DNA of 64,000 nucleotides. Origin: Shewanella sediminis HAW-EB3 (GTDB lineage Bacteria; Pseudomonadota; Gammaproteobacteria; Enterobacterales; Shewanellaceae). The notes under the pieces are model-generated. The model did not search any database. It saw only the letters and a program-made list of their open reading frames with translations, and was not told the origin of the DNA. Positions 1 to 64,000 of the stretch are shown one piece after another. The stretch's first letter is position 1, and each line of letters opens with the position of its first letter. The position numbers and the translations under genes were made by a program. The stretch is taken from positions 2,976,001 to 3,040,000 of the forward strand of contig NC_009831.1 of NCBI RefSeq assembly GCF_000018025.1, written 5' to 3'.

Positions 1-254
1 TTATTTTGCCAAAAATATTTCAAGTCAGCTTGAATACCGCCGACTCTGTCGAGTTTCTCCTGCACTGTACCGCTTCGTAATATTCGATAGGAATCTTCAG
101 ACTGCTTACTTGGTCTGACTAAGTTTACTAGCTGTAGCTGATAGCGTAGAGAGTTCAGCCCGGCATCGCTTCTGTCCATTGCTGCAACTGGAGTTACATA
201 CAGAACCAATAGAAAGCCGGTGCATATCAACCAAACAAGATTTCTTAGCGCCAT
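1..254 (-). CDS. Exported hypothetical protein, C-terminus beyond window
   Basis: The reading frame starts with ATG at 254 and stays open to the left edge, so only 84 residues are visible. A purine-rich ribosome binding site (GAGAGGGG) lies about five bases upstream and decides the start. Residues 1-25 form a typical signal peptide (MALRNLVWLICTGFLLVLY, then ending near VAAM). The remainder is polar with no motif I recognise. It lies downstream of the prepilin gene on the same strand, separated by a strong hairpin, so co-transcription is doubtful. A link to pili is only positional. Confidence 0.6.
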   Translation of the reverse strand, partial: MALRNLVWLICTGFLLVLYVTPVAAMDRSDAGLNSLRYQLQLVNLVRPSKQSEDSYRILRSGTVQEKLDRVGGIQADLKYFWQN

Positions 255-384
255 AATTCCCCTCTCTAATATCAAGCACAGGGTGAGTAATCGTCATACT
301 TTCCTGATGCAGTTGATACAAGTATGGCAAAATTTAAGGCATGCGAGGAAAATACACAGAAGAGATTTGAAACGGAATAAATCA

Positions 385-435
385 AAAAAATGATGGGCCG
401 ATGAACAAAAAAACTTTGCTCTATATTCATCGGCC
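385..435 (-). terminator. Intrinsic terminator after prepilin gene
   Basis: A ten-base inverted repeat, GGCCGATGAA (396-405) against TTCATCGGCC (426-435), brackets a 20-base loop. In minus-strand reading it is followed after a few bases by seven T residues (385-391). It sits 20 bases past the prepilin stop codon. The large loop makes it an imperfect example. Confidence 0.55.
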
Positions 436-454
436 ACGAAAGATAACAATTAAA

Positions 455-1048
455 TCAAGGAGCCTTTGAACTTTGAGTAGCCCTGGTGATCAAGGTCTTA
501 CCTGTGCTTGGTACATACCTAAGCTGCCAATGCTCTACTTTAGAGCGATTATCGGAGATATAATCATAGAAACAATAAGTAGACTCATTTGGCGTACCAT
601 CACCTTTATATAATTGACCACCAGCATACCAATAGACTATGTCGGTTTCAGGACCAAAATCATCGGCAGCCCCCAGGTTTCTAAGCACGTACTCATCCCC
701 TTCCATCAAACCTGTCCAGATTTGCCTGCAATTATCTCCGGTTAATACAGTGCCATCGCCACCGTTTTTCGTACTCAACGGGTAACCCGTCTTACTCGAA
801 TCCAATGTCCCATCGCCATAACAAGCCAAATCTTCCACACGATTACTGGCTCCCGAAGCGGCCCAACAGCTGTGGTACAGACTCACACCCGAACGAAATG
901 CGCCAAAAGCACCTTTAGCCGCCGAGTCATGTGCATCTTGCCCCAAACTCATAAACTTAGGGAGCGCCACGACAGACAAAATTCCCAAAATAATGATCAC
1001 GACAACAAGCTCTATCAGAGTAAAGCCCTTAGAAATGGTGTACTTCAT
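455..1048 (-). CDS. Type IV prepilin (MSHA-type pilin-like)
   Basis: Small pilin subunit of about 197 residues. A short charged leader (MKYTISKG) is followed by the class III processing site and FTLIELVVVIIILGIL, the classic prepilin-peptidase cleavage motif with Phe+1 and Glu+5. The hydrophobic N-terminal helix is followed by a globular domain with several cysteines (about residues 44, 59, 91 and 143) that could form the usual pilin disulfides. The overall look resembles MshA-type pilins. The gene stands alone, with no assembly genes in view, so it may be an accessory or orphan pilin. ATG at 1048 is preferred; an in-frame GTG at 1054, five bases after AAGG, is also possible and would add two residues. 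Confidence 0.8.
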   Translation of the reverse strand: MKYTISKGFTLIELVVVIIILGILSVVALPKFMSLGQDAHDSAAKGAFGAFRSGVSLYHSCWAASGASNRVEDLACYGDGTLDSSKTGYPLSTKNGGDGTVLTGDNCRQIWTGLMEGDEYVLRNLGAADDFGPETDIVYWYAGGQLYKGDGTPNESTYCFYDYISDNRSKVEHWQLRYVPSTGKTLITRATQSSKAP

Positions 1049-1054
1049 TACCAC

Positions 1055-1290
1055 TATTACCTTTAATCACGTTAACAGCCAATAAGATATACATTATACC
1101 GCTATTGAGTTTCCAGCGTCACGAGAAACAGAGGGATAATCCTCCTTAAAAGCCATCAACACAAATTAATCGCTACCGTGCATGAATACTTCAACATGAA
1201 AGCCTGCAAAATGTAACAACAGCGAAACAAAAGTTACATAGCGATGAGGTGTTGGGACTTTCGCACATGGCTCACCGCTCTTGTAAACTA
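1055..1290. other. Intergenic, no gene seen
   Basis: This AT-rich stretch between the prepilin gene and the decayed tRNA-Leu repeats shows no convincing coding frame. It presumably carries the prepilin promoter, but no clear -35/-10 pair stood out. Confidence 0.4.
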
Positions 1291-1353
1291 TGGTTGTCAT
1301 GGAGAGTGAATTGGCCCTGCATTATTGAGAGTGCGAAGGATTTTAAATCCATA
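1291..1353 (-). pseudogene. Decayed tRNA-Leu copy 1
   Basis: Most degraded member of the series. It keeps the register of the 3' CCA (TGG on the plus strand at 1291), a GAGAGTGAA(T/C)TGGC block shared with the next copy, and the anticodon-arm remnant GGATTTTAAATCC. The acceptor stem and D arm are gone, so it cannot fold as tRNA. Confidence 0.6.
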
Positions 1354-1380
1354 TCTTCACCTTCATCATTCTGCAGGTAC

Positions 1381-1404
1381 AAAAAACTGACGCAAGTCAG
1401 GGCT
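1381..1404 (-). terminator. Degraded terminator in tRNA-Leu repeat
   Basis: The hairpin CTGAC-GCAA-GTCAG is followed in minus-strand reading by six T residues. It is the decayed counterpart of the intact terminator at 1533-1560 and marks one unit of the tandem array. Confidence 0.5.
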
Positions 1405-1427
1405 ACTGTTCATATCAAAGAGAATGA

Positions 1428-1503
1428 TGGTACCCGAAGCCCTTCTTGTAATAGAGAGTGAACTGGCACGTGTATTTCAACGGCGCGAGGGATTCTAAAT
1501 CCA
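1428..1503 (-). pseudogene. Decayed tRNA-Leu copy 2
   Basis: It retains TGGTACCCGA (3' acceptor strand plus CCA), a damaged T arm, and GCGAGGGATTCTAAATCC from the variable/anticodon region. It lies exactly 140 bases from copy 3 measured CCA to CCA. The 5' half (D arm and acceptor 5' strand) is absent, so it is a pseudogene. Confidence 0.7.
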
Positions 1504-1532
1504 TATAATTACCTACATCATTCTGCAGATAC

Positions 1533-1560
1533 AAAAAAGCCCTGACAATAAGTCAGGGCT
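1533..1560 (-). terminator. Intrinsic terminator in tRNA-Leu array
   Basis: In minus-strand reading GCCCTGAC, a five-base loop and GTCAGGGC are followed by TTTTTT. It lies downstream of decayed tRNA-Leu copy 3. Confidence 0.75.
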
Positions 1561-1567
1561 TGAATGA

Positions 1568-1630
1568 TGGTACCCGAGGCCGGACCAGCACCGGTACGTG
1601 TATATCAACGGCGCGAGGGATTTTATTATT
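1568..1630 (-). pseudogene. Decayed tRNA-Leu copy 3
   Basis: It keeps TGGTACCCGAGGCCGGAC and CGCGAGGGATTTTA of the intact gene, but the T loop is altered and everything 5' of the anticodon arm is lost. CCA-to-CCA spacing to the intact gene is 144 bases, the same unit length as the neighbouring copies. Confidence 0.75.
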
Positions 1631-1656
1631 TGCTTCTTACATACTGAATTTGGAAT

Positions 1657-1686
1657 ACAAAAAAGCCCCAACTTTCGTTGAGGCTT
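1657..1686 (-). terminator. Intrinsic terminator of tRNA-Gly/Cys/Leu operon
   Basis: Minus-strand reading gives GCCTCAAC-GAAA-GTTGGGGC (one T:G pair) then TTTTTT, 26 bases after the tRNA-Leu CCA. It is the first terminator met by transcripts of the tRNA operon. Confidence 0.8.
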
Positions 1687-1711
1687 TCATGCTCAATCTC
1701 TAAGAGAATGA

Positions 1712-1797
1712 TGGTACCCGAGGCCGGACTTGAACCGGCACGCTTATTCAGCGAGGGATTTTAAATCCCTTGTGTCTACCGATTCCACCACTCGGGC
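1712..1797 (-). tRNA. tRNA-Leu (UAA)
   Basis: An 86-base class II tRNA with encoded CCA. The acceptor stem is GCCCGAG/CTCGGGT with a trailing A before CCA. The anticodon loop, inside GGGATTTAAAATCCC, reads UAA. There is a long variable arm (TCGCTGAATAAGCGT) and the T arm GCCGGTTCAAGTCCGGC. It is the last intact gene of the tRNA-Gly/Cys/Leu operon, and three decayed copies follow it. Confidence 0.95.
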
Positions 1798-1881
1798 AAA
1801 CTCGTTGATTCTGATGATACGTATTATCGATAGTTAATACTGTTTGCTCTTATTCAAAAACAAACTCACCACAATCTAATA

Positions 1882-1955
1882 TGGAGGCGCGACCCGGAGT
1901 CGAACCGAGATCGACGGATTTGCAATCCGCAGCATAGCCATTCTGCCATCGCGCC
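1882..1955 (-). tRNA. tRNA-Cys (GCA)
   Basis: A 74-base tRNA with encoded CCA and acceptor stem GGCGCGA/TCGCGCC. The anticodon loop, within GGATTGCAAATCC, reads GCA. It lies between tRNA-Gly and tRNA-Leu on the same strand and is probably processed from one transcript with them. Confidence 0.95.
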
Positions 1956-1985
1956 ATATTTTCTTGCAATTCTCAAGAGAGAATT

Positions 1986-2061
1986 TGGAGCGACATATCG
2001 GGTTCGAACCGATGACCTATACCTTGGCAAGGTATCGCTCTACCAACTGAGCTAATGTCGC
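1986..2061 (-). tRNA. tRNA-Gly (GCC)
   Basis: A 76-base tRNA with encoded CCA and acceptor stem GCGACAT/ATGTCGC. The anticodon arm ACCTTGCCAAGGT reads GCC. It is the promoter-proximal gene of the three-tRNA operon. Confidence 0.95.
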
Positions 2062-2122
2062 TTTAAACTTTTTTATCTTCAGTAGGTTTTGCATTGCTGC
2101 TTTCCCCTGACTGCGAAATGGC

Positions 2123-2150
2123 ATTCTACCGATTTAGGCACAAGAGTCAA
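2123..2150 (-). promoter_or_regulatory. Sigma-70 promoter of tRNA-Gly/Cys/Leu operon
   Basis: On the minus strand TTGACT, a 16-base spacer and TAGAAT are followed by GCC in the discriminator. It ends about 60 bases before tRNA-Gly, a fitting position for a tRNA leader. Confidence 0.65.
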
Positions 2151-2203
2151 TCGCATATTTGATGATAAATGACTGCTTGCACACTAAATAGTCTCATTGC
2201 ATT

Positions 2204-2761
2204 TTAATTATCCGATTCAGCAGTAAGATCGCCCCAGGCGGCAAGAATGTAACTCATCATAGACCAGAAAGTCAGCACGGTTGCGACGTAGAACAAACCA
2301 TAAGCGGCGTAAGTTAGAAAGTCATTCGGTTTCCAAATCAAACCAATGATCGCAATCATCTGGGCTGCTGTCTTATACTTGCCAATCCAAGAAACGGCCA
2401 CAGCGCCCCTCTTACCTATTTCAGCCATCCATTCTCTCAATGCTGAAATAACAATTTCTCTACCAATCATAAAGAGCGCCGGTAGTGTCAACCACACACT
2501 ATTATACTCGGCTACAAGTAATACGAGTGCTGTTGTTACCATTATCTTATCAGCAACCGGGTCTAAGAAGGCACCAAAGCGTGTAGATTGCTTTAGCTTC
2601 CTGGCAGCATAACCATCGAGTGCATCGGTAACTGCGGCTAACCAGAAGACGAAGGCAGCAACAAAGGGAGCCCATGAGTATGGTAAATAAAAAATAACCA
2701 CGAAAACAGGCAGTAAAAACAACCTGAAAAGAGTTAACGCTATAGGTATATTAAACGGCAT
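2204..2761 (-). CDS. pgsA: CDP-diacylglycerol-glycerol-3-phosphate 3-phosphatidyltransferase
   Basis: Inner-membrane enzyme making phosphatidylglycerophosphate from CDP-diacylglycerol and glycerol-3-phosphate, the committed step to phosphatidylglycerol and cardiolipin. The 185-residue length matches the family. The CDP-alcohol phosphotransferase motif is complete at residues 49-71 (DG-YAAR, then G, D67 and D71 in the expected spacing). Several hydrophobic helices flank it. It is the last gene of the uvrY-uvrC-pgsA run, starting 47 bases after uvrC. This arrangement is conserved in gammaproteobacteria. Confidence 0.95.
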
Positions 2762-2808
2762 GAGAAAACCAATAGTTTAAAAGCAGCGACAATCTTGCCT
2801 TAATTTTA

Positions 2809-4638
2809 CTAGCCTCGCAATGAATCATGTATCGTTTGTGCCATTTCTAAACTAATACCGGGTACTTTAGCCAATTCAGCCACACTTGCGCCCTTAACTT
2901 CCTGTATACCACCTAAATATTGCAAAAGCGCTTTACGGCGTTTAGGTCCGACTCCGGCAATAGATTCTAAGGTGGAGGTATTTCTTGTTTTCTGACGCTT
3001 ATTTCTGTGGCCGGTAATGGCAAAACGATGTGATTCATCGCGAATATGCTGAATAAGGTGTAATGCTCCTGAGTCGGCCGGGATAGTGAAAGATTGCTCA
3101 TTTTCACCATATATCAACGTCTCTAATCCAGGTTTTCTTCCTTCACCTTTCGCAACACCAATCAGCATTGGTGTTTTGTCTATATCGACAAATTTTTCAT
3201 CGACAATTTTCTGTGCGATACGAAGCTGACCCGTTCCACCATCGATGAATAACAGATCGGGGATTTTGCCATTTTTATCGATTTTATCAAATCGTCTCGT
3301 TATCGCCTGCTTCATAGCGGCGTAGTCATCACCCGGCGTGATCCCATTGATATTGTAACGTCGATAATCCGCTTTATTGGGCCCCTCTCGATCAAATACG
3401 ACACAAGACGCCACGGTACTCTCTCCCATTGTATGACTGATGTCGAAACATTCCATCCGTTGGATAAGTGTCGACACTTCCAAAGCTTCTTCAAGTAACA
3501 AGAAACGTTGCTCAACCGTATTTTTATGGGACAAACGAGTGTTCACCGCATTTGTTGCATTCGTCACCGCGAGTCGTAAAAAGTTTGCTCTTTCACTGCG
3601 GACATTAGTTTTAATCTCTACCTTCTTCTCGAGCGCCGTCTGTATTGCCCGCTCCAACTCAGGAAGGTCATCAAACCCATGGCTTAATAGTATCTCTTTA
3701 GGCACGGTCCGCTGACTATCTGAGTTTAGATAAAATTGGATCATAAATGCACTGAGAACTTCATCTAATTCAGTTTCCGCGGGGACACTTGGATAATAGC
3801 TTCTACTACCAAATATTTTACCTTCCCGAATAAACAAAAGATGAAAACAAGCGACTCCTGAGGCGTAGTAAGCGCCAATAACATCCATATCGCCGGAGGT
3901 GTTTGACACCTCTTGCTGCTCTGCCACCCTCCTTAAGGCGGCTATTTGATCTCTGTAACTCGCCGCTTGTTCATACTCCAGAGCCAGCGCAGAGGCCTCC
4001 ATCTTAGAAACCAGTTCGGTCATCACCTGCAGATCTTTTCCTTTCAGGAATAGACTCGCCAACTTGACCTGCACGGCATACTCTTCATCACTGACTTTAT
4101 TCACACAGGGAGCACTACACCGACCTATTTGATATTGCAAACAGGGGCGCGAACGAGATTTATAATAGAGGTCATCACACTGACGAATGGGGAAGATCTT
4201 CTGCAACAAATGAAGGCTCTCCCTTACCGCGCCGCCATTTGGGTAGGGGCCAAAATAGCTGCCTTTATCCCTCTTCGGGCCGCGGTGATACGCTAACCTT
4301 GGATGCTTGTGATCGCTTAATAATATATAAGGGTAGGATTTGTCATCCCGAAGCAAAACGTTATATCTCGGCATATACTGCTTGATATAATCATTTTCGA
4401 GAATAAGGGCATCGGTTTCGCTGTGGGTGACTGTGACATCAATATTGGCGATATGTGAAACCAACGCCTGAGTTTTTACATTCGGCAGATTGACGCGAAA
4501 ATAGGAACTCAGCCGTTTTTTTAAGTCTTTAGCCTTACCGACATAGATAACGGTCCCCTCTTCATCATACATTCGGTAAACACCCGGCGATGAGGAGACG
4601 GTTTTTAGAAACAACTTTGAATCAAATGTAGAGGGCAT
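2809..4638 (-). CDS. uvrC: Excinuclease ABC subunit C
   Basis: Nuclease subunit of the UvrABC nucleotide-excision repair complex; it cuts on both sides of the lesion after UvrB loading. The protein has 609 residues. Visible parts are the N-terminal GIY-YIG nuclease (GVYRMY at 19-24 and YVGKAKDL at 32-39), the Cys-rich stretch ([13 protein letters not shown] near 150-165), a UVR/UvrB-binding helix near 200-235, the RNase H-like second nuclease domain (FDISH and [11 protein letters not shown]), and C-terminal helix-hairpin-helix motifs ([18 protein letters not shown]). ATG at 4638 is preferred over an in-frame TTG at 4647. It lies 37-46 bases after uvrY and is probably co-transcribed with it. 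Confidence 0.97.
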
Positions 4639-4684
4639 AGTATTCAAACAGAGTATTAAACATGGTACTCAAATAGAGTGTCGA

Positions 4685-5329
4685 CTAAAACTGACCGGTA
4701 TCCAACATTTTATAACGAATGGCCAGTCGAGTCAGTTCTACATCCCCACTGATACCAAGTTTTGCAAACAACCTATATCGGTAGCTATTCACTGTCTTGG
4801 GACTTAAATTAAGCTGCTCGGAGATATCATTGACCTTCTCACCGCTGGTGATCATCATCATGATCTGCAACTCTCGCTCCGAAAGTGTTTTAAAAGGATT
4901 CTCTTCCGTTTGATTAAACTGGCTTAACGCCATCTGTTGCGCAATCTCAGGTGAAAGGTACCTTTGGCCGTGTGCAACTTGTCGAATAGCTTGAAGCACT
5001 TCCGGAGGCGTCGCTCCCTTTGTAAGGTAGCCAGATGCTCCAGCTTGCATCACTTTTGTAGGAAACGGATCTTCGGTATGGATAGTCAACACAATAATTT
5101 TAGCATGAGGTTGATAACGAAGTATTTTTCGAGTGGCTTCCAGACCGCCGATACCGGGCATATTCATGTCCATCAAGATAACATCGGCTTCGTTACTACG
5201 GCTCCAGTGAACAGCAGTTTCACCATCCCCCGCTTCCCCCGTCACTTTTATTCCACGTTCATCTTCAAGGATACGACGGATCCCCGTTCGAACTAACTCA
5301 TGATCATCAACCAAATATACTGAAATCAA
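4685..5329 (-). CDS. uvrY: Response regulator UvrY (GacA/SirA type)
   Basis: Cytoplasmic partner of the hybrid kinase BarA. Once phosphorylated, this family activates the Csr small RNAs. The 214-residue protein has a receiver domain with acidic residues D8/D9, phospho-acceptor D54 (VILMDMNMPG) and the conserved Lys (YLTKGA). A LuxR/FixJ-type HTH follows (LSERELQIMMMITSG, NLSPKTVNSYRYRLFAKLG). The start is TTG, with AAGG about ten bases upstream; no ATG or GTG fits the conserved N-terminus. It leads the uvrC-pgsA group, as in other gammaproteobacteria. barA is not in the window. Confidence 0.95.
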   Translation of the reverse strand: MISVYLVDDHELVRTGIRRILEDERGIKVTGEAGDGETAVHWSRSNEADVILMDMNMPGIGGLEATRKILRYQPHAKIIVLTIHTEDPFPTKVMQAGASGYLTKGATPPEVLQAIRQVAHGQRYLSPEIAQQMALSQFNQTEENPFKTLSERELQIMMMITSGEKVNDISEQLNLSPKTVNSYRYRLFAKLGISGDVELTRLAIRYKMLDTGQF

Positions 5330-5685
5330 CTGATATTTACCTTAAAAGTAGAGCGATGAATCAAACTCGATTCACAATCTTATTTACTCGTAATTTAGCC
5401 CATTAATGATCAATAGGAAAGCGGTATTTATAAGAATGTAACATAATGAATTTTAAGTAAACTATTACAAAAAACTATTGACAGGTAACAGTCAAAGGAG
5501 ATGCTGCATAGTAATTAAAGTCTATCCTATTGGAGAGTATGATTTTCTATCTACCTATCACCCATCGAATTATCAAGCTAAATCATAGTTCAAGACTTAA
5601 TCATGCCCAACCAGACCTATACTAATTGACTAGTTCAACTTTATGACAAGAAGTGTAGCCCTTAGCCTGACTCACGTTCAGAAAT
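5330..5685. other. Intergenic between uvrY and decayed tRNA-Ser
   Basis: AT-rich. The only frame with a fair ribosome site is a 28-codon plus-strand ORF at 5540-5626, preceded by GGAGAGT; it resembles nothing I know and is not called. The uvrY promoter must lie here on the minus strand but is not obvious. Confidence 0.4.
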
Positions 5686-5742
5686 CGAGGCACGAGATAC
5701 CGATCTTATAACTGGAACCCCAGAGTTCAATTCCATGTCCTT
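5686..5742 (-). pseudogene. Decayed tRNA-Ser copy 2
   Basis: A weak remnant in the same register as the next copy (unit length 100 bases). GAGGCACGAGATAC corresponds to the 3' acceptor strand, and GGAACCCCAGAGTTCAATTCC to part of the T arm. It is recognised mainly because the following terminator and spacing repeat exactly. Confidence 0.5.
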
Positions 5743-5750
5743 TTAAAACG

Positions 5751-5781
5751 AAAAAGCCCCTAACATTGCTGTTAGGGGCTT
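5751..5781 (-). terminator. Intrinsic terminator in tRNA-Ser array (distal)
   Basis: In minus-strand reading AGCCCCTAACAGC pairs with GTTAGGGGCT, followed by TTTTT. It repeats the architecture of the terminator at 5852-5880, one 100-base unit away. Confidence 0.75.
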
Positions 5782-5791
5782 CATCTGAATA

Positions 5792-5840
5792 TGGCGGAGA
5801 GATAGCTGATTTATACAAAAGGAACCCTAGGGTTCAACTT
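5792..5840 (-). pseudogene. Decayed tRNA-Ser copy 1
   Basis: It begins with a perfect copy of the last 14 bases of tRNA-Ser (plus-strand TGGCGGAGAGATAG at 5792-5805), followed by an insertion and scrambled T-arm sequence (GGAACCCTAGGGTTCAAC). It sits exactly 100 bases from the intact gene. It could alternatively be an attachment-site remnant, since a short tRNA 3'-end fragment is the usual mark of an integrase-made junction. Confidence 0.6.
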
Positions 5841-5851
5841 CTGACTATACG

Positions 5852-5880
5852 AAAAAGCCCCAGCATTTCTGCTGGGGCTT
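5852..5880 (-). terminator. Intrinsic terminator of left tRNA-Ser
   Basis: Minus-strand reading gives AGCCCCAGCAGAAATGCTGGGGCT followed by TTTTTC, 12 bases after the tRNA CCA. Confidence 0.8.
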
Positions 5881-5891
5881 CATCTTAAATG

Positions 5892-5982
5892 TGGCGGAGA
5901 GATAGGGATTTGAACCCTAGATGGGCTACAAACCCATGCCGGTTTTCAAGACCGGTGCATTCGACCACTCTGCCATCTCTCC
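5892..5982 (-). tRNA. tRNA-Ser (UGA), left copy
   Basis: A 91-base class II tRNA with encoded CCA and acceptor GGAGAGA/TCTCTCC. The anticodon arm CCGGTCTTGAAAACCGG reads UGA. It has a long variable arm and T arm TAGGGTTCAAATCCCTA. It is identical base for base to the copy at 17210-17300. It has its own promoter (5994-6022) and terminator, so both copies are probably expressed. Confidence 0.95.
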
Positions 5983-5989
5983 GAACGAG
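5892..5989. repeat. 98-bp direct repeat, left (island boundary)
   Basis: Perfectly identical to 17210-17307. It covers the whole tRNA-Ser gene plus seven bases upstream of its 5' end; identity stops abruptly on both sides. Between the two copies lie two tyrosine recombinase genes, so this is most simply the left end of an integrated element. Confidence 0.85.
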
Positions 5990-5993
5990 CGAT

Positions 5994-6022
5994 ATAATAG
6001 CGCCCAGCCCCTTATGTGTAAA
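5994..6022 (-). promoter_or_regulatory. Promoter of left tRNA-Ser
   Basis: On the minus strand TTTACA, exactly 17 bases and TATTAT, ending 11 bases before the tRNA 5' end. This sequence lies outside the 98-bp repeat, inside the island side. Confidence 0.6.
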
Positions 6023-6148
6023 TACCTATCTTACCACCAGCCAATTGAATGCTCATTTGAGCATCAAGTTGATGTCCAATTGTCCAAAGTGACACACTTT
6101 GAATGGCTATTGTTCTTAATAGCCTAACCTACAACACTAAAGTGGTGA

Positions 6149-6583
6149 TCATTCAGGCATGGTTTCACCTGAACCACCGGCTTCACTCGGCATATCTTTC
6201 ATTTTCGGTAAACCGTCTTTAATAGGTAAAACACTTTCTTGATAATGAACATGAATACCCGGCTCAAACTTAAGTGATGGAATACTTGCAGCAAATACAT
6301 CAATTAAATTCATTGTCGGGTGTTCAGTCATAATGTGTCCGCCACATTCACTACACCATTTGCGCGTACTACCGGGAGTCTTATTAAAGCTGGAAATTTT
6401 ATCGGCACCGGCAGTGATGCTAATAGCTTCGGGCTCCCATAGGGTAAATGCATTTACAGGTCCTGCCGACCACTTTCGGCAAGATTCACAGTGACAATAT
6501 CCCATGCCATTTGGTGTACCCTTAACAGTAAATTGAACCGCTCCACAGAAACAGCTACCTTGAAAACTTGGTTTCGCACTCAT
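6149..6583 (-). CDS. GFA/CENP-V family zinc-binding protein
   Basis: A 144-residue protein of the glutathione-dependent formaldehyde-activating-enzyme fold. It has the characteristic zinc ligands: CFC near the N-terminus (SCFCGAVQF), CHCESC about 25 residues later, and CSECGGH in the C-terminal half. Most family members of this size are of unknown substrate; the formaldehyde activity is established only for a few. ATG at 6583 is chosen because AGAGGA lies eight bases upstream and homology starts there; the frame extends further upstream without a ribosome site. Monocistronic, at the left end of the island. Confidence 0.8.
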   Translation of the reverse strand: MSAKPSFQGSCFCGAVQFTVKGTPNGMGYCHCESCRKWSAGPVNAFTLWEPEAISITAGADKISSFNKTPGSTRKWCSECGGHIMTEHPTMNLIDVFAASIPSLKFEPGIHVHYQESVLPIKDGLPKMKDMPSEAGGSGETMPE

Positions 6584-6782
6584 AATGTCATCCTCTATAT
6601 AGCGTAAGATTATTGATAAGTGCTTTGAAGTGTAGTCTAAGAGGGGGCAATTTAAAGAAACTCGCAACTGCAGACTTGCTGTGCTGGCTTCCGACAAAAA
6701 TGCGCTTAGCTTTGCCGTTGGTAGAAAGGTTTCTTCGTTGAACTATAGCCACAATGACTATCCGTCGATGCCCCCCTAATCC

Positions 6783-7505
6783 TCATAGTAAACTAAGCTT
6801 GCCGGCCTCATGAACCAGTTGTGCCGTATTTCGTGCGTTCAAGGTCTGTTTGAGCACTGAGAGGTGATAATCCACTCCCCGCAGAGTCAGGTTAAGCAGC
6901 GATGAGATCTCCTCTCTATCTGCTCCGTTGGCAAGGTGGGTCAGTATATAAGCGGAAATTGGACTGATGATGTTGTAATCAACTAAGGGGTTGATCTCAA
7001 TTCCATGATGAAGTGCAATTTTGGTTTGAAGACGACTCAAGTAGACCTCTACCTCATCAATCCTGCCCAGCAGATCGCTCACCTGTTCTGATTTATGCAG
7101 TATTAGATTAAACCGCCCCGTCAGCTGAGGTGAGACGGGGCATGAAACTGAAACTGTCACTATGCCTTCTATCTGTTGGCTATCCAGATATCGCTTCATT
7201 CCGCGAGGCAGTGTCCTATTGGACCACACACAAACTGAATGACTGTAGAGCTGGCCAACGACCTCCTCCATATTCTTTAAAAACAATACCTTTTGCCGCC
7301 ATAAGCTTAGCCCCTTCAGCGAGCTTGCGAATAACTTACGACGTTTAGTGAAGTTGCGGATCAGATGTTTATGACTGCCCATTTTCCGCCCCCAATCTGA
7401 GGGGGTCTGAATATCATAGCAATAACAGATCTCATCTACCTGAAGGTCTTTACACCCTTGTTGCAAAAAAGAGCTCAGCGCAGCGGATAACGGTACCTGA
7501 GTCAT
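6783..7505 (-). CDS. LuxR-family transcriptional regulator
   Basis: A 240-residue protein. The last 65 residues form a divergent LuxR/FixJ-type helix-turn-helix (ISPISAYILTHLANGAD, then EEISSLLNLTLRGVDYHLSVLKQTL). The N-terminal 170 residues resemble an autoinducer-binding-like or unknown sensor domain but lack recognisable acyl-homoserine-lactone contacts. There is no synthase gene nearby, so it would be an orphan regulator. It lies 63 bases after the zinc-ribbon gene and on the same strand, suggesting an operon. Confidence 0.65.
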   Translation of the reverse strand: MTQVPLSAALSSFLQQGCKDLQVDEICYCYDIQTPSDWGRKMGSHKHLIRNFTKRRKLFASSLKGLSLWRQKVLFLKNMEEVVGQLYSHSVCVWSNRTLPRGMKRYLDSQQIEGIVTVSVSCPVSPQLTGRFNLILHKSEQVSDLLGRIDEVEVYLSRLQTKIALHHGIEINPLVDYNIISPISAYILTHLANGADREEISSLLNLTLRGVDYHLSVLKQTLNARNTAQLVHEAGKLSLL

Positions 7506-7568
7506 ATCTCCTCCCCTCTTATCATTGCCACTATAACATTTGCTTTCCAGACTACAGATAACTACAAC

Positions 7569-8213
7569 TTAACCGCTGCCACCTGTTTTTAGCTCGTCAC
7601 TCGATGGCTGCAGACGACACTTGAACACCTGTTGTTGCTTATGCTTAATGCGGTGTAAAAGTTGCTTTGACACCTCAAAAGCACTTCCCTCAAGTGGTGC
7701 CTGCAGTGGCTCCTCAGCCTCCTCGAAGTCACCAAGCTGCCTTAGCAACTCCGCAGCCAGTAACCTCTCCTGCACAGAATTCATATCCAGTATCATCAGC
7801 AGATCTTTCATATTACTTCTCTCTCGAGCGCTCCACTCGACCGGAATTGTCTTTTCACGGCGATACTTATGGTTTGCCAACTGCCACAAGTTCAGCCGAA
7901 TATACAACTGATGCTCTGAGGGTTGCTGACCATACCTCTCGAGCAGGAGCCAGAGTCCCTCTTCATCCAAAGCGAGATATTTAAGTGCGCTGTCAGCACT
8001 GTTAAACGCAGATGTTTTCAACTCGGGCAACCATACTTCGGCTTTGCAGTGTCCACACTTAACGAGCAATGGCTGCTGTGGAACCATAGGACTATCGACA
8101 TAACCATCACTCCACAGTGTTGCAGTTCGTGCATTCACTTCGAGTAACGGCCGAAGAGTGAGGCTACCACCACAATGGTTACACTCTTTGTAAATCTCTG
8201 TTCCATATTTCAT
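7569..8213 (-). CDS. Zinc-ribbon hypothetical protein
   Basis: A 214-residue protein I do not recognise. The N-terminus has two CxxC knuckles (CNHCGG near residue 11 and CGHCKA near residue 53), as in a zinc ribbon. The rest is helical and charged with Leu-rich stretches (LWLLLERYGQQ, LLAAELLRQLGDFEEAEEPL) that could be TPR-like. It is the first gene of a probable pair with the LuxR-type regulator. The IS3-family element begins 110 bases upstream and may have displaced its original promoter. Confidence 0.5.
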   Translation of the reverse strand: MKYGTEIYKECNHCGGSLTLRPLLEVNARTATLWSDGYVDSPMVPQQPLLVKCGHCKAEVWLPELKTSAFNSADSALKYLALDEEGLWLLLERYGQQPSEHQLYIRLNLWQLANHKYRREKTIPVEWSARERSNMKDLLMILDMNSVQERLLAAELLRQLGDFEEAEEPLQAPLEGSAFEVSKQLLHRIKHKQQQVFKCRLQPSSDELKTGGSG

Positions 8214-8322
8214 GATTTAAAACTCCAGTACGTTAATCCCCCTGCAAACACCATTGGCCATTACCGACCCAGCACAGGCTTGCGCCGAAGGTGATATCGA
8301 CACAAGCCAAATGTTCAGGGTT

Positions 8323-8350
8323 TGGTAAGCCCCTAGAACAGTAGACACTT
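8323..8350. repeat. IS3-family left inverted repeat
   Basis: Starts TGGTAAGCCCCTAG and ends TAGACACTT. It pairs with 9529-9556 with a few mismatches in the middle. Confidence 0.88.
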
Positions 8351-8387
8351 CATAGAGTTATAATGGACCAAAAATATGAGGTGTTAC

Positions 8388-8681
8388 ATGCGCGGAAAAC
8401 GATATCCCGACGAGTTCAAAATCGAAGCAGTTAAACAGGTCACAGAGCGTGGTCACCAGATCGCCGATGTGGCAGAAAGATTAGGCGTCACTCCCAAAAG
8501 TTTGCACAACTGGATTAACAAGTTTGATAAGCCAGAAAAGCAACACATCACCATTGATAATCAGCAAGACGAAATACGTAAACTGAAAGCGGAACTACGT
8601 CGGGTAACCGAAGAGAGAAATATCCTAAAGGAGGCCGCCGTGTACTTTGCAAGCGAGTCAAAGAAAAGTACACGTTCATAA
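8388..8681 (+). CDS. IS3-family transposase OrfA
   Basis: A 97-residue DNA-binding subunit. The helix-turn-helix (KRYPDEFKIEAVKQVTERG, QIADVAERLGVTPKSLHNWI) is followed by a leucine-zipper-like coiled coil (EIRKLKAELRRVTEERNILK). ATG at 8388 is chosen because GAGGT lies five bases upstream; an in-frame ATG at 8376 lies before that site. The end of the frame contains AAAGAAAAG (8660-8668), a plausible slip site for making the OrfAB fusion transposase. Confidence 0.9.
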   Translation: MRGKRYPDEFKIEAVKQVTERGHQIADVAERLGVTPKSLHNWINKFDKPEKQHITIDNQQDEIRKLKAELRRVTEERNILKEAAVYFASESKKSTRS

Positions 8682-9538
8682 AGTCCAGGCTCAAGCAATA
8701 TCCTGTCAGAACCCTGTGTCGAATACTTGATGTTCACCACAGTGGCTTCTATGCGTGGCTAAAGGAGCCTTTGAGTAACCGAGAAGCTGAAGATAAAAGA
8801 TTGCTAGGTAAGATTAAGCAATTTTGGCTGGAGAGTGGCTGTGTGTATGGTTATCGAAATATTACATTGGACCTCAAGGATGACGGTGAATCGGTTGGTA
8901 AAAATCGTGTGCATCGCATTATGAAAGCTGCTCAGATTAAGGCTGTACGAGGCTATAAGCGTAATCCAAGCTTTGGTGGTGGCGATGTTAGCCATACAGC
9001 ACCAAACACGCTAAATCGTGGCTTTGATGTCGCTAAGCCTAACAAAGTTTGGGTGACCGATTTTACTTATATCCGCACCCATGAAGGTTGGTTGTATCTA
9101 ACTGTTGTGATCGACCTATTCTCACGACAAGTTGTCGGTTGGACGATGAAAAGCACACCTAAGGCGGACTTGGTTATTGACGCGCTATTGATGGCGATAT
9201 GGCGACGTTCTCCGACCGAAAAGGTACTGATACATTCCGATCAAGGTGTGCAATATACCTGTTCAGACTGGCGTAGTTTTCTTAAAGAACACAACCTTGA
9301 AGCAAGTATGAGCCGCAGAGGAAACTGTCATGATAACGCTGTTGCAGAGAGCTTTTTCTCACTCCTAAAGAAGGATAGAGTTAAGCGAAAAGTCTACAAA
9401 ACCAGAGACGAAGCACGCTCTGAAATATTTAACTATATAGAATATTTCTATAATCCAGTTCGACATCATGGTAGTAATAACGGACTGTCTCCGATGAAGT
9501 TCGAAAAGCAGTATTTTGAGAAACTAGAAAGTGTCTAG
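8660..9538 (+). CDS. IS3-family transposase OrfB (DDE integrase core)
   Basis: Catalytic part of the transposase, read in the -1 frame relative to OrfA from about the AAAGAAAAG slip site. The rve-type DDE residues are seen in VWVTDFTYIRT (first Asp), LIHSDQGVQYT (second Asp) and DNAVAESFFSLLKKD (Glu), with the typical 35-residue D-E spacing. The N-terminal HTH_21-like part (CRILDVHHSGFYAWL) precedes the first TTG at 8771, so the biological product is probably the OrfAB fusion. No internal stop is seen, so the element may be active. Confidence 0.88.
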   Translation, partial: KEKYTFIKSRLKQYPVRTLCRILDVHHSGFYAWLKEPLSNREAEDKRLLGKIKQFWLESGCVYGYRNITLDLKDDGESVGKNRVHRIMKAAQIKAVRGYKRNPSFGGGDVSHTAPNTLNRGFDVAKPNKVWVTDFTYIRTHEGWLYLTVVIDLFSRQVVGWTMKSTPKADLVIDALLMAIWRRSPTEKVLIHSDQGVQYTCSDWRSFLKEHNLEASMSRRGNCHDNAVAESFFSLLKKDRVKRKVYKTRDEARSEIFNYIEYFYNPVRHHGSNNGLSPMKFEKQYFEKLESV

Positions 9539-9556
9539 ATAACTAGGGGCTTACCA
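9529..9556. repeat. IS3-family right inverted repeat
   Basis: Its reverse complement starts TGGTAAGCCCCTAGTT, matching the left terminal repeat. It ends immediately before CTTTTGTAAGC. Confidence 0.88.
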
Positions 9557-9754
9557 CTTTTGTAAGCATCTGAGATTACAGGTTAATTTTTTTACTAACA
9601 AGTGTAAACGCGCACAGTTTGAGCAACTTTCCTCAAAAGTTGCGTTTGCCACCACCTTCGACAAAGAGTCATAAGACCACAGGTAGACAAGGTTTACCGC
9701 GGCACTCTCAAAATTTGTTAGATACAACAGAGGGGTGATGTCGGTCAGTTCCAT
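9557..9754 (-). pseudogene. Cassette ORF cut by the IS element
   Basis: Starting at ATG 9754 the frame reads MELTDITPLLYLTNFESAAV and runs about 60 residues to the IS end, then a few IS-derived residues before a stop. The start lies about 55 bases after the attC-like site at 9810-9872, as expected for a cassette gene. The 3' part and its own attC have apparently been lost to the IS insertion. No family recognised. Confidence 0.4.
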
Positions 9755-9809
9755 CGTCAGGTGTTCTACAGAACTTTACTCATTAGCTATGGTATGGCAA
9801 ACAGATATG

Positions 9810-9872
9810 CGGTAACGCTAGCAACAACGGGCCAGACGAGTGTAACTAGCAGCCTGATTGCTCTTGTTATGT
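9810..9872 (-). repeat. attC-like site D
   Basis: A 63-base imperfect palindrome. In minus-strand reading the outer boxes are ACATAAC and GCGTTACC, and inner AGCAA pairs with TTGCT. The stop codon of the upstream ORF (TAA at 9867-9869) falls inside the first box, a typical cassette feature. The core GTTACC departs from the GTTRRRY consensus, so the site may be degraded. Confidence 0.4.
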
Positions 9873-10193
9873 GTCGGAGTCACAAGCAAAAACAGACTCA
9901 TGCCAGTATGCTTCCCTATTACCGTAGAACCACGACTCATTCTGTTTACTTCTAAACTGTGCCAATGCCTTCATTGGAATGCCGTATCTGTTAAAAAGTG
10001 CGATGAACTCCCTTAGTGGCTCGTCACTTAAACAATCACTTTTCAACTCCACATGTAATTCCAGACCCTGGCCAAATACATTTATTACATCTTCGATACT
10101 CGTTAACCAAGAAAAGAATGCAGTTTCGTCACCTTGCGAACCATACGCGATTGCATCAATTATAAGTTCTTTCATCTTGTCTCTACTTGACAT
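9867..10193 (-). CDS. Cassette-encoded hypothetical protein
   Basis: A 108-residue soluble, acidic protein. The central block ELHVELKSDCLSDEPLREF and YGIPMKALAQFRSKQNESWF resembles small cassette or immunity-type proteins I have seen in Vibrio and Shewanella, but I cannot name the family. Its stop lies inside attC-like site D. ATG at 10193 is used; M7 at 10175 is possible. It lies between attC-like sites C and D, as the fourth cassette of the cluster. Confidence 0.55.
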   Translation of the reverse strand: MSSRDKMKELIIDAIAYGSQGDETAFFSWLTSIEDVINVFGQGLELHVELKSDCLSDEPLREFIALFNRYGIPMKALAQFRSKQNESWFYGNREAYWHESVFACDSDT

Positions 10194-10221
10194 GGGCTAG
10201 ACACATTATGCCTCATTACGA

Positions 10222-10290
10222 GGATAAAAATTGTGGGCTAAAATACGAGCGAAGCGAGATAGTCCGTTTTTTTTAGCACTTTTAAATGAC
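10222..10290 (-). repeat. attC-like site C (degenerate)
   Basis: In minus-strand reading CATTTAAAAGTGCTAAAA pairs, with one bulge, with TTTTAGCCCAC around an inner hairpin CTCGCTTCGCTCG. The outer box ATTTAAA looks like a mutated ATTTAAC, and the right core lacks GTT. The inner CGCTTCGCT block is shared with site A. It is probably a decayed attC behind the permuted acyl-carrier ORF. Confidence 0.35.
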
Positions 10291-10301
10291 TTGTATGTGA
10301 A

Positions 10302-10565
10302 TTACCCCATACCCAAGTCGTTTACAAAATGAGACTTAAGGTTTATTTCATTAGCAGGAATATTAAAATCTCGATAAAGAAAACACTTTACTGTTTCGTA
10401 AACTTCTTCAAATTCAATTTCATTCCCATTTTGCATTTCACAAGCATTCGCAACGTAAACTACAAAGTTACCTACAACAGCTAAACCTTCTAAATCTTCA
10501 TCTGGTAAAGTAATCGAATAATGCTTTTCAATAGATATAATAAACTCGACAGCATCTAGACCCAT
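10302..10565 (-). CDS. Acyl carrier protein-like ORF, halves in reversed order
   Basis: An 87-residue ORF. Residues 1-38 (MGLDAVEFIISIEKHYS, IPDED-like LPDEDLEGL, VGNFVVYV) match the second half of an acyl carrier protein. Residues 55-87 (VYETVKCFLYRDFNIPANEI, SHFVNDLGMG) match the first half, ending exactly where the phosphopantetheine site would begin. Joining end to start through the shared ATGGG gives DLGMGLDAVEF, a nearly normal ACP core without the attachment serine. ATG at 10565 has AGGT nine bases upstream. Either a circular permutation of a cassette gene or the residue of a tandem duplication. Function unknown. Confidence 0.55.
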   Translation of the reverse strand: MGLDAVEFIISIEKHYSITLPDEDLEGLAVVGNFVVYVANACEMQNGNEIEFEEVYETVKCFLYRDFNIPANEINLKSHFVNDLGMG

Positions 10566-10581
10566 TGCAATTTACCTATTC

Positions 10582-10642
10582 ACATAACTCCTAGCTCATC
10601 GGGAGCCGCTTTTTGGCGATCCGGTGCTGCGCCTTGTTAAAT
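10582..10642 (-). repeat. attC-like site B
   Basis: A 61-base site. In minus-strand reading it starts ATTTAAC (fits the inverse core) followed by AAGGCGC and ends GGAGTTATGT, where GTTATGT approximates the core. GATCGCC-AAAAA-GCGGCTCC forms a weak inner stem. The upstream membrane-protein ORF ends within it (TGA at 10596-10598), as usual for cassette ORFs. Confidence 0.5.
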
Positions 10643-10973
10643 GGTGCTTTATAGGACGTTCAAACCACCAGTAGAGCACCAAGACTAATACGAAGTAAAC
10701 TGTATTACTGACAAATATAAACCAACCGAATACTAGTGCAGGAAAAACCAAATAGCTACGCCTGTTAATGTATACACAAATCGCTATAGACAGAAAAACG
10801 AGAGGAACCATTAAATATGCGCTAGTAATAATGATTGGGTAAAACACACTGTCTTGATCAAAGAATGATTGCCAACCAGCATACGTCACTGGAAGGTTCG
10901 GTAAGATAACGTAAGCAGAGTATAATGCTACAAGTGTTATGCTTGCTGCGATTAGTTTATTCGGTTTAAGCAC
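10596..10973 (-). CDS. Cassette-encoded membrane protein
   Basis: A 125-residue hydrophobic protein with about four predicted membrane helices (ITLVALYSAYVILPNLPV; YPIIITSAYLMVPLVFLSIA; SYLVFPALVFGWFIFVSNTV; VYFVLVLVLYWWF). Its C-terminal 16 residues (HHLTRRSTGSPKSGSR) are translated from the attC-like site itself. The start is GTG at 10973 with AAGGAAG six bases upstream. No family recognised. Second cassette of the cluster. Confidence 0.6.
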   Translation of the reverse strand: MLKPNKLIAASITLVALYSAYVILPNLPVTYAGWQSFFDQDSVFYPIIITSAYLMVPLVFLSIAICVYINRRSYLVFPALVFGWFIFVSNTVYFVLVLVLYWWFERPIKHHLTRRSTGSPKSGSR

Positions 10974-10985
10974 AATACTTCCTTA

Positions 10986-11065
10986 CCATTTAACGACGCC
11001 AGTAGGGGCCTAAAAACCAGAGCGAAGCGGCGGTTTTTAGGCCCCTCTGGCCGACCTTGTTAGGA
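10986..11065 (-). repeat. attC site A (best example)
   Basis: An 80-base site. In minus-strand reading: TCCTAAC (inverse core), a long stem CCAGAGGGGCCTAAAAACC pairing with GGTTTTTAGGCCCCTACTGG, the apical GCTTCGC, then GTTAAAT (core GTTRRRY). The upstream ORF stop (TAA, 11060-11062) is inside the left box, and the next ORF begins 15 bases after the core. This has all the structural marks of an integron attC. Confidence 0.75.
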
Positions 11066-11560
11066 GCCAACTGCAAATACACTATAGTCATAAGTGATCG
11101 GCTCATGATTCCCCCCCCACTCTTCGACTAAAAATGAATCATTTAAGTATATTGGTAAATCATGATCAGTCTTAAGATTGCGAGCGGTTACTCTAAATTT
11201 TATTCGAGGTTTAAAATCCAAAAAACAATTTTTACACTTTTCTACAGCGACTATTTCAAGCCGTAGCCCTGCCGGAATAGTTGTTCGCGACTTTACAAAC
11301 CTATTATCGGTTCCGGGTGGCAGTGAAAATGAGTAAAAAACAGGGTTTTCCACTGTATGATCCTCTTCCGTCCATCCATGGAGGATAACCTTCTCTTTAG
11401 AGGTGACAATTAAACCCACAACTTCAGAATATGGTGTAATGGTACTTACATCATCAAAATCTACGGTCCCATAACCTGAGACCGTAATAGCCGCAATTAT
11501 TATGGTCCCTGAAATCATAGCTACAAGTGCTATCACTATGACTCTAAACAAAATTGTCAT
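11060..11560 (-). CDS. Cassette-encoded secreted or membrane-anchored protein
   Basis: A 166-residue protein with an N-terminal hydrophobic segment (VIVIALVAMISGTIIIAAI) acting as signal peptide or anchor. A beta-rich domain follows with a CKNC pair near residue 112 (VAVEKCKNCFLDFKPRI). No recognised family. ATG at 11560 has AGGA six bases upstream. The stop codon lies inside attC site A. First cassette-like unit of the cluster on this strand. Confidence 0.6.
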   Translation of the reverse strand: MTILFRVIVIALVAMISGTIIIAAITVSGYGTVDFDDVSTITPYSEVVGLIVTSKEKVILHGWTEEDHTVENPVFYSFSLPPGTDNRFVKSRTTIPAGLRLEIVAVEKCKNCFLDFKPRIKFRVTARNLKTDHDLPIYLNDSFLVEEWGGNHEPITYDYSVFAVGS

Positions 11561-11566
11561 TTAGGA

Positions 11567-11640
11567 TCCTAACCTTTGTATAGTGCGCATTCGGATATAT
11601 TTGGCAAAACGCGTATGCGCACTAAATTAACCTATTAACT
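11567..11640 (-). repeat. Palindrome resembling an attC or attI half-site (E)
   Basis: A perfect ten-base inverted repeat, TAGTGCGCAT (11581-11590) with ATGCGCACTA (11615-11624), lies next to TCCTAAC (11567-11573; GTTAGGA on the minus strand) just before the first cassette ORF. The partner inverse core on the far side is not evident, so it may be a degraded attC, or the primary recombination site. Confidence 0.35.
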
Positions 11641-12002
11641 AAGCCCAATTTTCACAAAACCATTGATTTATAATCACTCTATCAGAGTGATGCTGAAAAA
11701 ACGAGCAAACGTAATCGAAAGGTGCGATTGATACAAAGGTGTTGCCCAGTGCGATCAGCTAGTGCCATTAATGGATTAGTAAAGGTAGGCCAACTGATTG
11801 GTTATTTACCTGTGCAGCATACAAGCTGAAACTCACAATGGGGCATGAACATGTTAGCAAACAGCCCAACCACTTATGGAAAAGAGAGTTAGATCTAGCG
11901 GTCAACATTGATAATTTTCGGGTTTACCCGCTCATAGAAAACCGGAATTGAATAATGACTCTTTAACTGAAAAATCAGACATATGGCTAAACTAGTCTTA
12001 TG
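11641..12002. other. Intergenic region in island
   Basis: No convincing gene. It contains the small inverted repeat CACTCT-ATC-AGAGTG (11675-11689) and a 37-codon plus-strand ORF (11838-11951) without ribosome site that may be debris of a longer frame. Possibly the remains of lost cassettes or an integron platform. Confidence 0.35.
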
Positions 12003-12218
12003 TCATTTATGCAACCGGGTATCAAAATCTGAGTTATACATCAACAGATCTATCCCCTCTTTTGGATTGAGCTTGAGGGCCGAACAGTACTGCACAAATT
12101 CATAGACGTTAAGCTTCCGCTGGCATGTCTCAATTTTTGTGACGATCTGAAAAGGTTCATCAAGAAGTATGCCGACGTCTCGCACAGTCAAGCCTTGCTC
12201 ACGGCGAGCATTTTCCAA
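12003..12218 (-). CDS. XRE-family helix-turn-helix repressor
   Basis: A 71-residue Cro/C1-type DNA-binding protein. The HTH is at about residues 7-40 (REQGLTVRDVGILLDEPFQ, IVTKIETCQRKL), followed by a short dimerisation helix (YEFVQYCSALKLNPKEGIDLL). The start is given as TTG at 12218; the homologous frame extends about 12 codons further upstream (QYESVISW) but has no ATG or GTG, so the true start is uncertain. It is divergent from the small ORF at 12342, and two identical-arm palindromes lie between them. Likely autorepressor or controller of the island. Confidence 0.7.
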   Translation of the reverse strand: MENARREQGLTVRDVGILLDEPFQIVTKIETCQRKLNVYEFVQYCSALKLNPKEGIDLLMYNSDFDTRLHK

Positions 12219-12269
12219 CCAGCTAATTACTGACTCGTATTGGGTATTGTTAATTACTTTATCATAGTA

Positions 12270-12286
12270 GTCCCTATTATAGGGAC
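12270..12286. promoter_or_regulatory. Operator 1 for the XRE repressor (predicted)
   Basis: GTCCCTATTATAGGGAC, a palindrome with six-base or longer arms around a 3-base centre, in the divergent intergenic region. It shares the GTCCC-N7-GGGAC frame with operator 2, centre to centre 27 bases apart. Confidence 0.6.
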
Positions 12287-12296
12287 GACCCGTACC

Positions 12297-12313
12297 GTCC
12301 CCGAATCAGGGAC
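12297..12313. promoter_or_regulatory. Operator 2 for the XRE repressor (predicted)
   Basis: GTCCCCGAATCAGGGAC, again GTCCC-N7-GGGAC. The 27-base spacing is between two and three helical turns, compatible with two dimers controlling both divergent promoters. Confidence 0.6.
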
Positions 12314-12341
12314 AGGATATTGACTTTACATAGAGAGAATG

Positions 12342-12584
12342 ATGCCTAAAGAACACACTCTGCTAGCTCGATGTGGCGCGATGCAAATGATTTTAAATGC
12401 TGAACACGGGTTAAAACCTAACAATGGTGTTTTAGCTTATATGAAATCAGTCAATCACGAAGAGTATAACGATAAATACGACGTTAAAGCCTACTTTAAA
12501 TACTTGAAGCTAATATTCGATACATCAGGTCCTGAAGGGTTACGCCAATTACTCGACATCCCCTATATTCCTGAAATTGTCTGA
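12342..12584 (+). CDS. Small hypothetical protein divergent from XRE gene
   Basis: An 80-residue soluble protein (MPKEHTLLARCGAMQMILNA, then VLAYMKSVNHEEYNDKY). No known family. Two adjacent ATGs (12339 and 12342) follow the purine-rich AGAGAGA; the second has better spacing. It is transcribed away from the repressor gene and its promoter would overlap the two operators, so it is probably under repressor control. Confidence 0.5.
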   Translation: MPKEHTLLARCGAMQMILNAEHGLKPNNGVLAYMKSVNHEEYNDKYDVKAYFKYLKLIFDTSGPEGLRQLLDIPYIPEIV

Positions 12585-12759
12585 TAACAGAGACTCAACA
12601 GGGCTGAATATGATAAGTGATGTTATGGCTAACTGGGAGTACACCTTCTAATCTCTATACACCTTAATTACTGACTAGACAGCCCTGAGAATCTCATGCA
12701 CCAATTTGACCGAGTTGCGTGTAACCCACGGAATTCTATCTCAACATTTTGGTTTATTG

Positions 12760-14349
12760 CTAAACTACTTCAGGGCTTGCCTCATTAGGGGATGTATCAT
12801 TGCTACTGTCATATTCATTAAGCAACACATCGTCCCCTGCTATGTTTAATACTTGAATGCACGCCTGCTCAAGCTCAGGTGTGGAGGCCCCATGTATCTT
12901 AGTGACTATGTTTTTAGCAAACTTTGCAGCCAGCGCATCATTCCCTGTATTTAACGCCTTAGTGCGTGCGTAGATAGCGCTGCACAGCTCAGAAAGGTAG
13001 TTGACAAACTTTGTCTCTAATTTATTTTCTATCTCTGTTTCCAGTTGCTTTACATCATTTGTTAAGCTGTCCTTAGCTACCTGTATTGCATCTAATTCCT
13101 GCTGCCCCTGTATCTTTTGTCTATCAATATTTAACTGAACATTTTCTAACTCTTGATGCTGCTCTACTATCTGGTTTTGAATGTGGGCAAGCCGCTTCTC
13201 TTTAAGCTCTATGCTACGTGTAGCATAGTTGTAAGGTCGCTCCGATTTTGTTTTTTTTGCATCACGATTCAAAATTTTACGTTCTTCGGATTTGCGTTCA
13301 GACTCCGGCGCTATCTCTGCATTTAATCCTTTGTCATTTAATAGATTGTCGTTAACAAAATCAAAAAACATACGCTGAAATCGTTCCCCATGAATAGCGC
13401 TCTGCTCCAACGTCAAAATGCAATTTTCCGGCAGTAGCTCTTCTTCAGCCTCCCCTTCGCTGTCAGCACCAGCCGCCTCTTCATCCTCTATATTTGTTTT
13501 AGCACTAACCTCGCCTGTGGCCTCAGCTACAGCTGCTAAGCGTTTATTTTTCTCGCGTTGATATTGATTCACCACTTCAACCTGGGTTTTGAGTAAGTCC
13601 CAGTTGCCAAAAACAGTTTCTTGTCCAGATAAAAAATAGTGGCAGTGAGCCCCCGTCAATTCTTTTTTCTCCCGTTCGTCAGTGTGAACGACCAACGCAT
13701 GAATAGGATAGTTTGGGAAATGGTGAGTTAAAAATGCTTTGGTAAAGTCGATAAAGTCCTGTGGGCTAACGATATCACTACCAACCTGCCAACGGTGTGG
13801 AATCTTCAGGATCCCTTCCTGCACATAAGTAGCATTTTTATTGGGCCTGGAGTCAATGAGCTTGTTGTGTGCCTTGATAAATGTCTTTATCATCTCTATT
13901 CGCTGCTTATGTCGATTCATGACCATCATTTCTAATGCAGCAAGTTTGCTCTCCTTGATATGTACATCATCTGAAATCCCGATAAGATCCCATAACAAAT
14001 CTGCGGCATCATCATGGCCATGTATACGCTCGACTTTTATCGCATTTTGAATTTTTGCTTTGTACTGCCGTCGCTTCGTTTTAACTCGTGACATGTTGGT
14101 GATTTGTTTTGGGGGTACAATCGTATCGAATACAACTTGTTTTTGCTCAGACGTATAGTCATCGAGCGGTCGACATTTGTTCTGGAACCAAAGTAAATTT
14201 CCTCCAGATAATGACTCATCCCATTCAGGCCCTGACTTCTTTTCTGTAAGAATACGAAGCGAGTGGATTAGTGTTTTACGAATTCTTGCCCGGTGCTTCC
14301 CTGTCGTATTCAGATTCATTTGTCGATATAAAAAGCGGATTATTTTCAT
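12760..14349 (-). CDS. MobV/Pre-like relaxase (mobilisation protein)
   Basis: A 529-residue protein. The best signal is HTDEREKKELTGAHCHYF at about residues 222-239, matching the H-x-DE...H-x-H metal-binding motif of Mob/Pre relaxases. An N-terminal segment (HSLRILTEKKSGPEWDESL) resembles MobV motif I. The middle is acidic (EDEEAAGADSEGEAEEE) and residues 385-460 form a long coiled coil. Such enzymes nick a transfer origin and pilot single-stranded DNA, which would make the island mobilisable by a helper. The start overlaps the upstream small ORF by ATGA, implying translational coupling. Sequence divergence is high, so the family call is moderate. Confidence 0.55.
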   Translation of the reverse strand: MKIIRFLYRQMNLNTTGKHRARIRKTLIHSLRILTEKKSGPEWDESLSGGNLLWFQNKCRPLDDYTSEQKQVVFDTIVPPKQITNMSRVKTKRRQYKAKIQNAIKVERIHGHDDAADLLWDLIGISDDVHIKESKLAALEMMVMNRHKQRIEMIKTFIKAHNKLIDSRPNKNATYVQEGILKIPHRWQVGSDIVSPQDFIDFTKAFLTHHFPNYPIHALVVHTDEREKKELTGAHCHYFLSGQETVFGNWDLLKTQVEVVNQYQREKNKRLAAVAEATGEVSAKTNIEDEEAAGADSEGEAEEELLPENCILTLEQSAIHGERFQRMFFDFVNDNLLNDKGLNAEIAPESERKSEERKILNRDAKKTKSERPYNYATRSIELKEKRLAHIQNQIVEQHQELENVQLNIDRQKIQGQQELDAIQVAKDSLTNDVKQLETEIENKLETKFVNYLSELCSAIYARTKALNTGNDALAAKFAKNIVTKIHGASTPELEQACIQVLNIAGDDVLLNEYDSSNDTSPNEASPEVV

Positions 14350-14555
14350 GCCACACCTCTTTGCGAGGTGTGGGCCAAAAACGGGGTTAAGGGCTCCCCC
14401 TTGCCAGCAGCTATCGTTTCATCTTTTGCGTAGCCAAAAGTGTGACGATAGCTTAGCTGGTTAATACCACGGCCCACTTTCACAGCGTGGCCACAATCAA
14501 AGCATGCTCCTGCCAATATCAAAATACATTTTAAGGCCCATATCGAATCAAACAT
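14346..14555 (-). CDS. Small coupled ORF between integrase and relaxase
   Basis: A 69-residue protein: a hydrophobic N-terminus (SIWALKCILILAGACF), then CGHAVKVGRGINQLSY and a polar tail. Its ATG overlaps the integrase stop by eight bases (ATGTTTGA), and its own stop overlaps the relaxase start by four (ATGA). The double overlap is the main reason to believe it is real. No family recognised; it might be an accessory recombination or mobilisation factor. Confidence 0.5.
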   Translation of the reverse strand: MFDSIWALKCILILAGACFDCGHAVKVGRGINQLSYRHTFGYAKDETIAAGKGEPLTPFLAHTSQRGVA

Positions 14556-15708
14556 GAGTCAGGCCTCCCCTACGCTGAACTTTGAATGCACCAGGCAGAC
14601 CTTCACGAAGCGGCCCCATGTTTAAAGCGGAAAATGGACCTTTTGGTTGAAGCTGACTCCAGGTTGATGCGACGATAGTCGGTACCGACTTGCTATCAAA
14701 CGGCTGCTTGACTGACGGTTCAGCAAAAACAGACCCCATAGCATCACTATATTTTGCGGCATTATCTGGTGCGTCACTTTGAAGCCAGCGAGCGTAATGC
14801 TTATCGACCATGTTCGTCGAGTTATGACCAAGTTGTCTCGCAATCCACTCTTTACTAATTCCAGCAGTTAAACACTGACTAGCAAACGTGTGGCGTAATT
14901 GATTTGGACCTCTGTGCTGTACTGAAGCCTTGACTAAAAAAGGAGTGAAGAATGTTTTTGAATACTGCTTAGAGTCGATGAATGGCTTATTGCTCTGAGA
15001 ATTGATAAACAAATGTTGAACACGTCGTTTTTCAATTGTCTTGTTATCATTCTGAAGCACCCGAATAACACGGGGCCTAAGCGAACCAGTGACTTCATAG
15101 TGTTTCTTTAATAGCGCGAATGCGTGCTGATTCATCTCAACAGTTCTGATTGAACTAGTAGTCTTAGGGACTTTGTATTTGCCCAAGACTTTTGCCGTAT
15201 GAACTTTGATTTCTCTCGATTCAAAATCAATACAATCCCAAGTTAGAGCTATGAGTTCACTAATTCGTAACCCTGTTAGCACGCCTAGAAACAGCAGTGC
15301 TTTACCACTTTCACATTGGGCAGGTGTAGCATGAAGCTTTAAAAGCTCTTCACGTCCCAATGGTTTTGGCTCAGCGGTATGTATTTTAAGGTTTTCAACC
15401 CCAGTCATCGGGTTACGACCCAAAACACAATCACTTAATGCACAAGAAAAAATAGCTCTGAGAATTGTAAAATGTTCGTTTATGGTTTTATTGCTAAAAC
15501 GTCGATGAACTTTAATTTTCCACCGTTTTATATCTGATTGGCTTATTGACCTAATTTGTTTTTTGCCAAAAAAACTAACTAAATTTTTAACTTTCGAGCA
15601 CTCACTCACATAGGTTGAATGTGCTTTATCAAACTTGCTCTCTGCTAAATACTGCTTTGCGTAATCGTTAAACTTTTCCATCATGTTGACCATAGGGGCA
15701 AGTGCCAC
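14548..15708 (-). CDS. Tyrosine recombinase (integrase) B
   Basis: Site-specific recombinase of 386 residues. It has an N-terminal SAM-like core-binding domain and a catalytic domain with the full set: Arg in GVLTGLRISELIAL, Lys in VPKTTSSIRTVE, HxxR-type NQLRHTFASQ, His in RQLGHNST and nucleophile Tyr in MVDKHYARW. About 80 extra C-terminal residues are unusual. The GTG at 15708 starts the longest frame; ATGs at 15693 and 15684 are alternatives. It is followed by two overlapping genes and forms a coupled operon with them. Confidence 0.9.
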   Translation of the reverse strand: MALAPMVNMMEKFNDYAKQYLAESKFDKAHSTYVSECSKVKNLVSFFGKKQIRSISQSDIKRWKIKVHRRFSNKTINEHFTILRAIFSCALSDCVLGRNPMTGVENLKIHTAEPKPLGREELLKLHATPAQCESGKALLFLGVLTGLRISELIALTWDCIDFESREIKVHTAKVLGKYKVPKTTSSIRTVEMNQHAFALLKKHYEVTGSLRPRVIRVLQNDNKTIEKRRVQHLFINSQSNKPFIDSKQYSKTFFTPFLVKASVQHRGPNQLRHTFASQCLTAGISKEWIARQLGHNSTNMVDKHYARWLQSDAPDNAAKYSDAMGSVFAEPSVKQPFDSKSVPTIVASTWSQLQPKGPFSALNMGPLREGLPGAFKVQRRGGLTHV

Positions 15709-15828
15709 CTGTAATATTTGTCAACAGCGTACATAGTACAAAAAGCAAAAACCATACTAAAACACGAATAAAATCAACGATATACCAATTTCACCGCACA
15801 AAAAAGCCAAGTTACATTGTTAATTTAG

Positions 15829-17121
15829 TTAAAATAATTCTGTATAATCAATATCGTATGAAATGATATCTACGTATTTTTTTAATAGAGAAATTTTGTA
15901 TTTTTTTCCATATCTACCGAAAGTTATGTTCTGGTTTTTGTGCCCAACCAGCTCTGCAACAATGTTTTCGTCAACCTCATGCTGTTTCAGCTCATCTACA
16001 AACGTGTGCCTGAAACTGTAAGGTGTCGGCCTAGCACCCGGCTTCATTCCAATTCGATTCTGCATTCGCCCGAAATATTGACAATATTGGCGACTCCAAT
16101 CCTCATTTTGATTACTTGGAATATAGTTAAACAGCTGCACTCGTTGGGCCTGGCTAGCTTCCTTAACAAGCTCAATAAAGCCATGCTTTAACAGAAAATG
16201 ATGAATAGGCAGAATACGAAGAGATGAGGCATTTTTCACTCTCCGCTTCTCGCCCCCATTATTAATCTTGATACAATAAAGTCCTTCTTGTTTAATAACG
16301 TCTGCGGTACGTAATTGGCAAGCCTCAGACGGTCGCAGCCCTTGAAACATCATCAGCAATGTGGCCCACTTGAAGTCGTTTTCAGCCTTTTGAAACTCTT
16401 CATGACTAAATAAGGCCTGTAAATCTCTTTTCTGCCAGCGCGTTCGCGCTGAATTAGGCTCAACCAGGGAGTGCTGCTTAAGTGTGATCAATGCGAATGG
16501 ATTAGCGTCAGTGAACTGCATTAGGCAACACCATTTAAAGAGCTGTGACGACGCAGCAAGATAATCCTTATTGGTTTTGTGGCTTCTTCCCTCGTCGAGT
16601 AACAAATCTCTATAGCCAAGCGCACAAGCGCTCGTGACCTCATTGGTGAAATCAGGTTTAATGGCATCAATAAAATGACTAATACGCTGATAAAGCTGCT
16701 GTACTGTTAAAGTGCGCACCCCTTCCTTGCTTTTAGAGCTAATGAACATCTCTAAAGCAAGCTTAAGAGGAACTTGTTCGCATTGTTTAACCGCTAAGTT
16801 CGGTCCCCTTACCTCGATTTTACCCTTTGTGGCAAAACGCAGTGGAACGCCTTCAGCAGAGACGTCACTGAAACTAAGTCGAACTGCATCAATTTGTTTA
16901 TTTAGTGAGGATTTGAATTCACCTGAAACAGTTTCTGTCGTAATTGAATCCATTGCTTGATTAACAGCCAAAATAACCCGTAAATTTCGTTTTTTGGCGA
17001 TGGCTCTAGTTTTCGTTAACAAGGAAATTTTTACATCAAAGGGAAAACCCATATCTCTCAAAGACTTTGGGTAGCAAATACGTGTGTAATAGGTGCAATT
17101 TGGAGCGCGGAATAAGTGCAT
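15829..17121 (-). CDS. Tyrosine recombinase (integrase) A
   Basis: An integrase of about 430 residues adjacent to the right tRNA-Ser repeat, with its start pointing towards it, the usual position for the enzyme that integrates at that tRNA. Catalytic residues: Arg in MMFQGLRPSEACQL, SFRHTF in place of HxLRHTF, His in AELVGHKNQ and Tyr in ITFGRYGKKY. The N-terminus (MHLFRAPNCTYYTRICYPKS) is typical of one branch of island integrases, so ATG at 17121 is preferred over TTG at 17133. It lies 120 bases upstream of integrase B. Confidence 0.9.
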   Translation of the reverse strand: MHLFRAPNCTYYTRICYPKSLRDMGFPFDVKISLLTKTRAIAKKRNLRVILAVNQAMDSITTETVSGEFKSSLNKQIDAVRLSFSDVSAEGVPLRFATKGKIEVRGPNLAVKQCEQVPLKLALEMFISSKSKEGVRTLTVQQLYQRISHFIDAIKPDFTNEVTSACALGYRDLLLDEGRSHKTNKDYLAASSQLFKWCCLMQFTDANPFALITLKQHSLVEPNSARTRWQKRDLQALFSHEEFQKAENDFKWATLLMMFQGLRPSEACQLRTADVIKQEGLYCIKINNGGEKRRVKNASSLRILPIHHFLLKHGFIELVKEASQAQRVQLFNYIPSNQNEDWSRQYCQYFGRMQNRIGMKPGARPTPYSFRHTFVDELKQHEVDENIVAELVGHKNQNITFGRYGKKYKISLLKKYVDIISYDIDYTELF

Positions 17122-17168
17122 TGTCTCAGTCAATCCTGTAGGACTGTTCCGAAATGCTTCAGATACAA

Positions 17169-17195
17169 AAAAAGCCGTTGATAATCAACGGCTTT
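17169..17195 (-). terminator. Intrinsic terminator of right tRNA-Ser
   Basis: AAAAGCCGTTGAT-TATCAACGGCTTTTTTT in minus-strand reading, a perfect nine-base stem with T tail, 15 bases after the tRNA CCA. It separates tRNA transcription from the integrase genes. Confidence 0.8.
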
Positions 17196-17209
17196 TCTCG
17201 ATTTTAATA

Positions 17210-17300
17210 TGGCGGAGAGATAGGGATTTGAACCCTAGATGGGCTACAAACCCATGCCGGTTTTCAAGACCGGTGCATTCGACCACTCTGCCATCTCTCC
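17210..17300 (-). tRNA. tRNA-Ser (UGA), right copy
   Basis: Identical to the gene at 5892-5982: 91 bases, anticodon UGA, encoded CCA. Its upstream region (17314-17340) is outside the direct repeat and carries its own promoter elements, so this copy is on the chromosomal side of the island. Confidence 0.95.
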
Positions 17301-17307
17301 GAACGAG
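17210..17307. repeat. 98-bp direct repeat, right (island boundary)
   Basis: Perfect match to 5892-5989. Beyond it the sequence passes to the promoter region of the ycbZ homologue. Confidence 0.85.
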
Positions 17308-17313
17308 ACGAAT

Positions 17314-17340
17314 ATTATAAGTATCCCAGTTTGATGTAAA
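17314..17340 (-). promoter_or_regulatory. Promoter of right tRNA-Ser
   Basis: On the minus strand TATAAT lies 13 bases before the tRNA 5' end, and TTTACA lies 15 bases further upstream (spacing slightly short). Confidence 0.5.
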
Positions 17341-17524
17341 CCATTATTTCTGTTTAAAGCTTCAAGCGACCAGCTTCTATCCAGATTGATTAATTATTGA
17401 CGTAAAACATGAGAAATACCTGTGGTATAAACCACTAAAAAAGCAAATAGGATATAGGCTAGGATCAAGATGTGCTAACATCTGTATATTGTTAATCTGT
17501 TTATTATTAAGTAGCACTTGCTAT

Positions 17525-19267
17525 ATGAATTCAAACGTCATCCCAGTTTCAGCATTGTCACCCCATCATAAAATTCCAACTCTCTCTGAAATTAAACATA
17601 ATGAACAAGGTTTATTATTAGGTCAGGAAAGAGTCATCGATGCATTTGAGCTACTGACAAGAACATCAAATCAGCATATGTACCTTGCTGATTTGCCGGG
17701 GATAGACAGGTGTGAATTCATCAAATCACTCACACTTAACTTGGGTGCTCAAGAAGACCAATATTTGCATAAAGCAATAAACAACAAGCAGTTAACCTTT
17801 GATTGGAAAAACGACGACTCAGCCGCTCTAGGGGATATTTTCTCAACCAAAAATCAATCCTATCAATACCTTTCCGGTAACATTAAACGCGCAGATCTCA
17901 TCGGGAGACTCGCTCAAAGCAATATAGAAGCGGGTAATAATAAGACTCAATATATTCCCGGGGCGCTCGCACAATGTCACTATCTATTTATCTGCGCCGA
18001 ATCACTCTGGAAACGTGAAGGATTATGGGATCTCCTTTTAGAAATACTGACCCATAGACAGTACCATGTACATTCCACTCTCCCAGCTCTGCCTCTTAAC
18101 TGTAAAATAGTACTTGTCGGCTCCAGTACACAATTCAGTGTCTGCTGGGTTGAAGAGGCACTGTTTTCATTACATTTCCCGTTACTCGGAGAGATGGTTA
18201 ACGAACTCGATCTAGGCAAACATTCTGAAGCCGATTATGTATGCTGGTTATTAGCCGTTGCTGCCGGTGTAGGTGCCACCCTGTCTCAATCCGCCCTTGT
18301 TCAACTATTCTCATACAGTGCCCGATTAGCCGACCATCAGCAAAGGCTGTCACTACTCTCGTCGCAAATTGGACACCTGTTAGCTCAGGCTAAAGCTTAT
18401 TCCGGGCAAGAGGAGCTCACCGGTGAATCCATTATTCATGCGTTGAAAAAACATCAGAGCAGGCATAATGCATCTGAAATGTTATCGGCTCAAAATTTTG
18501 ACGATAAATTTATTAACTTACCCACAGATAAGTTTATGGTCGGTCAAATAAACGGCCTCACTGTACTGGAGACCGTCGAGTACAGTTATGGTGAGCCGGC
18601 AAGGATCACAGCTTCTGTCCATTATGGTGATGGTGAGGTTGCCGATATCGAAAGAAAATCTGAGCTAGGTGGCAATATTCATGCGAAGGGTATGATGATC
18701 CTCTCCTCTTGTCTCTACAGGATCTTCGGTAAAGATGCACCTCTGCACTTGAATGCAAACATCGTCTTTGAGCAATCATATCAAGAGATCGATGGTGACA
18801 GTGCTTCGCTTGCCGAGTATTGCTGCCTGATTTCAGCTATTACTGAAAAACCCATCGATCAAGGTATTGCTGTAACCGGAGCACTCGATCAATTTGGAAG
18901 TGTGCAAGCCATCGGTGGCGTTAATGAGAAAATTGAGGGCTTCTTTAATCTATGTTCACGTCGTGGCTTAACCGGTACCCAAGGTGTCATCATCCCAAAA
19001 TCGAATACTCAACAACTTAACCTTAGCCCACAGTTGATAGAAGCCATTACATCGGGTGAGTTTCACCTGTATGGAATTGAACATATTGATGAAGCAGTTG
19101 AACAACTAATGAATATCAGCGCGGGTATTGCAGATAAAGATAATAACTTCCCGGAAGATTCTCTATATGGATTAGTTCAGGGCCGTCTCGCCGGATTAGC
19201 GGGTTATCAGGATGAAGAGAAAAGTTTTTTTGCGAAGTTAGTCGAAAAATTCAGCTTTTCCAGCTGA
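17525..19267 (+). CDS. ycbZ: Lon-like serine protease with degenerate AAA module
   Basis: A 580-residue homologue of E. coli YcbZ, placed next to fabA as there. The C-terminal Lon protease domain is intact: Ser426 in DGDSAS and Lys469 in GGVNEKIEG, 43 residues apart as in Lon. The N-terminal AAA-like part lacks a working P-loop (ADLPGIDRCEF where GxxGxGKT is expected) and its Walker B region reads LFICAESL. This fits a Lon-like peptidase that does not hydrolyse ATP in the usual way. Start: ATG at 17525 rather than the upstream TTG at 17489. Substrate unknown. Confidence 0.88.
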   Translation: MNSNVIPVSALSPHHKIPTLSEIKHNEQGLLLGQERVIDAFELLTRTSNQHMYLADLPGIDRCEFIKSLTLNLGAQEDQYLHKAINNKQLTFDWKNDDSAALGDIFSTKNQSYQYLSGNIKRADLIGRLAQSNIEAGNNKTQYIPGALAQCHYLFICAESLWKREGLWDLLLEILTHRQYHVHSTLPALPLNCKIVLVGSSTQFSVCWVEEALFSLHFPLLGEMVNELDLGKHSEADYVCWLLAVAAGVGATLSQSALVQLFSYSARLADHQQRLSLLSSQIGHLLAQAKAYSGQEELTGESIIHALKKHQSRHNASEMLSAQNFDDKFINLPTDKFMVGQINGLTVLETVEYSYGEPARITASVHYGDGEVADIERKSELGGNIHAKGMMILSSCLYRIFGKDAPLHLNANIVFEQSYQEIDGDSASLAEYCCLISAITEKPIDQGIAVTGALDQFGSVQAIGGVNEKIEGFFNLCSRRGLTGTQGVIIPKSNTQQLNLSPQLIEAITSGEFHLYGIEHIDEAVEQLMNISAGIADKDNNFPEDSLYGLVQGRLAGLAGYQDEEKSFFAKLVEKFSFSS

Positions 19268-19279
19268 TCGGAGTTGTTT

Positions 19280-19297
19280 AGCTTACACGTGTTCGCT
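19280..19297. promoter_or_regulatory. FabR-type operator upstream of fabA
   Basis: AGCTTACACGTGTTCGCT, an 18-base palindrome 39 bases before the fabA ATG. It closely resembles the FabR site known upstream of E. coli fabA and fabB. Binding of the repressor here would tie unsaturated fatty acid synthesis to membrane composition. The assignment is by memory of the motif. Confidence 0.65.
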
Positions 19298-19336
19298 AAT
19301 CTTGAGCTCTAAAAATTGCTAAAGTGAAGTATATCG

Positions 19337-19852
19337 ATGAGTAAAGCAAACAGTTTCAATAAAAAAGACCTAATAGCCTGCGGCCATGGTCAGTTATTCG
19401 GTAAAAACTCTCCACGTCTGCCTATAGACAACATGTTGATGATGGATAGGATCACCAAAATTAATGCAGATGGCGGTGAATTCGGTAAGGGCGAAATTGT
19501 AGCAGAGCTTGATATTAACCCTGACCTATGGTTTTTCGGCTGTCACTTTTCAGGCGATCCTGTAATGCCTGGTTGTCTGGGTTTAGATGCATTATGGCAG
19601 CTAGTCGGTTTCTTCCTGGGCTGGGAAGGTGCTGAAGGCAAAGGACGCGCATTGGGCGTGGGTGAGGTTAAGTTTACAGGCCAGGTACTACCTGATGCTA
19701 AAAAAGTGACCTATAAGCTGACGATTAAACGTAAAGTATACCGAAAGTTGGTAATGGGTATTGCCGATGCGACGATGGAAGTTGACGGACGTGAGATCTA
19801 CAGTGCAAAAGATCTAAAAGTGGGTATATTCACCGATACATCTTCATTCTAA
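19337..19852 (+). CDS. fabA: 3-hydroxydecanoyl-ACP dehydratase/isomerase
   Basis: Bifunctional enzyme that dehydrates 3-hydroxydecanoyl-ACP and isomerises trans-2- to cis-3-decenoyl-ACP, the branch point to unsaturated fatty acids. At 171 residues it has the E. coli length, and catalytic His70 (FFGCH) and Asp84 (GCLGLD) are at the same numbers. A single hot-dog domain forms homodimers. Start with GAAG upstream. The FabR-type site lies in front; rmf is convergent downstream. Confidence 0.98.
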
Positions 19853-19874
19853 GCACTTTTGTTCGTCCATAAAA

Positions 19875-19925
19875 ATGCCCTCTTAACTCACTTATATATA
19901 TATGATGAGGCCGGAGGGCAAAAAT
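19875..19925. terminator. Bidirectional terminator between fabA and rmf
   Basis: AAAAATGCCCTC (19871-19881) pairs with GAGGGCAAAAAT (19914-19925) across a 32-base loop. Runs of A and T on both sides suit both convergent genes. Confidence 0.5.
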
Positions 19926-19931
19926 GCTGCG

Positions 19932-20108
19932 TTATTTATTGAATAAGCCAGTTAGCCGGCCATCTACTCCTTCACGCCAACCCCCTAACCATTGTGACTT
20001 CGAGTCAAGTGTCGAATAAGGACAATTCTCCTTTGAGCGGCCGCCAACTCCAGCCTGAAATCCTTTCGAAAAAGCTCTATCTAAACGATCTCTTTTTTGT
20101 CTCTTCAT
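19932..20108 (-). CDS. rmf: Ribosome modulation factor
   Basis: A 58-residue basic protein that inactivates ribosomes by forming 100S dimers in stationary phase. The N-terminus MKRQKRDRLDRAFSKGFQAG and the stretch CPY..L..KSQWLGGWREG are the family hallmarks. AGAGGA lies seven bases before the ATG. Position beside fabA matches E. coli. Confidence 0.93.
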   Translation of the reverse strand: MKRQKRDRLDRAFSKGFQAGVGGRSKENCPYSTLDSKSQWLGGWREGVDGRLTGLFNK

Positions 20109-20248
20109 GCAAGCATCCTCTGTTCTACATACAAAGAAGCAATAGCTTCACTTAATATAAATAGAGTTTTTTGAACTCAAAATCAATCAAAATTTAACCA
20201 TTTTTACCGGTTATTATTTAAGCTATTGAGTTTTTTGAACAAAAAAAA

Positions 20249-20270
20249 TCGAGGCATTTGCCTCGACTTT
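20249..20270. terminator. Bidirectional terminator between rmf and DUF3466 gene
   Basis: TCGAGGCATTTGCCTCGA with eight A residues before and five T residues after; a perfect seven-base stem. It serves the DUF3466 gene on the minus strand. Confidence 0.8.
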
Positions 20271-20284
20271 TTAAGATTTATGAT

Positions 20285-22147
20285 CTACTTAAATCTGCGA
20301 CGCAGCCAAAGCAGTGGTAGGGCGAACAACCACGCAAAACTGGCAGCCCCTTTACGCTTATAATCCTCTGGGTCGCCGTTATCATCGACACAGTTATTTG
20401 CGTTGACGAATGCTTCATCTGCTTCTCCACCATTAGGCTGCAGAACTACCATGCGAGGCAGGTAAGAAGTTAACGGATCGCCATAGCCATTGACATCAAA
20501 TACAGGCAAACCATTCTCACCGATAACGAGGTTGCCATCGTCGTCAAATTTATACAGTGGCTTACGAATAAAGGCCGTGCCGACAATAGTACCCTCTTCA
20601 TTGATGCTGTTAGCTTCAACGACCTTAATGTCACTGCTATAGGTCAGTGTCACTCCGGTGCCGTCTTGAACTTCTATCTTATTACGCACCCAGTCACCGT
20701 CAGAGTTTTTAACAAACCCTTTCGATTCACAGGTCAGCAACTTATTTAAGTTGCTGAACTCGCTGGTAGACTTGTCAAACAGGAAACCCTCTTTCGGACG
20801 CGGCTTCTCTTTATCATGAGTCGTCTCGATAAATCCGACGACCTGACCTTTATTGTTGATGTCTTTAGCTTTACTGCTTAGATCTGAAGTTGTGTTATAA
20901 AAGTCGTTAGGTGTGACGATTTCACTATCTGGATTATTGGTATCGAAATAGAAAAACTTATCTCTGATATAACCTTCAAGATACTGCTGATAACTACCAA
21001 CCAGTATGCCACTGTCATTGATGTCATAGGCGATAGAACTGAATCTATCGTCAATCATCGGGATCCAGTGATACTCATAGTTGCCGTCACCGTTCTTAGT
21101 CCAGTAGGCAGAATCATATGCGAGTTTGTCTGTATCATCGTTGCGATAGACGTGCGAGCGCCCAGCAATCACACCTTCGCCATTCACACCCAGTCCCTGC
21201 GCAGTAAACACTGTATCGGATGTTGAAGACAGACCTAATGGTAGCTCTTTACGCTCTGTCACGGTGCCATCGGCACCCAACTGCCACACATAGGCACGTA
21301 CTTGATACTGAATGCTGCTATAACCATTGGTATCGGGATATTGCTCATCCTGAATACACACATCTATCGGGTATGTATCACCGGAGATACAGCTGTCTAA
21401 CTTCTCTTTTGCCGTTTTAGAAAGCTCGGAGCCTGCATAACCTGTGATAAGGCTTGTTGCATTAATGGCCGTAGCCACCGAATAGCCACCAACATTAACC
21501 GTGTCACTGTCTTTTACGTATTCAGTTAATGGTGGTAATAGTTGTATCTCGCTACCACTGGCAGTTTTAGCAAACCCACGCTCTTCAAACTCCCGGTAAT
21601 ACCAGTAATCTTGATCGGCGGTCTCCCCAGTATATTCAACTTTCTGCTCCGGGGATGTCATGGAGCCAATTTTTACTCCGGCGTCATTCATGTCGTAGTA
21701 ATTAACATCGACAGAGTTGATTGACTCAGGAACATCAGGATCGGTATCTTTTGGCGGCGTAGTGCCATTCACGCTATCAAACGTGGGTATCCAGGCACCC
21801 GATGCACCATTCTCATCAGCGGTGAAAGTGAAGTTGTTTGCTTTAATCGGCTCATCGATCGAATAGGTGATCTTCTCAGCATCGGCTATACCATCTTCGA
21901 TATCGATTACGCCATCATCATCTTCATCAGAAGTATCGAGTTTTTTCTTACCCTTTGAAACACCGACAGACTTGTTATCGGCATTGACAGCCATACCATA
22001 TCCGTTACGGGTGCTTTCCAGCGTGCCGTTAAGATCGAAATCTTCGATATTTTTAATTTCATAGACAGGCGCGGCATGAGCGCCCTGAAGAACACCAATT
22101 ACGCCTACGGCAACTAATGAAAGGGTTTTATCCAGTTTAAACTTCAT
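20285..22147 (-). CDS. DUF3466 protein with GlyGly-CTERM sorting signal
   Basis: A 620-residue exported protein. It has a signal peptide ending near GAHAAP and a large extracytoplasmic region with repeated G-x-V-x-G-type strands (INDSGILVGSYQ, INNKGQVVGFIE, INEEGTIVGTAF) as in HAF-repeat/DUF3466 proteins. The C-terminus reads KGAASFAWLFALPLLWLRRRFK: a GlyGly-CTERM-like hydrophobic anchor with a basic end, processed in other genera by rhombosortase and linked to type II secretion. Asp-rich stretches near the N-terminus may bind calcium. ATG at 22147 is preferred because GGGA lies about ten bases upstream; an in-frame ATG at 22162 has none. Function unknown. Confidence 0.8.
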   Translation of the reverse strand: MKFKLDKTLSLVAVGVIGVLQGAHAAPVYEIKNIEDFDLNGTLESTRNGYGMAVNADNKSVGVSKGKKKLDTSDEDDDGVIDIEDGIADAEKITYSIDEPIKANNFTFTADENGASGAWIPTFDSVNGTTPPKDTDPDVPESINSVDVNYYDMNDAGVKIGSMTSPEQKVEYTGETADQDYWYYREFEERGFAKTASGSEIQLLPPLTEYVKDSDTVNVGGYSVATAINATSLITGYAGSELSKTAKEKLDSCISGDTYPIDVCIQDEQYPDTNGYSSIQYQVRAYVWQLGADGTVTERKELPLGLSSTSDTVFTAQGLGVNGEGVIAGRSHVYRNDDTDKLAYDSAYWTKNGDGNYEYHWIPMIDDRFSSIAYDINDSGILVGSYQQYLEGYIRDKFFYFDTNNPDSEIVTPNDFYNTTSDLSSKAKDINNKGQVVGFIETTHDKEKPRPKEGFLFDKSTSEFSNLNKLLTCESKGFVKNSDGDWVRNKIEVQDGTGVTLTYSSDIKVVEANSINEEGTIVGTAFIRKPLYKFDDDGNLVIGENGLPVFDVNGYGDPLTSYLPRMVVLQPNGGEADEAFVNANNCVDDNGDPEDYKRKGAASFAWLFALPLLWLRRRFK

Positions 22148-22176
22148 TAACGCTATTCCCATTATTATTTTTAGTC

Positions 22177-24093
22177 TTACTTGAGCGACTCAAGTTCTTC
22201 CCATCGCTCAAAGCAAACTTCCAACTCCTGCTCTTTATTAGCTAGCAGCTCGAGTTGAAGGCTAATTTTCTCTTGTTCCTGAGCATAAAACTCTGGCGCA
22301 CTAATCTTTTCCTGTAAAGCTTCAACTTCTTGCTCTAACTGCTCCATAGTGGCTGGCAGCGCTTCGAGCTCACGCTGTAACTTATACGACAGCTTCTTTT
22401 CAGCTTTAGCTACTGGGGTTTTAACCTCTTTTACCTCAACCTCGACAGGTTGGACACTCTTTGTCTCTTGAGGTTCCGCAGAATAAAACTTTGCTCCTTG
22501 AGAGACGGCATCTTGATAACCACCAACATACTCGGCCCAGCCACCGTTACCTGTGAACCACCAACTACTGGTCACAGTATTATCGATAAAGGCTCGATCA
22601 TGACTGACGATAAGTAAGGTGCCAGGATATTCAGTCAGTAGTGACTCTAACAACTCTAAGGTTTCGATATCAAGGTCGTTCGTCGGCTCATCGAGAATAA
22701 TTAAATTGGCAGGTCTTAACAGTAGACGCGCTAACAGTAATCTGTTCTTTTCACCGCCTGAGAGTGCTTTAACCGGTGTCCTTGCTCTCATTGGTGAAAA
22801 TAGGAAATCCTGCAGATAGCTCAGAATGTGACGGTCTTGACCATTAATAGTGATGGTCTTCTTACCTTCCCCGACATTTTCTTCCACTGTCTTTTCTGGA
22901 TCGAGTGCTTCACGGTACTGATCGAAATAGGCAATTTCGAGTTTGGTACCAACTTTGACACTACCCGACTGAGCTTCTAACTGGCCAATCAGTAGTTTCA
23001 CTAATGTAGATTTACCACAGCCATTAGGCCCAATCAGCGCTATTCGGTCACCACGCATGACTGAGGTCGTGAAATTCTTGACCAGATTCTTATCTGGAAG
23101 ATTGTAGTTTAGGTTTTCAATATCGAATACTAACTTACCAGAGCGATCGGTATCCGCAACAGCCATCTTAGCGCCACCTTGGCGATTAAGTCGTGCCATA
23201 CGCTCTACTCGCAGTGCTTTAAGGGCGCGTACCCGCCCTTCATTACGTGTTCGACGAGCTTTAACACCTTGTCTTATCCAAGATTCTTCTTCAGCCAACT
23301 TCTTATCGAAATGAGCATTTTGCTCGGCTTCAACTCTTAACCACTCAGCTTTACCATCCAGATAAGTCTGATAGTTCCCAGGCCAAGAGGTCACCACGCC
23401 ACGATCCAGATCGACAATTCGAGTCGCCATACGTTGAATGAAGCCTCGGTCATGACTCACAAACACGATAGCACCTTTATAACTTAACAAAAATTGTTCA
23501 AGCCACTCGATCGTATCGATATCCAGATGGTTTGTCGGCTCATCCAGCAACAGTAGATCGGGATCACTGACCAGTGAACGTGCTAACGCCACTTTGCGCT
23601 GCCATCCACCAGAAAGCTCATTCAAGGCACCATCAGGATCTAAACCAAGCAGAGCACAATTTTGGTTGATACGATTATCTAACTGCCAGCCATTCAGGTG
23701 ATCGATATCTTCTTGCAAGCGTTCCATCTGCTTAAGCATTCGATCCATCTGCTCTGGCGTTGCCGTGGCAACGTCATGTGAAAGCTGATGATATCGTTCT
23801 AGTTTCTCACCGACTTCCTGAAGTCCCGCTGAAATGTATGAATAAACTGATCCCTTCTCGGCTTTAGGGGGATCTTGCTGTAGACGACTCACTTTAACAT
23901 CGGTTGCAATATTAAATTCGCCATCATCGAGAAGCACATCACCACTGAGTACTTTCATCAGACTCGACTTGCCCGCACCGTTACGACCAACGATACACAC
24001 TCGCTCGCCGGGTTCGATAGTAAAATCGGCTTTTTGCAATAATGGTGTGTAGCCATAGGCTAATGAACCACTATTAATACGAACTAGACTCAA
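22177..24093 (-). CDS. uup: ABC-F ATPase Uup
   Basis: Cytoplasmic ABC-F protein, 638 residues, with two ATPase domains and no membrane segments. Walker A is GRNGAGKSS (36-44) and GPNGCGKST; signatures are LSGGWQRK and LSGGEKNR; Walker B/Glu is LLLDEPTNHLD and LIILDEPTNDLD. The C-terminal coiled-coil domain (AKAEKKLSYKLQRELEALP onward) is the Uup DNA-binding tail, implicated in transposon excision and ribosome-related functions. The start is TTG with AGGAG six bases upstream. It follows the glutaredoxin-like gene by one base, forming an operon with rlmL. Confidence 0.95.
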   Translation of the reverse strand: MSLVRINSGSLAYGYTPLLQKADFTIEPGERVCIVGRNGAGKSSLMKVLSGDVLLDDGEFNIATDVKVSRLQQDPPKAEKGSVYSYISAGLQEVGEKLERYHQLSHDVATATPEQMDRMLKQMERLQEDIDHLNGWQLDNRINQNCALLGLDPDGALNELSGGWQRKVALARSLVSDPDLLLLDEPTNHLDIDTIEWLEQFLLSYKGAIVFVSHDRGFIQRMATRIVDLDRGVVTSWPGNYQTYLDGKAEWLRVEAEQNAHFDKKLAEEESWIRQGVKARRTRNEGRVRALKALRVERMARLNRQGGAKMAVADTDRSGKLVFDIENLNYNLPDKNLVKNFTTSVMRGDRIALIGPNGCGKSTLVKLLIGQLEAQSGSVKVGTKLEIAYFDQYREALDPEKTVEENVGEGKKTITINGQDRHILSYLQDFLFSPMRARTPVKALSGGEKNRLLLARLLLRPANLIILDEPTNDLDIETLELLESLLTEYPGTLLIVSHDRAFIDNTVTSSWWFTGNGGWAEYVGGYQDAVSQGAKFYSAEPQETKSVQPVEVEVKEVKTPVAKAEKKLSYKLQRELEALPATMEQLEQEVEALQEKISAPEFYAQEQEKISLQLELLANKEQELEVCFERWEELESLK

Positions 24094-24094
24094 C

Positions 24095-24334
24095 TTACGC
24101 TCCTAAAAATTCTTGCAAACTGCCCATATCAAATGGCCAATTTAACTCTTTATCAGTATCCGTGCATTTTAATACAGGTATTCGAATGCCATATTGTTCG
24201 GCAAGAAGATCATCATCGCAAATATCATGCATCTCATACTCAATCTGAATTTCATCGAGTAACTGAGCTGCAAGTTCACACAGATGACAGGCATCTGTGT
24301 GAAACAAGATATACTGAAATGGCTTACTCGGCAT
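24095..24334 (-). CDS. Glutaredoxin-like small thiol protein
   Basis: A 79-residue thioredoxin-fold protein of the DUF836 type. The redox motif CHLC is at residues 16-19 ([12 protein letters not shown]), and a cis-proline strand IRIPVLKC and C-terminal WPFD follow. It overlaps the rlmL stop by 11 bases and ends one base before uup, so the three genes are translationally linked. Its partner is unknown. Confidence 0.85.
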
Positions 24335-26459
24335 GGGTCAACAGCCAGGTATTATGGATTTGTGGATTACGCTTGAAATCCAAAGGTAATGTCTGGTTAT
24401 CGATATTTTTAACGGTAAAGTTCAATGCTTCTAACGCTTCGATTTCCATTTTGAACTTACGCTTATTGTTGGAGAAGATGATTTCTCCACCTGGATTCAA
24501 CAGCTTAATTAAACTCGATAACAAGGCAACATGGTCACGAAGAACATCGAAAGAATCTTCCATGCGCTTTGAATTGGAAAACGTTGGCGGATCGATAAAT
24601 ATAAGGTCAAACTTATCATGAGTGGTTTTGATCCACTGCATGCAGTTAGCTTGAACGAACTGATATTTGTCATCATTCAACCCATTTAAGGCAAAATTCT
24701 CTTTAGCCCAATTGGTATAGGTATTTGACATATCGACGGTTTTGACCGATTTAGCGCCACCTAATGCCGCATGCACTGATGCAGTTCCGGTATAAGCAAA
24801 TAAATTCAGTACATCTTTATCTTTAGACTTTTGCCCAACGAGTTTACGCGTGAGACGATGATCCAGGAAAAGGCCCGTGTCTAAATACTCTTTAAGATTT
24901 AACTTAAATTTAGCGCCGTACTCAGTGGTTATTAGCTCAAGTTTATTTGCTTGGATCTTCTCGTACTGATTAGTGCCCTTCTGACGCTCACGAGTCTTTA
25001 AAATAATATTTTCGGGGTCGATACCAATAGCACTTGGCAAGGTGATCAAAACGTCTGTTAAACGACGTTTAGTGACAGACTCAGGAATATCGACCGGCGC
25101 GGTATATTCTTGGATCACAACGTAATCCAGGTATTTATCGATGGCAACTTTGTAGTCAGGTAGATCGGCATCATAAATACGATAGCTATCGACGCCCTCT
25201 TTCTTAGCCCACTTTTGCAACTGCTTAAAATTCTTTTTAACCCGGTTAGCAAAAGGCACCGCAATGTCACTGACATCGCCGTCTCGATTGATTTTGCTAG
25301 GATCGACACGTCGTGTATTTTCTGCATGAACAGTGTAAAGATTAAATGCACATTCCAGCGCACCGTTATTCATCTTCATCTGCTTGTCAGCTTTCAGCTT
25401 CAATGCTGACAGGAGTTCAACATCACTGTTTAGAATAGCGAGATTCCAGCCACCAAATTCAGCCTTAAACTTATCACCTAATTGATAGTACAGCTGTAAA
25501 AGTGCTGTCACTGTACCTAATCGCTCACCATAAGGCGGGTTACTGATAAGGTAACCTGATTCACCAGGCACTTTAACATTCAATGCATTTGAGACGTCAA
25601 ACTCTATCAGATCCAATACGCCAGCATTTTCGGCATTACGTTTTGCCAGAGCAACGAGCCGTGAGTCTATGTCTGAGCCATAAAACTTAGTTGTACAACG
25701 CGTTTTGCCTATTGACGCCCTGGCTTTGGCTTCGTCTAACAAACCTTGCCATACTTTGTCATTATGTCTGTGCCAATGTTCAAAACCAAAACGCTCACGA
25801 TGTAGTCCGGGCGCCATATCACAAGCAATCATAGCGGCTTCAATCAATATCGTACCACTACCACAGAACGGATCCATCAGGGTAACGGGGGTCTTTTGCC
25901 AACCACTACGAACCAACATGTTCGCAGCCAGGTTCTCTTTCAGTGGTGCCTCACCCGTTGTTGAACGGTAGCCACGCTTATGGAGTGCTGGGCCAGAAAA
26001 ATTCAAACCGATAGTGATCTGTCCGCGGCGGTAGTGAGCATCGATTCTAAAATCTGCATCGACACGAGCAACGTCAGGTCTTGGGCAGTCATCGTCACGG
26101 AAACGGTCAACGATGGCATCTTTAATCTTAAGCGCACCAAACATGGTGTTATTAATAAAGCCACCCATACCATGAAAATCGATGCTGAATGTACTACGGT
26201 GATTAAACTCCATCTGCCAATCGATACCATAAGCCGCATTATATAGCTGCTCGGGTGATTCACACGGACCTTTGTGGATAACAAGAATTATACGGCTAGC
26301 GATCCGTGACCATAGCGTTATACGGTATCCTAATTCCAGCGAGGCCGAAAAATAAACACCTGCAACACTCTCTTTTATTTCAGAAGCACCGAGGTCTGCA
26401 AGCTCAAGTGATAACGCATATTCATAGCCCCTAGGAGCCGCAGCAAAGAAATTTAACAT
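24324..26459 (-). CDS. rlmL: Bifunctional 23S rRNA methyltransferase RlmKL
   Basis: A 711-residue fusion. The N-terminal THUMP domain and first Rossmann methyltransferase ([15 protein letters not shown] and [10 protein letters not shown]) make m2G2445. The C-terminal RlmK part ([18 protein letters not shown] and [13 protein letters not shown]) makes m7G2069. Full length as in E. coli YcbY. First gene of an operon with the glutaredoxin-like gene and uup, as expected from synteny. Confidence 0.95.
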
Positions 26460-26634
26460 CGATAAATGGGTACACTTTAAAAATTAATCAGACATTATAC
26501 CCCGAAGATGAGACAAATGATAAAAAGTTATTGGATAAGTGGCTCAATAATCCACTTAGATTTTGCTGATTTGTACGTTCACGATACGTTTAGCTTCATT
26601 AATGAACGTTCAATCGAGGTTTCGTAAATGTGGC

Positions 26635-26663
26635 TTGCAATGGGTAAACCTTATCGCTATAGT
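26635..26663 (+). promoter_or_regulatory. Stable-RNA promoter of initiator tRNA array
   Basis: TTGCAA, exactly 17 bases, TATAGT, followed by the GC-rich discriminator TCGCCCCGC typical of growth-rate-controlled tRNA promoters. It lies 80 bases before the first tRNA. Confidence 0.7.
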
Positions 26664-26742
26664 TCGCCCCGCTTTGAGAGGGCAGATAAACAAACGATTT
26701 ATGTCAATTATTTATCTTCATCACTTTAAGCGGAAAGTCGGA

Positions 26743-26819
<77 letters not shown>

Positions 26820-26879
26820 ATTCTTTGATTGAAAGAATCAAAACTTCAATTCATTCATCTAGTGTATAGGTCATCCGGG

Positions 26880-26956
<77 letters not shown>

Positions 26957-27016
26957 ATTCTTTAATTGAAAGAATCAAAACTTCAATTCATTCATCTAGT
27001 GTATAGGTCATCCGGA

Positions 27017-27121
27017 CGCGGGATGGAGCAGTATAAAAGCTACTCGGACTCAACTCTTTATTGAAACAAGGCGAAGGTCGTTGCCCTGCTTTAATAAAAA
27101 GTAATCCAGCTCCCGCAACCA
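27017..27121 (+). pseudogene. Decayed tRNA-fMet, insertion-bearing
   Basis: Both acceptor ends are intact (CGCGGGATGGAGCAGTAT and CCAGCTCCCGCAACCA), but the anticodon arm is broken (no CTCATAA loop) and extra sequence (TTGCCCTGCTTTAATAAAAA) interrupts the T arm. It is 105 bases long and cannot be an initiator tRNA. Confidence 0.85.
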
Positions 27122-27171
27122 ATTCTTTAGTAGAAGAATGAAAACATCTATTGGACTTTAATAAAAACAGT

Positions 27172-27248
<77 letters not shown>

Positions 27249-27304
27249 ATTCTTTGATAGGAGAATCTAAACATCTATCAGACTTTTATTATAAAAAGTA
27301 CAGT

Positions 27305-27381
<77 letters not shown>

Positions 27382-27393
27382 TTTTTAAAGAAA

Positions 27394-27445
27394 GTCGAAG
27401 GTCGTTGCCCTGCTTTTATAGAAAGTAATCCAGCTACCGCAACCA
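27394..27445 (+). pseudogene. tRNA-fMet 3' fragment
   Basis: GTCGAAGGTCGTTG, then the same CCCTGCTTTTATAGAAAG insertion seen in the other decayed copy, then TAATCCAGCTACCGCAACCA. The 5' half is absent. Confidence 0.75.
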
Positions 27446-27495
27446 ATTCTTTAATAGAAGAATGAAAACATCTATTGGACTTTAATAAAAACAGT

Positions 27496-27572
<77 letters not shown>

Positions 27573-27587
27573 TTTTTATCTAAAACC

Positions 27588-27883
27588 AAAGTCGATACCC
27601 TGCTTTAAAATTAATTCCACTTCCCTAGCCATTTTCTTGATCCGTACCTTTATTAATTCACAATTCTGCTAATTATAAATTAATCAGATTCATAACTATT
27701 CATTCAAACTTTTCATTAATTTTATGTGTTCTGTGAACGTACGATAAGTGAAAGATCGACTCTCATCTTTTTTGGCTATTTAATAAGGTTGAATATTTCG
27801 GGGGGAAGGAAGCGTTAAGTCAGTCCCTGGCTATCACTAAAATAACCAGAGGCAGAATATATGGCGAGTTGCTTGCCTATTAA
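27588..27883. other. Array tail with tRNA-fMet remnant, otherwise gene-free
   Basis: 27588-27631 (AAAGTCGATACCCTGCTTTA... ending AGCCA) is a third, more decayed insertion-bearing remnant. The rest to the zapC stop is AT-rich with no coding frame and no clear terminator; a GGGGGGAAGG patch at 27799-27808 is of unknown meaning. Confidence 0.45.
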
Positions 27884-28417
27884 TCAGGCCGCAACAATAT
27901 GTCGCTTGATATTTAATGGGTACAATCTGTCATTCATGACCTTGATACACTCAAATTGCATTAATGACTTAGTGCCATTTAGCGAAAGCTCATTTGATAA
28001 GAGCATCACGAGTGACGCTTGAATATTTGTTTCAACCACGAGGACCTGTGCGTTCACGCCCTGACATCTAAGTTGAAAAACTTTAGCTAATTCACTATAG
28101 ACACACATAGTACTCGTGTCGAAAAACCAAGACTTAGGCATCTGAGGCTTTAATAAGAAATGCGCGGCAGTCGCATTAAGCGCTAATTGCACCATCGTCG
28201 CATCAGATACACTCATAGATTTAGAGAGTCTCTCAACGAAGTCGATATAAAATTTAGCGTGTTCGACACTGAACTCTAATTCCGATTGGGCATCAGGTAT
28301 TAAAGATTTAGATTTATAAGGGGTCAGAAATTCCATATCTGAGCCTAACGAAACGCTTAAAAAACCATACGCATCGTTATATATCCATTGCCAATCCCTT
28401 TTTGGCATTAATAACAT
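27884..28417 (-). CDS. zapC: Cell division protein ZapC
   Basis: A 177-residue cytoplasmic protein that stabilises FtsZ protofilaments by lateral contacts. Recognised by MPKRDWQWIYNDAYGFL, MEFLTPYKSKSLIPDA, EFSVEHAKFYI and ALNATAAHFLLKPQMPKSWFF, the conserved core of the family. Next to pyrD as in E. coli. ATG at 28417 is chosen (GGG seven to nine bases upstream, conserved N-terminus); the open frame extends 20 codons further without homology. Confidence 0.9.
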   Translation of the reverse strand: MLLMPKRDWQWIYNDAYGFLSVSLGSDMEFLTPYKSKSLIPDAQSELEFSVEHAKFYIDFVERLSKSMSVSDATMVQLALNATAAHFLLKPQMPKSWFFDTSTMCVYSELAKVFQLRCQGVNAQVLVVETNIQASLVMLLSNELSLNGTKSLMQFECIKVMNDRLYPLNIKRHIVAA

Positions 28418-28526
28418 AACGTTTACCCATAATATAAAGTACAGCTCGATAATAGATGATATTTTATCCAATATCAAAATATATTTTCAAAATATGAGTT
28501 GAATAACAATATGTTATATTGATCAT

Positions 28527-28550
28527 GCGCGATCTAATTACGATCGCGCG
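28527..28550. promoter_or_regulatory. Palindrome between zapC and pyrD
   Basis: GCGCGATC, seven bases, then GATCGCGC: a perfect eight-base inverted repeat without a T tract. It may be an operator or part of the pyrD downstream structure. Confidence 0.35.
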
Positions 28551-28553
28551 ATC

Positions 28554-28584
28554 AAAAAATAGATCCTAAAAGGATCTATTTTTT
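28554..28584. terminator. Bidirectional terminator at pyrD end
   Basis: AAAAAATAGATCC-TAAAA-GGATCTATTTTTT, a perfect 13-base inverted repeat overlapping the pyrD stop codon. Confidence 0.85.
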
Positions 28585-29602
28585 ATCTAGCCCTATAAGC
28601 CTCAACAATATCTTGGATTAATTTAGGTCCCTGATAGATAAATCCTGAGTATATTTGCACCATTTGTGCACCTGCATCCAGTTTATCTAAAGCATCTGAA
28701 GCAGTATTAATTCCACCTACACCTATGATCGGTATCTCACCTTTTAAGCAATCTGATAACTGTTTAATCACCGCTGTAGATAATGAATTTAATGGCTTAC
28801 CACTTAATCCACCCGCTTCATTGGAGTTCATTAAACCGCTGACACCATCGCGACTGAGAGTAGTGTTCGTTGCTATAGCACCGTCAAATTGATTTCTGAT
28901 CAGTGAATCAGCGATTTTCTCAATCTCTTCTGATGACAGATCAGGCGCAATTTTAAGAGCGATCGGCACATACTTACCATGCTTCTCAGCAAGATCTTTC
29001 TGTTTGGCTTTTAATGATCCCAATAGATCATCAAGCAAATCACCATATTGTAGACTACGGAGTCCCGGAGTATTGGGAGATGAGATATTGACGGCGATAT
29101 ATGCCGAATATTCATAAACCTTCTCCATACAGATAAGATAATCATCTTTACCCTGCTCTACTGGCGTATCTTTGTTCTTACCAATATTGACGCCAACCAA
29201 GGCACCTGACTTAGCCGCTTTCAGATTCGCAACCAGATTATCAACACCCTTGTTATTAAATCCCATTCTATTGATAATCGCTTTCGCAGGCTTCAAGCGA
29301 AACAGACGTGGCAGATCATTGCCTGGTTGTGGTCGGGGGGTTACTGTCCCCACTTCAATATGACCAAACCCCATCGCATGAAAGCCATCTATGCATTCGC
29401 CATCTTTATCCATCCCCGCTGCTAAACCAACGGGGTTAGGAAAAGTCACTCCCATAAACTCAACAGGGGCTTGAGTAAACTTCTGCGCATAAAAACAATC
29501 TAAAGGTGTATTCGCCGTCGCCTTAAGACTTGCTATAGCAAGATGATGCGCCTTCTCAGGATCCATCTGAAACATGACTTTTTGAGCAATTTTGTAAAAC
29601 AT
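28583..29602 (-). CDS. pyrD: Dihydroorotate dehydrogenase (quinone), class 2
   Basis: Membrane-associated flavoenzyme of pyrimidine synthesis; oxidises dihydroorotate to orotate with quinone. The 339 residues carry the N-terminal membrane-associating helix of class 2 ([21 protein letters not shown]), FMN-binding glycines ([15 protein letters not shown]) and the catalytic Ser region ([12 protein letters not shown]). AGGAG lies six bases before the ATG. It follows the glutamate dehydrogenase gene after a terminator. Confidence 0.97.
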
Positions 29603-29618
29603 GTTTTCTCCTAGACCG

Positions 29619-29646
29619 AAAAAAGCCCCGGCATTTGCCAGGGCTA
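29619..29646 (-). terminator. Intrinsic terminator of gdhB
   Basis: In minus-strand reading AGCCCTGGC-AAAT-GCCGGGGCT, one mismatch, then TTTTTTC; it begins 16 bases after the gdhB stop and ends before pyrD. Confidence 0.8.
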
Positions 29647-29661
29647 TTTAATTATTATTGT

Positions 29662-32600
29662 TTACTTTTGACCTTCACAATGAAGAATCAAAAGGTTTAG
29701 TTCACGCAATGCGACCGAGAACTTCGCAAACTCATGGATCTGCGAAGTCTTAAAGTCTGCAAGCATGTGGAACCATCTCTCCAACAAGCCCTCATTGGAG
29801 TCGATCCACTGCGTGATTATTGTCTCTGCATCACACGTATCTGTACAGGTACGAAGTACGACCGAACTCAGTGAACGTTGCTGCCAGTCTAACTCTTCTC
29901 TAAAGGCCGCTCTAGCGAGCGCTTGCCAATGGTTCGCTACCGGCTGAGCACTAATCTGATCTAAGAACCAGTGTAACTCAACACGCGCACCTAACTTGAA
30001 GTACGTCTGAGCAACTAAGGCAACAGGCTTATCTTCAAGTTCAGCGATTTGTGATATATCCAGTGCAGAGAACAGGGTACTCATATTAACAACATGGGTA
30101 GCAACATCTTCAGTAACGCCCTCTTTAACTAAAGCAGCAATTTCTGAACGTATGCCGTTGACCTCTTCTTCGACCATATAATTGTGTACATTCGCTTTTA
30201 AGTCAGCGAATACCGGAGCATAAAACCCTACAGTTTGCTCAATACTTTGGCTGCGATTGCGATGGCGTAGGAACCAACGACAAGCACGACGAATATTTCG
30301 GCGAATTTGATGTAGCATTTCACCTTGAACAACTGCAGGAATAACTCCATTTAATGCAGTGATCTCTTTGGTTAAATCATATAAACCAAACACTTCACGT
30401 GCCATAGTATAACAAATGGCAGCTTCAGCTACTGAGGCACCGGTCTCATCTTGCATACGTTGAACAAAATTAAGGCCTAAATCATTCACAAGCTCATTGG
30501 CGAGTGAGGTGGCAATAATTTCTGCACGCAGTGGGTGAGCTACCATACGGTCGCTATACTTCTCTTTTAACTGTTGAGGGAAATAAGCGATGAGCAGCTG
30601 ACTCAGGAAAGGGTCATCAGTAATTTCAGGCGTTAGCAATTGCTCTTTTAACACCATCTTCGCATAGGCAACCAGTACAGACAGCTCTGGACGAGTTAGC
30701 GCCTTACCATTAGCGAGTCGCTCCGCAAGTTCATCATCTGTCGGAATAAATTCCATCCCTCTGTCCAGCTTACCGTCTTTTTCAAGGTAATGAATAAAGC
30801 GGATCTGCTCTTTAAGCTGTTCAGCACCTCGAACCTGAGTAACCGAAATGGTTCTGGTTTGATCTTTACAGTCTTGTAAGACAATACGTCCCACTTCATC
30901 AGTCATCTCAATTAAGAGGCGATTACGCTGTTTCAACGTCATCTCACCGTCGGCAACCAGTGCGTTCAGTAAGATCTTGATGTTGACCTCATTATCAGAG
31001 CAGTCAACACCACCGACGTTGTCCACGAAATCCGTGTTCATACGTCCGCCATTGCTGGCATATTCAATACGACCGAGCTGAGTACAGCCTAAATTACCAC
31101 CTTCACCAATAATTCTGGCCTGAACTTCATCACCATTGACGCGAAGAGCATCATTAGCGCGGTCGCCAACTTCGGCATGAGTTTCGTTCGATGCCTTAAC
31201 ATAAGTGCCGATACCACCATTCCAGATAAGGTCGACCTTCATCTTAAGCAGCTCTTTTAACAACTCAGTTGGTGTCATCGATGCTTTCTTGGTCTCCAGC
31301 ATCTTCTTCATTTCTGGAGTCAAAGAGATCTTCTTCGCTGAACGAAGGAATATGCCCCCCCCCTTAGAGATAAGCTCCTTGTTATAGTCTTCCCAACTTG
31401 AACGAGGGAGTTCAAATAATCGCGCACGCTCTTTATAACTTGATGCTGCATCAGGGTTAGGGTCGATAAAGATATGCAAATGGTTAAAGGCAGTAACCAA
31501 GCGAGTATGTTCAGATAGCAACATACCGTTGCCAAATACATCTCCGGCCATATCACCGACTGCCAGACAGGAAAAATCGGTTGTCTGACAATCGATACCT
31601 ATCTCACGGAAATGACGTTTAACAGACTCCCAAGCACCACGAGCCGTGATGCCCATCTTCTTGTGGTCATAACCATTGCTACCACCCGAAGCAAAAGCAT
31701 CACCTAACCAGAAGTTATACTCCTCGGAGATAGCATTCGCGATATCAGAGAAGGTTGCGGTGCCTTTATCGGCTGCGACGACTAAGTAAGGGTCGTCTTC
31801 GTCATGACGAACGACGTTCGCAGGCGGTACGACTTCCCCATTGATAATATTGTCAGAGATATCCAATAAACCGCGAATAAACAGGCGGTAGCACTCTTGA
31901 CCTTCAGTAAAGAACGCTTCGCGTCCTCCCTCTGTCGGCAGTTGCTTACAAACAAAACCACCTTTAGCACCAACCGGTACGATTACGGTATTTTTAACTT
32001 GCTGCGCTTTAACAAGACCCAATACTTCAGTACGGAAATCTTCACGACGGTCAGACCAACGCAGACCACCACGCGCCACTTTGCCACCACGAAGGTGCAC
32101 ACCTTCGACTCTTGGTGAATAGACAAAGATTTCAAATTTAGGCAGAGGACGAGGCATCTCAGGGATCTCTTCCGGTGCAAATTTGAATGAAAGATAAGCT
32201 TTCACTTCAGCAGTTTCGCTAACTTGATAGAAGTTCGTTCTCAACGTGGCATTGATAAGATCTAAGTAACGACGAATAATTCTGTCATCATCCAGGCTGG
32301 ACACATCTTCCAAACGCAGATCGATCTGTTCAACAAACTTACTCAGCGTGCGAGTCTTAAGTTTCGGGTTAAACTTACGCATAAACATCTTAACCAGAAA
32401 ATCTGCGATCTGAGGATAGCGAGTGAATGTCTCCTCGATGTAAGCTTGGCTGAAGGTTGCATCGATCTGGCGCATATATTTCGCATAAGCACGTAGAATC
32501 GAGACTTCTCTTCCACCAAGACCTGTCGCTAACACTAATCGGTTAAATCCATCATCTTCAAGTTTCTTTCTCCACACTTCAGATAGCGCAGTTTGGAAAC

Positions 32601-34506
32601 GAAGCTGACTATCAGCGATGCTCTGTGTTGACGTGCCCTGCACTGTCATCAAGAAATCGAGGATCCAATAGGTTGCGCCATCCGCCGTCTTAAGTTCATA
32701 GGGACGTTCGTTGATCACTCTTAGACCGAAGTTTTCCAGCATAGGTAAAACATCAGACAGATGAATAGGCTCATCTTTATGGAACAACTTGAGACGAACT
32801 TTACTGTTATTAAGTGCAGTCTCTTGTGGCTGATAGAAAAGCATCCCCAGTTGCAGCTCATCATTCAGAGACTCAAGATGCTGAATATCGACAACAGCAG
32901 AGCTTGGCAATACATCCTCTTTATAACTACGAGGAAAAGCATTGATATAACGCTTGCTAAGACTCTTACCTAACTCTTCACCCTGAGCACTACTCAATGC
33001 ATCATTGAGTTTATCTTCCCAAGAGCGAGCAGCTTCAATTAAATTGTTTTCGATAGCAGCCACATCCACATCCATATTATTATTATCGACTTTCACTATG
33101 TAATGAGTTCGCGCGAGCGTTGATTCTGAGAAATAAGTTGTAAATTCAACTTCTGAATCACTGTTGAAGTGCTGGCCAAGAATTCGCTGAGTATCTTCAC
33201 GTAGTTTAGTGTTATATCTATCTTTAGAGACATATACCAAACAAGAGAGGAAGCGACCGAAACCATCTTTACGTACAAATAGTTTCAATTTATCTCTGTC
33301 TTGCATCTCCAGAACACCATGGGCGACATGGGCTAACTCTTCGACATTCCCCTGAATAAGTTCATCGCGGGGTAGTGTCTCCAGGATGTGCATCAAGGCT
33401 TTATAGTCGTGTGAGCTCGGTGTCAAACCGGAGCGGTCCAGCACTCGCTGTACTTTTTCGGCTAACAGTGGAATTTCACGAGGGCTACGATTATAGAGAT
33501 TAGAAACGTAGAGGCCTAAGAATCTATCTTCGCCAATCACATTGCCTTTTTCATCGAAACGTTTAACGCCAACGTAATCGACATAGGCTGGGCGGTGAAC
33601 ACGACTTTTTTCGCTACTTTTGGTCAAGACCAACAAGCTATTATCCAAGGCTTCTTTACGGGCGCTTTCCGATAACCGGGAGATGAGTAATCCGGTTTCA
33701 GGCTTTGGCTTACCGGGAATATTCATTAATCCCAGGCTCGTTGAAGTATCGGGAATGAGTTCTAAATCACCTTCAACCTTGCGTAGATCGTACCTGCGAT
33801 AACCTAGTAGTGTAAAATGGTGATCGTTAAGATACTTAAGAAAATTAATCGCTTCTTCACGCTCACTCTTATGGCCCGGGTATGGGCGAGTATCGAGCTC
33901 TTTAATTGTCTCTGTCAATTTGTCAGACATCATGTCCCAGTCGCCAACCGACGCCGCTACATCACCCAACACAGATTCAATTTCTTTCTCTAATTGCTTA
34001 ATATCCTTGTCACTGCTTTGTCTATCAATCTCAATCAGGAACACTGCGACCTTTTCAAGTTTATCGCCGCCTTCATCCCCGTAGTGAACCTGCGAAATCA
34101 TCCCTTTAGTTCTTTTTATTGAGAGAGGAGTATGCAGAATCGCGTGGGCAGTGATACCTATTCGGTTGAGTGCCATACCGACAGAATCAACCAGGAATGG
34201 CATATCGGGTTGAATAACTTCGATGATCGAGTGAGTCGACTGCCAACCATGTTTAGACTGACTAGGGTTAAAAACCCGAATATGAGACTCCCCCTTAGGG
34301 GTGACATTTGCCGAATTCCATAAACTGAGTACCGCACCATAAAGATCACTGTCATTACGGGCATTGAGGTCGTCTTTGGACATATGAGCATAAAGGCAAG
34401 CCGCAAGCTGCTCTACTTGTTTTGATTGTGATTGAGGAACTTTAGAGTGAATTAGGCTAACTACATTTTCGAGTAGTACTGAAGGCATTGCATCTTTCAA
34501 GGCCAT
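29662..34506 (-). CDS. gdhB: NAD-specific glutamate dehydrogenase (large type)
   Basis: A 1614-residue enzyme of the L-180 class, converting glutamate to 2-oxoglutarate and ammonia with NAD; it is a catabolic enzyme in Shewanella and Pseudomonas. N-terminal regulatory/ACT-like regions (to about residue 700) precede the dehydrogenase core, with the substrate-site lysine in VPVGAKGGFVCKQ and the dinucleotide fold near GDMAGDVFGNGML. A long helical C-terminal region follows. AAGGAAAC precedes the ATG. Monogenic, with a palindrome 79 bases upstream and its own terminator. The symbol gdhB follows Pseudomonas usage. Confidence 0.95.
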   Translation of the reverse strand: MALKDAMPSVLLENVVSLIHSKVPQSQSKQVEQLAACLYAHMSKDDLNARNDSDLYGAVLSLWNSANVTPKGESHIRVFNPSQSKHGWQSTHSIIEVIQPDMPFLVDSVGMALNRIGITAHAILHTPLSIKRTKGMISQVHYGDEGGDKLEKVAVFLIEIDRQSSDKDIKQLEKEIESVLGDVAASVGDWDMMSDKLTETIKELDTRPYPGHKSEREEAINFLKYLNDHHFTLLGYRRYDLRKVEGDLELIPDTSTSLGLMNIPGKPKPETGLLISRLSESARKEALDNSLLVLTKSSEKSRVHRPAYVDYVGVKRFDEKGNVIGEDRFLGLYVSNLYNRSPREIPLLAEKVQRVLDRSGLTPSSHDYKALMHILETLPRDELIQGNVEELAHVAHGVLEMQDRDKLKLFVRKDGFGRFLSCLVYVSKDRYNTKLREDTQRILGQHFNSDSEVEFTTYFSESTLARTHYIVKVDNNNMDVDVAAIENNLIEAARSWEDKLNDALSSAQGEELGKSLSKRYINAFPRSYKEDVLPSSAVVDIQHLESLNDELQLGMLFYQPQETALNNSKVRLKLFHKDEPIHLSDVLPMLENFGLRVINERPYELKTADGATYWILDFLMTVQGTSTQSIADSQLRFQTALSEVWRKKLEDDGFNRLVLATGLGGREVSILRAYAKYMRQIDATFSQAYIEETFTRYPQIADFLVKMFMRKFNPKLKTRTLSKFVEQIDLRLEDVSSLDDDRIIRRYLDLINATLRTNFYQVSETAEVKAYLSFKFAPEEIPEMPRPLPKFEIFVYSPRVEGVHLRGGKVARGGLRWSDRREDFRTEVLGLVKAQQVKNTVIVPVGAKGGFVCKQLPTEGGREAFFTEGQECYRLFIRGLLDISDNIINGEVVPPANVVRHDEDDPYLVVAADKGTATFSDIANAISEEYNFWLGDAFASGGSNGYDHKKMGITARGAWESVKRHFREIGIDCQTTDFSCLAVGDMAGDVFGNGMLLSEHTRLVTAFNHLHIFIDPNPDAASSYKERARLFELPRSSWEDYNKELISKGGGIFLRSAKKISLTPEMKKMLETKKASMTPTELLKELLKMKVDLIWNGGIGTYVKASNETHAEVGDRANDALRVNGDEVQARIIGEGGNLGCTQLGRIEYASNGGRMNTDFVDNVGGVDCSDNEVNIKILLNALVADGEMTLKQRNRLLIEMTDEVGRIVLQDCKDQTRTISVTQVRGAEQLKEQIRFIHYLEKDGKLDRGMEFIPTDDELAERLANGKALTRPELSVLVAYAKMVLKEQLLTPEITDDPFLSQLLIAYFPQQLKEKYSDRMVAHPLRAEIIATSLANELVNDLGLNFVQRMQDETGASVAEAAICYTMAREVFGLYDLTKEITALNGVIPAVVQGEMLHQIRRNIRRACRWFLRHRNRSQSIEQTVGFYAPVFADLKANVHNYMVEEEVNGIRSEIAALVKEGVTEDVATHVVNMSTLFSALDISQIAELEDKPVALVAQTYFKLGARVELHWFLDQISAQPVANHWQALARAAFREELDWQQRSLSSVVLRTCTDTCDAETIITQWIDSNEGLLERWFHMLADFKTSQIHEFAKFSVALRELNLLILHCEGQK

Positions 34507-34584
34507 GTTGCTGTTTCCTTAGGGTCTATGGCAGCGCTTTTATAATTTTTGGGATGCTTGTACAAATGACCGGTCCGGAGAATG

Positions 34585-34596
34585 TGACCTAGGTCA
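34585..34596. promoter_or_regulatory. Palindrome upstream of glutamate dehydrogenase
   Basis: TGACCTAGGTCA, a perfect 12-base palindrome 79 bases before the gdhB ATG, with a second small palindrome GACCGGTC at 34568-34575. It could be an operator; regulator unknown. Confidence 0.35.
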
Positions 34597-34742
34597 TGCG
34601 CGAAGTCTATTACTAAACTTGCCATTTTTCGAGTGTTATTTTAGTGGTAGATCCTCTGCGAAACCAGTAATAGCGGTATTTTTGTGCTAAAGATGAAAAA
34701 ACAATCGGCATTTGAGCGTAACTATGCAAAAAACAGGGTAAT

Positions 34743-34765
34743 AAAAAAGGGAGCCGAAGCTCCCT
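34743..34765 (-). terminator. Intrinsic terminator of RND operon
   Basis: Minus-strand reading AGGGAGC-TTCG-GCTCCCT followed by TTTTTT, seven bases after the RND gene stop; the stable UUCG tetraloop is notable. Confidence 0.9.
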
Positions 34766-34771
34766 CTATCC

Positions 34772-37090
34772 CTATTCTACTCTGGGTTTTCGCCAAAAGA
34801 AGGCGCCAATTGCCGGCAAAATAATTATGGCTCCCAACATATTAACTAAAAACATAAATGTCAGAAGAATCCCCATATCCATTTGAAACTTAAGTGCAGA
34901 GAAGAACCAGGTACTCACGCCAATCGCTAGAGTAAGGCCGGTGAATATAACCGCACTTCCCCTTTCAACCAACGCCTCATAGTAGGCTTCCTGAACAGGC
35001 ATGCCGTCCCTAAGCCTCACTGCCATAGTAGAAAGAATATAGATGCCGTAATCGACACCGATACCCACCCCTAATGCAATAACAGGCAGAGTACTAACAG
35101 CCAGACCGATATCGAGTTGCGTCATCAGTGCCTGAGCTAATGTTGATACAACGTAAAGCGGTAGTACGACAGCAACGGTAGCCCGTAGCGATCTAAAGCT
35201 GATTAAACAGAGAATAAAGACCGCACCATACACGTACAGCATCATAGGTAACTGTGCTTCTGCCACCGCCTCATTCGTTGCAGCCATGACACCGACGGGA
35301 CCTGAAGCCAGCTTAAACTTCAATTTCTCCGAGTCCATTTCAGCTGCCAGAGTCTTAACTTTATCTATCACCAACTCAATGGTTTCTGCCTTATGATCTT
35401 TTAAAAACAGATAAACAGGCATGACAGAACAATCACCATTGAGCAAACCCGATGTGGTCGGAACTCGACCAACCGCTTGTACCAGGCTCGCTGTAGTACG
35501 CGGTAACACTTGCCACTTAGGATTTCCTTCGTTGAAACCGGCATTAACGCGCTTTGCAACAGAGGCTAAGCTTGCTGTCGCCTCAACACCTGGCGTGTTA
35601 CGGACCAACCATTCAAACTCATCAATTTCAGTCAAGACTGAGTGATAAGTACAGGCTTCAGGAAAAGCTTCTACAATCACGGTCATGACATCGGTAGTTA
35701 TTGAAAACTTATCAGTGATATAAAAAGTATCCTGATTGTAGCGAGAATCAAAATGAAGTGCAGGCGCGCCGCCTTGCAGGTCACCCACTTTCATCAGGCT
35801 AGCTTGCTGGGCGCCCAGAGCGTAAAGCCCCGTTGTGATGACCAACACCCAGATCGCATATTTAGTTGTGGCAAACGCAGACAGCTTCCTCCAGATATGG
35901 TTTATTCCATCATTGGAAGGATCGTGAGACCTTTTCGGTGGAGTAACCTGTGTGTATGAAATAACCAAGGGCAATAAAATCAAGTTGGTGAGAATGATGA
36001 CACCAACGCCTAAAGAAGCCGATATCGCCAACTCCCGAATAATTCCGATATCAATCGCCAGCAAAGTGAGAAAACCCACAGTGTCAGACAAGAGCGCAAT
36101 ACCACCGGGGATCAACAAACTTCTGAACGCCGAGGCTGCTGCTGATTTAGTCGACTTGCCATCGGCCACCCTGCGCCTGACCGCATTGATCATCTGTACG
36201 CTGTGACTCACGCCAATGGCAAAGACAAGGAAGGGGATCAAAATTGACATGGGGTCTAAACCAAACCCAACCACGGTCAGTAATCCCAATTGCCAGATCA
36301 CGGCGATTAAACTACACGCGAGTGGCAAAAAGGTCAGTACCAGCGATTTTGAAAACAGATAGACCATGATAGCGGTCACTATGATCGCTATCAGGAAAAA
36401 CAGCACGACCCCTTTGGCACCATCGGCAACATCACCCGCCATCTTGGCAAAACCGATAATGTGAATTTTTATGTCGTCATTTTCGTATTGAGTTCGCAGC
36501 TCCTCTTCAAGCTGAGATGCAAATGCGAGAGTGTCCAATGGCTCGCCCGTTTGAGGGTCAAAATCCATCAGTTGAGCCGTCACCATGGCTGCCGAATAAT
36601 CTTCAGCGATGAGTCTTCCTACAATACCTGCTTTTTCAATATTATTTCGTACGACGGTGAGTCCGGCGGTTGTTGTCGAGAAGTCCGCCGGTATAACCGG
36701 GCCGCCCGCAAAGCCATCTTCGACCACCTCTGTGAAACGTGTCGATGGCGAAAACAGAGACTTAACCTGAGCCCTGTCGACGCCTGGAATGAAGAACAAC
36801 TGATCGTGAACATTCTTTAACACATCGAAGAATCGCTCGTTGAAGATATCACCACTGCTGTCTTCAACGGCAACCATAATACTATTAGCCCCACCAAACT
36901 GTTTTTGATGCTTGAGGTAGGTCTGCATATAAGTATGGTTGAGCGGAATATTCTTAATAAAGGCAGCATCCATTTTTAGATTACTTGCCTGTAAGCCTAA
37001 GAACACTGTCGTGACTAAAAAAACAAGAATAACAAATGCTCTATGCCTGAATAGATAGGATTCAAGTCCATTAACCATTTTATCTAACAT
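34772..37090 (-). CDS. RND-superfamily exporter (MmpL-like)
   Basis: A 772-residue inner-membrane protein with two repeats of one plus five helices and two large periplasmic loops (after residue 40 and after about 400). This is the layout of hydrophobe/lipid exporters of the RND superfamily rather than of drug efflux AcrB proteins (too short). The Asp-bearing GVGIGVDYGIYIL in the second half corresponds to the proton-relay helix. Last gene of a four-gene operon with DUF1302, DUF1329 and YCF48-like genes, 16 bases after the latter. Substrate unknown, probably hydrophobic. Confidence 0.85.
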   Translation of the reverse strand: MLDKMVNGLESYLFRHRAFVILVFLVTTVFLGLQASNLKMDAAFIKNIPLNHTYMQTYLKHQKQFGGANSIMVAVEDSSGDIFNERFFDVLKNVHDQLFFIPGVDRAQVKSLFSPSTRFTEVVEDGFAGGPVIPADFSTTTAGLTVVRNNIEKAGIVGRLIAEDYSAAMVTAQLMDFDPQTGEPLDTLAFASQLEEELRTQYENDDIKIHIIGFAKMAGDVADGAKGVVLFFLIAIIVTAIMVYLFSKSLVLTFLPLACSLIAVIWQLGLLTVVGFGLDPMSILIPFLVFAIGVSHSVQMINAVRRRVADGKSTKSAAASAFRSLLIPGGIALLSDTVGFLTLLAIDIGIIRELAISASLGVGVIILTNLILLPLVISYTQVTPPKRSHDPSNDGINHIWRKLSAFATTKYAIWVLVITTGLYALGAQQASLMKVGDLQGGAPALHFDSRYNQDTFYITDKFSITTDVMTVIVEAFPEACTYHSVLTEIDEFEWLVRNTPGVEATASLASVAKRVNAGFNEGNPKWQVLPRTTASLVQAVGRVPTTSGLLNGDCSVMPVYLFLKDHKAETIELVIDKVKTLAAEMDSEKLKFKLASGPVGVMAATNEAVAEAQLPMMLYVYGAVFILCLISFRSLRATVAVVLPLYVVSTLAQALMTQLDIGLAVSTLPVIALGVGIGVDYGIYILSTMAVRLRDGMPVQEAYYEALVERGSAVIFTGLTLAIGVSTWFFSALKFQMDMGILLTFMFLVNMLGAIIILPAIGAFFWRKPRVE

Positions 37091-37106
37091 CTTAAGGATC
37101 CTATTA

Positions 37107-38132
37107 TTATTTTAATTCGAAGAGGCCTTTTGTACCAGCCACCCAAATATGTCCCTGTGGATCTTGATTAATAGCAACGAGATTCTCTCCCTGTCGCTGA
37201 TGAATAATCTTACTCTCTCCCAGAGCGGGTACATCAATTATCACACCGGCATTACCGACTAAAATCAACCCGCCATCATTGTTCGGCAAAGCGCCGTTAA
37301 TCGTAGACTTGACAGGTAATGTCACCTCTTTCCAGCTGCCCATATCAAGAGAGGCTTGGAAAATGTGACCTCGCAGTCCCATAACGAAAATAGTGTCATT
37401 GAGTTGAATGGTATTGAACAGGGAGCCTTCATAGATGAAGTCAACTTTGGTCCACTGCTTGCCTCGATTGTCTGACACGGCAACTAAGCCAAGCTCTCCG
37501 ACCATAATGAGTTGACCGTTAGACAGCGAATTAATGCGATTGAAATGTGGAAGCAAAGCACTGCGTTCACTTAGATAGAGCGCCTCATCTTCTGCCTTTA
37601 ATTCAGCCAGGTAGCTGACATCTTCCTCAAACAGCAACTCTTCATGGTATTCGCTTAACCATGTTTTACCACCATCAGACGTTCTATAGAACAAGCCATA
37701 AGCGCCTATAGCCACTCCATTTTGTTCATCAAAGAAGAGAATATCCATCAAAGGTTTTTCGATCTCTGGTGACCCCATCTGTAACTGCCAGGTCAAGCCG
37801 GCATCGATGGTATGAATAATGGTAGCATCATGGCCAACCGCCCAACCAAGTTCAGGAGTGATAAAAAATACTTTTGTGAGGTGGGCCTGCGTCGGCGTTG
37901 AAACTTGCGTCCACAGCCCCTCTTTTTCACCATTAAGAATGAAAACGTGTCCGCGTTCACCGACGGCAACCGTAGTGGCCCCCTTAGTCGCAATATCGAG
38001 GATGATTGACTCGATGGCTAATGGCTGAATTTGACTACTTGAACCGTTTGCATCACTCGCCTGAGATACAGGTGACAGAAAAAGGGCAGCAATTAAACAA
38101 ACAGAAACAAATCGAAGCATGCTAAACAACAT
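37107..38132 (-). CDS. YCF48/BNR-type beta-propeller protein
   Basis: A 341-residue exported protein with signal peptide (LIAALFLSPVSQAS). It carries repeats of the photosystem-II-assembly-factor/BNR type, e.g. GWAVGHDATIIHTIDAGLTW, GVAIGAYGLFYRTSDGGKTW, LVAVSDNRGKQW and HIWVAGTKGLFEL. In this non-phototroph it is expected to be a periplasmic scaffold of the exporter system. Third in the operon. Function inferred from neighbours only. Confidence 0.8.
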   Translation of the reverse strand: MLFSMLRFVSVCLIAALFLSPVSQASDANGSSSQIQPLAIESIILDIATKGATTVAVGERGHVFILNGEKEGLWTQVSTPTQAHLTKVFFITPELGWAVGHDATIIHTIDAGLTWQLQMGSPEIEKPLMDILFFDEQNGVAIGAYGLFYRTSDGGKTWLSEYHEELLFEEDVSYLAELKAEDEALYLSERSALLPHFNRINSLSNGQLIMVGELGLVAVSDNRGKQWTKVDFIYEGSLFNTIQLNDTIFVMGLRGHIFQASLDMGSWKEVTLPVKSTINGALPNNDGGLILVGNAGVIIDVPALGESKIIHQRQGENLVAINQDPQGHIWVAGTKGLFELK

Positions 38133-38190
38133 ACAGACTTCCTTAAGAGATAGAGGGGCACCCTATCGATGCCCCTTTTGTATCGGAGGA

Positions 38191-39555
38191 TTAACGAATA
38201 CCGGCACGTCTTAACGCCGCGGGGGTGAAGTTAGCTTCACTCAGCTTGGCATCAAAATTATACATACGGCCTTCGTTATCGAGTCCCATTGCGATATAAC
38301 GACGGGATTGAAGATCATGGAAGACCTCAAGCGTAGTCCAATGTGTAGGAACTTCGTAATAGTTAATAGCATGCGCAAAGGCAACACGATATAACTCATC
38401 ACGATTATCATAGATATCGGCTAGCGACACCTGCCAGGAGTCCTCATCTATATAGAAAGTACGCGTCTTATAAATATGACGCATGCCCTCTTTAAGCTGA
38501 GCTTTGACAACCCAAACACGGTGCTTTTCCCAACGCACAAGCTCAGGATTCACATGACCGGGATGAATAATCTGGTCATACTTAAGCTTATCCGAATGTA
38601 GCTTGTAATCATTATAGGGAATGTAGACTTCCTGCTTACCGATCAACTCCCAGTTATAACGAACAGGAGAGCCGTTAAACATGTCAAAGTCATCCGTCGT
38701 TCTAAGACCGTCAGATACAGAACCCGGTGTATCGAAGGCCACATTAGGGGCCTTACGAACACGGCGTTGACCTGTATTGTAGGTCCACGCCTGGCGAGGT
38801 AATGCCTCTTGATCCATGGTCTCTTTAACCAGTAGTGCAGTACCCGCAAGACGCGCCGGTTGTGTCACGACCTGCTTAAAGTAGAACAAGGTATTTGACG
38901 CATTGAGTTTATCTAAGGTGATCTCCGGACGAGAATACTGAAAACGTATCTCCTCGGCGGTTTCAACTAAGGTATAGCTACCACTCGCCGTCGGCGCGGC
39001 TTGGCTACGGGAAGTTTCTACATCCACCCCACGAAAACGCAGTACATGGTTCCAGATAACCTCTAAACCATTTTTAGGCATAGGGAATGGCACACCAATC
39101 GATGCACCTTTAACGCCGTTACCTTCAGATACAAGTTCGGCGCGGGTCGCATTGGCTTTAGTCGCATCATAGACAAACTGAGGCACAGAAGCGGTACGCC
39201 TGGTCTGATAGACATTCATCTTGTAGGTGTCAGGGTAAAGTTCAAATAACTTCCTCTGGCCATCGGTCAGATGAGCCTTGTATTTATCTTTATTGGCATT
39301 AGTTATCGTAAATTCAATCTTGTCCTGAGGAAAAGGATCCGGATGATGCATCCCCTTCTCATAACCTGCAATGGCGGAAGTGATCCCACCATCCCAGGCA
39401 GGAATCGAACCATCGGCATTACCGGCTTTAACACCACCTAATGGCGTTAATTCGGTTCCAAGCTTTGCAGCTTCAGCATCTGTAACTTTAGCCAATGCGG
39501 CTGGCGCACTGAGTGCTAGCATCACAGACGCCGACAATATCCCAAGTTTATTCAT
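38191..39555 (-). CDS. DUF1329 outer-membrane-associated protein
   Basis: A 454-residue exported protein: signal peptide ending PAALAK, then KLGTELTPLGGVKAGNADGS, IPAWDGGI, the DUF1329 opening. This family has a LolA/LolB-like fold and regularly accompanies DUF1302. Second gene of the operon, 18 bases after the DUF1302 gene. Probably handles a hydrophobic ligand between exporter and outer membrane. Confidence 0.88.
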   Translation of the reverse strand: MNKLGILSASVMLALSAPAALAKVTDAEAAKLGTELTPLGGVKAGNADGSIPAWDGGITSAIAGYEKGMHHPDPFPQDKIEFTITNANKDKYKAHLTDGQRKLFELYPDTYKMNVYQTRRTASVPQFVYDATKANATRAELVSEGNGVKGASIGVPFPMPKNGLEVIWNHVLRFRGVDVETSRSQAAPTASGSYTLVETAEEIRFQYSRPEITLDKLNASNTLFYFKQVVTQPARLAGTALLVKETMDQEALPRQAWTYNTGQRRVRKAPNVAFDTPGSVSDGLRTTDDFDMFNGSPVRYNWELIGKQEVYIPYNDYKLHSDKLKYDQIIHPGHVNPELVRWEKHRVWVVKAQLKEGMRHIYKTRTFYIDEDSWQVSLADIYDNRDELYRVAFAHAINYYEVPTHWTTLEVFHDLQSRRYIAMGLDNEGRMYNFDAKLSEANFTPAALRRAGIR

Positions 39556-39573
39556 TGTTATTGTCCTTGTGAT

Positions 39574-41634
39574 TTAGATTGAGTACTTGATGTTAAATGA
39601 CACGTAATCACGGTCTGACATCTGGTTAGTCGTACCGACGCCACCAAAGAAGCTATTGTAGGAGAAATCTGCGCCCCAACGATTCTGATAATCGAAGTTT
39701 ACGCCGACAGAAACTGATTTCTTTCCTTCGGTGAACAGGAACATAGGATCGGGCGTAATACCCTCTACATCATGTGAGAAGATCACACGAGGAGACATAT
39801 TGACACCAGAAAACAAGTTGTTGTAATCAGCCTTAGCGACTAAACGGTAACCCCAGGCGAAGTCAGTGGGGAATGGGTTGGTCTCCGGACCATTATGCAC
39901 ACCTTCGATGATACCTGGCATATCCGGATTTCCACCCGAACGCGCAGTCCCCGGTCCATTGAGTCTTAACTCATCGAAACCTGGCATATCATGGATCCAC
40001 ACGCCACCAATCTCGGCTAACATAACCAGATTACTCGTGCCTAATGTAGGCCCAAACAGGTGAGTAAAGGTGGCTTGGGCTTGAGTGGTATCCAGGCGTA
40101 TAAAGCCCTCTGCATACTCGCCAGGTCCCACGTCATCGACATAAGAGGTGTATTGAGATATCCCATCGAAATCGGGGCGAAGACCCGCATTCGCCAGCTG
40201 TTGCGGCATAGCAGCAAACAGCAGTTCAACATCATCAATTTGCAGTGGTTCATCCTGACGGTGAGCAATTTCACCGGCAACCGAAGTATCGCCTATCAAT
40301 GTATTGAAGCTGAAGCCATAGAGTTGGATATCTTCAGGGTACTCGATCTGCGCCTTAGAGAAGGTTTCTAAACCAAGCAGCACATCGCGATCGACGCTTC
40401 CGCCAGTCGCCGCAAGCGCACCGAGCGTACCTAGATCATTGGCGATCGCCTGTTGACCAAAATCAGCCGTCGTTCCGCTAATGAGAGGTCTGCGACTATG
40501 ATAATTCATGTAATAGAGGCCAAACTCGGTCTCCCACAAAGCCGGTGAGTAGTAACCCAGCTTTACACCATACTGTCCCGAATCGCTGGCACTGGCTTGA
40601 TCTTGTACCAGCGTAGCCTTGGTGGGATAGGCTAAAGCTAATGCACCAAGCGTCGCCGAGTCATAATCACCTGAGATAATCATCTGGGCTAACTTATTAT
40701 ATTCCGCTTCGAGGAACTCCAGATTCATGTCCGGGTTGGCCTGAAAACCTAACTGAGCATTTTGGCCATAGCCGCCATATCCGGCAAAATCGTTCGACGA
40801 GAAATATGATCCTGGCGTCGGTACCCAAACAGGCTCCCAGTCATATTGGTAGAAGGCCTCGACTGATAGCTCATCTGTCATGCCAAATGATGCCCACACC
40901 ATTCCCTGAGGCCTGAATGCCTCTTTAAGTTCTGCACCTGGCGCATTGAGGATATTGAGATCGACAGGATTAATCACACCGATGCCGTGAGGTATCAAGG
41001 TACTTTCACCCCAAGAGACCACCTGGTTACCGACACGAATGGTAAGCGGGTTAGCCCCATCATTGAAATCGAAGTTGCCGTAAACGAAAGCATCAAGCAA
41101 GCGTACATCTTTACATTGGACTTTCGATGCTTCCGAGTCCATACAAGGATCGTACTCTTTACCCGTTAACGGATCGCTATAACCATAGTCGCCGTTATTC
41201 GCTTTCTGATCGTAGAAGTACATGCCACGAGCGAAGATACCGAAGTTTTTGTATTTGAGTGAAAGTTCGTGTAAACCCTTGAACACAACAGCCGTTGTAT
41301 CACCTTGGGAATAGAGTAGATTACTCAAGTCACCATTACTGGAATATGACCCAGGTTGAGCCCAAATCTCGGCGGAGGTATATTTCGTATTATTGAACGC
41401 AGAGTAGTTTGACCAATCAAATCTGGGATGATTCACTTTACCAATATTGTTATCCCAATCACGTCCCTCGACCCGCCAACTAGCGCCGGCAGAGAAGGTT
41501 GAATCGAATGTTCCTTGAACTTCTCCCCAATCAAATGATACAGCGTTGACACCGGAAGTAACTCCCATACTCAGTGCCGCTACGATCCCCAAAGTAAGCG
41601 TCGACTTGTTAAAGCCGTTTATAACCTTTTTCAT
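39574..41634 (-). CDS. DUF1302 outer-membrane protein
   Basis: A 686-residue protein: signal peptide (IVAALSMGVTSGVNA), then alternating strands rich in Trp/Tyr consistent with a large beta-barrel (SWRVEGRDWDNN, IRVGNQVVSWGEST, GVNFDYQNRWGADFSYNSFF). The family DUF1302 is an outer-membrane pore often tied to hydrophobic substrate handling. First gene of the operon; GGAGAG about nine bases before the ATG. The 330-base upstream region likely holds the operon promoter. Confidence 0.88.
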   Translation of the reverse strand: MKKVINGFNKSTLTLGIVAALSMGVTSGVNAVSFDWGEVQGTFDSTFSAGASWRVEGRDWDNNIGKVNHPRFDWSNYSAFNNTKYTSAEIWAQPGSYSSNGDLSNLLYSQGDTTAVVFKGLHELSLKYKNFGIFARGMYFYDQKANNGDYGYSDPLTGKEYDPCMDSEASKVQCKDVRLLDAFVYGNFDFNDGANPLTIRVGNQVVSWGESTLIPHGIGVINPVDLNILNAPGAELKEAFRPQGMVWASFGMTDELSVEAFYQYDWEPVWVPTPGSYFSSNDFAGYGGYGQNAQLGFQANPDMNLEFLEAEYNKLAQMIISGDYDSATLGALALAYPTKATLVQDQASASDSGQYGVKLGYYSPALWETEFGLYYMNYHSRRPLISGTTADFGQQAIANDLGTLGALAATGGSVDRDVLLGLETFSKAQIEYPEDIQLYGFSFNTLIGDTSVAGEIAHRQDEPLQIDDVELLFAAMPQQLANAGLRPDFDGISQYTSYVDDVGPGEYAEGFIRLDTTQAQATFTHLFGPTLGTSNLVMLAEIGGVWIHDMPGFDELRLNGPGTARSGGNPDMPGIIEGVHNGPETNPFPTDFAWGYRLVAKADYNNLFSGVNMSPRVIFSHDVEGITPDPMFLFTEGKKSVSVGVNFDYQNRWGADFSYNSFFGGVGTTNQMSDRDYVSFNIKYSI

Positions 41635-41961
41635 TTTAGCTTCTCTCCATAACCTGCTGGATTCTTGTTATAGGAATGTCAACCAACATCTTGTTAGCCT
41701 ACAGGTAACACCATTGTTACAGTATTTACATCTGATGAGCAAGATGGAATTAGAGAAAATCTTCTAAAGATTTAAGTACCTTAGCTAAAAATAAAACAAT
41801 AATTTAAACGCTTGATTTAAAAGTTAGATAAGAAGATGGTGTTATAAGCAAAAAATAAGAAGGATATTGTGAAATAACAAAGGATTACATAAAGCAGAAC
41901 AGGACTGTTCGACAAAGAAAAGCCAATCAGTCGTTTGAAGTAATTACTCTAATCTTTAAAG
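41635..41961. promoter_or_regulatory. Upstream region of DUF1302 operon
   Basis: AT-rich and without genes. It contains GTAAC-ACCATT-GTTAC (41705-41720), a possible operator about 70 bases upstream of the DUF1302 start. No confident -35/-10 pair. Confidence 0.35.
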
Positions 41962-42177
41962 CTAAATTTTTTGCAGAGAAAGCAACTCTCCCTTTTCACC
42001 GAGCTCCAATTTAAAATTGCCATGAACACCGGAGCGAGTTAAAAACTGGCGAAAATGACGGCCGTTGATCCAAAGTTTCCTTCCGTGACTATCATGCACT
42101 TCGACTTTGTCGACATGCCCCTGATAATATCGCTGAAATTCGTGAAAACTTACATTTAAAGAGAAATAAAAGGTCAT
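41962..42177 (-). CDS. DUF2835 small protein
   Basis: A 71-residue protein with the DUF2835 pattern YYQGHVDKVEVHDSHGRKLW and ARHFRQFLTRSGVHG-like WINGRHFRQFLTRSGVHGNF, a compact beta-fold of unknown function restricted to gammaproteobacteria. It lies 105 bases downstream of pepN on the same strand. Confidence 0.85.
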   Translation of the reverse strand: MTFYFSLNVSFHEFQRYYQGHVDKVEVHDSHGRKLWINGRHFRQFLTRSGVHGNFKLELGEKGELLSLQKI

Positions 42178-42282
42178 ATTTTCAAACTAAAACAATGAGA
42201 AACTAACTAAATCACAGAAGGTTACAACAAACTGATGACTCCCCACTTAGGACTGCAGGGAGTCATCATCGATTAACGTATG

Positions 42283-44850
42283 TTACTTAGAATCGAGCGC
42301 TTTTGACACTTTCTCATACAGATCTTTTGACAAGTCTTCGAGCCCTAATATTCGTTTAAGCGACGCTTTCATCAGTGACTGTCTGGCTTGGTCAAACTTT
42401 TTAAACTGAATAAGAGGCGTAATTATCCGAGCTGCAACTTGCGGGTTTAACTTATTGAGCTTGATAATGGTGTCGGTGACAAACTCATAACCGCTGCCAT
42501 CGAGTTTATGGAACTGTACCGTGTTTGCAGACGCAAATGCACCAATTAACGAACGCACTCTGTTAGGGTTAGAAAAACTAAAAGATTGATGCTTAGTTAA
42601 CCTTTCGAGCTGCTGTAAACAGGTATCCGATGCACACGTAGCCTGCAGAGATAGCCACTTATCCATCACCAATGGTGTCTCACTCCACTTGGTTTCATAA
42701 TCAGACATCAAGGTGGTGCGTAGCGAGGAGTCTTCCCCGTTGAGCGCCAGTAATGCCCCAAGACTGTCAGTCATATTTTCAGCCTGTTCATACTGCACTT
42801 TGGCAAATCGCTGATGGTCATCTGAAACTTTTTGAAGTAACAACAAGCAAATATTCTTAAGCGCACGTGAACCGGCATTATCGATACTCGCCTGCTCACG
42901 ATAACGGCTAAGTAGTTCATCTTCACAGGCCATTGCCAGCTCTTCAACCACAAAAGACCTGGCAGTCGCCAGGGCATCGAGATCGACAGTTTCTGCTTGT
43001 TCAATTAAGGCTGAGACCGAAGGCAGAGTAAAGATTTCGGCAACCAGAGCATGGTCAAGCTCTTCACTGAGGAGTATACCACGGTAGGCATCGGTCACTC
43101 GTGGATCGATGTGCATCGATTGCTGCTGGTCTAAGTTAGCGACATTATCCCAAATAGATTGGCTGATAAGCGCTACAGAGGCTTCCCAACGGGCAACTTC
43201 ACTGCTGGCATAGCGCATCAGATGCACTAACTGTTCGACCGAGTAGGAGAAATCAAGCTTAACCGGCGCCGAGAAGTTTTGCAGTAGCGAAGGTATCGGC
43301 TGCTCGGTAATATCATTAAAGATAAACTCCTGACGAGACTCCTTAACATTCAAAACCTGACTCAACATTGAGGTTCCATCCGGTGATAAAAGCTCTAAAT
43401 CAAACGGAATATGAAGTGCTAGTTTGTCAGTTTGATCCGCCGTAGAATGTGTAACCTGCTCGATAACAAGAGAATAGCACGCCTTTTTAGCATCATACTT
43501 CTCCGTCACTGTGACCACCGGAGTTCCGGATTGACTATACCAACGTTTAAATAGTGAGAGGTCTACGCCACTGGCGTCTGTCATAGCAGCGGCAAAGTCA
43601 TCACAGGTCACAGCCTGACCATCATGACGTTCGAAATACAGTTTCATACCGGCTTGAAATGACTTTTCACCAAGTAAGGTATGCATCATACGAATAACTT
43701 CGGCACCTTTGTTATAGACAGTAACCGTATAGAAGTTGTTCATCTCGATCACAGACTCAGGGCGTATAGGATGCGCCATGGGTCCTGAATCTTCGGCGAA
43801 CTGCTGATTTTTTATCACCTTAATGGCATGAATACGATTAACCGCACGAGAGCCGAGATCTGAGCTGAACTCTTGATCTCTAAATACGGTTAACCCTTCT
43901 TTAAGACTCAGTTGAAACCAATCTCTGCAGGTCACCCTGTTTCCTGTCCAGTTGTGGAAATACTCATGCCCCACCACCGACTCGATACCATGATAATCCT
44001 CATCTGTCGCCGAGTTCGTATCGGCCAACACATATTTGGTATTGAATACATTGAGCCCTTTGTTCTCCATAGCGCCCATATTGAAGAAATCGACCGCCAC
44101 AATCATGTATATATCCAGATCATACTCAAGATCGAACCTGGACTCATCCCAAGCCATCGACTTCTTTAACGATGCCATTGCATGGTGAGCCTTATGAAGG
44201 TTACCTTTATCGACAAAGACCTGTAATTTGATCTGCCGTTGGCTTGATGTAACAAACTGATCTTCCAACAGATCAAAATCTCCTGCGACCAGGGCAAACA
44301 GATAGGCTGGCTTTGGAAACGGATCATGCCATTTAACAAAATGACGTCCCGATGAAGTCTCGCCCTGCTCCAGTAAATTACCGTTGCTCAAAAGGTAGGG
44401 AAATGCCTTGGCATCTGCTTCAACTCTCACACTGTACACAGCAAGTACGTCGGGTCTGTCGAGGAAATAGGTGATACGTCTGAAGCCTTCGGCCTCGCAC
44501 TGAGTACAGTAGGCCCCGTCAGACATATAGAGTCCTTCGAGGCTTGAATTCGATTCAGGATCGAGTTTTGTTACTATCTCTAACTCAAACTCTTCAAGCT
44601 GAGTCTCGATACTAAGTTTTGCCTCTTCCTGGCTATAGCAGGTATCAACACCAGCGACTTTAAGTGAAATGATCTCAATACCTTCACCGTGTAATACTAA
44701 GGTCGTCGCTTGGTCATCTTTTCGTACAACCTGACTTTTCGCCGTGACAAATGTCTCTGCCCCATCCAAATAGAAGTCGAGATCGATATGGGTGATGGTA
44801 AAAGCAGGAGCCAGGTAATCCTTCAGGTACTTCGCATTCATTGTTGTCAT
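42283..44850 (-). CDS. pepN: Aminopeptidase N
   Basis: An 855-residue M1 zinc metallopeptidase removing N-terminal residues from peptides in the cytoplasm. It has substrate motif GAMEN (MGAMENKGLNVF), zinc ligands HEYFH at 295-299 and a Glu 18 residues later in KEGLTVF. Length and motifs agree with E. coli PepN. AAGG lies seven bases before the ATG. An ATACCA-AC-TGGTAT palindrome lies 33 bases upstream (44884-44897). Confidence 0.97.
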   Translation of the reverse strand: MTTMNAKYLKDYLAPAFTITHIDLDFYLDGAETFVTAKSQVVRKDDQATTLVLHGEGIEIISLKVAGVDTCYSQEEAKLSIETQLEEFELEIVTKLDPESNSSLEGLYMSDGAYCTQCEAEGFRRITYFLDRPDVLAVYSVRVEADAKAFPYLLSNGNLLEQGETSSGRHFVKWHDPFPKPAYLFALVAGDFDLLEDQFVTSSQRQIKLQVFVDKGNLHKAHHAMASLKKSMAWDESRFDLEYDLDIYMIVAVDFFNMGAMENKGLNVFNTKYVLADTNSATDEDYHGIESVVGHEYFHNWTGNRVTCRDWFQLSLKEGLTVFRDQEFSSDLGSRAVNRIHAIKVIKNQQFAEDSGPMAHPIRPESVIEMNNFYTVTVYNKGAEVIRMMHTLLGEKSFQAGMKLYFERHDGQAVTCDDFAAAMTDASGVDLSLFKRWYSQSGTPVVTVTEKYDAKKACYSLVIEQVTHSTADQTDKLALHIPFDLELLSPDGTSMLSQVLNVKESRQEFIFNDITEQPIPSLLQNFSAPVKLDFSYSVEQLVHLMRYASSEVARWEASVALISQSIWDNVANLDQQQSMHIDPRVTDAYRGILLSEELDHALVAEIFTLPSVSALIEQAETVDLDALATARSFVVEELAMACEDELLSRYREQASIDNAGSRALKNICLLLLQKVSDDHQRFAKVQYEQAENMTDSLGALLALNGEDSSLRTTLMSDYETKWSETPLVMDKWLSLQATCASDTCLQQLERLTKHQSFSFSNPNRVRSLIGAFASANTVQFHKLDGSGYEFVTDTIIKLNKLNPQVAARIITPLIQFKKFDQARQSLMKASLKRILGLEDLSKDLYEKVSKALDSK

Positions 44851-44930
44851 AAACAGGCCTTAAATCCTTTTTACATACTTATAATACCAACTGGTATAAA
44901 TAAACTAAGTTTGGGATGTAACAGATATGA

Positions 44931-44955
44931 AAAAACGCGCCATTGGCGCGTTTTT
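44931..44955. terminator. Intrinsic terminator of prc
   Basis: AAAAACGCGCC-ATT-GGCGCGTTTTT, perfect seven-base GC stem with A/T tails on both sides, 17 bases after the prc stop. Confidence 0.88.
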
Positions 44956-44971
44956 AATTATTTAACTCGTT

Positions 44972-47044
44972 TTACTTTGATTCGTTTTTAGCCACTCTTT
45001 CGATATCGACCATATCGAGAGTGATATAAACCGTTTCATCACGGAAAGCATCCGGTGTAACCAGTTCATCTTCATCTGCATCCGATTCAGTTTCTGTATC
45101 TTCTGAATCGAGCGACTTAACAACCTCTAAGCCTTGGCTCACACGACGTTCATTAAGACGAACGAGCTGCTTCTTGTCATTGGCTTCGCGCTCTGCAATA
45201 CGTTCACTCTCAACAAGAGAGACCGTTTTTTCATCATGATGCTGCTTAAATTCGGCAATATCTTGGTAAATATAGCTAAACTCAACATCTTGCTTAATAC
45301 GAGAATCGTGCTTAACAGACAAGTTACCGATCATGTTAGGGCTAACATCACCCAGAGTGCCATATTGTGCAACCGGCACTTTATCCCAAGGCAATGCATT
45401 CTCTTCCTCAGCTTCACCATACTCACCCGGCTCTAAAGCACTCGGGAATGAAATATCCGGTGTAACACCCTTAAGCTGAGTACTGCCACCATTGATACGG
45501 TAGAACTTAGCTATGGTGTACTGAACGTGACCAATTGGCTTCTCATACATATCATAGATACGGCCGAGGCTCTTATGCTGCTGAACCGTACCTTTACCGA
45601 AAGTCGACTCACCGACAATCAGCGCACGGTCATAATCCTGAAGTGCAGCAGCGAAAATTTCAGAGGCAGAAGCACTATAACGATCAACCATGACTGTTAA
45701 TGGTCCGCTATAGGTGGTACGGCCGTCATTATCTCGATTTTGCGAGACCTTACCATTGGCATCTCTTATTTGTACAACCGGACCTTGCTCGATAAACAAT
45801 CCGGTTAAGAGTGTAGCCTCGGTTAATGCACCACCACCGTTGCCCCGCAGATCAATAATAACACCTTCGACCTGCGCTTTTTTCAGCTTAATCAGCTCTT
45901 TAGACACATCTTTAGACAGATCCATATAGAAGCCTGGGATCTGGATGACACCGACCTTACGATTAGCATAGAGACCTTCATCTGGCTCTATCACCTCAGA
46001 GGTAGCTGCACGATCTTCGAGTCTGATCTTATCTCTTACTATGGTCACTTCGAATGTTTTAGCCGAAGAACCACCTTTTTTAGGTAAAATCTGTAAAACG
46101 ACTTTACTGCCCTTAGGGCCTTTAATCAGCTCGACAACATCATCGAGACGCCAGCCAATGACATCAACAATCTCTTTGTCATCCTGGCCAACACCGACAA
46201 TCTTATCTTCCGGTGATAACTTTTCACTCGTTGCTGCGGGCCCGCCAGCAACCAGACTCTTGATGACGGTATAATCATCATCCATCTGTAATACGGCACC
46301 AATACCCTCAAGACTTAAGTTCATCTCCATCTGGAAACGTTCAGCATTTCTTGGAGAGAGATAACTGGTGTGAGGCTCTACGGTGCGAGAAAAGGCATTC
46401 ATCACGCCTTGAAAAACATCTTCACTCTTAGTCTGACTAAGGCGCTTAATCGCATTGTTATAGCGCTTCTCAAGAACGGGAACAATTTCATCCCACTCTT
46501 TACCGGTTAATTTAAGGTTTAACGCATCATATTTGACTCTTTGACGCCATAACTCGTTGAGTTCAGCCTCATCTTTCGGCCAGGCGGCATCTTCACGATT
46601 AAACTGATACTTATCATTAGCAAGAGTAAAATCCATCTCTTTGTCTAAGAGAGATAATGCATATGAGAAACGGTCATAACGACGCTTTTGAACGAGTTCG
46701 AACATCTTATAAGCAGGAGTCAAATCACCACTTTTAAGCATGTCATCAAACTGTTTCGAATAAACAGCAAAAGTATCAAGATCTGTTTGTAGCAATACAT
46801 TACGACGGTAATCTAATTGCTTGAGGTAGCGCTTGAATACCTGCTCGGAAAACGCATCATCAAGATCAAATCTGTGATAGTGAGAGCGAGTAAAGAGGCC
46901 AGTAACGCGCTTACTGGCTACTTTATGCTGCGGTTCCTGCGATAGTGCGGGTAACTCGCTGAATGGAATTGATGGGGTTAACGCCCACGCCGAGAATCCT
47001 ACAAAAATACTGGCGATTGAGGCAGCCAGGGTAATTTTTCGCAT
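44972..47044 (-). CDS. prc: Carboxy-terminal processing protease (Tsp/Prc)
   Basis: A 690-residue periplasmic protease degrading proteins with nonpolar C-termini. Signal peptide (ASIASIFVGFSAWA), N-terminal helical region, PDZ domain (MEMNLSLEGIGAVLQ onward, near 235-320), and the Ser/Lys dyad in DRYSASASEIFAAAL and ESTFGKGTVQQ. A DUF3340-type C-terminal domain follows with an acidic insert. The frame could start at TTG codons, but ATG at 47044 ten bases after AAGGAG is the likely start. It follows proQ by 29 bases, as in E. coli. Confidence 0.96.
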   Translation of the reverse strand: MRKITLAASIASIFVGFSAWALTPSIPFSELPALSQEPQHKVASKRVTGLFTRSHYHRFDLDDAFSEQVFKRYLKQLDYRRNVLLQTDLDTFAVYSKQFDDMLKSGDLTPAYKMFELVQKRRYDRFSYALSLLDKEMDFTLANDKYQFNREDAAWPKDEAELNELWRQRVKYDALNLKLTGKEWDEIVPVLEKRYNNAIKRLSQTKSEDVFQGVMNAFSRTVEPHTSYLSPRNAERFQMEMNLSLEGIGAVLQMDDDYTVIKSLVAGGPAATSEKLSPEDKIVGVGQDDKEIVDVIGWRLDDVVELIKGPKGSKVVLQILPKKGGSSAKTFEVTIVRDKIRLEDRAATSEVIEPDEGLYANRKVGVIQIPGFYMDLSKDVSKELIKLKKAQVEGVIIDLRGNGGGALTEATLLTGLFIEQGPVVQIRDANGKVSQNRDNDGRTTYSGPLTVMVDRYSASASEIFAAALQDYDRALIVGESTFGKGTVQQHKSLGRIYDMYEKPIGHVQYTIAKFYRINGGSTQLKGVTPDISFPSALEPGEYGEAEEENALPWDKVPVAQYGTLGDVSPNMIGNLSVKHDSRIKQDVEFSYIYQDIAEFKQHHDEKTVSLVESERIAEREANDKKQLVRLNERRVSQGLEVVKSLDSEDTETESDADEDELVTPDAFRDETVYITLDMVDIERVAKNESK

Positions 47045-47073
47045 CAACAAGTTACTCCTTTACTATGAGATAG

Positions 47074-47715
47074 TTACAGCATTATGTGTTCAATACGTAC
47101 TTTAACGGTTAAACCTGAATCTAACTGTACCTGAACATCTTCTTTCTTAATGTCTAAGATAACGCCAGCAACTGGTGTCTTACCTAGTTTGACATTAACA
47201 CGCTGATTTTGTTTCAGCTCATTTAACACAGCAGGTGTTAAAATAACTTCCGGAGCTTGCTCTTTAACCGGCTTAGGTGCTGGTTTTGCACGTTTAGCAG
47301 CAGGTTTCTTTGCTGGCTTTTTATTCGCCTTAGCAGCCTGACCTTCGCTCTTAGCGGCAGCGGCTTTGGCTACACGCTTAGCTTTAGCCTTCTCTTGACT
47401 CTCTTTAAGAGTAGACTGAGCATGGTCTATGTGCTCTTGCTCTAACTCACCACAAGGGGTTCCGTCTAAGTCGATACGCTGTGCACCGGCTTTAACGCCC
47501 TTTAGGTAACGCCAACTACTAGTATAGCGTCTTAAGGCAATTCTCAATTGAGTTTTACTGACTTTAGAATCATCAGCTAACCTTTCAGCCAAATCCTGAA
47601 ACAATCCAATTTTTAATGGCTTCGTTTCACCCTCGGCGATAAAGCACAAAGGAAATGTTTCATATAAATACGCAAGAATTGCGTTGGTGTCGGTCAACTT
47701 CTCTGTTGATTCCAT
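47074..47715 (-). CDS. proQ: RNA chaperone ProQ
   Basis: A global RNA-binding protein of 213 residues. The N-terminal FinO/ProQ domain ([14 protein letters not shown] and [24 protein letters not shown]) is followed by an Ala/Lys-rich linker (residues about 125-165) and a C-terminal Tudor-like domain ([17 protein letters not shown]). Two adjacent ATGs (47718 and 47715) follow GGAAG; the second has better spacing. The open frame extends 52 codons further upstream without homology. Upstream of prc, as in E. coli. Confidence 0.95.
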
Positions 47716-47982
47716 CATTACTTCCACAGTTAAAAAAGGGACACTAGTTGAACATATCGAAAAGATACGCCACCAAGAGTCGTTTATATTTGTCTGTCTT
47801 AGGCCAAGTACAAGCTCCAATAGCAACATTGAAACTCGATACGAAGAACTGAAACAGCAAACATACCTTAGCAATTACAATTAACAAACGCCAAGCTTTC
47901 ATTCCACGAATGGAAATATCTCGACGCCCTTATCATTCGAACCGCCTATTATAAACGGGACTTTGACGATTGCGACCATCAA

Positions 47983-48462
47983 TTATGATAAATTGGTTGT
48001 AGTTTGAGCAAATAACGCCTTTTCAAAGCTATTTACCAATTTTTCCAGTCCAACTTGGTCAGTTTCAGCGAATCTTGCCAGGCTTGGGCTGTCAATATCG
48101 AGGACGGCTACCACTTCGTGATCACGCATAATAGGGATCACAATCTCTGAATTACTAGCCGCATCGCAGGCAATATGACCATCAAATTGATGGACATCGG
48201 CAATCCGCTGAGTCGTGCCCTCTGAAGCAGCCGTTCCACACACACCTTTTCCTAGTGGAATCCGCGTGCAAGCCACTTTACCTTGAAATGGACCTAATAC
48301 TAACTGTTTATTTTTTAAAAGATAAAACCCTACCCAATTCAAATCATCTAAGGCGTCATTTATCAAGGCCGAAAAGTTTGCCATTGCAGCAATCAAGTCA
48401 TCTTCACCATCGAGTAGTGCCTTGGCTTGCCTATCCAGTGATGAGTAAAATTCCGTTATCAT
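47983..48462 (-). CDS. msrC: Free methionine-(R)-sulfoxide reductase
   Basis: A 159-residue GAF-domain enzyme (YebR type) reducing free Met-R-sulfoxide. The cysteines typical of the active site are seen in VACTRIPLGKGVCGTAA and HIACDAASNSEIVIP. Length matches E. coli MsrC. AGGAAG lies five bases before the ATG. It lies between yebG and proQ; the order prc-proQ-msrC-letAB is as in E. coli, with yebG inserted. Confidence 0.93.
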   Translation of the reverse strand: MITEFYSSLDRQAKALLDGEDDLIAAMANFSALINDALDDLNWVGFYLLKNKQLVLGPFQGKVACTRIPLGKGVCGTAASEGTTQRIADVHQFDGHIACDAASNSEIVIPIMRDHEVVAVLDIDSPSLARFAETDQVGLEKLVNSFEKALFAQTTTNLS

Positions 48463-48479
48463 ACAAACTTCCTAACAAT

Positions 48480-48764
48480 TTATTTTTTCGATTCGGCTTT
48501 ATTAGCCGTTTTTTTAGGCGAAGGTTCTTTTTTAGGCGCAACACCTTTCAATAAACTCATTAGTTGCTCTTTATGTTGTGCCAGATAGAAACTTAACTTT
48601 TCACAAGTATTTTCATCTATCTCAAGCTCGGACTCGGTCAAGAAAGGAGTGAGTTGATCCGCGATATCAAGCATCTTATCGTAGGCATCCGCCTCCTTCT
48701 TAGATGTAAATGTCATCTTCTCAACCCCTTCTCTGACCACAACAAATTTAGTAATAACTGCCAT
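48480..48764 (-). CDS. yebG: SOS-inducible protein YebG
   Basis: A 94-residue DNA-damage-inducible protein; recognised by MAVITKFVVVREGVEKMTFT, SKKEADAYDKMLDIADQL, matching E. coli YebG. The C-terminus is Lys-rich (KKEPSPKKTANKAESKK). ATG at 48764 is chosen because AGGG lies five to seven bases upstream, within the codons of the longer frame (ATG at 48776). A LexA box lies directly upstream, so induction by DNA damage is expected. Confidence 0.92.
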   Translation of the reverse strand: MAVITKFVVVREGVEKMTFTSKKEADAYDKMLDIADQLTPFLTESELEIDENTCEKLSFYLAQHKEQLMSLLKGVAPKKEPSPKKTANKAESKK

Positions 48765-48775
48765 GACTGCCCTCA

Positions 48776-48795
48776 TACTGTTTTTATATACAGTT
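48776..48795. promoter_or_regulatory. LexA (SOS) box of yebG
   Basis: TACTGTTTTTATATACAGTT: CTG-N10-CAG with only one or two departures from the consensus. It begins 11 bases before the yebG ATG, so it overlaps the transcription start region. Confidence 0.9.
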
Positions 48796-48981
48796 ACAGA
48801 GTCTCATAAAAACAAGTTCTTATGCAAGTACTCTGGAAAATCTGATAGTATCTGATTGATTATCGACACAGAGATCTTCCATGGAATGTGATTCAGGCGT
48901 GCTACGCTTAATCAACAGCGGTGGGTTATCTGCAAAAGACATGTATCAATAACGGGTGTAAGAAACGGATTGAAATCGGCG

Positions 48982-49608
48982 ATGGAACAAGAATGTGCTG
49001 ACAATAGTGTGGTGTTATGCCGCTCTTGTGACTTAGTTATCAGAAAACGTGCGCTACCTTCAGGCGTCCGTGCATTATGTCCTCGCTGTCATACAACTCT
49101 ATACGACACGCCATACTGTTCAATCAACGGTATGTTAGCCTTGTGTTTAACAGCTTTACTTTTTTTGCTTCCGGCCAATGTACTGCCAGTGCTTGAGCTG
49201 CACTTTTTAGGCAGTGTCAGAACCACGACGATTATCGAAGGCGCTATGGCGGTATCGAATCAAGGCTATTGGATTGTAGGTATCGCCGTTTTAGTTTCAG
49301 CAGTCATCGCTCCTGCACTACTCATTTGGTCTGTATTCTGTCAAATTTTAATAATCAAATATCGTCTAAACTCCCCCTTTTTTCGTGCGGTACTGAAACG
49401 TCTACTCAGTTATCAGGGCTTGTTGGCGCAATTGAGCATGCTAGAAATTTATATGATCAGTATTCTCGTCTCTGTATTTCAACTCTCAGATTTTGCAGAT
49501 ATTTTCTTAGGGATGGGTACTTTTTGCTTCGGAATGTTATTTTTGGTCACCCTGTTTCTTCAACGTGAGTACAATCTGGAACATATGTGGAGTGTTTTAG
49601 ATGAGTGA
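48982..49608 (+). CDS. letA: LetA/PqiA N-terminal half protein
   Basis: A 208-residue inner-membrane protein corresponding to the first half of E. coli YebS (LetA). Zinc-ribbon CRSCDLV and CPRCHTTL precede four membrane helices. Together with the next gene it would make the LetA partner of the LetB tunnel for lipid transport between membranes. The start is ATG at 48982 or TTG at 48970; the ribosome site is weak. It overlaps the next gene by eight bases (ATGAGTGA). Confidence 0.85.
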   Translation: MEQECADNSVVLCRSCDLVIRKRALPSGVRALCPRCHTTLYDTPYCSINGMLALCLTALLFLLPANVLPVLELHFLGSVRTTTIIEGAMAVSNQGYWIVGIAVLVSAVIAPALLIWSVFCQILIIKYRLNSPFFRAVLKRLLSYQGLLAQLSMLEIYMISILVSVFQLSDFADIFLGMGTFCFGMLFLVTLFLQREYNLEHMWSVLDE

Positions 49609-50242
49609 ACTCAATAACAAGATGCAAGGCATAACGCTGGGTCTAACCCCCTGTCCCTCTTGCGGTAAACTATCTGTTCATTCAGATATTCACTGTAAGC
49701 GGTGTGGTAAAGCATTAGTATTGCGAGACTATTCCAGTCTCCATAAAAGTTGGGCCCTGTTGATCACGGCAACCATTTTATTGTTTCCAGCCAATCTCTA
49801 CCCCATCACTATGTTGGTCAACAGAGGGCAGATCCGCCACGATACTATTTTCACAGGGATAGTCCACTTGGTCGAGTCGGATATGTTCCCTATCGCTGTC
49901 ATTCTATTTACTGCCAGCATTCTGGTCCCTATGCTGAAGATCGTCGGGCTAACCGCATATTTGATCGCTATCAGTTTCCGACTGCCAATATCTAAACAGA
50001 AATTGATGATCGGATTTCATATCATTGAATGGATAGGACGTTGGTCGATGTTGGACCTTTTCGTTATATCAATAACCGCCGCACTGGTTAATATGGGCCA
50101 GTTGTTAGATGCTAAACCCGCACCGGCAGCCACTGCTTTTGCCTTGGTCATATTACTGACCCAATTAGCAGCAAAAGTGCTGGATACTCGTTTACTCTGG
50201 GATCGATTGGAATCGAAAGATGACGCAAATGGAAACACCTAA
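49601..50242 (+). CDS. letA: LetA/PqiA C-terminal half protein
   Basis: A 213-residue inner-membrane protein matching the second half of LetA: zinc ribbon CPSCGKLS and CKRCGKAL, four helices, and the SLHKSWALLITATILLFPAN block that repeats LALCLTALLFLLPANVLPV of the first gene. In E. coli both halves are one 427-residue chain. Overlaps both neighbours, so the three genes form one translational unit with letB. Confidence 0.85.
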   Translation: MSELNNKMQGITLGLTPCPSCGKLSVHSDIHCKRCGKALVLRDYSSLHKSWALLITATILLFPANLYPITMLVNRGQIRHDTIFTGIVHLVESDMFPIAVILFTASILVPMLKIVGLTAYLIAISFRLPISKQKLMIGFHIIEWIGRWSMLDLFVISITAALVNMGQLLDAKPAPAATAFALVILLTQLAAKVLDTRLLWDRLESKDDANGNT

Positions 50243-52844
50243 AGTCGTAAAAAAGAAGCTATTCTCGCCAATTTGGCTCTTACCTCTGGTTGCGCTAGCC
50301 CTAGGCGGCTGGCTGGGTATCAAGAGCATAAAAGAAGCCGGAATTGAGGTGCAGATACACTTTCCCAGTGCAACCGGGATAGATATTGGGAAAACCTTGG
50401 TTCGTTATCAAGGTCTCACCGTCGGAAAAGTTGTCGATATCAGTATTGATGATGATCTAAAGGGCGTTAATGTCGACCTTAAGATGGATTACCGTGCAGG
50501 GCCGTTTCTGAACGACGGCACTAAGTTCTGGTTAGTTGCCCCTAAAGCCTCAATTACCGGTGTTGAAGGCCTGGATGCACTATTTTCCGGAAACTATATC
50601 GCGATTCAACCCGGTGAGGGAGAGTCACAATCTTTCTTTGAAGCTGAAATCAACGCTCCGGCAGTCCAACCCGGCACTGACGGACTAGTCATAGAGTTAA
50701 GCAGCGACAACTTAGGCTCGTTGGATGTCGGTTCACAGCTTTTTTACCGCCAAATTCCAGTCGGTCAGGTCACCAGTTACCGTTTAGAGGGCTCTAAGCG
50801 CATATTAATGACTGCGTTTGTCAAAAAACAGTATGCACATTTGGTTAAAACAGACTCGCAATTTTGGAATGTGTCTGGGATCAGCATAGATGCCTCTCTT
50901 TCGGGTATCGAGGTAAAGTCTGAAAGCTTGTCGGCAATCCTTGCCGGAGGACTCAGTTTCAGTTCATCAGATGATGCACAAGAAGCGGCTAATGGCCAAA
51001 GTTTCCAAATTTATGACAATCAGAAGATGGCCCTCGGAGGCGTCGAGCTGACACTTACGGCAGACAATTCGGAAACGGCAAGTGTTGGCACTAAGATAGT
51101 CTTCAGAGGCATAGAGATCGGACGAATAACCCAATCGGATCTGACCGACATCGGTGTTCGATTTAAGGCTAAAGTGGATGAAGAGTATGCCCAACTTCTC
51201 TCTGCCACATCCCGGTTCTGGCTGGAAGGGGCAGACCTTTCGCTATCGGGTATCAAACATCCTGAGCGGCTCATCACCGGCAGTGTGATCAAGTTTTCAC
51301 TGGGTACGGGTGATGCCGTTGAGCAATACACACTGCTCGACGAGGCTCCGGATCAAGATGCGCTATCCAAGCTGGTATTGACATTAAATGCAGACACCAA
51401 CCCGGGTATCGGGGCCGATGCAGAGGTGCGCTACAAACAGATCCCTATCGGAAAAGTTAACGCCGTCAAGCTTAATAAAGCCCTTACGGGTGTCGAATAC
51501 CAGATAGAGATATGGCCGGAGTTTTCGCAACTTATCACGGCAAACAGTTACTTTGTATCAGAGTCAGCCCTGGCAATTGATGCATCGCTCGATGGTGTCA
51601 GCGTACAGACCCGGGATTTAACAACTCTGACTAAGGGCGCTATTAGCCTGGTTCAGGGGAATAGCAGGAAGAAAGTTAAAAGCGACGCCAAGCTGCCTCT
51701 GTTTGGCACAGACCAAGATGCAACAACATTCTTTGCCAACCGTAACCTCACTAAGTTAAGCCTGCTCAGCCCGGATGGTGCAGATCTTAATCCTGGCTCT
51801 CCGGTCTATTATAAGAAGATGCAGATCGGTCGGGTAGACAGTATCGATTGGCTTTCAGGTTCCGAGGCATTTTCTATAAGAGTCAGTATTCAGAATCAAT
51901 TTAAAACCTTAATTAAGCCCAACAGCGTATTCTGGCGCAACAGTGCCATGTCGGTTAATGCTGCGCTTTCCGGGGTAGAAATTGATGTTGCTCCCCTCCA
52001 GGGGGCACTGAAAGGCAGTATCAGTTTAGGCTTGCTCGACACCGATGCAAAGGGGAATAAAACCCATCTCTATGGATCAAAAAAATTGGCCCTGGCTCAG
52101 GCTAAAGCCATCACCCTCACCTTCCCGGCCGATGTGAAATTATCGGCCAAGGCCCCTATTCGCTACCAGGGTCATCAAGTCGGCGAGATTGAGCGTGTTT
52201 CCCTTAATAAAGATCTCACCAGCGTTACTGCCAGTGCTTACCTTTATGGCGATTACTCGAAACATTTTACCCAGGAAGATGCCCTTTATTATCTGGTCGA
52301 TGCTCAGATATCCCTATCGGGAATTAAGGCACCGGAAACGATGCTCACGGGGCCCTATGTTGGTGTGATGCCAGGAGTGAGTTCTCGAGTCGGTCAAGCG
52401 TTTATTGGTGAACTGACAGCTCCTGTGATAGTTAAGCATGATTGGCTTCAATTTACCCTGGAAGATGTCAATCTGGGCTCAGTCAAGGCTGGCACGCCCA
52501 TCATCTTTCGTGGTATCAAAATTGGTGAAGTGGATAGCTACCTTCTATCAGACACTGGCAATAGCGTGCGGATGAAGGCTCATATCGATAAGCAGTATCG
52601 TCATTTGGTGAATCAAACGAGTCAATTCTGGGATCTTTCTGGCGTGAAAGTCGATATAGGATTGTTTTCAGGCGCGCGGATAGAAACCGGCTCTCTGGAA
52701 ACCATCATGGCCGGCGGTATTGGCGTGGTGACACAGGCGCAAACCAGCTCTGGCAATCAAGTATCGGCTGACGCGGTATTTACCTTGCATAACAAACTTA
52801 ACCCTGCATGGTTATCTTGGGCTCCCATTCAGACAGCCCCGTGA
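50220..52844 (+). CDS. letB: MCE protein LetB (YebT), lipid-transport tunnel
   Basis: An 874-residue periplasm-spanning protein anchored by one N-terminal helix (IWLLPLVALALGGWLGI). Seven MCE domains can be counted from the repeated pattern (e.g. IDIGKTLVRYQGLTVGKV, LDVGSQLFYRQIPVGQV, VGTKIVFRGIEIGRI, IGADAEVRYKQIPIGKV, LNPGSPVYYKKMQIGRV, LSAKAPIRYQGHQVGEI, VKAGTPIIFRGIKIGEV), the same number as E. coli LetB. It forms a hexameric tube moving phospholipids between membranes. It overlaps letA's second half by 23 bases. ATG at 50220 has GGA eight bases upstream. Confidence 0.95.
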   Translation: MTQMETPKVVKKKLFSPIWLLPLVALALGGWLGIKSIKEAGIEVQIHFPSATGIDIGKTLVRYQGLTVGKVVDISIDDDLKGVNVDLKMDYRAGPFLNDGTKFWLVAPKASITGVEGLDALFSGNYIAIQPGEGESQSFFEAEINAPAVQPGTDGLVIELSSDNLGSLDVGSQLFYRQIPVGQVTSYRLEGSKRILMTAFVKKQYAHLVKTDSQFWNVSGISIDASLSGIEVKSESLSAILAGGLSFSSSDDAQEAANGQSFQIYDNQKMALGGVELTLTADNSETASVGTKIVFRGIEIGRITQSDLTDIGVRFKAKVDEEYAQLLSATSRFWLEGADLSLSGIKHPERLITGSVIKFSLGTGDAVEQYTLLDEAPDQDALSKLVLTLNADTNPGIGADAEVRYKQIPIGKVNAVKLNKALTGVEYQIEIWPEFSQLITANSYFVSESALAIDASLDGVSVQTRDLTTLTKGAISLVQGNSRKKVKSDAKLPLFGTDQDATTFFANRNLTKLSLLSPDGADLNPGSPVYYKKMQIGRVDSIDWLSGSEAFSIRVSIQNQFKTLIKPNSVFWRNSAMSVNAALSGVEIDVAPLQGALKGSISLGLLDTDAKGNKTHLYGSKKLALAQAKAITLTFPADVKLSAKAPIRYQGHQVGEIERVSLNKDLTSVTASAYLYGDYSKHFTQEDALYYLVDAQISLSGIKAPETMLTGPYVGVMPGVSSRVGQAFIGELTAPVIVKHDWLQFTLEDVNLGSVKAGTPIIFRGIKIGEVDSYLLSDTGNSVRMKAHIDKQYRHLVNQTSQFWDLSGVKVDIGLFSGARIETGSLETIMAGGIGVVTQAQTSSGNQVSADAVFTLHNKLNPAWLSWAPIQTAP

Positions 52845-52864
52845 TTTCCGCGTAGTGCTTTACA

Positions 52865-52894
52865 CCTAAGCCAGAATCGTCAGTTCTGGTTTAG
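52865..52894 (+). terminator. Hairpin after letB
   Basis: CCTAA-G-CCAGAA, seven bases, TTCTGG-T-TTAGG: 12-base imperfect stem about 20 bases past letB, followed by TTCAATTTTAG. Weak T tract, so perhaps a terminator. Confidence 0.5.
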
Positions 52895-52975
52895 GTTCAA
52901 TTTTAGCTATATGTTCTAAAATAGATCCAATAGCTAATCCATTAAAAGGTTCGCTTTTTCAATTCAGGTATCGAT

Positions 52976-54001
52976 ATGACTAAAGAATTAATGCAGCAAG
53001 CGGCCCGGAACCTAAAGAAAGCCGTTCCATTGATGCTAAAACATCAAATACCGACCACTCCAACAAACTACGCGCTCTGGTACGCCTATGTTGGTGAGCA
53101 GACTCCCGCATTAAACAAGCAGCTCGATATCATAGTTGAACAATACCAAACCTGCCCTCCAGTAAACTCTGAACTGCTTTACCGCGAGTTTGTTTCCGAT
53201 CCGGTGGAGCTCGACGTCATCGATATGCGCCAAAACCTGGAGGCGATGGCAACTGAACTGTCTCAATCCTTGAAAGATACCAACCTCGACGCCACACAAT
53301 TTCAGACCCGAATCGACAGCAACTTTGACAAGCTGAACCGAATCGAAGAGGAAGGCGTGAGTCTCGAGAAGGTGCTTGGACTTGTCCGTAATCTGGTTAA
53401 AGAATCTGATGATATCCGTTCCAGCACCGAGTTTTTTACAGGCCAGCTCAGCAAGGCTCAACAGGAAATTGAAGCGTTAAAGTTACAACTTAAGCAATCC
53501 GAAAAAGATGTACTGTTTGATGCCTTGACCGGCATTCTCAATCGCCGGGCATTCGATGATGACTTCAAAGGGATCCTCAATCAGAGTCCTGACGGAACAT
53601 GCTTAATATTGGTAGATATCGACCATTTCAAAGCATTTAACGACAATTACGGACACCAGCTGGGAGATCAGGTACTCAAGGCTGTGGCCAAACGACTCTC
53701 TGAAGCGTGTCGGGACGGTGTAAAAATCTATCGCTATGGCGGTGAAGAGTTTGCAGTGTTACTCCCCAACAATCAACTTAGAACCGCCAGACACCTCGCA
53801 GAAGCCATGCGTCGAAGTCTGGAAAAAGTGTCGCTAAAGGATAGGCGCAAAGATACCAGAATAAATAATATCACCGCCTCATTTGGTGTGGCTCAATGGC
53901 AGCCATCTATGACTCATGCACAGCTTATTGAACAAGCAGATAAACTCCTCTATGAAGCCAAACGTTTAGGTCGAAATCGAGTCATGCCCATCTCAAGTTA
54001 A
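52976..54001 (+). CDS. Diguanylate cyclase (GGDEF domain)
   Basis: A 341-residue soluble protein. The first 165 residues are helical with a coiled coil (LSKAQQEIEALKLQLKQSEKD) and resemble the N-terminal module found in some Shewanella/Pseudomonas cyclases. The GGDEF domain starts at DALTGILNRRAFDDDF, with metal site LVDIDHFKAFND and active-site GGEEF. The residues upstream of GGEEF (DGVKIYRY) do not form an RxxD inhibitory site. It should make c-di-GMP. Monogenic; convergent with the sortase gene. Confidence 0.92.
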   Translation: MTKELMQQAARNLKKAVPLMLKHQIPTTPTNYALWYAYVGEQTPALNKQLDIIVEQYQTCPPVNSELLYREFVSDPVELDVIDMRQNLEAMATELSQSLKDTNLDATQFQTRIDSNFDKLNRIEEEGVSLEKVLGLVRNLVKESDDIRSSTEFFTGQLSKAQQEIEALKLQLKQSEKDVLFDALTGILNRRAFDDDFKGILNQSPDGTCLILVDIDHFKAFNDNYGHQLGDQVLKAVAKRLSEACRDGVKIYRYGGEEFAVLLPNNQLRTARHLAEAMRRSLEKVSLKDRRKDTRINNITASFGVAQWQPSMTHAQLIEQADKLLYEAKRLGRNRVMPISS

Positions 54002-54081
54002 CCCTGACGAAACCGATTAACTTGTTATCTGCACTCTCTAACGGCTGCGACCTTCATCCAGACGCAGCCTCTAATCACCTG

Positions 54082-54702
54082 TTATCTGGCTATCGCCTCG
54101 GCTTTCACAACCAGACGCAGCTCTCCACCCGCCTCAACTGAATTAAACGGGTAACAGGTGATTAGGGTAAGCAGCCTGTCATCAGATGGTGCAAGCACCC
54201 GGGTATCTGACTCATGAACAATGGCTCTGCCCGTCACCCGGTACACTACCTTCTTGCCGGTTGCATCTTGCAGTTGAATTAAACGCCCCTTATTTACTCC
54301 ATTTAAAATCGCAAAGTGGGTATCGTTATGGCCAGCAATCACTCGATTACCACTATGGCTACCACCGATTTCATGGGAGTTAAGGTTCAGTTCCGCGGGC
54401 CCAAAGGCCAAATTTCTGCCCGACGCACCTGCGAGTACATAGAGTGAGCTATCCAGGCTTGAATCTATGACTGAATCATTAGCAACCGGTAAAAAGGTTA
54501 ACTTAGAGACTGGGTAGGTATCGGCCCAGCTCCAGGGTTTATGAACTTGCCTGTCTTTGAGCGTCTGCTCCCATGCCTGCATGATCAGATACTGGGCGAA
54601 ATGTGCCTTAGCTTGCATATAGACCCCCTTGCCAATCAGGCTCGTACTGACGACTAACAGAGTAACGATGACTACTAAGTGTAAAACTCCTGAGAATCTC
54701 AT
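54082..54702 (-). CDS. Class GN sortase
   Basis: A 206-residue inner-membrane transpeptidase of the marine proteobacterial sortase class. N-terminal helix (LHLVVIVTLLVVSTSLIGKG), catalytic His in VIAGHNDTHF, Cys in LLTLITCYPF and Arg in GELRLVVK. It overlaps the target gene's stop by ATGA (54699-54702), so both are made together. The target carries the LPXTG motif this enzyme should cut. Confidence 0.92.
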   Translation of the reverse strand: MRFSGVLHLVVIVTLLVVSTSLIGKGVYMQAKAHFAQYLIMQAWEQTLKDRQVHKPWSWADTYPVSKLTFLPVANDSVIDSSLDSSLYVLAGASGRNLAFGPAELNLNSHEIGGSHSGNRVIAGHNDTHFAILNGVNKGRLIQLQDATGKKVVYRVTGRAIVHESDTRVLAPSDDRLLTLITCYPFNSVEAGGELRLVVKAEAIAR

Positions 54703-57011
54703 AAGGCATCACGCTCACCCACCTTTTTTCCAGTCAATCGCTCCACTATCTCCATACGCAATTCAATACGAAAGCTCATCATGTAGACACACAACAAACA
54801 CAGTAAAATCAGCCCAGTCATGATGAATAGACGGCTGTCTGTGCCAGTCTGAGGTAAGCTGCCCACAGGCGGTTTCCAACCAAATGGCGTTAATGGTAAA
54901 ACGGCAGCATTATTGGAAATTATCGATGAATGCTTCACGGGAGTGATATCCACCGCAACCAAGCTGGTATGTCTGCTCACCAGGTGATAATTAAGCGCCA
55001 GCGCGGTGATCTGTTGCTTCACTCTGCTGTTATTAACGCCATCTTTATTTAAATCAAGGGCTGCAATCTGTTTATTGGCCCAAATAAGATCCAGCCCAGC
55101 GGCAGTTTTTTTATTATCGAGCGAGACTGCATCTTGCCAATAACGACCGGCTATTGAGCCGGAAATCACCAATTTATCTTGCGATGCCGCGTACTTGTCC
55201 GACGGCATTTTTATTGCCACCAGCAAAGGTTCCTCGGCATAGAGATCAGGAATGGTCGCTGGCCAGAAATCCGGAATGGTTCCGTCAGTGTAATGGAGCT
55301 CAATGTCGGTAATTTGTGGATGTTCAATTTTATATAGCAGCCCTTGGATCTTCTCTTGTACCTCATCTAAGTCACCAATATAGGTGAAGGTGCCTCTGCC
55401 AAACTCGGCCGCCCTCTGCATAAAGTGAGAGTTTGGCGCAGAACCTATACCAAGGGTAAAAAGACGACTCTTGCCAATTCGATATTTTATCAACTTAAAT
55501 AGCTCAGCTTCATTGCCCACGGCGCCATCTGTCATAAACAAGACCTGCCGTAATCGACTCGTCGATTCTTCATCTTTACCCTGTAACCCAGTCTCTTGCC
55601 ATGATGAGCCACCAGACTCCTGTCCTAATGCATGTTCGAGCGCCAGTGCCATCTCCGTACCACCATCGGAAGTTAACGAATGAACGAATCGATTCGCCAT
55701 CTCAATATTCTTCGTACTGGCTGGTATCGGCCCCTTTGAGAGTGAACTCACCTTTGAGTTAAACTCGATAACGTTAAACGTGTCATCACTTCCTAATCCA
55801 GCCAATGCGTACTTCATCGCCTTTTTTGCCTGTTCCATAGCGCTGCCCGACATAGAACCGGAGGTATCTATCACTAATATCAACTCTCTCGAAACCCTAT
55901 TTCGGCTCTTCTCAAGGGACGGAGGCAAAAGCATAACCAGTGCATAGTCAGCATCGGGTTTTGCATTTAGTTCCGGATCGGATTTTACATGTTGCTCTGA
56001 TGAGTTTTTCTGTGTCGATGATGAGGAATAAGTTTGTCCCTTTTGGGCAAATACAGCAGCTGTTGGCTCACTTCCCGCTACTGGTTTCCAGCGCAATACA
56101 AAATCTCTGTTGGCCGCGACCTGACTCGCTAAGTGGATCTGGTAACCTGTATTATCCAGCGGCGTTTTATCGATGGTGTGATAGGCGCTGGTGATCTCAC
56201 TGAGTTCAACCCCGGCATCGAGGTTGACCCGAATGTTAACTGTAGGAGCATTGTGGCTTCTTACTCCGTAACTTTCTCCACGAAGCGATGCTTCCATAGC
56301 AGATAACTTATCCAGCCAGCTCTCATCTCCGGTGAGACCTCGGTACTGAAAATCCTGATATTGAAAACCTTGGTTCTGAAAGTCATCAGGCTGTTTACTG
56401 CCGCCTTGAGGGTAATATCGTGGATTAACGACCATAGGAAACCTGAGGCTAAACTCACCCTCGTCATAGTCCACCAGTTCCTGATAGCTTATCTCCACTA
56501 CTAAAAGCTCATCGGGCCCTAGGTTGGCAACAGAGGTTTTAAAAATGTTGGGGCGATTGTGCTCGACCAGGCTCGCTCGCTTACCCGCACTCTTTGCCTG
56601 CTCATATATTTTCTTTGCCTCCAACCGCTCCTTAATCTGCCCCTCTATGACTCGGGAGCCGATGAGTAACTTCATACCATCTACCGCGGCTTCATTAGGA
56701 AGAGGAAAAAGATAGCTGCCATTTAGCCATTCGCCGCTGAGATTTTTAAATGTCTGTTTCACCTTAACCCGATTCACCCACCCCGAAACCGTCATCTGAA
56801 CTTCAGTTTCAAGGGGGAGCGACATCGATACTTGCGATCCGCCGTCCTGATCTGCCACTCGATAGACGAAGCTGCCCTGACTGAGCTCGGCATCAAATGA
56901 TGCTTTCACATTCATCGATGGCAACAGCAATGCGCCTATAAGAAGGAGGAAGCCGAGAGCCCCCCGGTTGGGGGCTCCTTGACTGGTAGCCGATACCACA
57001 TCAATTTTCAT
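54699..57011 (-). CDS. Sortase target with VIT and VWA domains
   Basis: A 770-residue surface protein: signal peptide (GALGFLLLIGALLLPSMNVKAS), N-terminal VIT domain (VEISYQELVDY region), von Willebrand A domain with MIDAS (LVIDTSGSMSGSAM; MTDGA), and C-terminal sorting signal LPQTGT followed by a membrane helix (LFIMTGLILLCLLCVYMM) and a basic stretch. ATG at 57011 has AGGA eight bases upstream. It follows pdsO and precedes the sortase. The family is the dedicated sole substrate of its sortase in most genomes. Confidence 0.92.
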   Translation of the reverse strand: MKIDVVSATSQGAPNRGALGFLLLIGALLLPSMNVKASFDAELSQGSFVYRVADQDGGSQVSMSLPLETEVQMTVSGWVNRVKVKQTFKNLSGEWLNGSYLFPLPNEAAVDGMKLLIGSRVIEGQIKERLEAKKIYEQAKSAGKRASLVEHNRPNIFKTSVANLGPDELLVVEISYQELVDYDEGEFSLRFPMVVNPRYYPQGGSKQPDDFQNQGFQYQDFQYRGLTGDESWLDKLSAMEASLRGESYGVRSHNAPTVNIRVNLDAGVELSEITSAYHTIDKTPLDNTGYQIHLASQVAANRDFVLRWKPVAGSEPTAAVFAQKGQTYSSSSTQKNSSEQHVKSDPELNAKPDADYALVMLLPPSLEKSRNRVSRELILVIDTSGSMSGSAMEQAKKAMKYALAGLGSDDTFNVIEFNSKVSSLSKGPIPASTKNIEMANRFVHSLTSDGGTEMALALEHALGQESGGSSWQETGLQGKDEESTSRLRQVLFMTDGAVGNEAELFKLIKYRIGKSRLFTLGIGSAPNSHFMQRAAEFGRGTFTYIGDLDEVQEKIQGLLYKIEHPQITDIELHYTDGTIPDFWPATIPDLYAEEPLLVAIKMPSDKYAASQDKLVISGSIAGRYWQDAVSLDNKKTAAGLDLIWANKQIAALDLNKDGVNNSRVKQQITALALNYHLVSRHTSLVAVDITPVKHSSIISNNAAVLPLTPFGWKPPVGSLPQTGTDSRLFIMTGLILLCLLCVYMMSFRIELRMEIVERLTGKKVGERDAL

Positions 57012-57040
57012 ACGCATATTCCTTTATAATGAAAATCAAT

Positions 57041-57778
57041 CTAATTGTTGGCAGTCAGTGCAGACCCTGTCGATAGCAGCTTGACGGTCACTCTTCGGTC
57101 GAAAAAGTCATTTTCGAAGCTCTGCTCTTCCGTCATCGGCGCGCTGGCCCCATAGGCCCTGAAGTCCAGGCGACTCTCATCTATCCCTTGATTGACCAGA
57201 TAGGTTTTAACCTCGGCAACCCGCTGCTCAGATAAAGCCTGGTTATAGGTACTGTCCCCTCTCCTGTCGGCATATCCGGTCAAATCGAGTCTTAACTCGG
57301 GAGAAAGTGACATGGCATAGGCCACCTCATCGAGCTGCAATTTGAAGTGAGGGACAAGTTCAGATGATCCGGTTTTAAACTGTACATTCAAGCCCAACGA
57401 GAGTTCGGCGAGTTTTTGCTGATCTTCGGCTTTCAACTGGGCTAACTCATGTTGCGCCGAATCATATCGGTTCGATATTGCCATCAATGACCGATTCTCA
57501 TCGCTGAGTTGATTCATTTTTGACTCCTGCATTGCCAGCTGCGCTTGCTGTGAGTAGAGCTCAGATTCATCACCGACTGACTTACCTATGATGGTGCCGG
57601 TAAATGCACCAATAATTGCCCCCACCGGACCGGCAACAACGGCGCCAAGCACAATCCCTGAGCTGAGTCCTATCAACTCTTCGTGATGCTGACGCTCTTC
57701 GCTTGTGTCCGATGCATAACTGACATTTGAAAGGGTTAAACTGCTGACAACCATTGCTGCGATAATCTGCTTCTTCAT
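57041..57778 (-). CDS. pdsO: Sortase-associated OmpA-like protein PdsO
   Basis: A 245-residue exported protein. Signal peptide (AAMVVSSLTLSNVSYAS), a glycine-rich hydrophobic segment (GIVLGAVVAGPVGAIIGAFTG), a coiled coil, and a C-terminal OmpA domain (LDLTGYADRRGDSTYN, EQRVAEVKTYL) that binds peptidoglycan. AGGA lies eight bases before the ATG. First gene of the pdsO-target-sortase operon. Name by family context. Confidence 0.9.
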   Translation of the reverse strand: MKKQIIAAMVVSSLTLSNVSYASDTSEERQHHEELIGLSSGIVLGAVVAGPVGAIIGAFTGTIIGKSVGDESELYSQQAQLAMQESKMNQLSDENRSLMAISNRYDSAQHELAQLKAEDQQKLAELSLGLNVQFKTGSSELVPHFKLQLDEVAYAMSLSPELRLDLTGYADRRGDSTYNQALSEQRVAEVKTYLVNQGIDESRLDFRAYGASAPMTEEQSFENDFFDRRVTVKLLSTGSALTANN

Positions 57779-58097
57779 TTTGTTTTTCCTAATCTTGTTA
57801 TTGACATAAATGAGTCGTCGACATCGGTAGTTCTTATCTCGACGCCGTTTCGATGTGTGTATTAAACAAGATGTAAATGTCGAAGGAAGGGATGAAAAAT
57901 GGCATTACACATATGAATTGTGGCAAGAAAATGGCAATTGCCTTGGCTATCTTTTATCGCCCTGTTTTTCCTGTATAGTCACTGGCAATAAGACAAGGTA
58001 TTCAGGCGTGCCACCGGTGAAACCTATAGCAATCGCAGAAGGTAAAGCGGTATTTCCAGAGCGTTGAATACCTATTACAACATCAAGGTTATTTTTA
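57779..58097. promoter_or_regulatory. Divergent promoter region pdsO/pdsR
   Basis: A 319-base region between the sortase operon and the regulator pair, which are divergently transcribed. It must hold both promoters and probably PdsR sites; no single motif is clear. A 70-codon frame at 57855-58067 has no ribosome site and is not called. Confidence 0.45.
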
Positions 58098-58796
58098 ATG
58101 TCAATCAAACGTATTGCGATCGTAGAAGATGAAGCGGCTATCCGGGAGAATTATAAAGAGGTGCTGCAACAGCAAGGCTACAGTGTGCAAGCCTATCCCA
58201 ACCGCCCCACTGCCATGCAGGCATTTTGTACCCGATTGCCGGATCTTGCGATTATCGATATCGGACTCGAGGATGAAATCGACGGCGGGTTCACCCTGTG
58301 TCAATCTCTGCGAGCCCTGTCCAGTAATCTGCCTATCATCTTCTTAACGGCCAGAGACAGTGACTTCGATACCGTGTGTGGCCTTCGTCTTGGCGCCGAT
58401 GATTACTTGAGTAAAGACGTCAGTTTCCCGCACCTAATTGCCAGACTTGCGGCTCTTTTCAGACGCTCAGATCTTCAAGATGCTGCTCAGTCAGATGACA
58501 ATTTACTCGAAAGAGATGCATTGACCATAGACGCTAACCGCATGCAAGTTTACTGGAATAACGTGCCAATCGAACTCACAGTCACCGAATTTTGGATGGT
58601 TCATGCCCTCGCAAAGCGACCCGGTCATGTTAAAAACCGTCAGGAGTTGATGCAGGAGGCGAAAATATTCGTCGATGACAGCACCATCACCTCCCATGTG
58701 AAGCGGATCCGAAAAAAATTCGTGGCTCAAGATGAGAAATTTGATTGCATAGATACCGTTTACGGCATGGGTTATCGCTGGGATCCCCAGGGGTAA
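58098..58796 (+). CDS. pdsR: Sortase-system response regulator PdsR
   Basis: A 232-residue OmpR-type regulator. The receiver domain has phospho-acceptor Asp54 (AIIDIGLED), DD pair in IVEDEAAI and Lys in DDYLSKDVSF. A winged-helix domain follows (LTVTEFWMVHALAKRPGHV, TITSHVKRIRKKF). AAGG lies eight bases before the ATG. It pairs with the kinase 76 bases downstream and is divergent from the sortase operon it presumably controls. Confidence 0.92.
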   Translation: MSIKRIAIVEDEAAIRENYKEVLQQQGYSVQAYPNRPTAMQAFCTRLPDLAIIDIGLEDEIDGGFTLCQSLRALSSNLPIIFLTARDSDFDTVCGLRLGADDYLSKDVSFPHLIARLAALFRRSDLQDAAQSDDNLLERDALTIDANRMQVYWNNVPIELTVTEFWMVHALAKRPGHVKNRQELMQEAKIFVDDSTITSHVKRIRKKFVAQDEKFDCIDTVYGMGYRWDPQG

Positions 58797-58872
58797 CCGA
58801 TGGCAGACTCATCTAGATCAACCAGAGCGCCTGTGGACATATTTCCATCTATCTCAATTGAGCTAATCAAGC

Positions 58873-61089
58873 ATGTTTAACCTCCCTGTAGGCCTTCGAA
58901 CCAAGGTTGCGGTCCTCTCCCTTTTTCTGCTCTGCCTTCCCTGGCTGGGCTACCAATATGTATGGGAGATGGAGAAGTACCTGAGACACGGACAGGAAAA
59001 AACCCTCGAAGGCACGACACAGGCGCTGGCGACCGCCCTGCATGAGAGGCCAAAACTTTTTGACAGTCAGGCGAGCTTTTTAACTCAGGTTCAACAGGGG
59101 CGGGATCTCTATGCCTATCCACTGGCTGGCCCGATCCAGCTCGATGGTAAGTTGTCAGATTGGGCTCCCTATCGTCATAAAAGCATCGAGTATGGTAAAA
59201 ACCATCAGATATTTAAAGCCGATCCTAATACTCCCTTAACCGTCAGCTTTACCCATATGGTGGGTAAGTATTCGGGTTACCTTTATAGCTTCTTCGAGGT
59301 CACAGATCCCAATGTCGTCTATCGCGGCAAAAACACATTACGAATCGATCAGAACGATCACCTCACCATAGCCACACTCGCCCCCGACGGTGTATTTAAA
59401 CGTTACATCATATCGACCATTAAGGACGGTTGGATCAGCGCCTTCGAGTTACCCGAAGACCCCTCCCTCAGCACGCCGGTCAAACCTGAGATTCAGATTC
59501 AGGGTAAATGGAAAAAGACCAAACAGGGCTATAATGTCGAACTGCGAATGCCTCTGGATATGGTTGGCAGTAAGCTAGGGTTTGCGATACACGATGTGAA
59601 TAATCTCAAGAGCCGCAGACTCGATGCCGTCGTCGGCACATCGGCTATCGATGATGTAGATAAACTCGGCACAGTGCTGGTTCCCTCTCCCGAAATTGAA
59701 GGCATCATCAAGGGAATGAGCCATAACAGCTCTCGGATCTGGGTGGTCGATAAACATGGACGCGTATTAGCCAAATCCGGTGATATACGCAACGGTAGCA
59801 GTGTTTGGACCCGGACGGTGACAGAGGCGCCGGATCCCTCATTTTGGGGGCAATTTAAGCACAATGTCCTGACCCCTTTTTATTACAAGATATTGACGAC
59901 GCCTCCTAAAGATTTTATCGACTCACTGCAGGATTCAACTGTATTAGAAGGTAGCCATATCCAGCGAGCACTGTCCGGAAAGCAGGGTTCGACCTGGCGA
60001 CTAACCCCGGACAACAAGGCCGTGATCCTCGCCGCTGCCAGCCCGATCTGGATCGACGATAAGGTGATGGGTGTGGTGATCTCTGAAGAGACCACCCACG
60101 GCATACGCACACTTAGGAACAAGGCCTTAGAGAAACTGTTCAACGTCATATTAACGGTCATGAGCATGGGTACCTTAGCCCTGTTCTTCTTCGCTTCCAG
60201 CATCTCGAGCCGTATTCGTAAACTCAGAGATGAAGCCGAACGCGCCATCGACAGCCAGGGACGGATAAGAAACCATATCCAAGGTTCGAAAGTACGTGAC
60301 GAAATAGGCGATCTCTCCAGAAGTTTCGCCAGTATCGTGAGTCGCTTAGGCCTATATACCCATTACCTTGAGAATATGTCGTCCAGACTATCCCATGAGT
60401 TAAGAACGCCTGTCGCCGTGGTTCGCTCATCACTGGAACACTTAGGCTTGCAACAACTGGACAAGGATAGCCGCAAATATGTTGACCGAGCTCAGGAGGG
60501 GGTAAGTCGTTTGAGCATGATCCTCAATAATATGAGTGAGGCGACACGATTAGAAGAGAGTCTTTCCAAGGCCGAAATGGACATATTCCCACTGTCGAAA
60601 GTGGTAAACGGCTGCATGCAAGGATATCAGCTGACCTATCCCCAGCAGGAATTTATCCTCTCCATCCCCGATGAACCATTAAATATGAGTGGGGTTCCCG
60701 AATATATCGCCCAACTGATGGATAAACTGATTGCCAACGCACTTGAATTTAGTCTTCCGGGTACGGCGATTACGGTTTCACTCGAAGTTAAACAGAGGCA
60801 GGCGGAGCTTAGCATCAGTAATTTCGGGCCTGAGTTGCCCGATAAAATGAGCGAGCAGATCTTTGAATCTATGGTCTCTGTGCGGGCGCAAAAAGCACAA
60901 GACAAGCCACATCTTGGTTTAGGTCTGTATATCGCAAGGCTAATCACAGAGTTCCATCAGGGCAGTATTGTGGCTACAAATATTTCGACGAGTAGCGAGT
61001 CGATAAAAGACAATGAACCGAGTCGTGTTCAAGACCCTGGCCACTCTGGTGTCACCATCTGTGTCACCCTACCGCTTTGCAAAGAGTAA
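58873..61089 (+). CDS. pdsS: Sortase-system sensor histidine kinase PdsS
   Basis: A 738-residue inner-membrane kinase. First helix at residues 12-30 (AVLSLFLLCLPWLGYQYVW), a large periplasmic domain of about 380 residues with a cellulose-binding-like/CBM9-type fold (IQLDGKLSDWAPYR), second helix (LFNVILTVMSMGTLALFFFAS), HAMP, then HisKA with H in RLSHELRTPVAVVRSSLEHL, and HATPase with N (DKLIANALEFS) and G boxes (KPHLGLGLYIARLI). The large sensor suggests a surface or polysaccharide signal. Paired with PdsR. Confidence 0.92.
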   Translation: MFNLPVGLRTKVAVLSLFLLCLPWLGYQYVWEMEKYLRHGQEKTLEGTTQALATALHERPKLFDSQASFLTQVQQGRDLYAYPLAGPIQLDGKLSDWAPYRHKSIEYGKNHQIFKADPNTPLTVSFTHMVGKYSGYLYSFFEVTDPNVVYRGKNTLRIDQNDHLTIATLAPDGVFKRYIISTIKDGWISAFELPEDPSLSTPVKPEIQIQGKWKKTKQGYNVELRMPLDMVGSKLGFAIHDVNNLKSRRLDAVVGTSAIDDVDKLGTVLVPSPEIEGIIKGMSHNSSRIWVVDKHGRVLAKSGDIRNGSSVWTRTVTEAPDPSFWGQFKHNVLTPFYYKILTTPPKDFIDSLQDSTVLEGSHIQRALSGKQGSTWRLTPDNKAVILAAASPIWIDDKVMGVVISEETTHGIRTLRNKALEKLFNVILTVMSMGTLALFFFASSISSRIRKLRDEAERAIDSQGRIRNHIQGSKVRDEIGDLSRSFASIVSRLGLYTHYLENMSSRLSHELRTPVAVVRSSLEHLGLQQLDKDSRKYVDRAQEGVSRLSMILNNMSEATRLEESLSKAEMDIFPLSKVVNGCMQGYQLTYPQQEFILSIPDEPLNMSGVPEYIAQLMDKLIANALEFSLPGTAITVSLEVKQRQAELSISNFGPELPDKMSEQIFESMVSVRAQKAQDKPHLGLGLYIARLITEFHQGSIVATNISTSSESIKDNEPSRVQDPGHSGVTICVTLPLCKE

Positions 61090-61150
61090 CTAACTTTCTG
61101 AATGTGATTAAGCTGATAGATGAATGAGCAGTTAACTTGAACTTCCATTT

Positions 61151-61174
61151 AGCCGTTTAGATGTTAAGATGGCT
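61151..61174. promoter_or_regulatory. MetJ boxes upstream of metC
   Basis: Three adjacent eight-base boxes: AGCCGTTT, AGATGTTA and AGATGGCT, each 5-6 matches to the met box AGACGTCT. They lie 41-64 bases before the metC ATG, where MetJ repression with S-adenosylmethionine would act. Confidence 0.65.
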
Positions 61175-61214
61175 AAACAACAATTCAATCCTCTTCGGTT
61201 GTGGACAGTACCTT

Positions 61215-62396
61215 ATGAAAAAAGAGACACAGATAATCAGTACCGGTCGAGATAAAAAATGGACCAAAGGCGTCATTAATCCTCCTGTATTTCGAGCTTC
61301 GACCATGGTTTTCGACACTATGGATGAGATGCGTTTCGCCATCAAGAACCGGGCCAATGGAGAGATGTTCTATGGCAGACGCGGCGGGCCGACCCACTTT
61401 GCTTTTCAGGCCGCCATCGCCGAACTTGAGGGTGGTGTAGGGACCGCACTATATCCGTCGGGATCGGCCGCCATCAGCGGTGCCCTGCTCTCATTTTTAA
61501 AAGCCGGCGATCACCTGCTAATGGTCGATAGCGCCTATGAACCCACCCGGGATCTGTGCAATAAATTGCTTGCGGGGTTCGGTATCGAGACCACCTACTA
61601 CGATCCTATGATTGGTGCCGGCATTAGCGAACTCATCAGGCCAAACACTAAGGTGTTGTTTCTCGAATCTCCAGGCTCCATCACCATGGAAGTTCAGGAT
61701 GTACCCACACTGAGTGAAATTGCTCACAAGCACGATATCGTCGTCATGCTGGATAACACCTGGGCTTCCCCCATTAACTCGCGACCCTTCGACATGGGCG
61801 TCGATATCTCAATTCAGGCCGCCACTAAATATATTGTCGGACATTCGGATGTCATGATGGGTACCGCGACATCCAATGAAGCTCACTGGGATCAACTGAG
61901 AGAAAATAGTTACCTGATGGGGCAATGCACCTCACCCGATGATGTCTACCTGGCTAATCGGGGTCTGAGAACATTAGGTGTGCGTATGCAGCAACATGAG
62001 CAGAATGCGCTTAAAGTTGCCAACTGGTTAGCCACTCGTCCCGAGGTCGATCATATAAGGCATCCGGCATTCGACACCTGTCCCGGCCATCAGTTTTTTA
62101 AACGCGATTTCAGCGCCTCGAATGGCCTGTTCTCCTTTGTGCTCAAAGAGGGCGACCTGAACTCAGTCACTGCACTGGTCGAAAATATGCACCACTTCAA
62201 GATGGGCTTCTCCTGGGGTGGATTTGAGAGCCTGATCTTAGGGGTATTTGGCATCGATAAGTTAAGAACCGCCACCAAATGGGATAGCAGTAAACCTCTG
62301 ATACGTCTGCATATCGGGCTGGAAAACCCCGACGATCTTATTGCCGATCTGGAAGCAGGATTCGAGCGGTTCAATGCCGCTCTCAATAAGCGATAG
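61215..62396 (+). CDS. metC: Cystathionine beta-lyase
   Basis: A 393-residue PLP enzyme cleaving cystathionine to homocysteine, pyruvate and ammonia (methionine synthesis). PLP lysine is K205 in QAATKYIVGHSD; the family signature VVMLDNTWASP and active-site YGRRGGPTHFAFQ are present. ATG at 61215 fits the conserved start (KETQIISTGRD); the frame's upstream ATG at 61161 falls inside the MetJ boxes. Close in sequence to other Cys/Met metabolism lyases, but the motifs favour MetC. Confidence 0.93.
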   Translation: MKKETQIISTGRDKKWTKGVINPPVFRASTMVFDTMDEMRFAIKNRANGEMFYGRRGGPTHFAFQAAIAELEGGVGTALYPSGSAAISGALLSFLKAGDHLLMVDSAYEPTRDLCNKLLAGFGIETTYYDPMIGAGISELIRPNTKVLFLESPGSITMEVQDVPTLSEIAHKHDIVVMLDNTWASPINSRPFDMGVDISIQAATKYIVGHSDVMMGTATSNEAHWDQLRENSYLMGQCTSPDDVYLANRGLRTLGVRMQQHEQNALKVANWLATRPEVDHIRHPAFDTCPGHQFFKRDFSASNGLFSFVLKEGDLNSVTALVENMHHFKMGFSWGGFESLILGVFGIDKLRTATKWDSSKPLIRLHIGLENPDDLIADLEAGFERFNAALNKR

Positions 62397-62441
62397 ACAT
62401 GAGACGATAGGCATTGAGTGCCTTTAAAAAAGTTCTGTATC

Positions 62442-62468
62442 AAAAAACCGCCTGACAGGCGTTTTTTT
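62442..62468. terminator. Bidirectional terminator metC/pepE-like
   Basis: AAAAAACCGCCTGACAGGCGTTTTTTT: a five-to-six-base GC stem with runs of A and T on both sides, between two convergent genes. Confidence 0.82.
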
Positions 62469-62510
62469 TACGAATGAAATTTAGGTGACAGTGATACTTG
62501 AATCTGGAAG

Positions 62511-63206
62511 TTAACTATTTGGCCGATAAATAACGGGCTGACCAAATTCAATTATCTTGTCATCTATCACCGCAATACCCGCGTCATCGGGACAAAGATA
62601 GTACTCATTCACAAGGTTTCTCAAAGCCACAGTCCAGGGCATGGTATTGGGCCGCACCGCATCCGAATGCTCATCCATAAGCTGATTGAGCAACATGGAA
62701 GCATCCTTTATGTCACCGTCTACATGGGGCACAAATTGAAATGGTACCAGCGACAAGGAGGAAAGATCCTGCAGGTCCACATCATTAGTGTCACCGCAAA
62801 GCCGGGCACTCTCGATAGAGGGCGTCATTATCATAGCACCTGCACTGACCCCTATAATTGCCCCCCCATCGTTAAGGTAGGCTTGCAGCGATGTGAGCAG
62901 GTCTCTCTTTTTTAACCACTTAAGAAACCTGAAGGTATCACCACCGGATAGATGAATCGCATCGAAACCGAACATAGACGCGACAGCACTTTCATCGAAG
63001 TCCGACTCAAGTTCAACATGATTAGACAGATCCGCTCCTAACTCACGGTAGATAGCCTGTGTTGCCCGGTAATAGATCCGATCCGGGTCCGGCTGAGAGG
63101 CAATATAGGCGACACGCGTCATATCCGAGCTGAGTGCATTCAGAACACACCGAATCGTGGCCATTCCATTAACACTGCTATGATCGCTCACCAAAGCTAG
63201 TTTCAT
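62511..63206 (-). CDS. Peptidase E family (S51) protein
   Basis: A 231-residue cytoplasmic serine peptidase of the S51 class, which cleaves Asp-X dipeptides. Nucleophile Ser in GVSAGAMI, with the preceding IHLSGGDTFRFL and AYIASQPDPD motifs. Some S51 members are cyanophycinases instead. ATG at 63206 is chosen since the conserved MKLALVSDHSS starts there. Monogenic; convergent with metC. Confidence 0.82.
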   Translation of the reverse strand: MKLALVSDHSSVNGMATIRCVLNALSSDMTRVAYIASQPDPDRIYYRATQAIYRELGADLSNHVELESDFDESAVASMFGFDAIHLSGGDTFRFLKWLKKRDLLTSLQAYLNDGGAIIGVSAGAMIMTPSIESARLCGDTNDVDLQDLSSLSLVPFQFVPHVDGDIKDASMLLNQLMDEHSDAVRPNTMPWTVALRNLVNEYYLCPDDAGIAVIDDKIIEFGQPVIYRPNS

Positions 63207-63533
63207 ATCATTTTTTCCATAAAAACAACTCAATACAGACTAACGATGAAAGCAGCTGACAGCAATAATTAACTCACACGGCTCAGCCGTTACGGCGATT
63301 ATCCTGACTGCTAAAAAGGAAATAACAACCAAATAACTTCAATCGCGTACCATTTTCAAAGCCTGCTATGCCTTGTAGAGAGAACGGTAATGGACAAAAA
63401 TACGTCATACAAACGTCATCGATGATTAAGCTGTATTTTATCCACACCGTTTATTGTTATAATTATGATCTATTTGTTTATAGGGGTGTCTGCATCTTAA
63501 AGGCAGTTTCACCATATTGGAGCCACGCTATCC
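63207..63533. promoter_or_regulatory. Divergent intergenic region with promoter
   Basis: Contains TATAAT at 63458-63463 (plus strand), 71 bases before the hydrolase start. The -35 region is weak. No coding frame supported. Confidence 0.4.
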
Positions 63534-64000
63534 ATGTTTCGTTCGCCTGTTCCCCTCATCACTCTCACCCTCTTTAGCCTGCTATTCTCCGCGTCCGGTG
63601 AGGCTAAATCCCAATATCAGGGGATAAGTGATGACTTTAAAACTCTGTTTCATTCTAAGTTGAAAAAAAATAAAGTGCCCGGTGGCGCCTTCGTCATTAT
63701 TGAAGACGATGCCATTTTAAAGTTAAGCACCTACGGCAAGAGAGAGAAAGGAGGCAAACTCAACGTCAACTCCAACACCGTCTTTCGACTGGCGTCGGTA
63801 TCTAAAACCTTTGCCGGTTCTCTGGCCACTATGCTGGTACACGAAAATCGATTTAGCTGGGACGATCCGTTAACTCAATATATGCCCGACTTCAGCCTGG
63901 CCGATCCCGTCGCCTCGAGACAGATCAACTTAGGCCACCTGATAGGCCAAAGTACCGGATTAATGCCGAACAGCTACGACAATATCCTCAACGCTAATCG
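63534..64000 (+). CDS. Serine beta-lactamase-like hydrolase (partial)
   Basis: The frame starts ATG 63534 with GGAG 11 bases upstream and runs off the right edge; 155 residues are visible. Signal peptide (LITLTLFSLLFSASGEAK), then the class C beta-lactamase/penicillin-binding-protein fold with the SxxK motif in RLASVSKTFAGSLA. These periplasmic enzymes range from D-aminopeptidases and esterases to beta-lactamases; the decisive YxN and KTG motifs lie beyond the window. Confidence 0.8.
   Translation, partial: MFRSPVPLITLTLFSLLFSASGEAKSQYQGISDDFKTLFHSKLKKNKVPGGAFVIIEDDAILKLSTYGKREKGGKLNVNSNTVFRLASVSKTFAGSLATMLVHENRFSWDDPLTQYMPDFSLADPVASRQINLGHLIGQSTGLMPNSYDNILNAN

Follow-up and report, generated by a model that had tools for sequence, protein, structure and literature searches.

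This study addresses how small genomic islands that lack transfer genes pass from one bacterium to another, at a locus of Shewanella sediminis HAW-EB3 analysed within a window of 64,000 nucleotides (the whole stretch of DNA under study). A preliminary description of positions 12760-15708 had proposed a translationally coupled operon of an integrase (IntB), a 69-residue protein and a relaxase-like protein, forming an integrate-and-mobilise module without its own conjugation genes. Both gene overlaps described there are present: IntB and the 69-codon open reading frame (ORF) share ATGTTTGA, and this ORF shares ATGA with the 529-aa ORF. Outside that range, the gene of another recombinase, IntA, directly adjoins the 3′ end of a tRNA-Ser(UGA) gene. 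IntA, the tRNA-Ser site and the sister elements without relaxase had all been overlooked. The features of the locus are:

5892-5982, minus strand: second tRNA-Ser(UGA), a resident tandem copy (flank comparison with genome G013)
6068-12759, strand not applicable: region that must contain the distal end of the island (flank comparison, Pfam)
12760-14349, minus strand: MobV/Pre-like 529-aa protein, presumed relaxase, with a long coiled-coil C-terminal half
14346-14555, minus strand: 69-codon ORF, the 3′ half of which is the hairpin; probably not a protein
14373-14466, minus strand: two-hairpin structure, candidate origin of transfer (model R1, covariation, folding)
14548-15708, minus strand: IntB, 386-aa tyrosine recombinase (PF00589, 72.2 bits)
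15829-17133, minus strand: IntA, 434-aa tyrosine recombinase (PF00589, 56.4 bits)
17210-17300, minus strand: tRNA-Ser(UGA), presumed integration site (ARAGORN)

Of the proposed module, the combination of an integrase with a relaxase-like gene stands, and a Pfam scan of 14 window ORFs matched no conjugation family, whereas the 69-residue protein did not hold up. A PF02534 coupling protein was not found in the genome of the strain itself.

The motif HTDE...HCH, which had been noted in the large protein, spans residues 222-237 of the 529-aa ORF. The long C-terminal half of the protein is helical and coiled-coil-like; a coiled coil had also been proposed. The likeness to MobV/Pre enzymes holds for the motif residues, since HxxR...N and HxDE...HxH are kept, but the curated cut-off of Mob_Pre (PF01076) was missed: the Pfam search gave an E-value of 0.017 and 15.4 bits (cut-off 25.5). 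Homologs in L036 and L042 scored 17.3 and 19.0 bits, and 5 of the 31 family members matched at E-values up to 1 (best 9.6e-4). No NCBIfam model matched the protein. Members of its family were found in Shewanella, Vibrio, Photobacterium and Aliivibrio; searches of phage records and IMG/VR found no relatives. Residues H29, R32, N51, H222, D224, E225 and H237 are kept in 31 of 31 aligned rows and H235 in 30. In a wider alignment of 43 rows, which leaves out L048 and L051, the metal-site residues are kept in 43/43, R32 and N51 in 40/43 (three truncated) and H29 in 39/43 (three truncated, one N). The presumed catalytic histidine is an asparagine in P0021, a homolog of the plasmid branch.

PF01076 is present in only two of 185 genomes of the class; because these gave poor references, MobV references were drawn from plasmids (9 of the 35 matching plasmid records). 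Against the profile of these nine MobV-type proteins, the family profile scored 45.9, compared to a maximum of 21.4 for column-shuffled profiles (60 shuffles) and 24.2 for the reversed one. The hhalign probability was 35% for the domain and 60-64% at full length, and motif I was aligned with that of MobV only when a full alignment was forced. A PDB profile search returned no relaxase, the matches being mainly coiled coils (best E-value 0.2). Judged from its sequence, we presume that the 529-aa protein is the relaxase of a divergent MobV/Pre-like family.

A search for the gene triplet in other genomes had been suggested. The integrase-relaxase pair does recur: in 29 of 41 relaxase-like loci, IntB lies upstream of the relaxase-like gene on the same strand, directly or closely adjacent, and in one more the two are fused, while no IntB was detected in ten. 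The small ORF, on the other hand, was detected in only 7 of the 41. The 956-aa IntB-relaxase protein of L048 is not counted as evidence of a designed fusion, as a slight difference in length from a relative, located at the gene overlap, can explain it.

The 69-codon ORF shows no marked excess of third-position substitutions. By codon position, 4/4/5 substitutions separate the window from L023 and 19/16/24 separate it from L024, compared to 4/6/14 and 188/137/321, respectively, in the adjacent relaxase-like gene. The 3′ half of the ORF consists of a covarying hairpin, and this hairpin is found elsewhere without such an ORF. The 69-residue protein was thus not borne out, and the ORF is probably not a protein.

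This hairpin was modelled from 24 sequences, including the window copy, which scores 84.7 bits with the resulting model R1. A nick site had been suggested for the intergenic region 12585-12759, but the strong R1 match of the window falls at 14373-14466. Double changes were seen in 12 of its 23 pairs, covariation was 0.416 compared to 0.05-0.14 when the structure was slid, and the folding z was −4.64. It was detected at E-values of 1.4e-9 or better in 33 of the 41 relaxase-like loci, always on the strand of the gene, and is missing from eight (L034, L035, L051 and L086-L090). We read the hairpin as a candidate origin of transfer (oriT), a reading taken from sequence comparison. In nine MobV plasmid loci it gave nothing significant (best E-value 0.08); two weak R1 matches, in L077 and L076, sit just upstream of mob genes. 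Similar hairpin DNA was found on the Vibrio plasmid pSTUT-A16-2 and otherwise, among plasmids, in just a Photobacterium element already in the set and a weak Aeromonas match (35 bases, E-value 0.1).

In 25 loci the hairpin lies just upstream of the relaxase-like start codon, and in the 7 loci with the ORF, its frame is open and its start and stop are coupled. Both would fit an RNA element controlling how the relaxase-like gene is translated, or a genuine peptide with a coupling or leader role. We regard either as very unlikely, since 8 loci have the hairpin downstream of the gene and the hairpin occurs 28 times without the gene. Moreover, G-U pairs are absent from helices 1, 2 and 4, with one in helix 3 and 16 in helix 5, and we found neither a coding signature nor an Rfam match.

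Rolling-circle initiators also show HUH-type motifs and a hairpin beside their gene. The large protein could therefore be such an initiator, with the hairpin as the double-strand origin that replicates the excised island or a plasmid. The homolog on pSTUT-A16-2 (3998 bp) bears on this reading. It occupies the mob position with the hairpin upstream, and the plasmid, which MOB-suite typed as non-mobilizable, carries a separate replicase of its own (PF03090). In addition, the best family-level likeness of the large protein is to Mob_Pre, though weak, and the hairpin is also present in islands without the gene. A replication initiator is thus unlikely, and we keep to the relaxase and oriT reading.

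In an alignment of IntB, residues R148, K182, R272, H295 and Y305 are invariant across all 32 rows, which include two IntA proteins. Its sequence suggests that IntB is probably an active second recombinase linked to the relaxase gene. A covarying hairpin adjoining a tyrosine recombinase whose catalytic set is intact could also be a folded single-strand recombination site of IntB, similar to integron attC, with the large protein just supplying single-stranded DNA. However, the hairpin accompanies the relaxase-like gene in L032, L036, L040, L041 and pSTUT-A16-2, where IntB was not detected, and it is found without IntB in relaxase-less islands. We consider an attC-like site highly improbable and retain the hairpin as candidate oriT.

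Related islands, whether or not they carry the relaxase-like gene, have the IntA gene after tRNA-Ser(UGA), and IntA is presumed to be the tRNA-Ser integrase. Including the window, 18 distinct relaxase-bearing loci are associated with tRNA-Ser(UGA). In ten of these, all outside the window, the island is closed by a repeat of 24-37 bp of the tRNA 3′ end. For the window island, no tRNA-end repeat scoring 14 or more was found within 6068-12759. The tRNA at 5892-5982 was rejected as far end because G013 carries the same tandem pair; there the two tRNAs are separated by about 290 bp, the flanks match and no island intervenes. Similarly, an 18-bp tRNA fragment at 5788-5805 was rejected because G013 has a matching stretch without an island. 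Pfam matches within 6068-12759 point to a GFA-type enzyme, a LuxR-type regulator and an acyl-carrier-like protein as cargo candidates, and to an IS3-type insertion.

The relaxase-like gene was undetected in six hairpin-bearing relatives. Twenty-one islands or island pieces carry the hairpin and IntA with the relaxase gene undetected, and tRNA-end repeats close 16 relaxase-less islands. One such island is common to three Shewanella species at 94.0-95.6% identity, while its chromosomal flank is 81.4% identical in the sole comparable pair. Some relaxase-less islands carry Gabija-, restriction- or SIR2-type defence genes. We infer that these islands are oriT-only hitchhikers that match the relaxase-encoding elements and would be mobilised in trans.

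An island that lacks a recognisable far end and has taken up an IS3-type insertion could have decayed, in which case the module would be a relic and the hairpin a mere repeat, with no current mobility. Decay is quite unlikely, since the ORFs are intact, conservation of the catalytic residues and of the hairpin pairs extends across genera, and the three species share the sister island at 94-96% identity. The window copy itself may still be immobile.

We consider it likely that the locus is a relaxase-encoding integrative and mobilizable element (IME) with IntA, a hairpin oriT and smaller islands mobilised in trans. The computed basis consists of the gene order, the att repeats of ten relatives, the motif conservation, the covarying hairpin with its linkage to the gene, the relaxase-less sisters and the three-species island; nicking, transfer, a helper and trans-mobilisation are what we infer. 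Several results count against this reading: the missed Mob_Pre cut-off and the modest hhalign probabilities, the asparagine in P0021, the lack of a significant hairpin match in MobV loci, the loci without hairpin or detected IntB, the six hairpin-bearing relatives without detected relaxase-like gene, the missing far end of the window island and the lack of PF02534 in the genome. IntA would both insert the element at the 3′ end of tRNA-Ser(UGA) and excise it there. The 529-aa protein would nick the hairpin oriT, which in the window sits inside the probably spurious 69-codon ORF, and guide the strand into a mating pore that another conjugative element provides. IntB might circularise or resolve the transferred DNA, or serve a second target. 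The smaller islands, which have an oriT and an IntA of the same kind yet no relaxase gene, would be mobilised in trans. On a broader scale, we lean slightly towards a two-tier system in marine Gammaproteobacteria, in which relaxase islands at tRNA-Ser that typing misses coexist with a larger set of minimal islands. With the same slight leaning, the minimal islands would share att site, integrase type and oriT, depend on the relaxase islands in trans and move defence genes between species.

If true, this would give a testable answer to the opening question at a single chromosomal site of marine Gammaproteobacteria. It would also provide a searchable hairpin and a relaxase family that lies below the Mob_Pre cut-off and goes unrecognised by MOB typing on its plasmid. 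OriT-only islands, some of them bearing the defence genes named above, would depend on this family, and a small ORF beside a relaxase gene would be likelier transfer-origin DNA than protein.

Gamma-mobile-trio (GMT) islands are gammaproteobacterial islands with a tyrosine recombinase, as here. Membership was rejected, since IntA scored 28.9 bits compared to the GmtY NCBIfam cut-off of 340, and the other Gmt models gave no match among the six window ORFs scanned. In titles and abstract openings of mainly open-access literature, we found no recognisable description of this element family. With MOBV/Pre relaxases the window protein shares the motif order HxxR...N then HxDE...HxH and a coiled-coil C-terminal half, and with their mobilizable elements the locus shares a hairpin beside the gene and a homolog that takes the place of the mob gene on a small plasmid. 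It differs in scoring below the Mob_Pre cut-off, in matching no NCBIfam model and in an insertion between the residues of the second motif.

The available part of the paper on strand-biased circularizing integrative elements (SEs) gives the order intA-tfp-intB-srap, no HUH enzyme and a 6-bp footprint (PMC10214605). Two tyrosine recombinases, an accessory protein whose C-terminus forms a coiled coil and the gammaproteobacterial hosts are shared with SEs as described there. In contrast, the window has no tfp, nor any other gene, separating IntA from IntB, it does have an HUH-type motif, and its relatives sit at tRNA-Ser, where the repeats measure at least 24 bp instead of the 6-bp footprint (PMC10214605). 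By the SE gene order and features in that text, intA-tfp-intB plus srap, we set the window element apart from SEs (PMC10214605). According to the portion of a 2017 review that was accessible, no relaxase-encoding canonical IME then described came from Proteobacteria (PMC5704250). The IME classes iMOB and iOriT, as far as the accessible text defines them, offer a frame for comparison (PMC11389934). Compared to these classes, a second recombinase is here tied to the relaxase gene and the relaxase family is so far untyped. The integrase, the tRNA target, the relaxase-like gene, the candidate oriT and the absence of visible conjugation genes resemble what that text describes for these classes, and the sister islands with only the oriT-like hairpin resemble iOriT (PMC11389934).

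The module begins beside a tRNA gene and carries two tyrosine recombinase genes: IntA, which adjoins the tRNA, and IntB, which adjoins the gene for a MobV/Pre-like protein (the relaxase-like gene). Its features are:

17210–17300, minus strand, tRNA-Ser(UGA)
15829–17133, minus strand, IntA, PF00589 match
14548–15708, minus strand, IntB, PF00589 match
14346–14555, minus strand, 69-codon open reading frame (ORF)
12760–14349, minus strand, 529-aa ORF, relaxase-like

Both gene overlaps claimed in the preliminary description, ATGTTTGA between IntB and the 69-codon ORF and ATGA between the latter and the 529-aa ORF, were seen in the window. Elsewhere in the window, the plus strand carries five consecutive tRNA-Met genes (26743–27572).

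Once three duplicates had been dropped, the relaxase-like gene was represented by 41 distinct loci. IntB, in which the catalytic set R, K, R, H, Y is kept, lies upstream of this gene on the same strand in 29 of them, 27 times at a distance of at most 235 bp and twice at about 1 kb. Among the remaining loci, it is fused in one (L048), on the opposite strand in one (L038) and undetected in ten. In L048 (8131–11001), IntB and the relaxase-like gene form a single 956-aa ORF, which may stem from a frame change where the two genes overlap and need not be a genuine fusion. In L049 (2711–6103), an insertion resembling a transposase operon splits the relaxase-like gene in two.

IntB and the relaxase-like gene are separated by 166–235 bp at eight loci (L022, L029–L031, L033, L042, L043 and L079), and this spacer contains strongly conserved palindromic DNA. 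A similar palindromic arrangement was found 5′ of the relaxase-like homologue of the Vibrio plasmid pSTUT-A16-2 (3998 bp), and a pattern scan located the window copy within the 69-codon ORF. This ORF had been taken for a 69-residue protein of the operon; it is probably hairpin DNA and not a protein gene, since it has no marked excess of third-position substitutions, unlike the relaxase-like gene. Substitutions at the three codon positions numbered 4/4/5 (window versus L023) and 19/16/24 (window versus L024) in the ORF; the relaxase-like gene gave 4/6/14 and 188/137/321 for these comparisons. The other 19 pairs likewise showed no marked third-position excess in the ORF.

An alignment of 24 sequences, 23 of them distinct, gives a structure of two adjacent hairpins, with double changes at 12 of 23 pairs and 96.4% of cells paired. 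The covariation score was 0.416, against 0.05–0.14 for slid versions and a mean of 0.154 in 500 shuffles, the structure being derived from the alignment on which it is scored and thus favoured. One of five covariation measures, the count of further pair types, was not above the shuffles. Because G-U cells are nearly absent from helices 1–4 (one in helix 3, none in the others), the hairpin fits DNA better than RNA, although helix 5 has 16. Single-sequence DNA folding of five hairpin sequences gave z values of −4.1 to −7.2, and a comparison with Rfam gave no match. The hairpin model built from these sequences matched 33 of 41 sources with E 1.4e-9 or better, 24 of the 33 having been used to build it. 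In 25 of these loci, the hairpin precedes the relaxase-like gene; in the other eight it follows the gene on the same strand, seven times at 565–1273 bp and in L048 after the fused ORF. Eight loci had none by the model (L034, L035, L051 and L086–L090).

The preliminary description had likened the HTDE...HCH motif of the 529-aa protein to MobV/Pre enzymes. The motif residues are indeed conserved and the profile score exceeds its controls, but the match to Mob_Pre (15.4 bits) falls below the cut-off of 25.5, and an NCBIfam scan gave no match. In 31 aligned rows, H29, R32, N51, H222, D224, E225 and H237 (numbered in the 529-aa ORF) are kept throughout and H235 in 30. In an alignment of 43 rows, which adds 14 homologues of the plasmid protein and leaves out L048 and L051, H222, D224, E225, H235 and H237 are present in all rows, R32 and N51 in 40 and H29 in 39, three rows being truncated there. 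P0021, one of these homologues, has asparagine in place of H29; the presumed catalytic histidine is therefore not invariant in the plasmid branch. Nine plasmid MobV-type proteins contain H..R....D....N followed by H.DE...H, the same order as in the relaxase-like family. Full-length profile comparison with MobV-type proteins scored 45.9 (60 column-shuffled controls, at most 21.4; reversed profile, 24.2), and hhalign probability was 60% at full length, 64% with the plasmid branch added and 35% for the domain alone, motif I being matched to MobV only under forced full alignment. Judged by sequence, we class the protein as MobV/Pre-like and not as a MobV member.

Its top homologue, with 98% identity, comes from Shewanella canadensis, which places the host near that species. 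At least 16 relatives were found in the protein database among the best 8000 candidates scored, and 20 named loci in genome contigs of Shewanella, Photobacterium, Vibrio and Aliivibrio. Among 145 relatives the gene was found in 9, and among 394 genomes of the order in 14, with the own genome counted both times; among 274 genomes of the class, it was found only in the own genome. The plasmid-protein homologues P0018–P0031 form a branch on contigs of about 2–12 kb, likely small plasmids; one cluster in this branch has 25 members, Vibrio parahaemolyticus entries among them.

Wherever a tRNA was found beside IntA, in 18 distinct loci, it was tRNA-Ser(UGA). Ten of these islands, the window not among them, are closed by a 24–37 bp repeat of the tRNA 3′ end, with a mismatch in two cases; they span 8.1–13.3 kb and each carry IntA and the relaxase-like gene. 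Seven loci gave no tRNA-end repeat match; the sequence downstream was shorter than 10 kb in five of them and longer in L028 and L047. The window yielded no clean distal repeat. In the relative genome G013, both tRNA-Ser(UGA) genes lie about 290 bp apart within flanks matching the window and without an island, so the tRNA copy at 5892–5982 is a resident tandem and the island end lies somewhere in 6068–12759, a region that contains an IS3-type insertion. The tandem tRNA-Ser(UGA) genes (window 5700–5990 and 17203–17300; L151) stand between the uvrY and Lon-like/fabA sides, and decayed tRNA-end fragments occur near them, also in G013. Protein distances in 20 loci correlated at r 0.81 (IntB/relaxase-like), 0.72 (IntA/relaxase-like) and 0.78 (IntA/IntB), none reached in 2000 permutations. 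These correlations fit common descent of the module, but a shared host history as well.

Hairpins were also found apart from the relaxase-like gene. Matches to the model came from 14 of 145 relatives and, within the order, from 15 of 384 genomes. The two sets overlap and were searched with stricter filters at the loss of weak matches; together they gave 43 distinct hairpins, 15 beside the relaxase-like gene and 28 not. Eight of nine relatives carrying this gene also carry the hairpin, and in six relative genomes the hairpin is present and the gene undetected. We inspected all 28 contexts over flanks of at most about 10 kb, which contig ends often shortened. IntA, broken in L196, lies directly upstream of the hairpin in 21, of which 16 are closed by the tRNA 3′-end repeat (19 bp in L184, otherwise 30–44 bp with some mismatches) into islands of 3.3–8.1 kb. 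L187 and L196 showed no closing repeat, and L185, L186 and L192 are pieces without the tRNA. IntB is associated with the relaxase-like gene more than with the hairpin. In two of the seven remaining contexts, L194 and L219, a second hairpin, apparently without its own IntA, lies between the att repeats of tandem islands. The L198 hairpin is near a tRNA without IntA, those of L199 and L200 are close to contig starts, and L201 is a weak match. At 2713–3971 of the 4.9-kb contig L222, the hairpin adjoins a 346-aa protein containing HMH, with a coiled-coil-like tail and no Pfam match; this contig may be a small plasmid that encodes a different HUH protein.

The islands of L188, L197 and L218 belong to three species of the genus, one genome each, and share 94.0–95.6% identity across 97% or more of the longer island. 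In contrast, the left flanks of L188 and L218 align over 3050 bp with 81.4% identity, and the other two pairs have no alignable flank above 500 bp. Of the observations here, this difference speaks most strongly for movement of a relaxase-less island.

Ten cargo or neighbour proteins, hand-picked as likely defence genes and no sample, were compared with PADLOC:

L047, GajA and GajB, 765 and 801 bits
L183, type IIG restriction enzyme, 555 bits
L050, OloA, 385 bits
L043, cytosine methylase, 277 bits
L190, ThsA-like SIR2 protein, 108 bits

The remaining ones were three ATPases with mixed family matches and one protein without a match. Because the far ends of L047 and L050 were not recognised, their defence genes are only presumably inside the island. 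Among ten further proteins scanned with Pfam were a reverse transcriptase (RVT_1, 90 bits; L217, 10588–11520) carried by a relaxase-less island and an RHS-repeat protein in L220. Cargo candidates in the window are a GFA-type enzyme, a LuxR-type regulator and an acyl-carrier-like protein.

Most likely, IntA would excise the island at its tRNA-Ser site, the relaxase-like protein would nick the hairpin as a candidate oriT, and a helper conjugative system would move the strand; islands without the relaxase-like gene would depend on mobilisation in trans. No PF02534 coupling protein was found in the own genome, so the helper would be of a different type or be supplied from outside.

We recognised no description of the relaxase-like family in our literature search. 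The iMOB and iOriT classes already exist as concepts (PMC11389934). According to a 2017 review, none of the relaxase-encoding canonical IMEs described by that time came from Proteobacteria (PMC5704250). The MobM oriT has hairpins (PMC5863519). SE elements resemble the window module in combining two recombinases with a coiled-coil accessory protein; their gene order and target are different, and they have no HUH enzyme (PMC10214605; PMC9345347).
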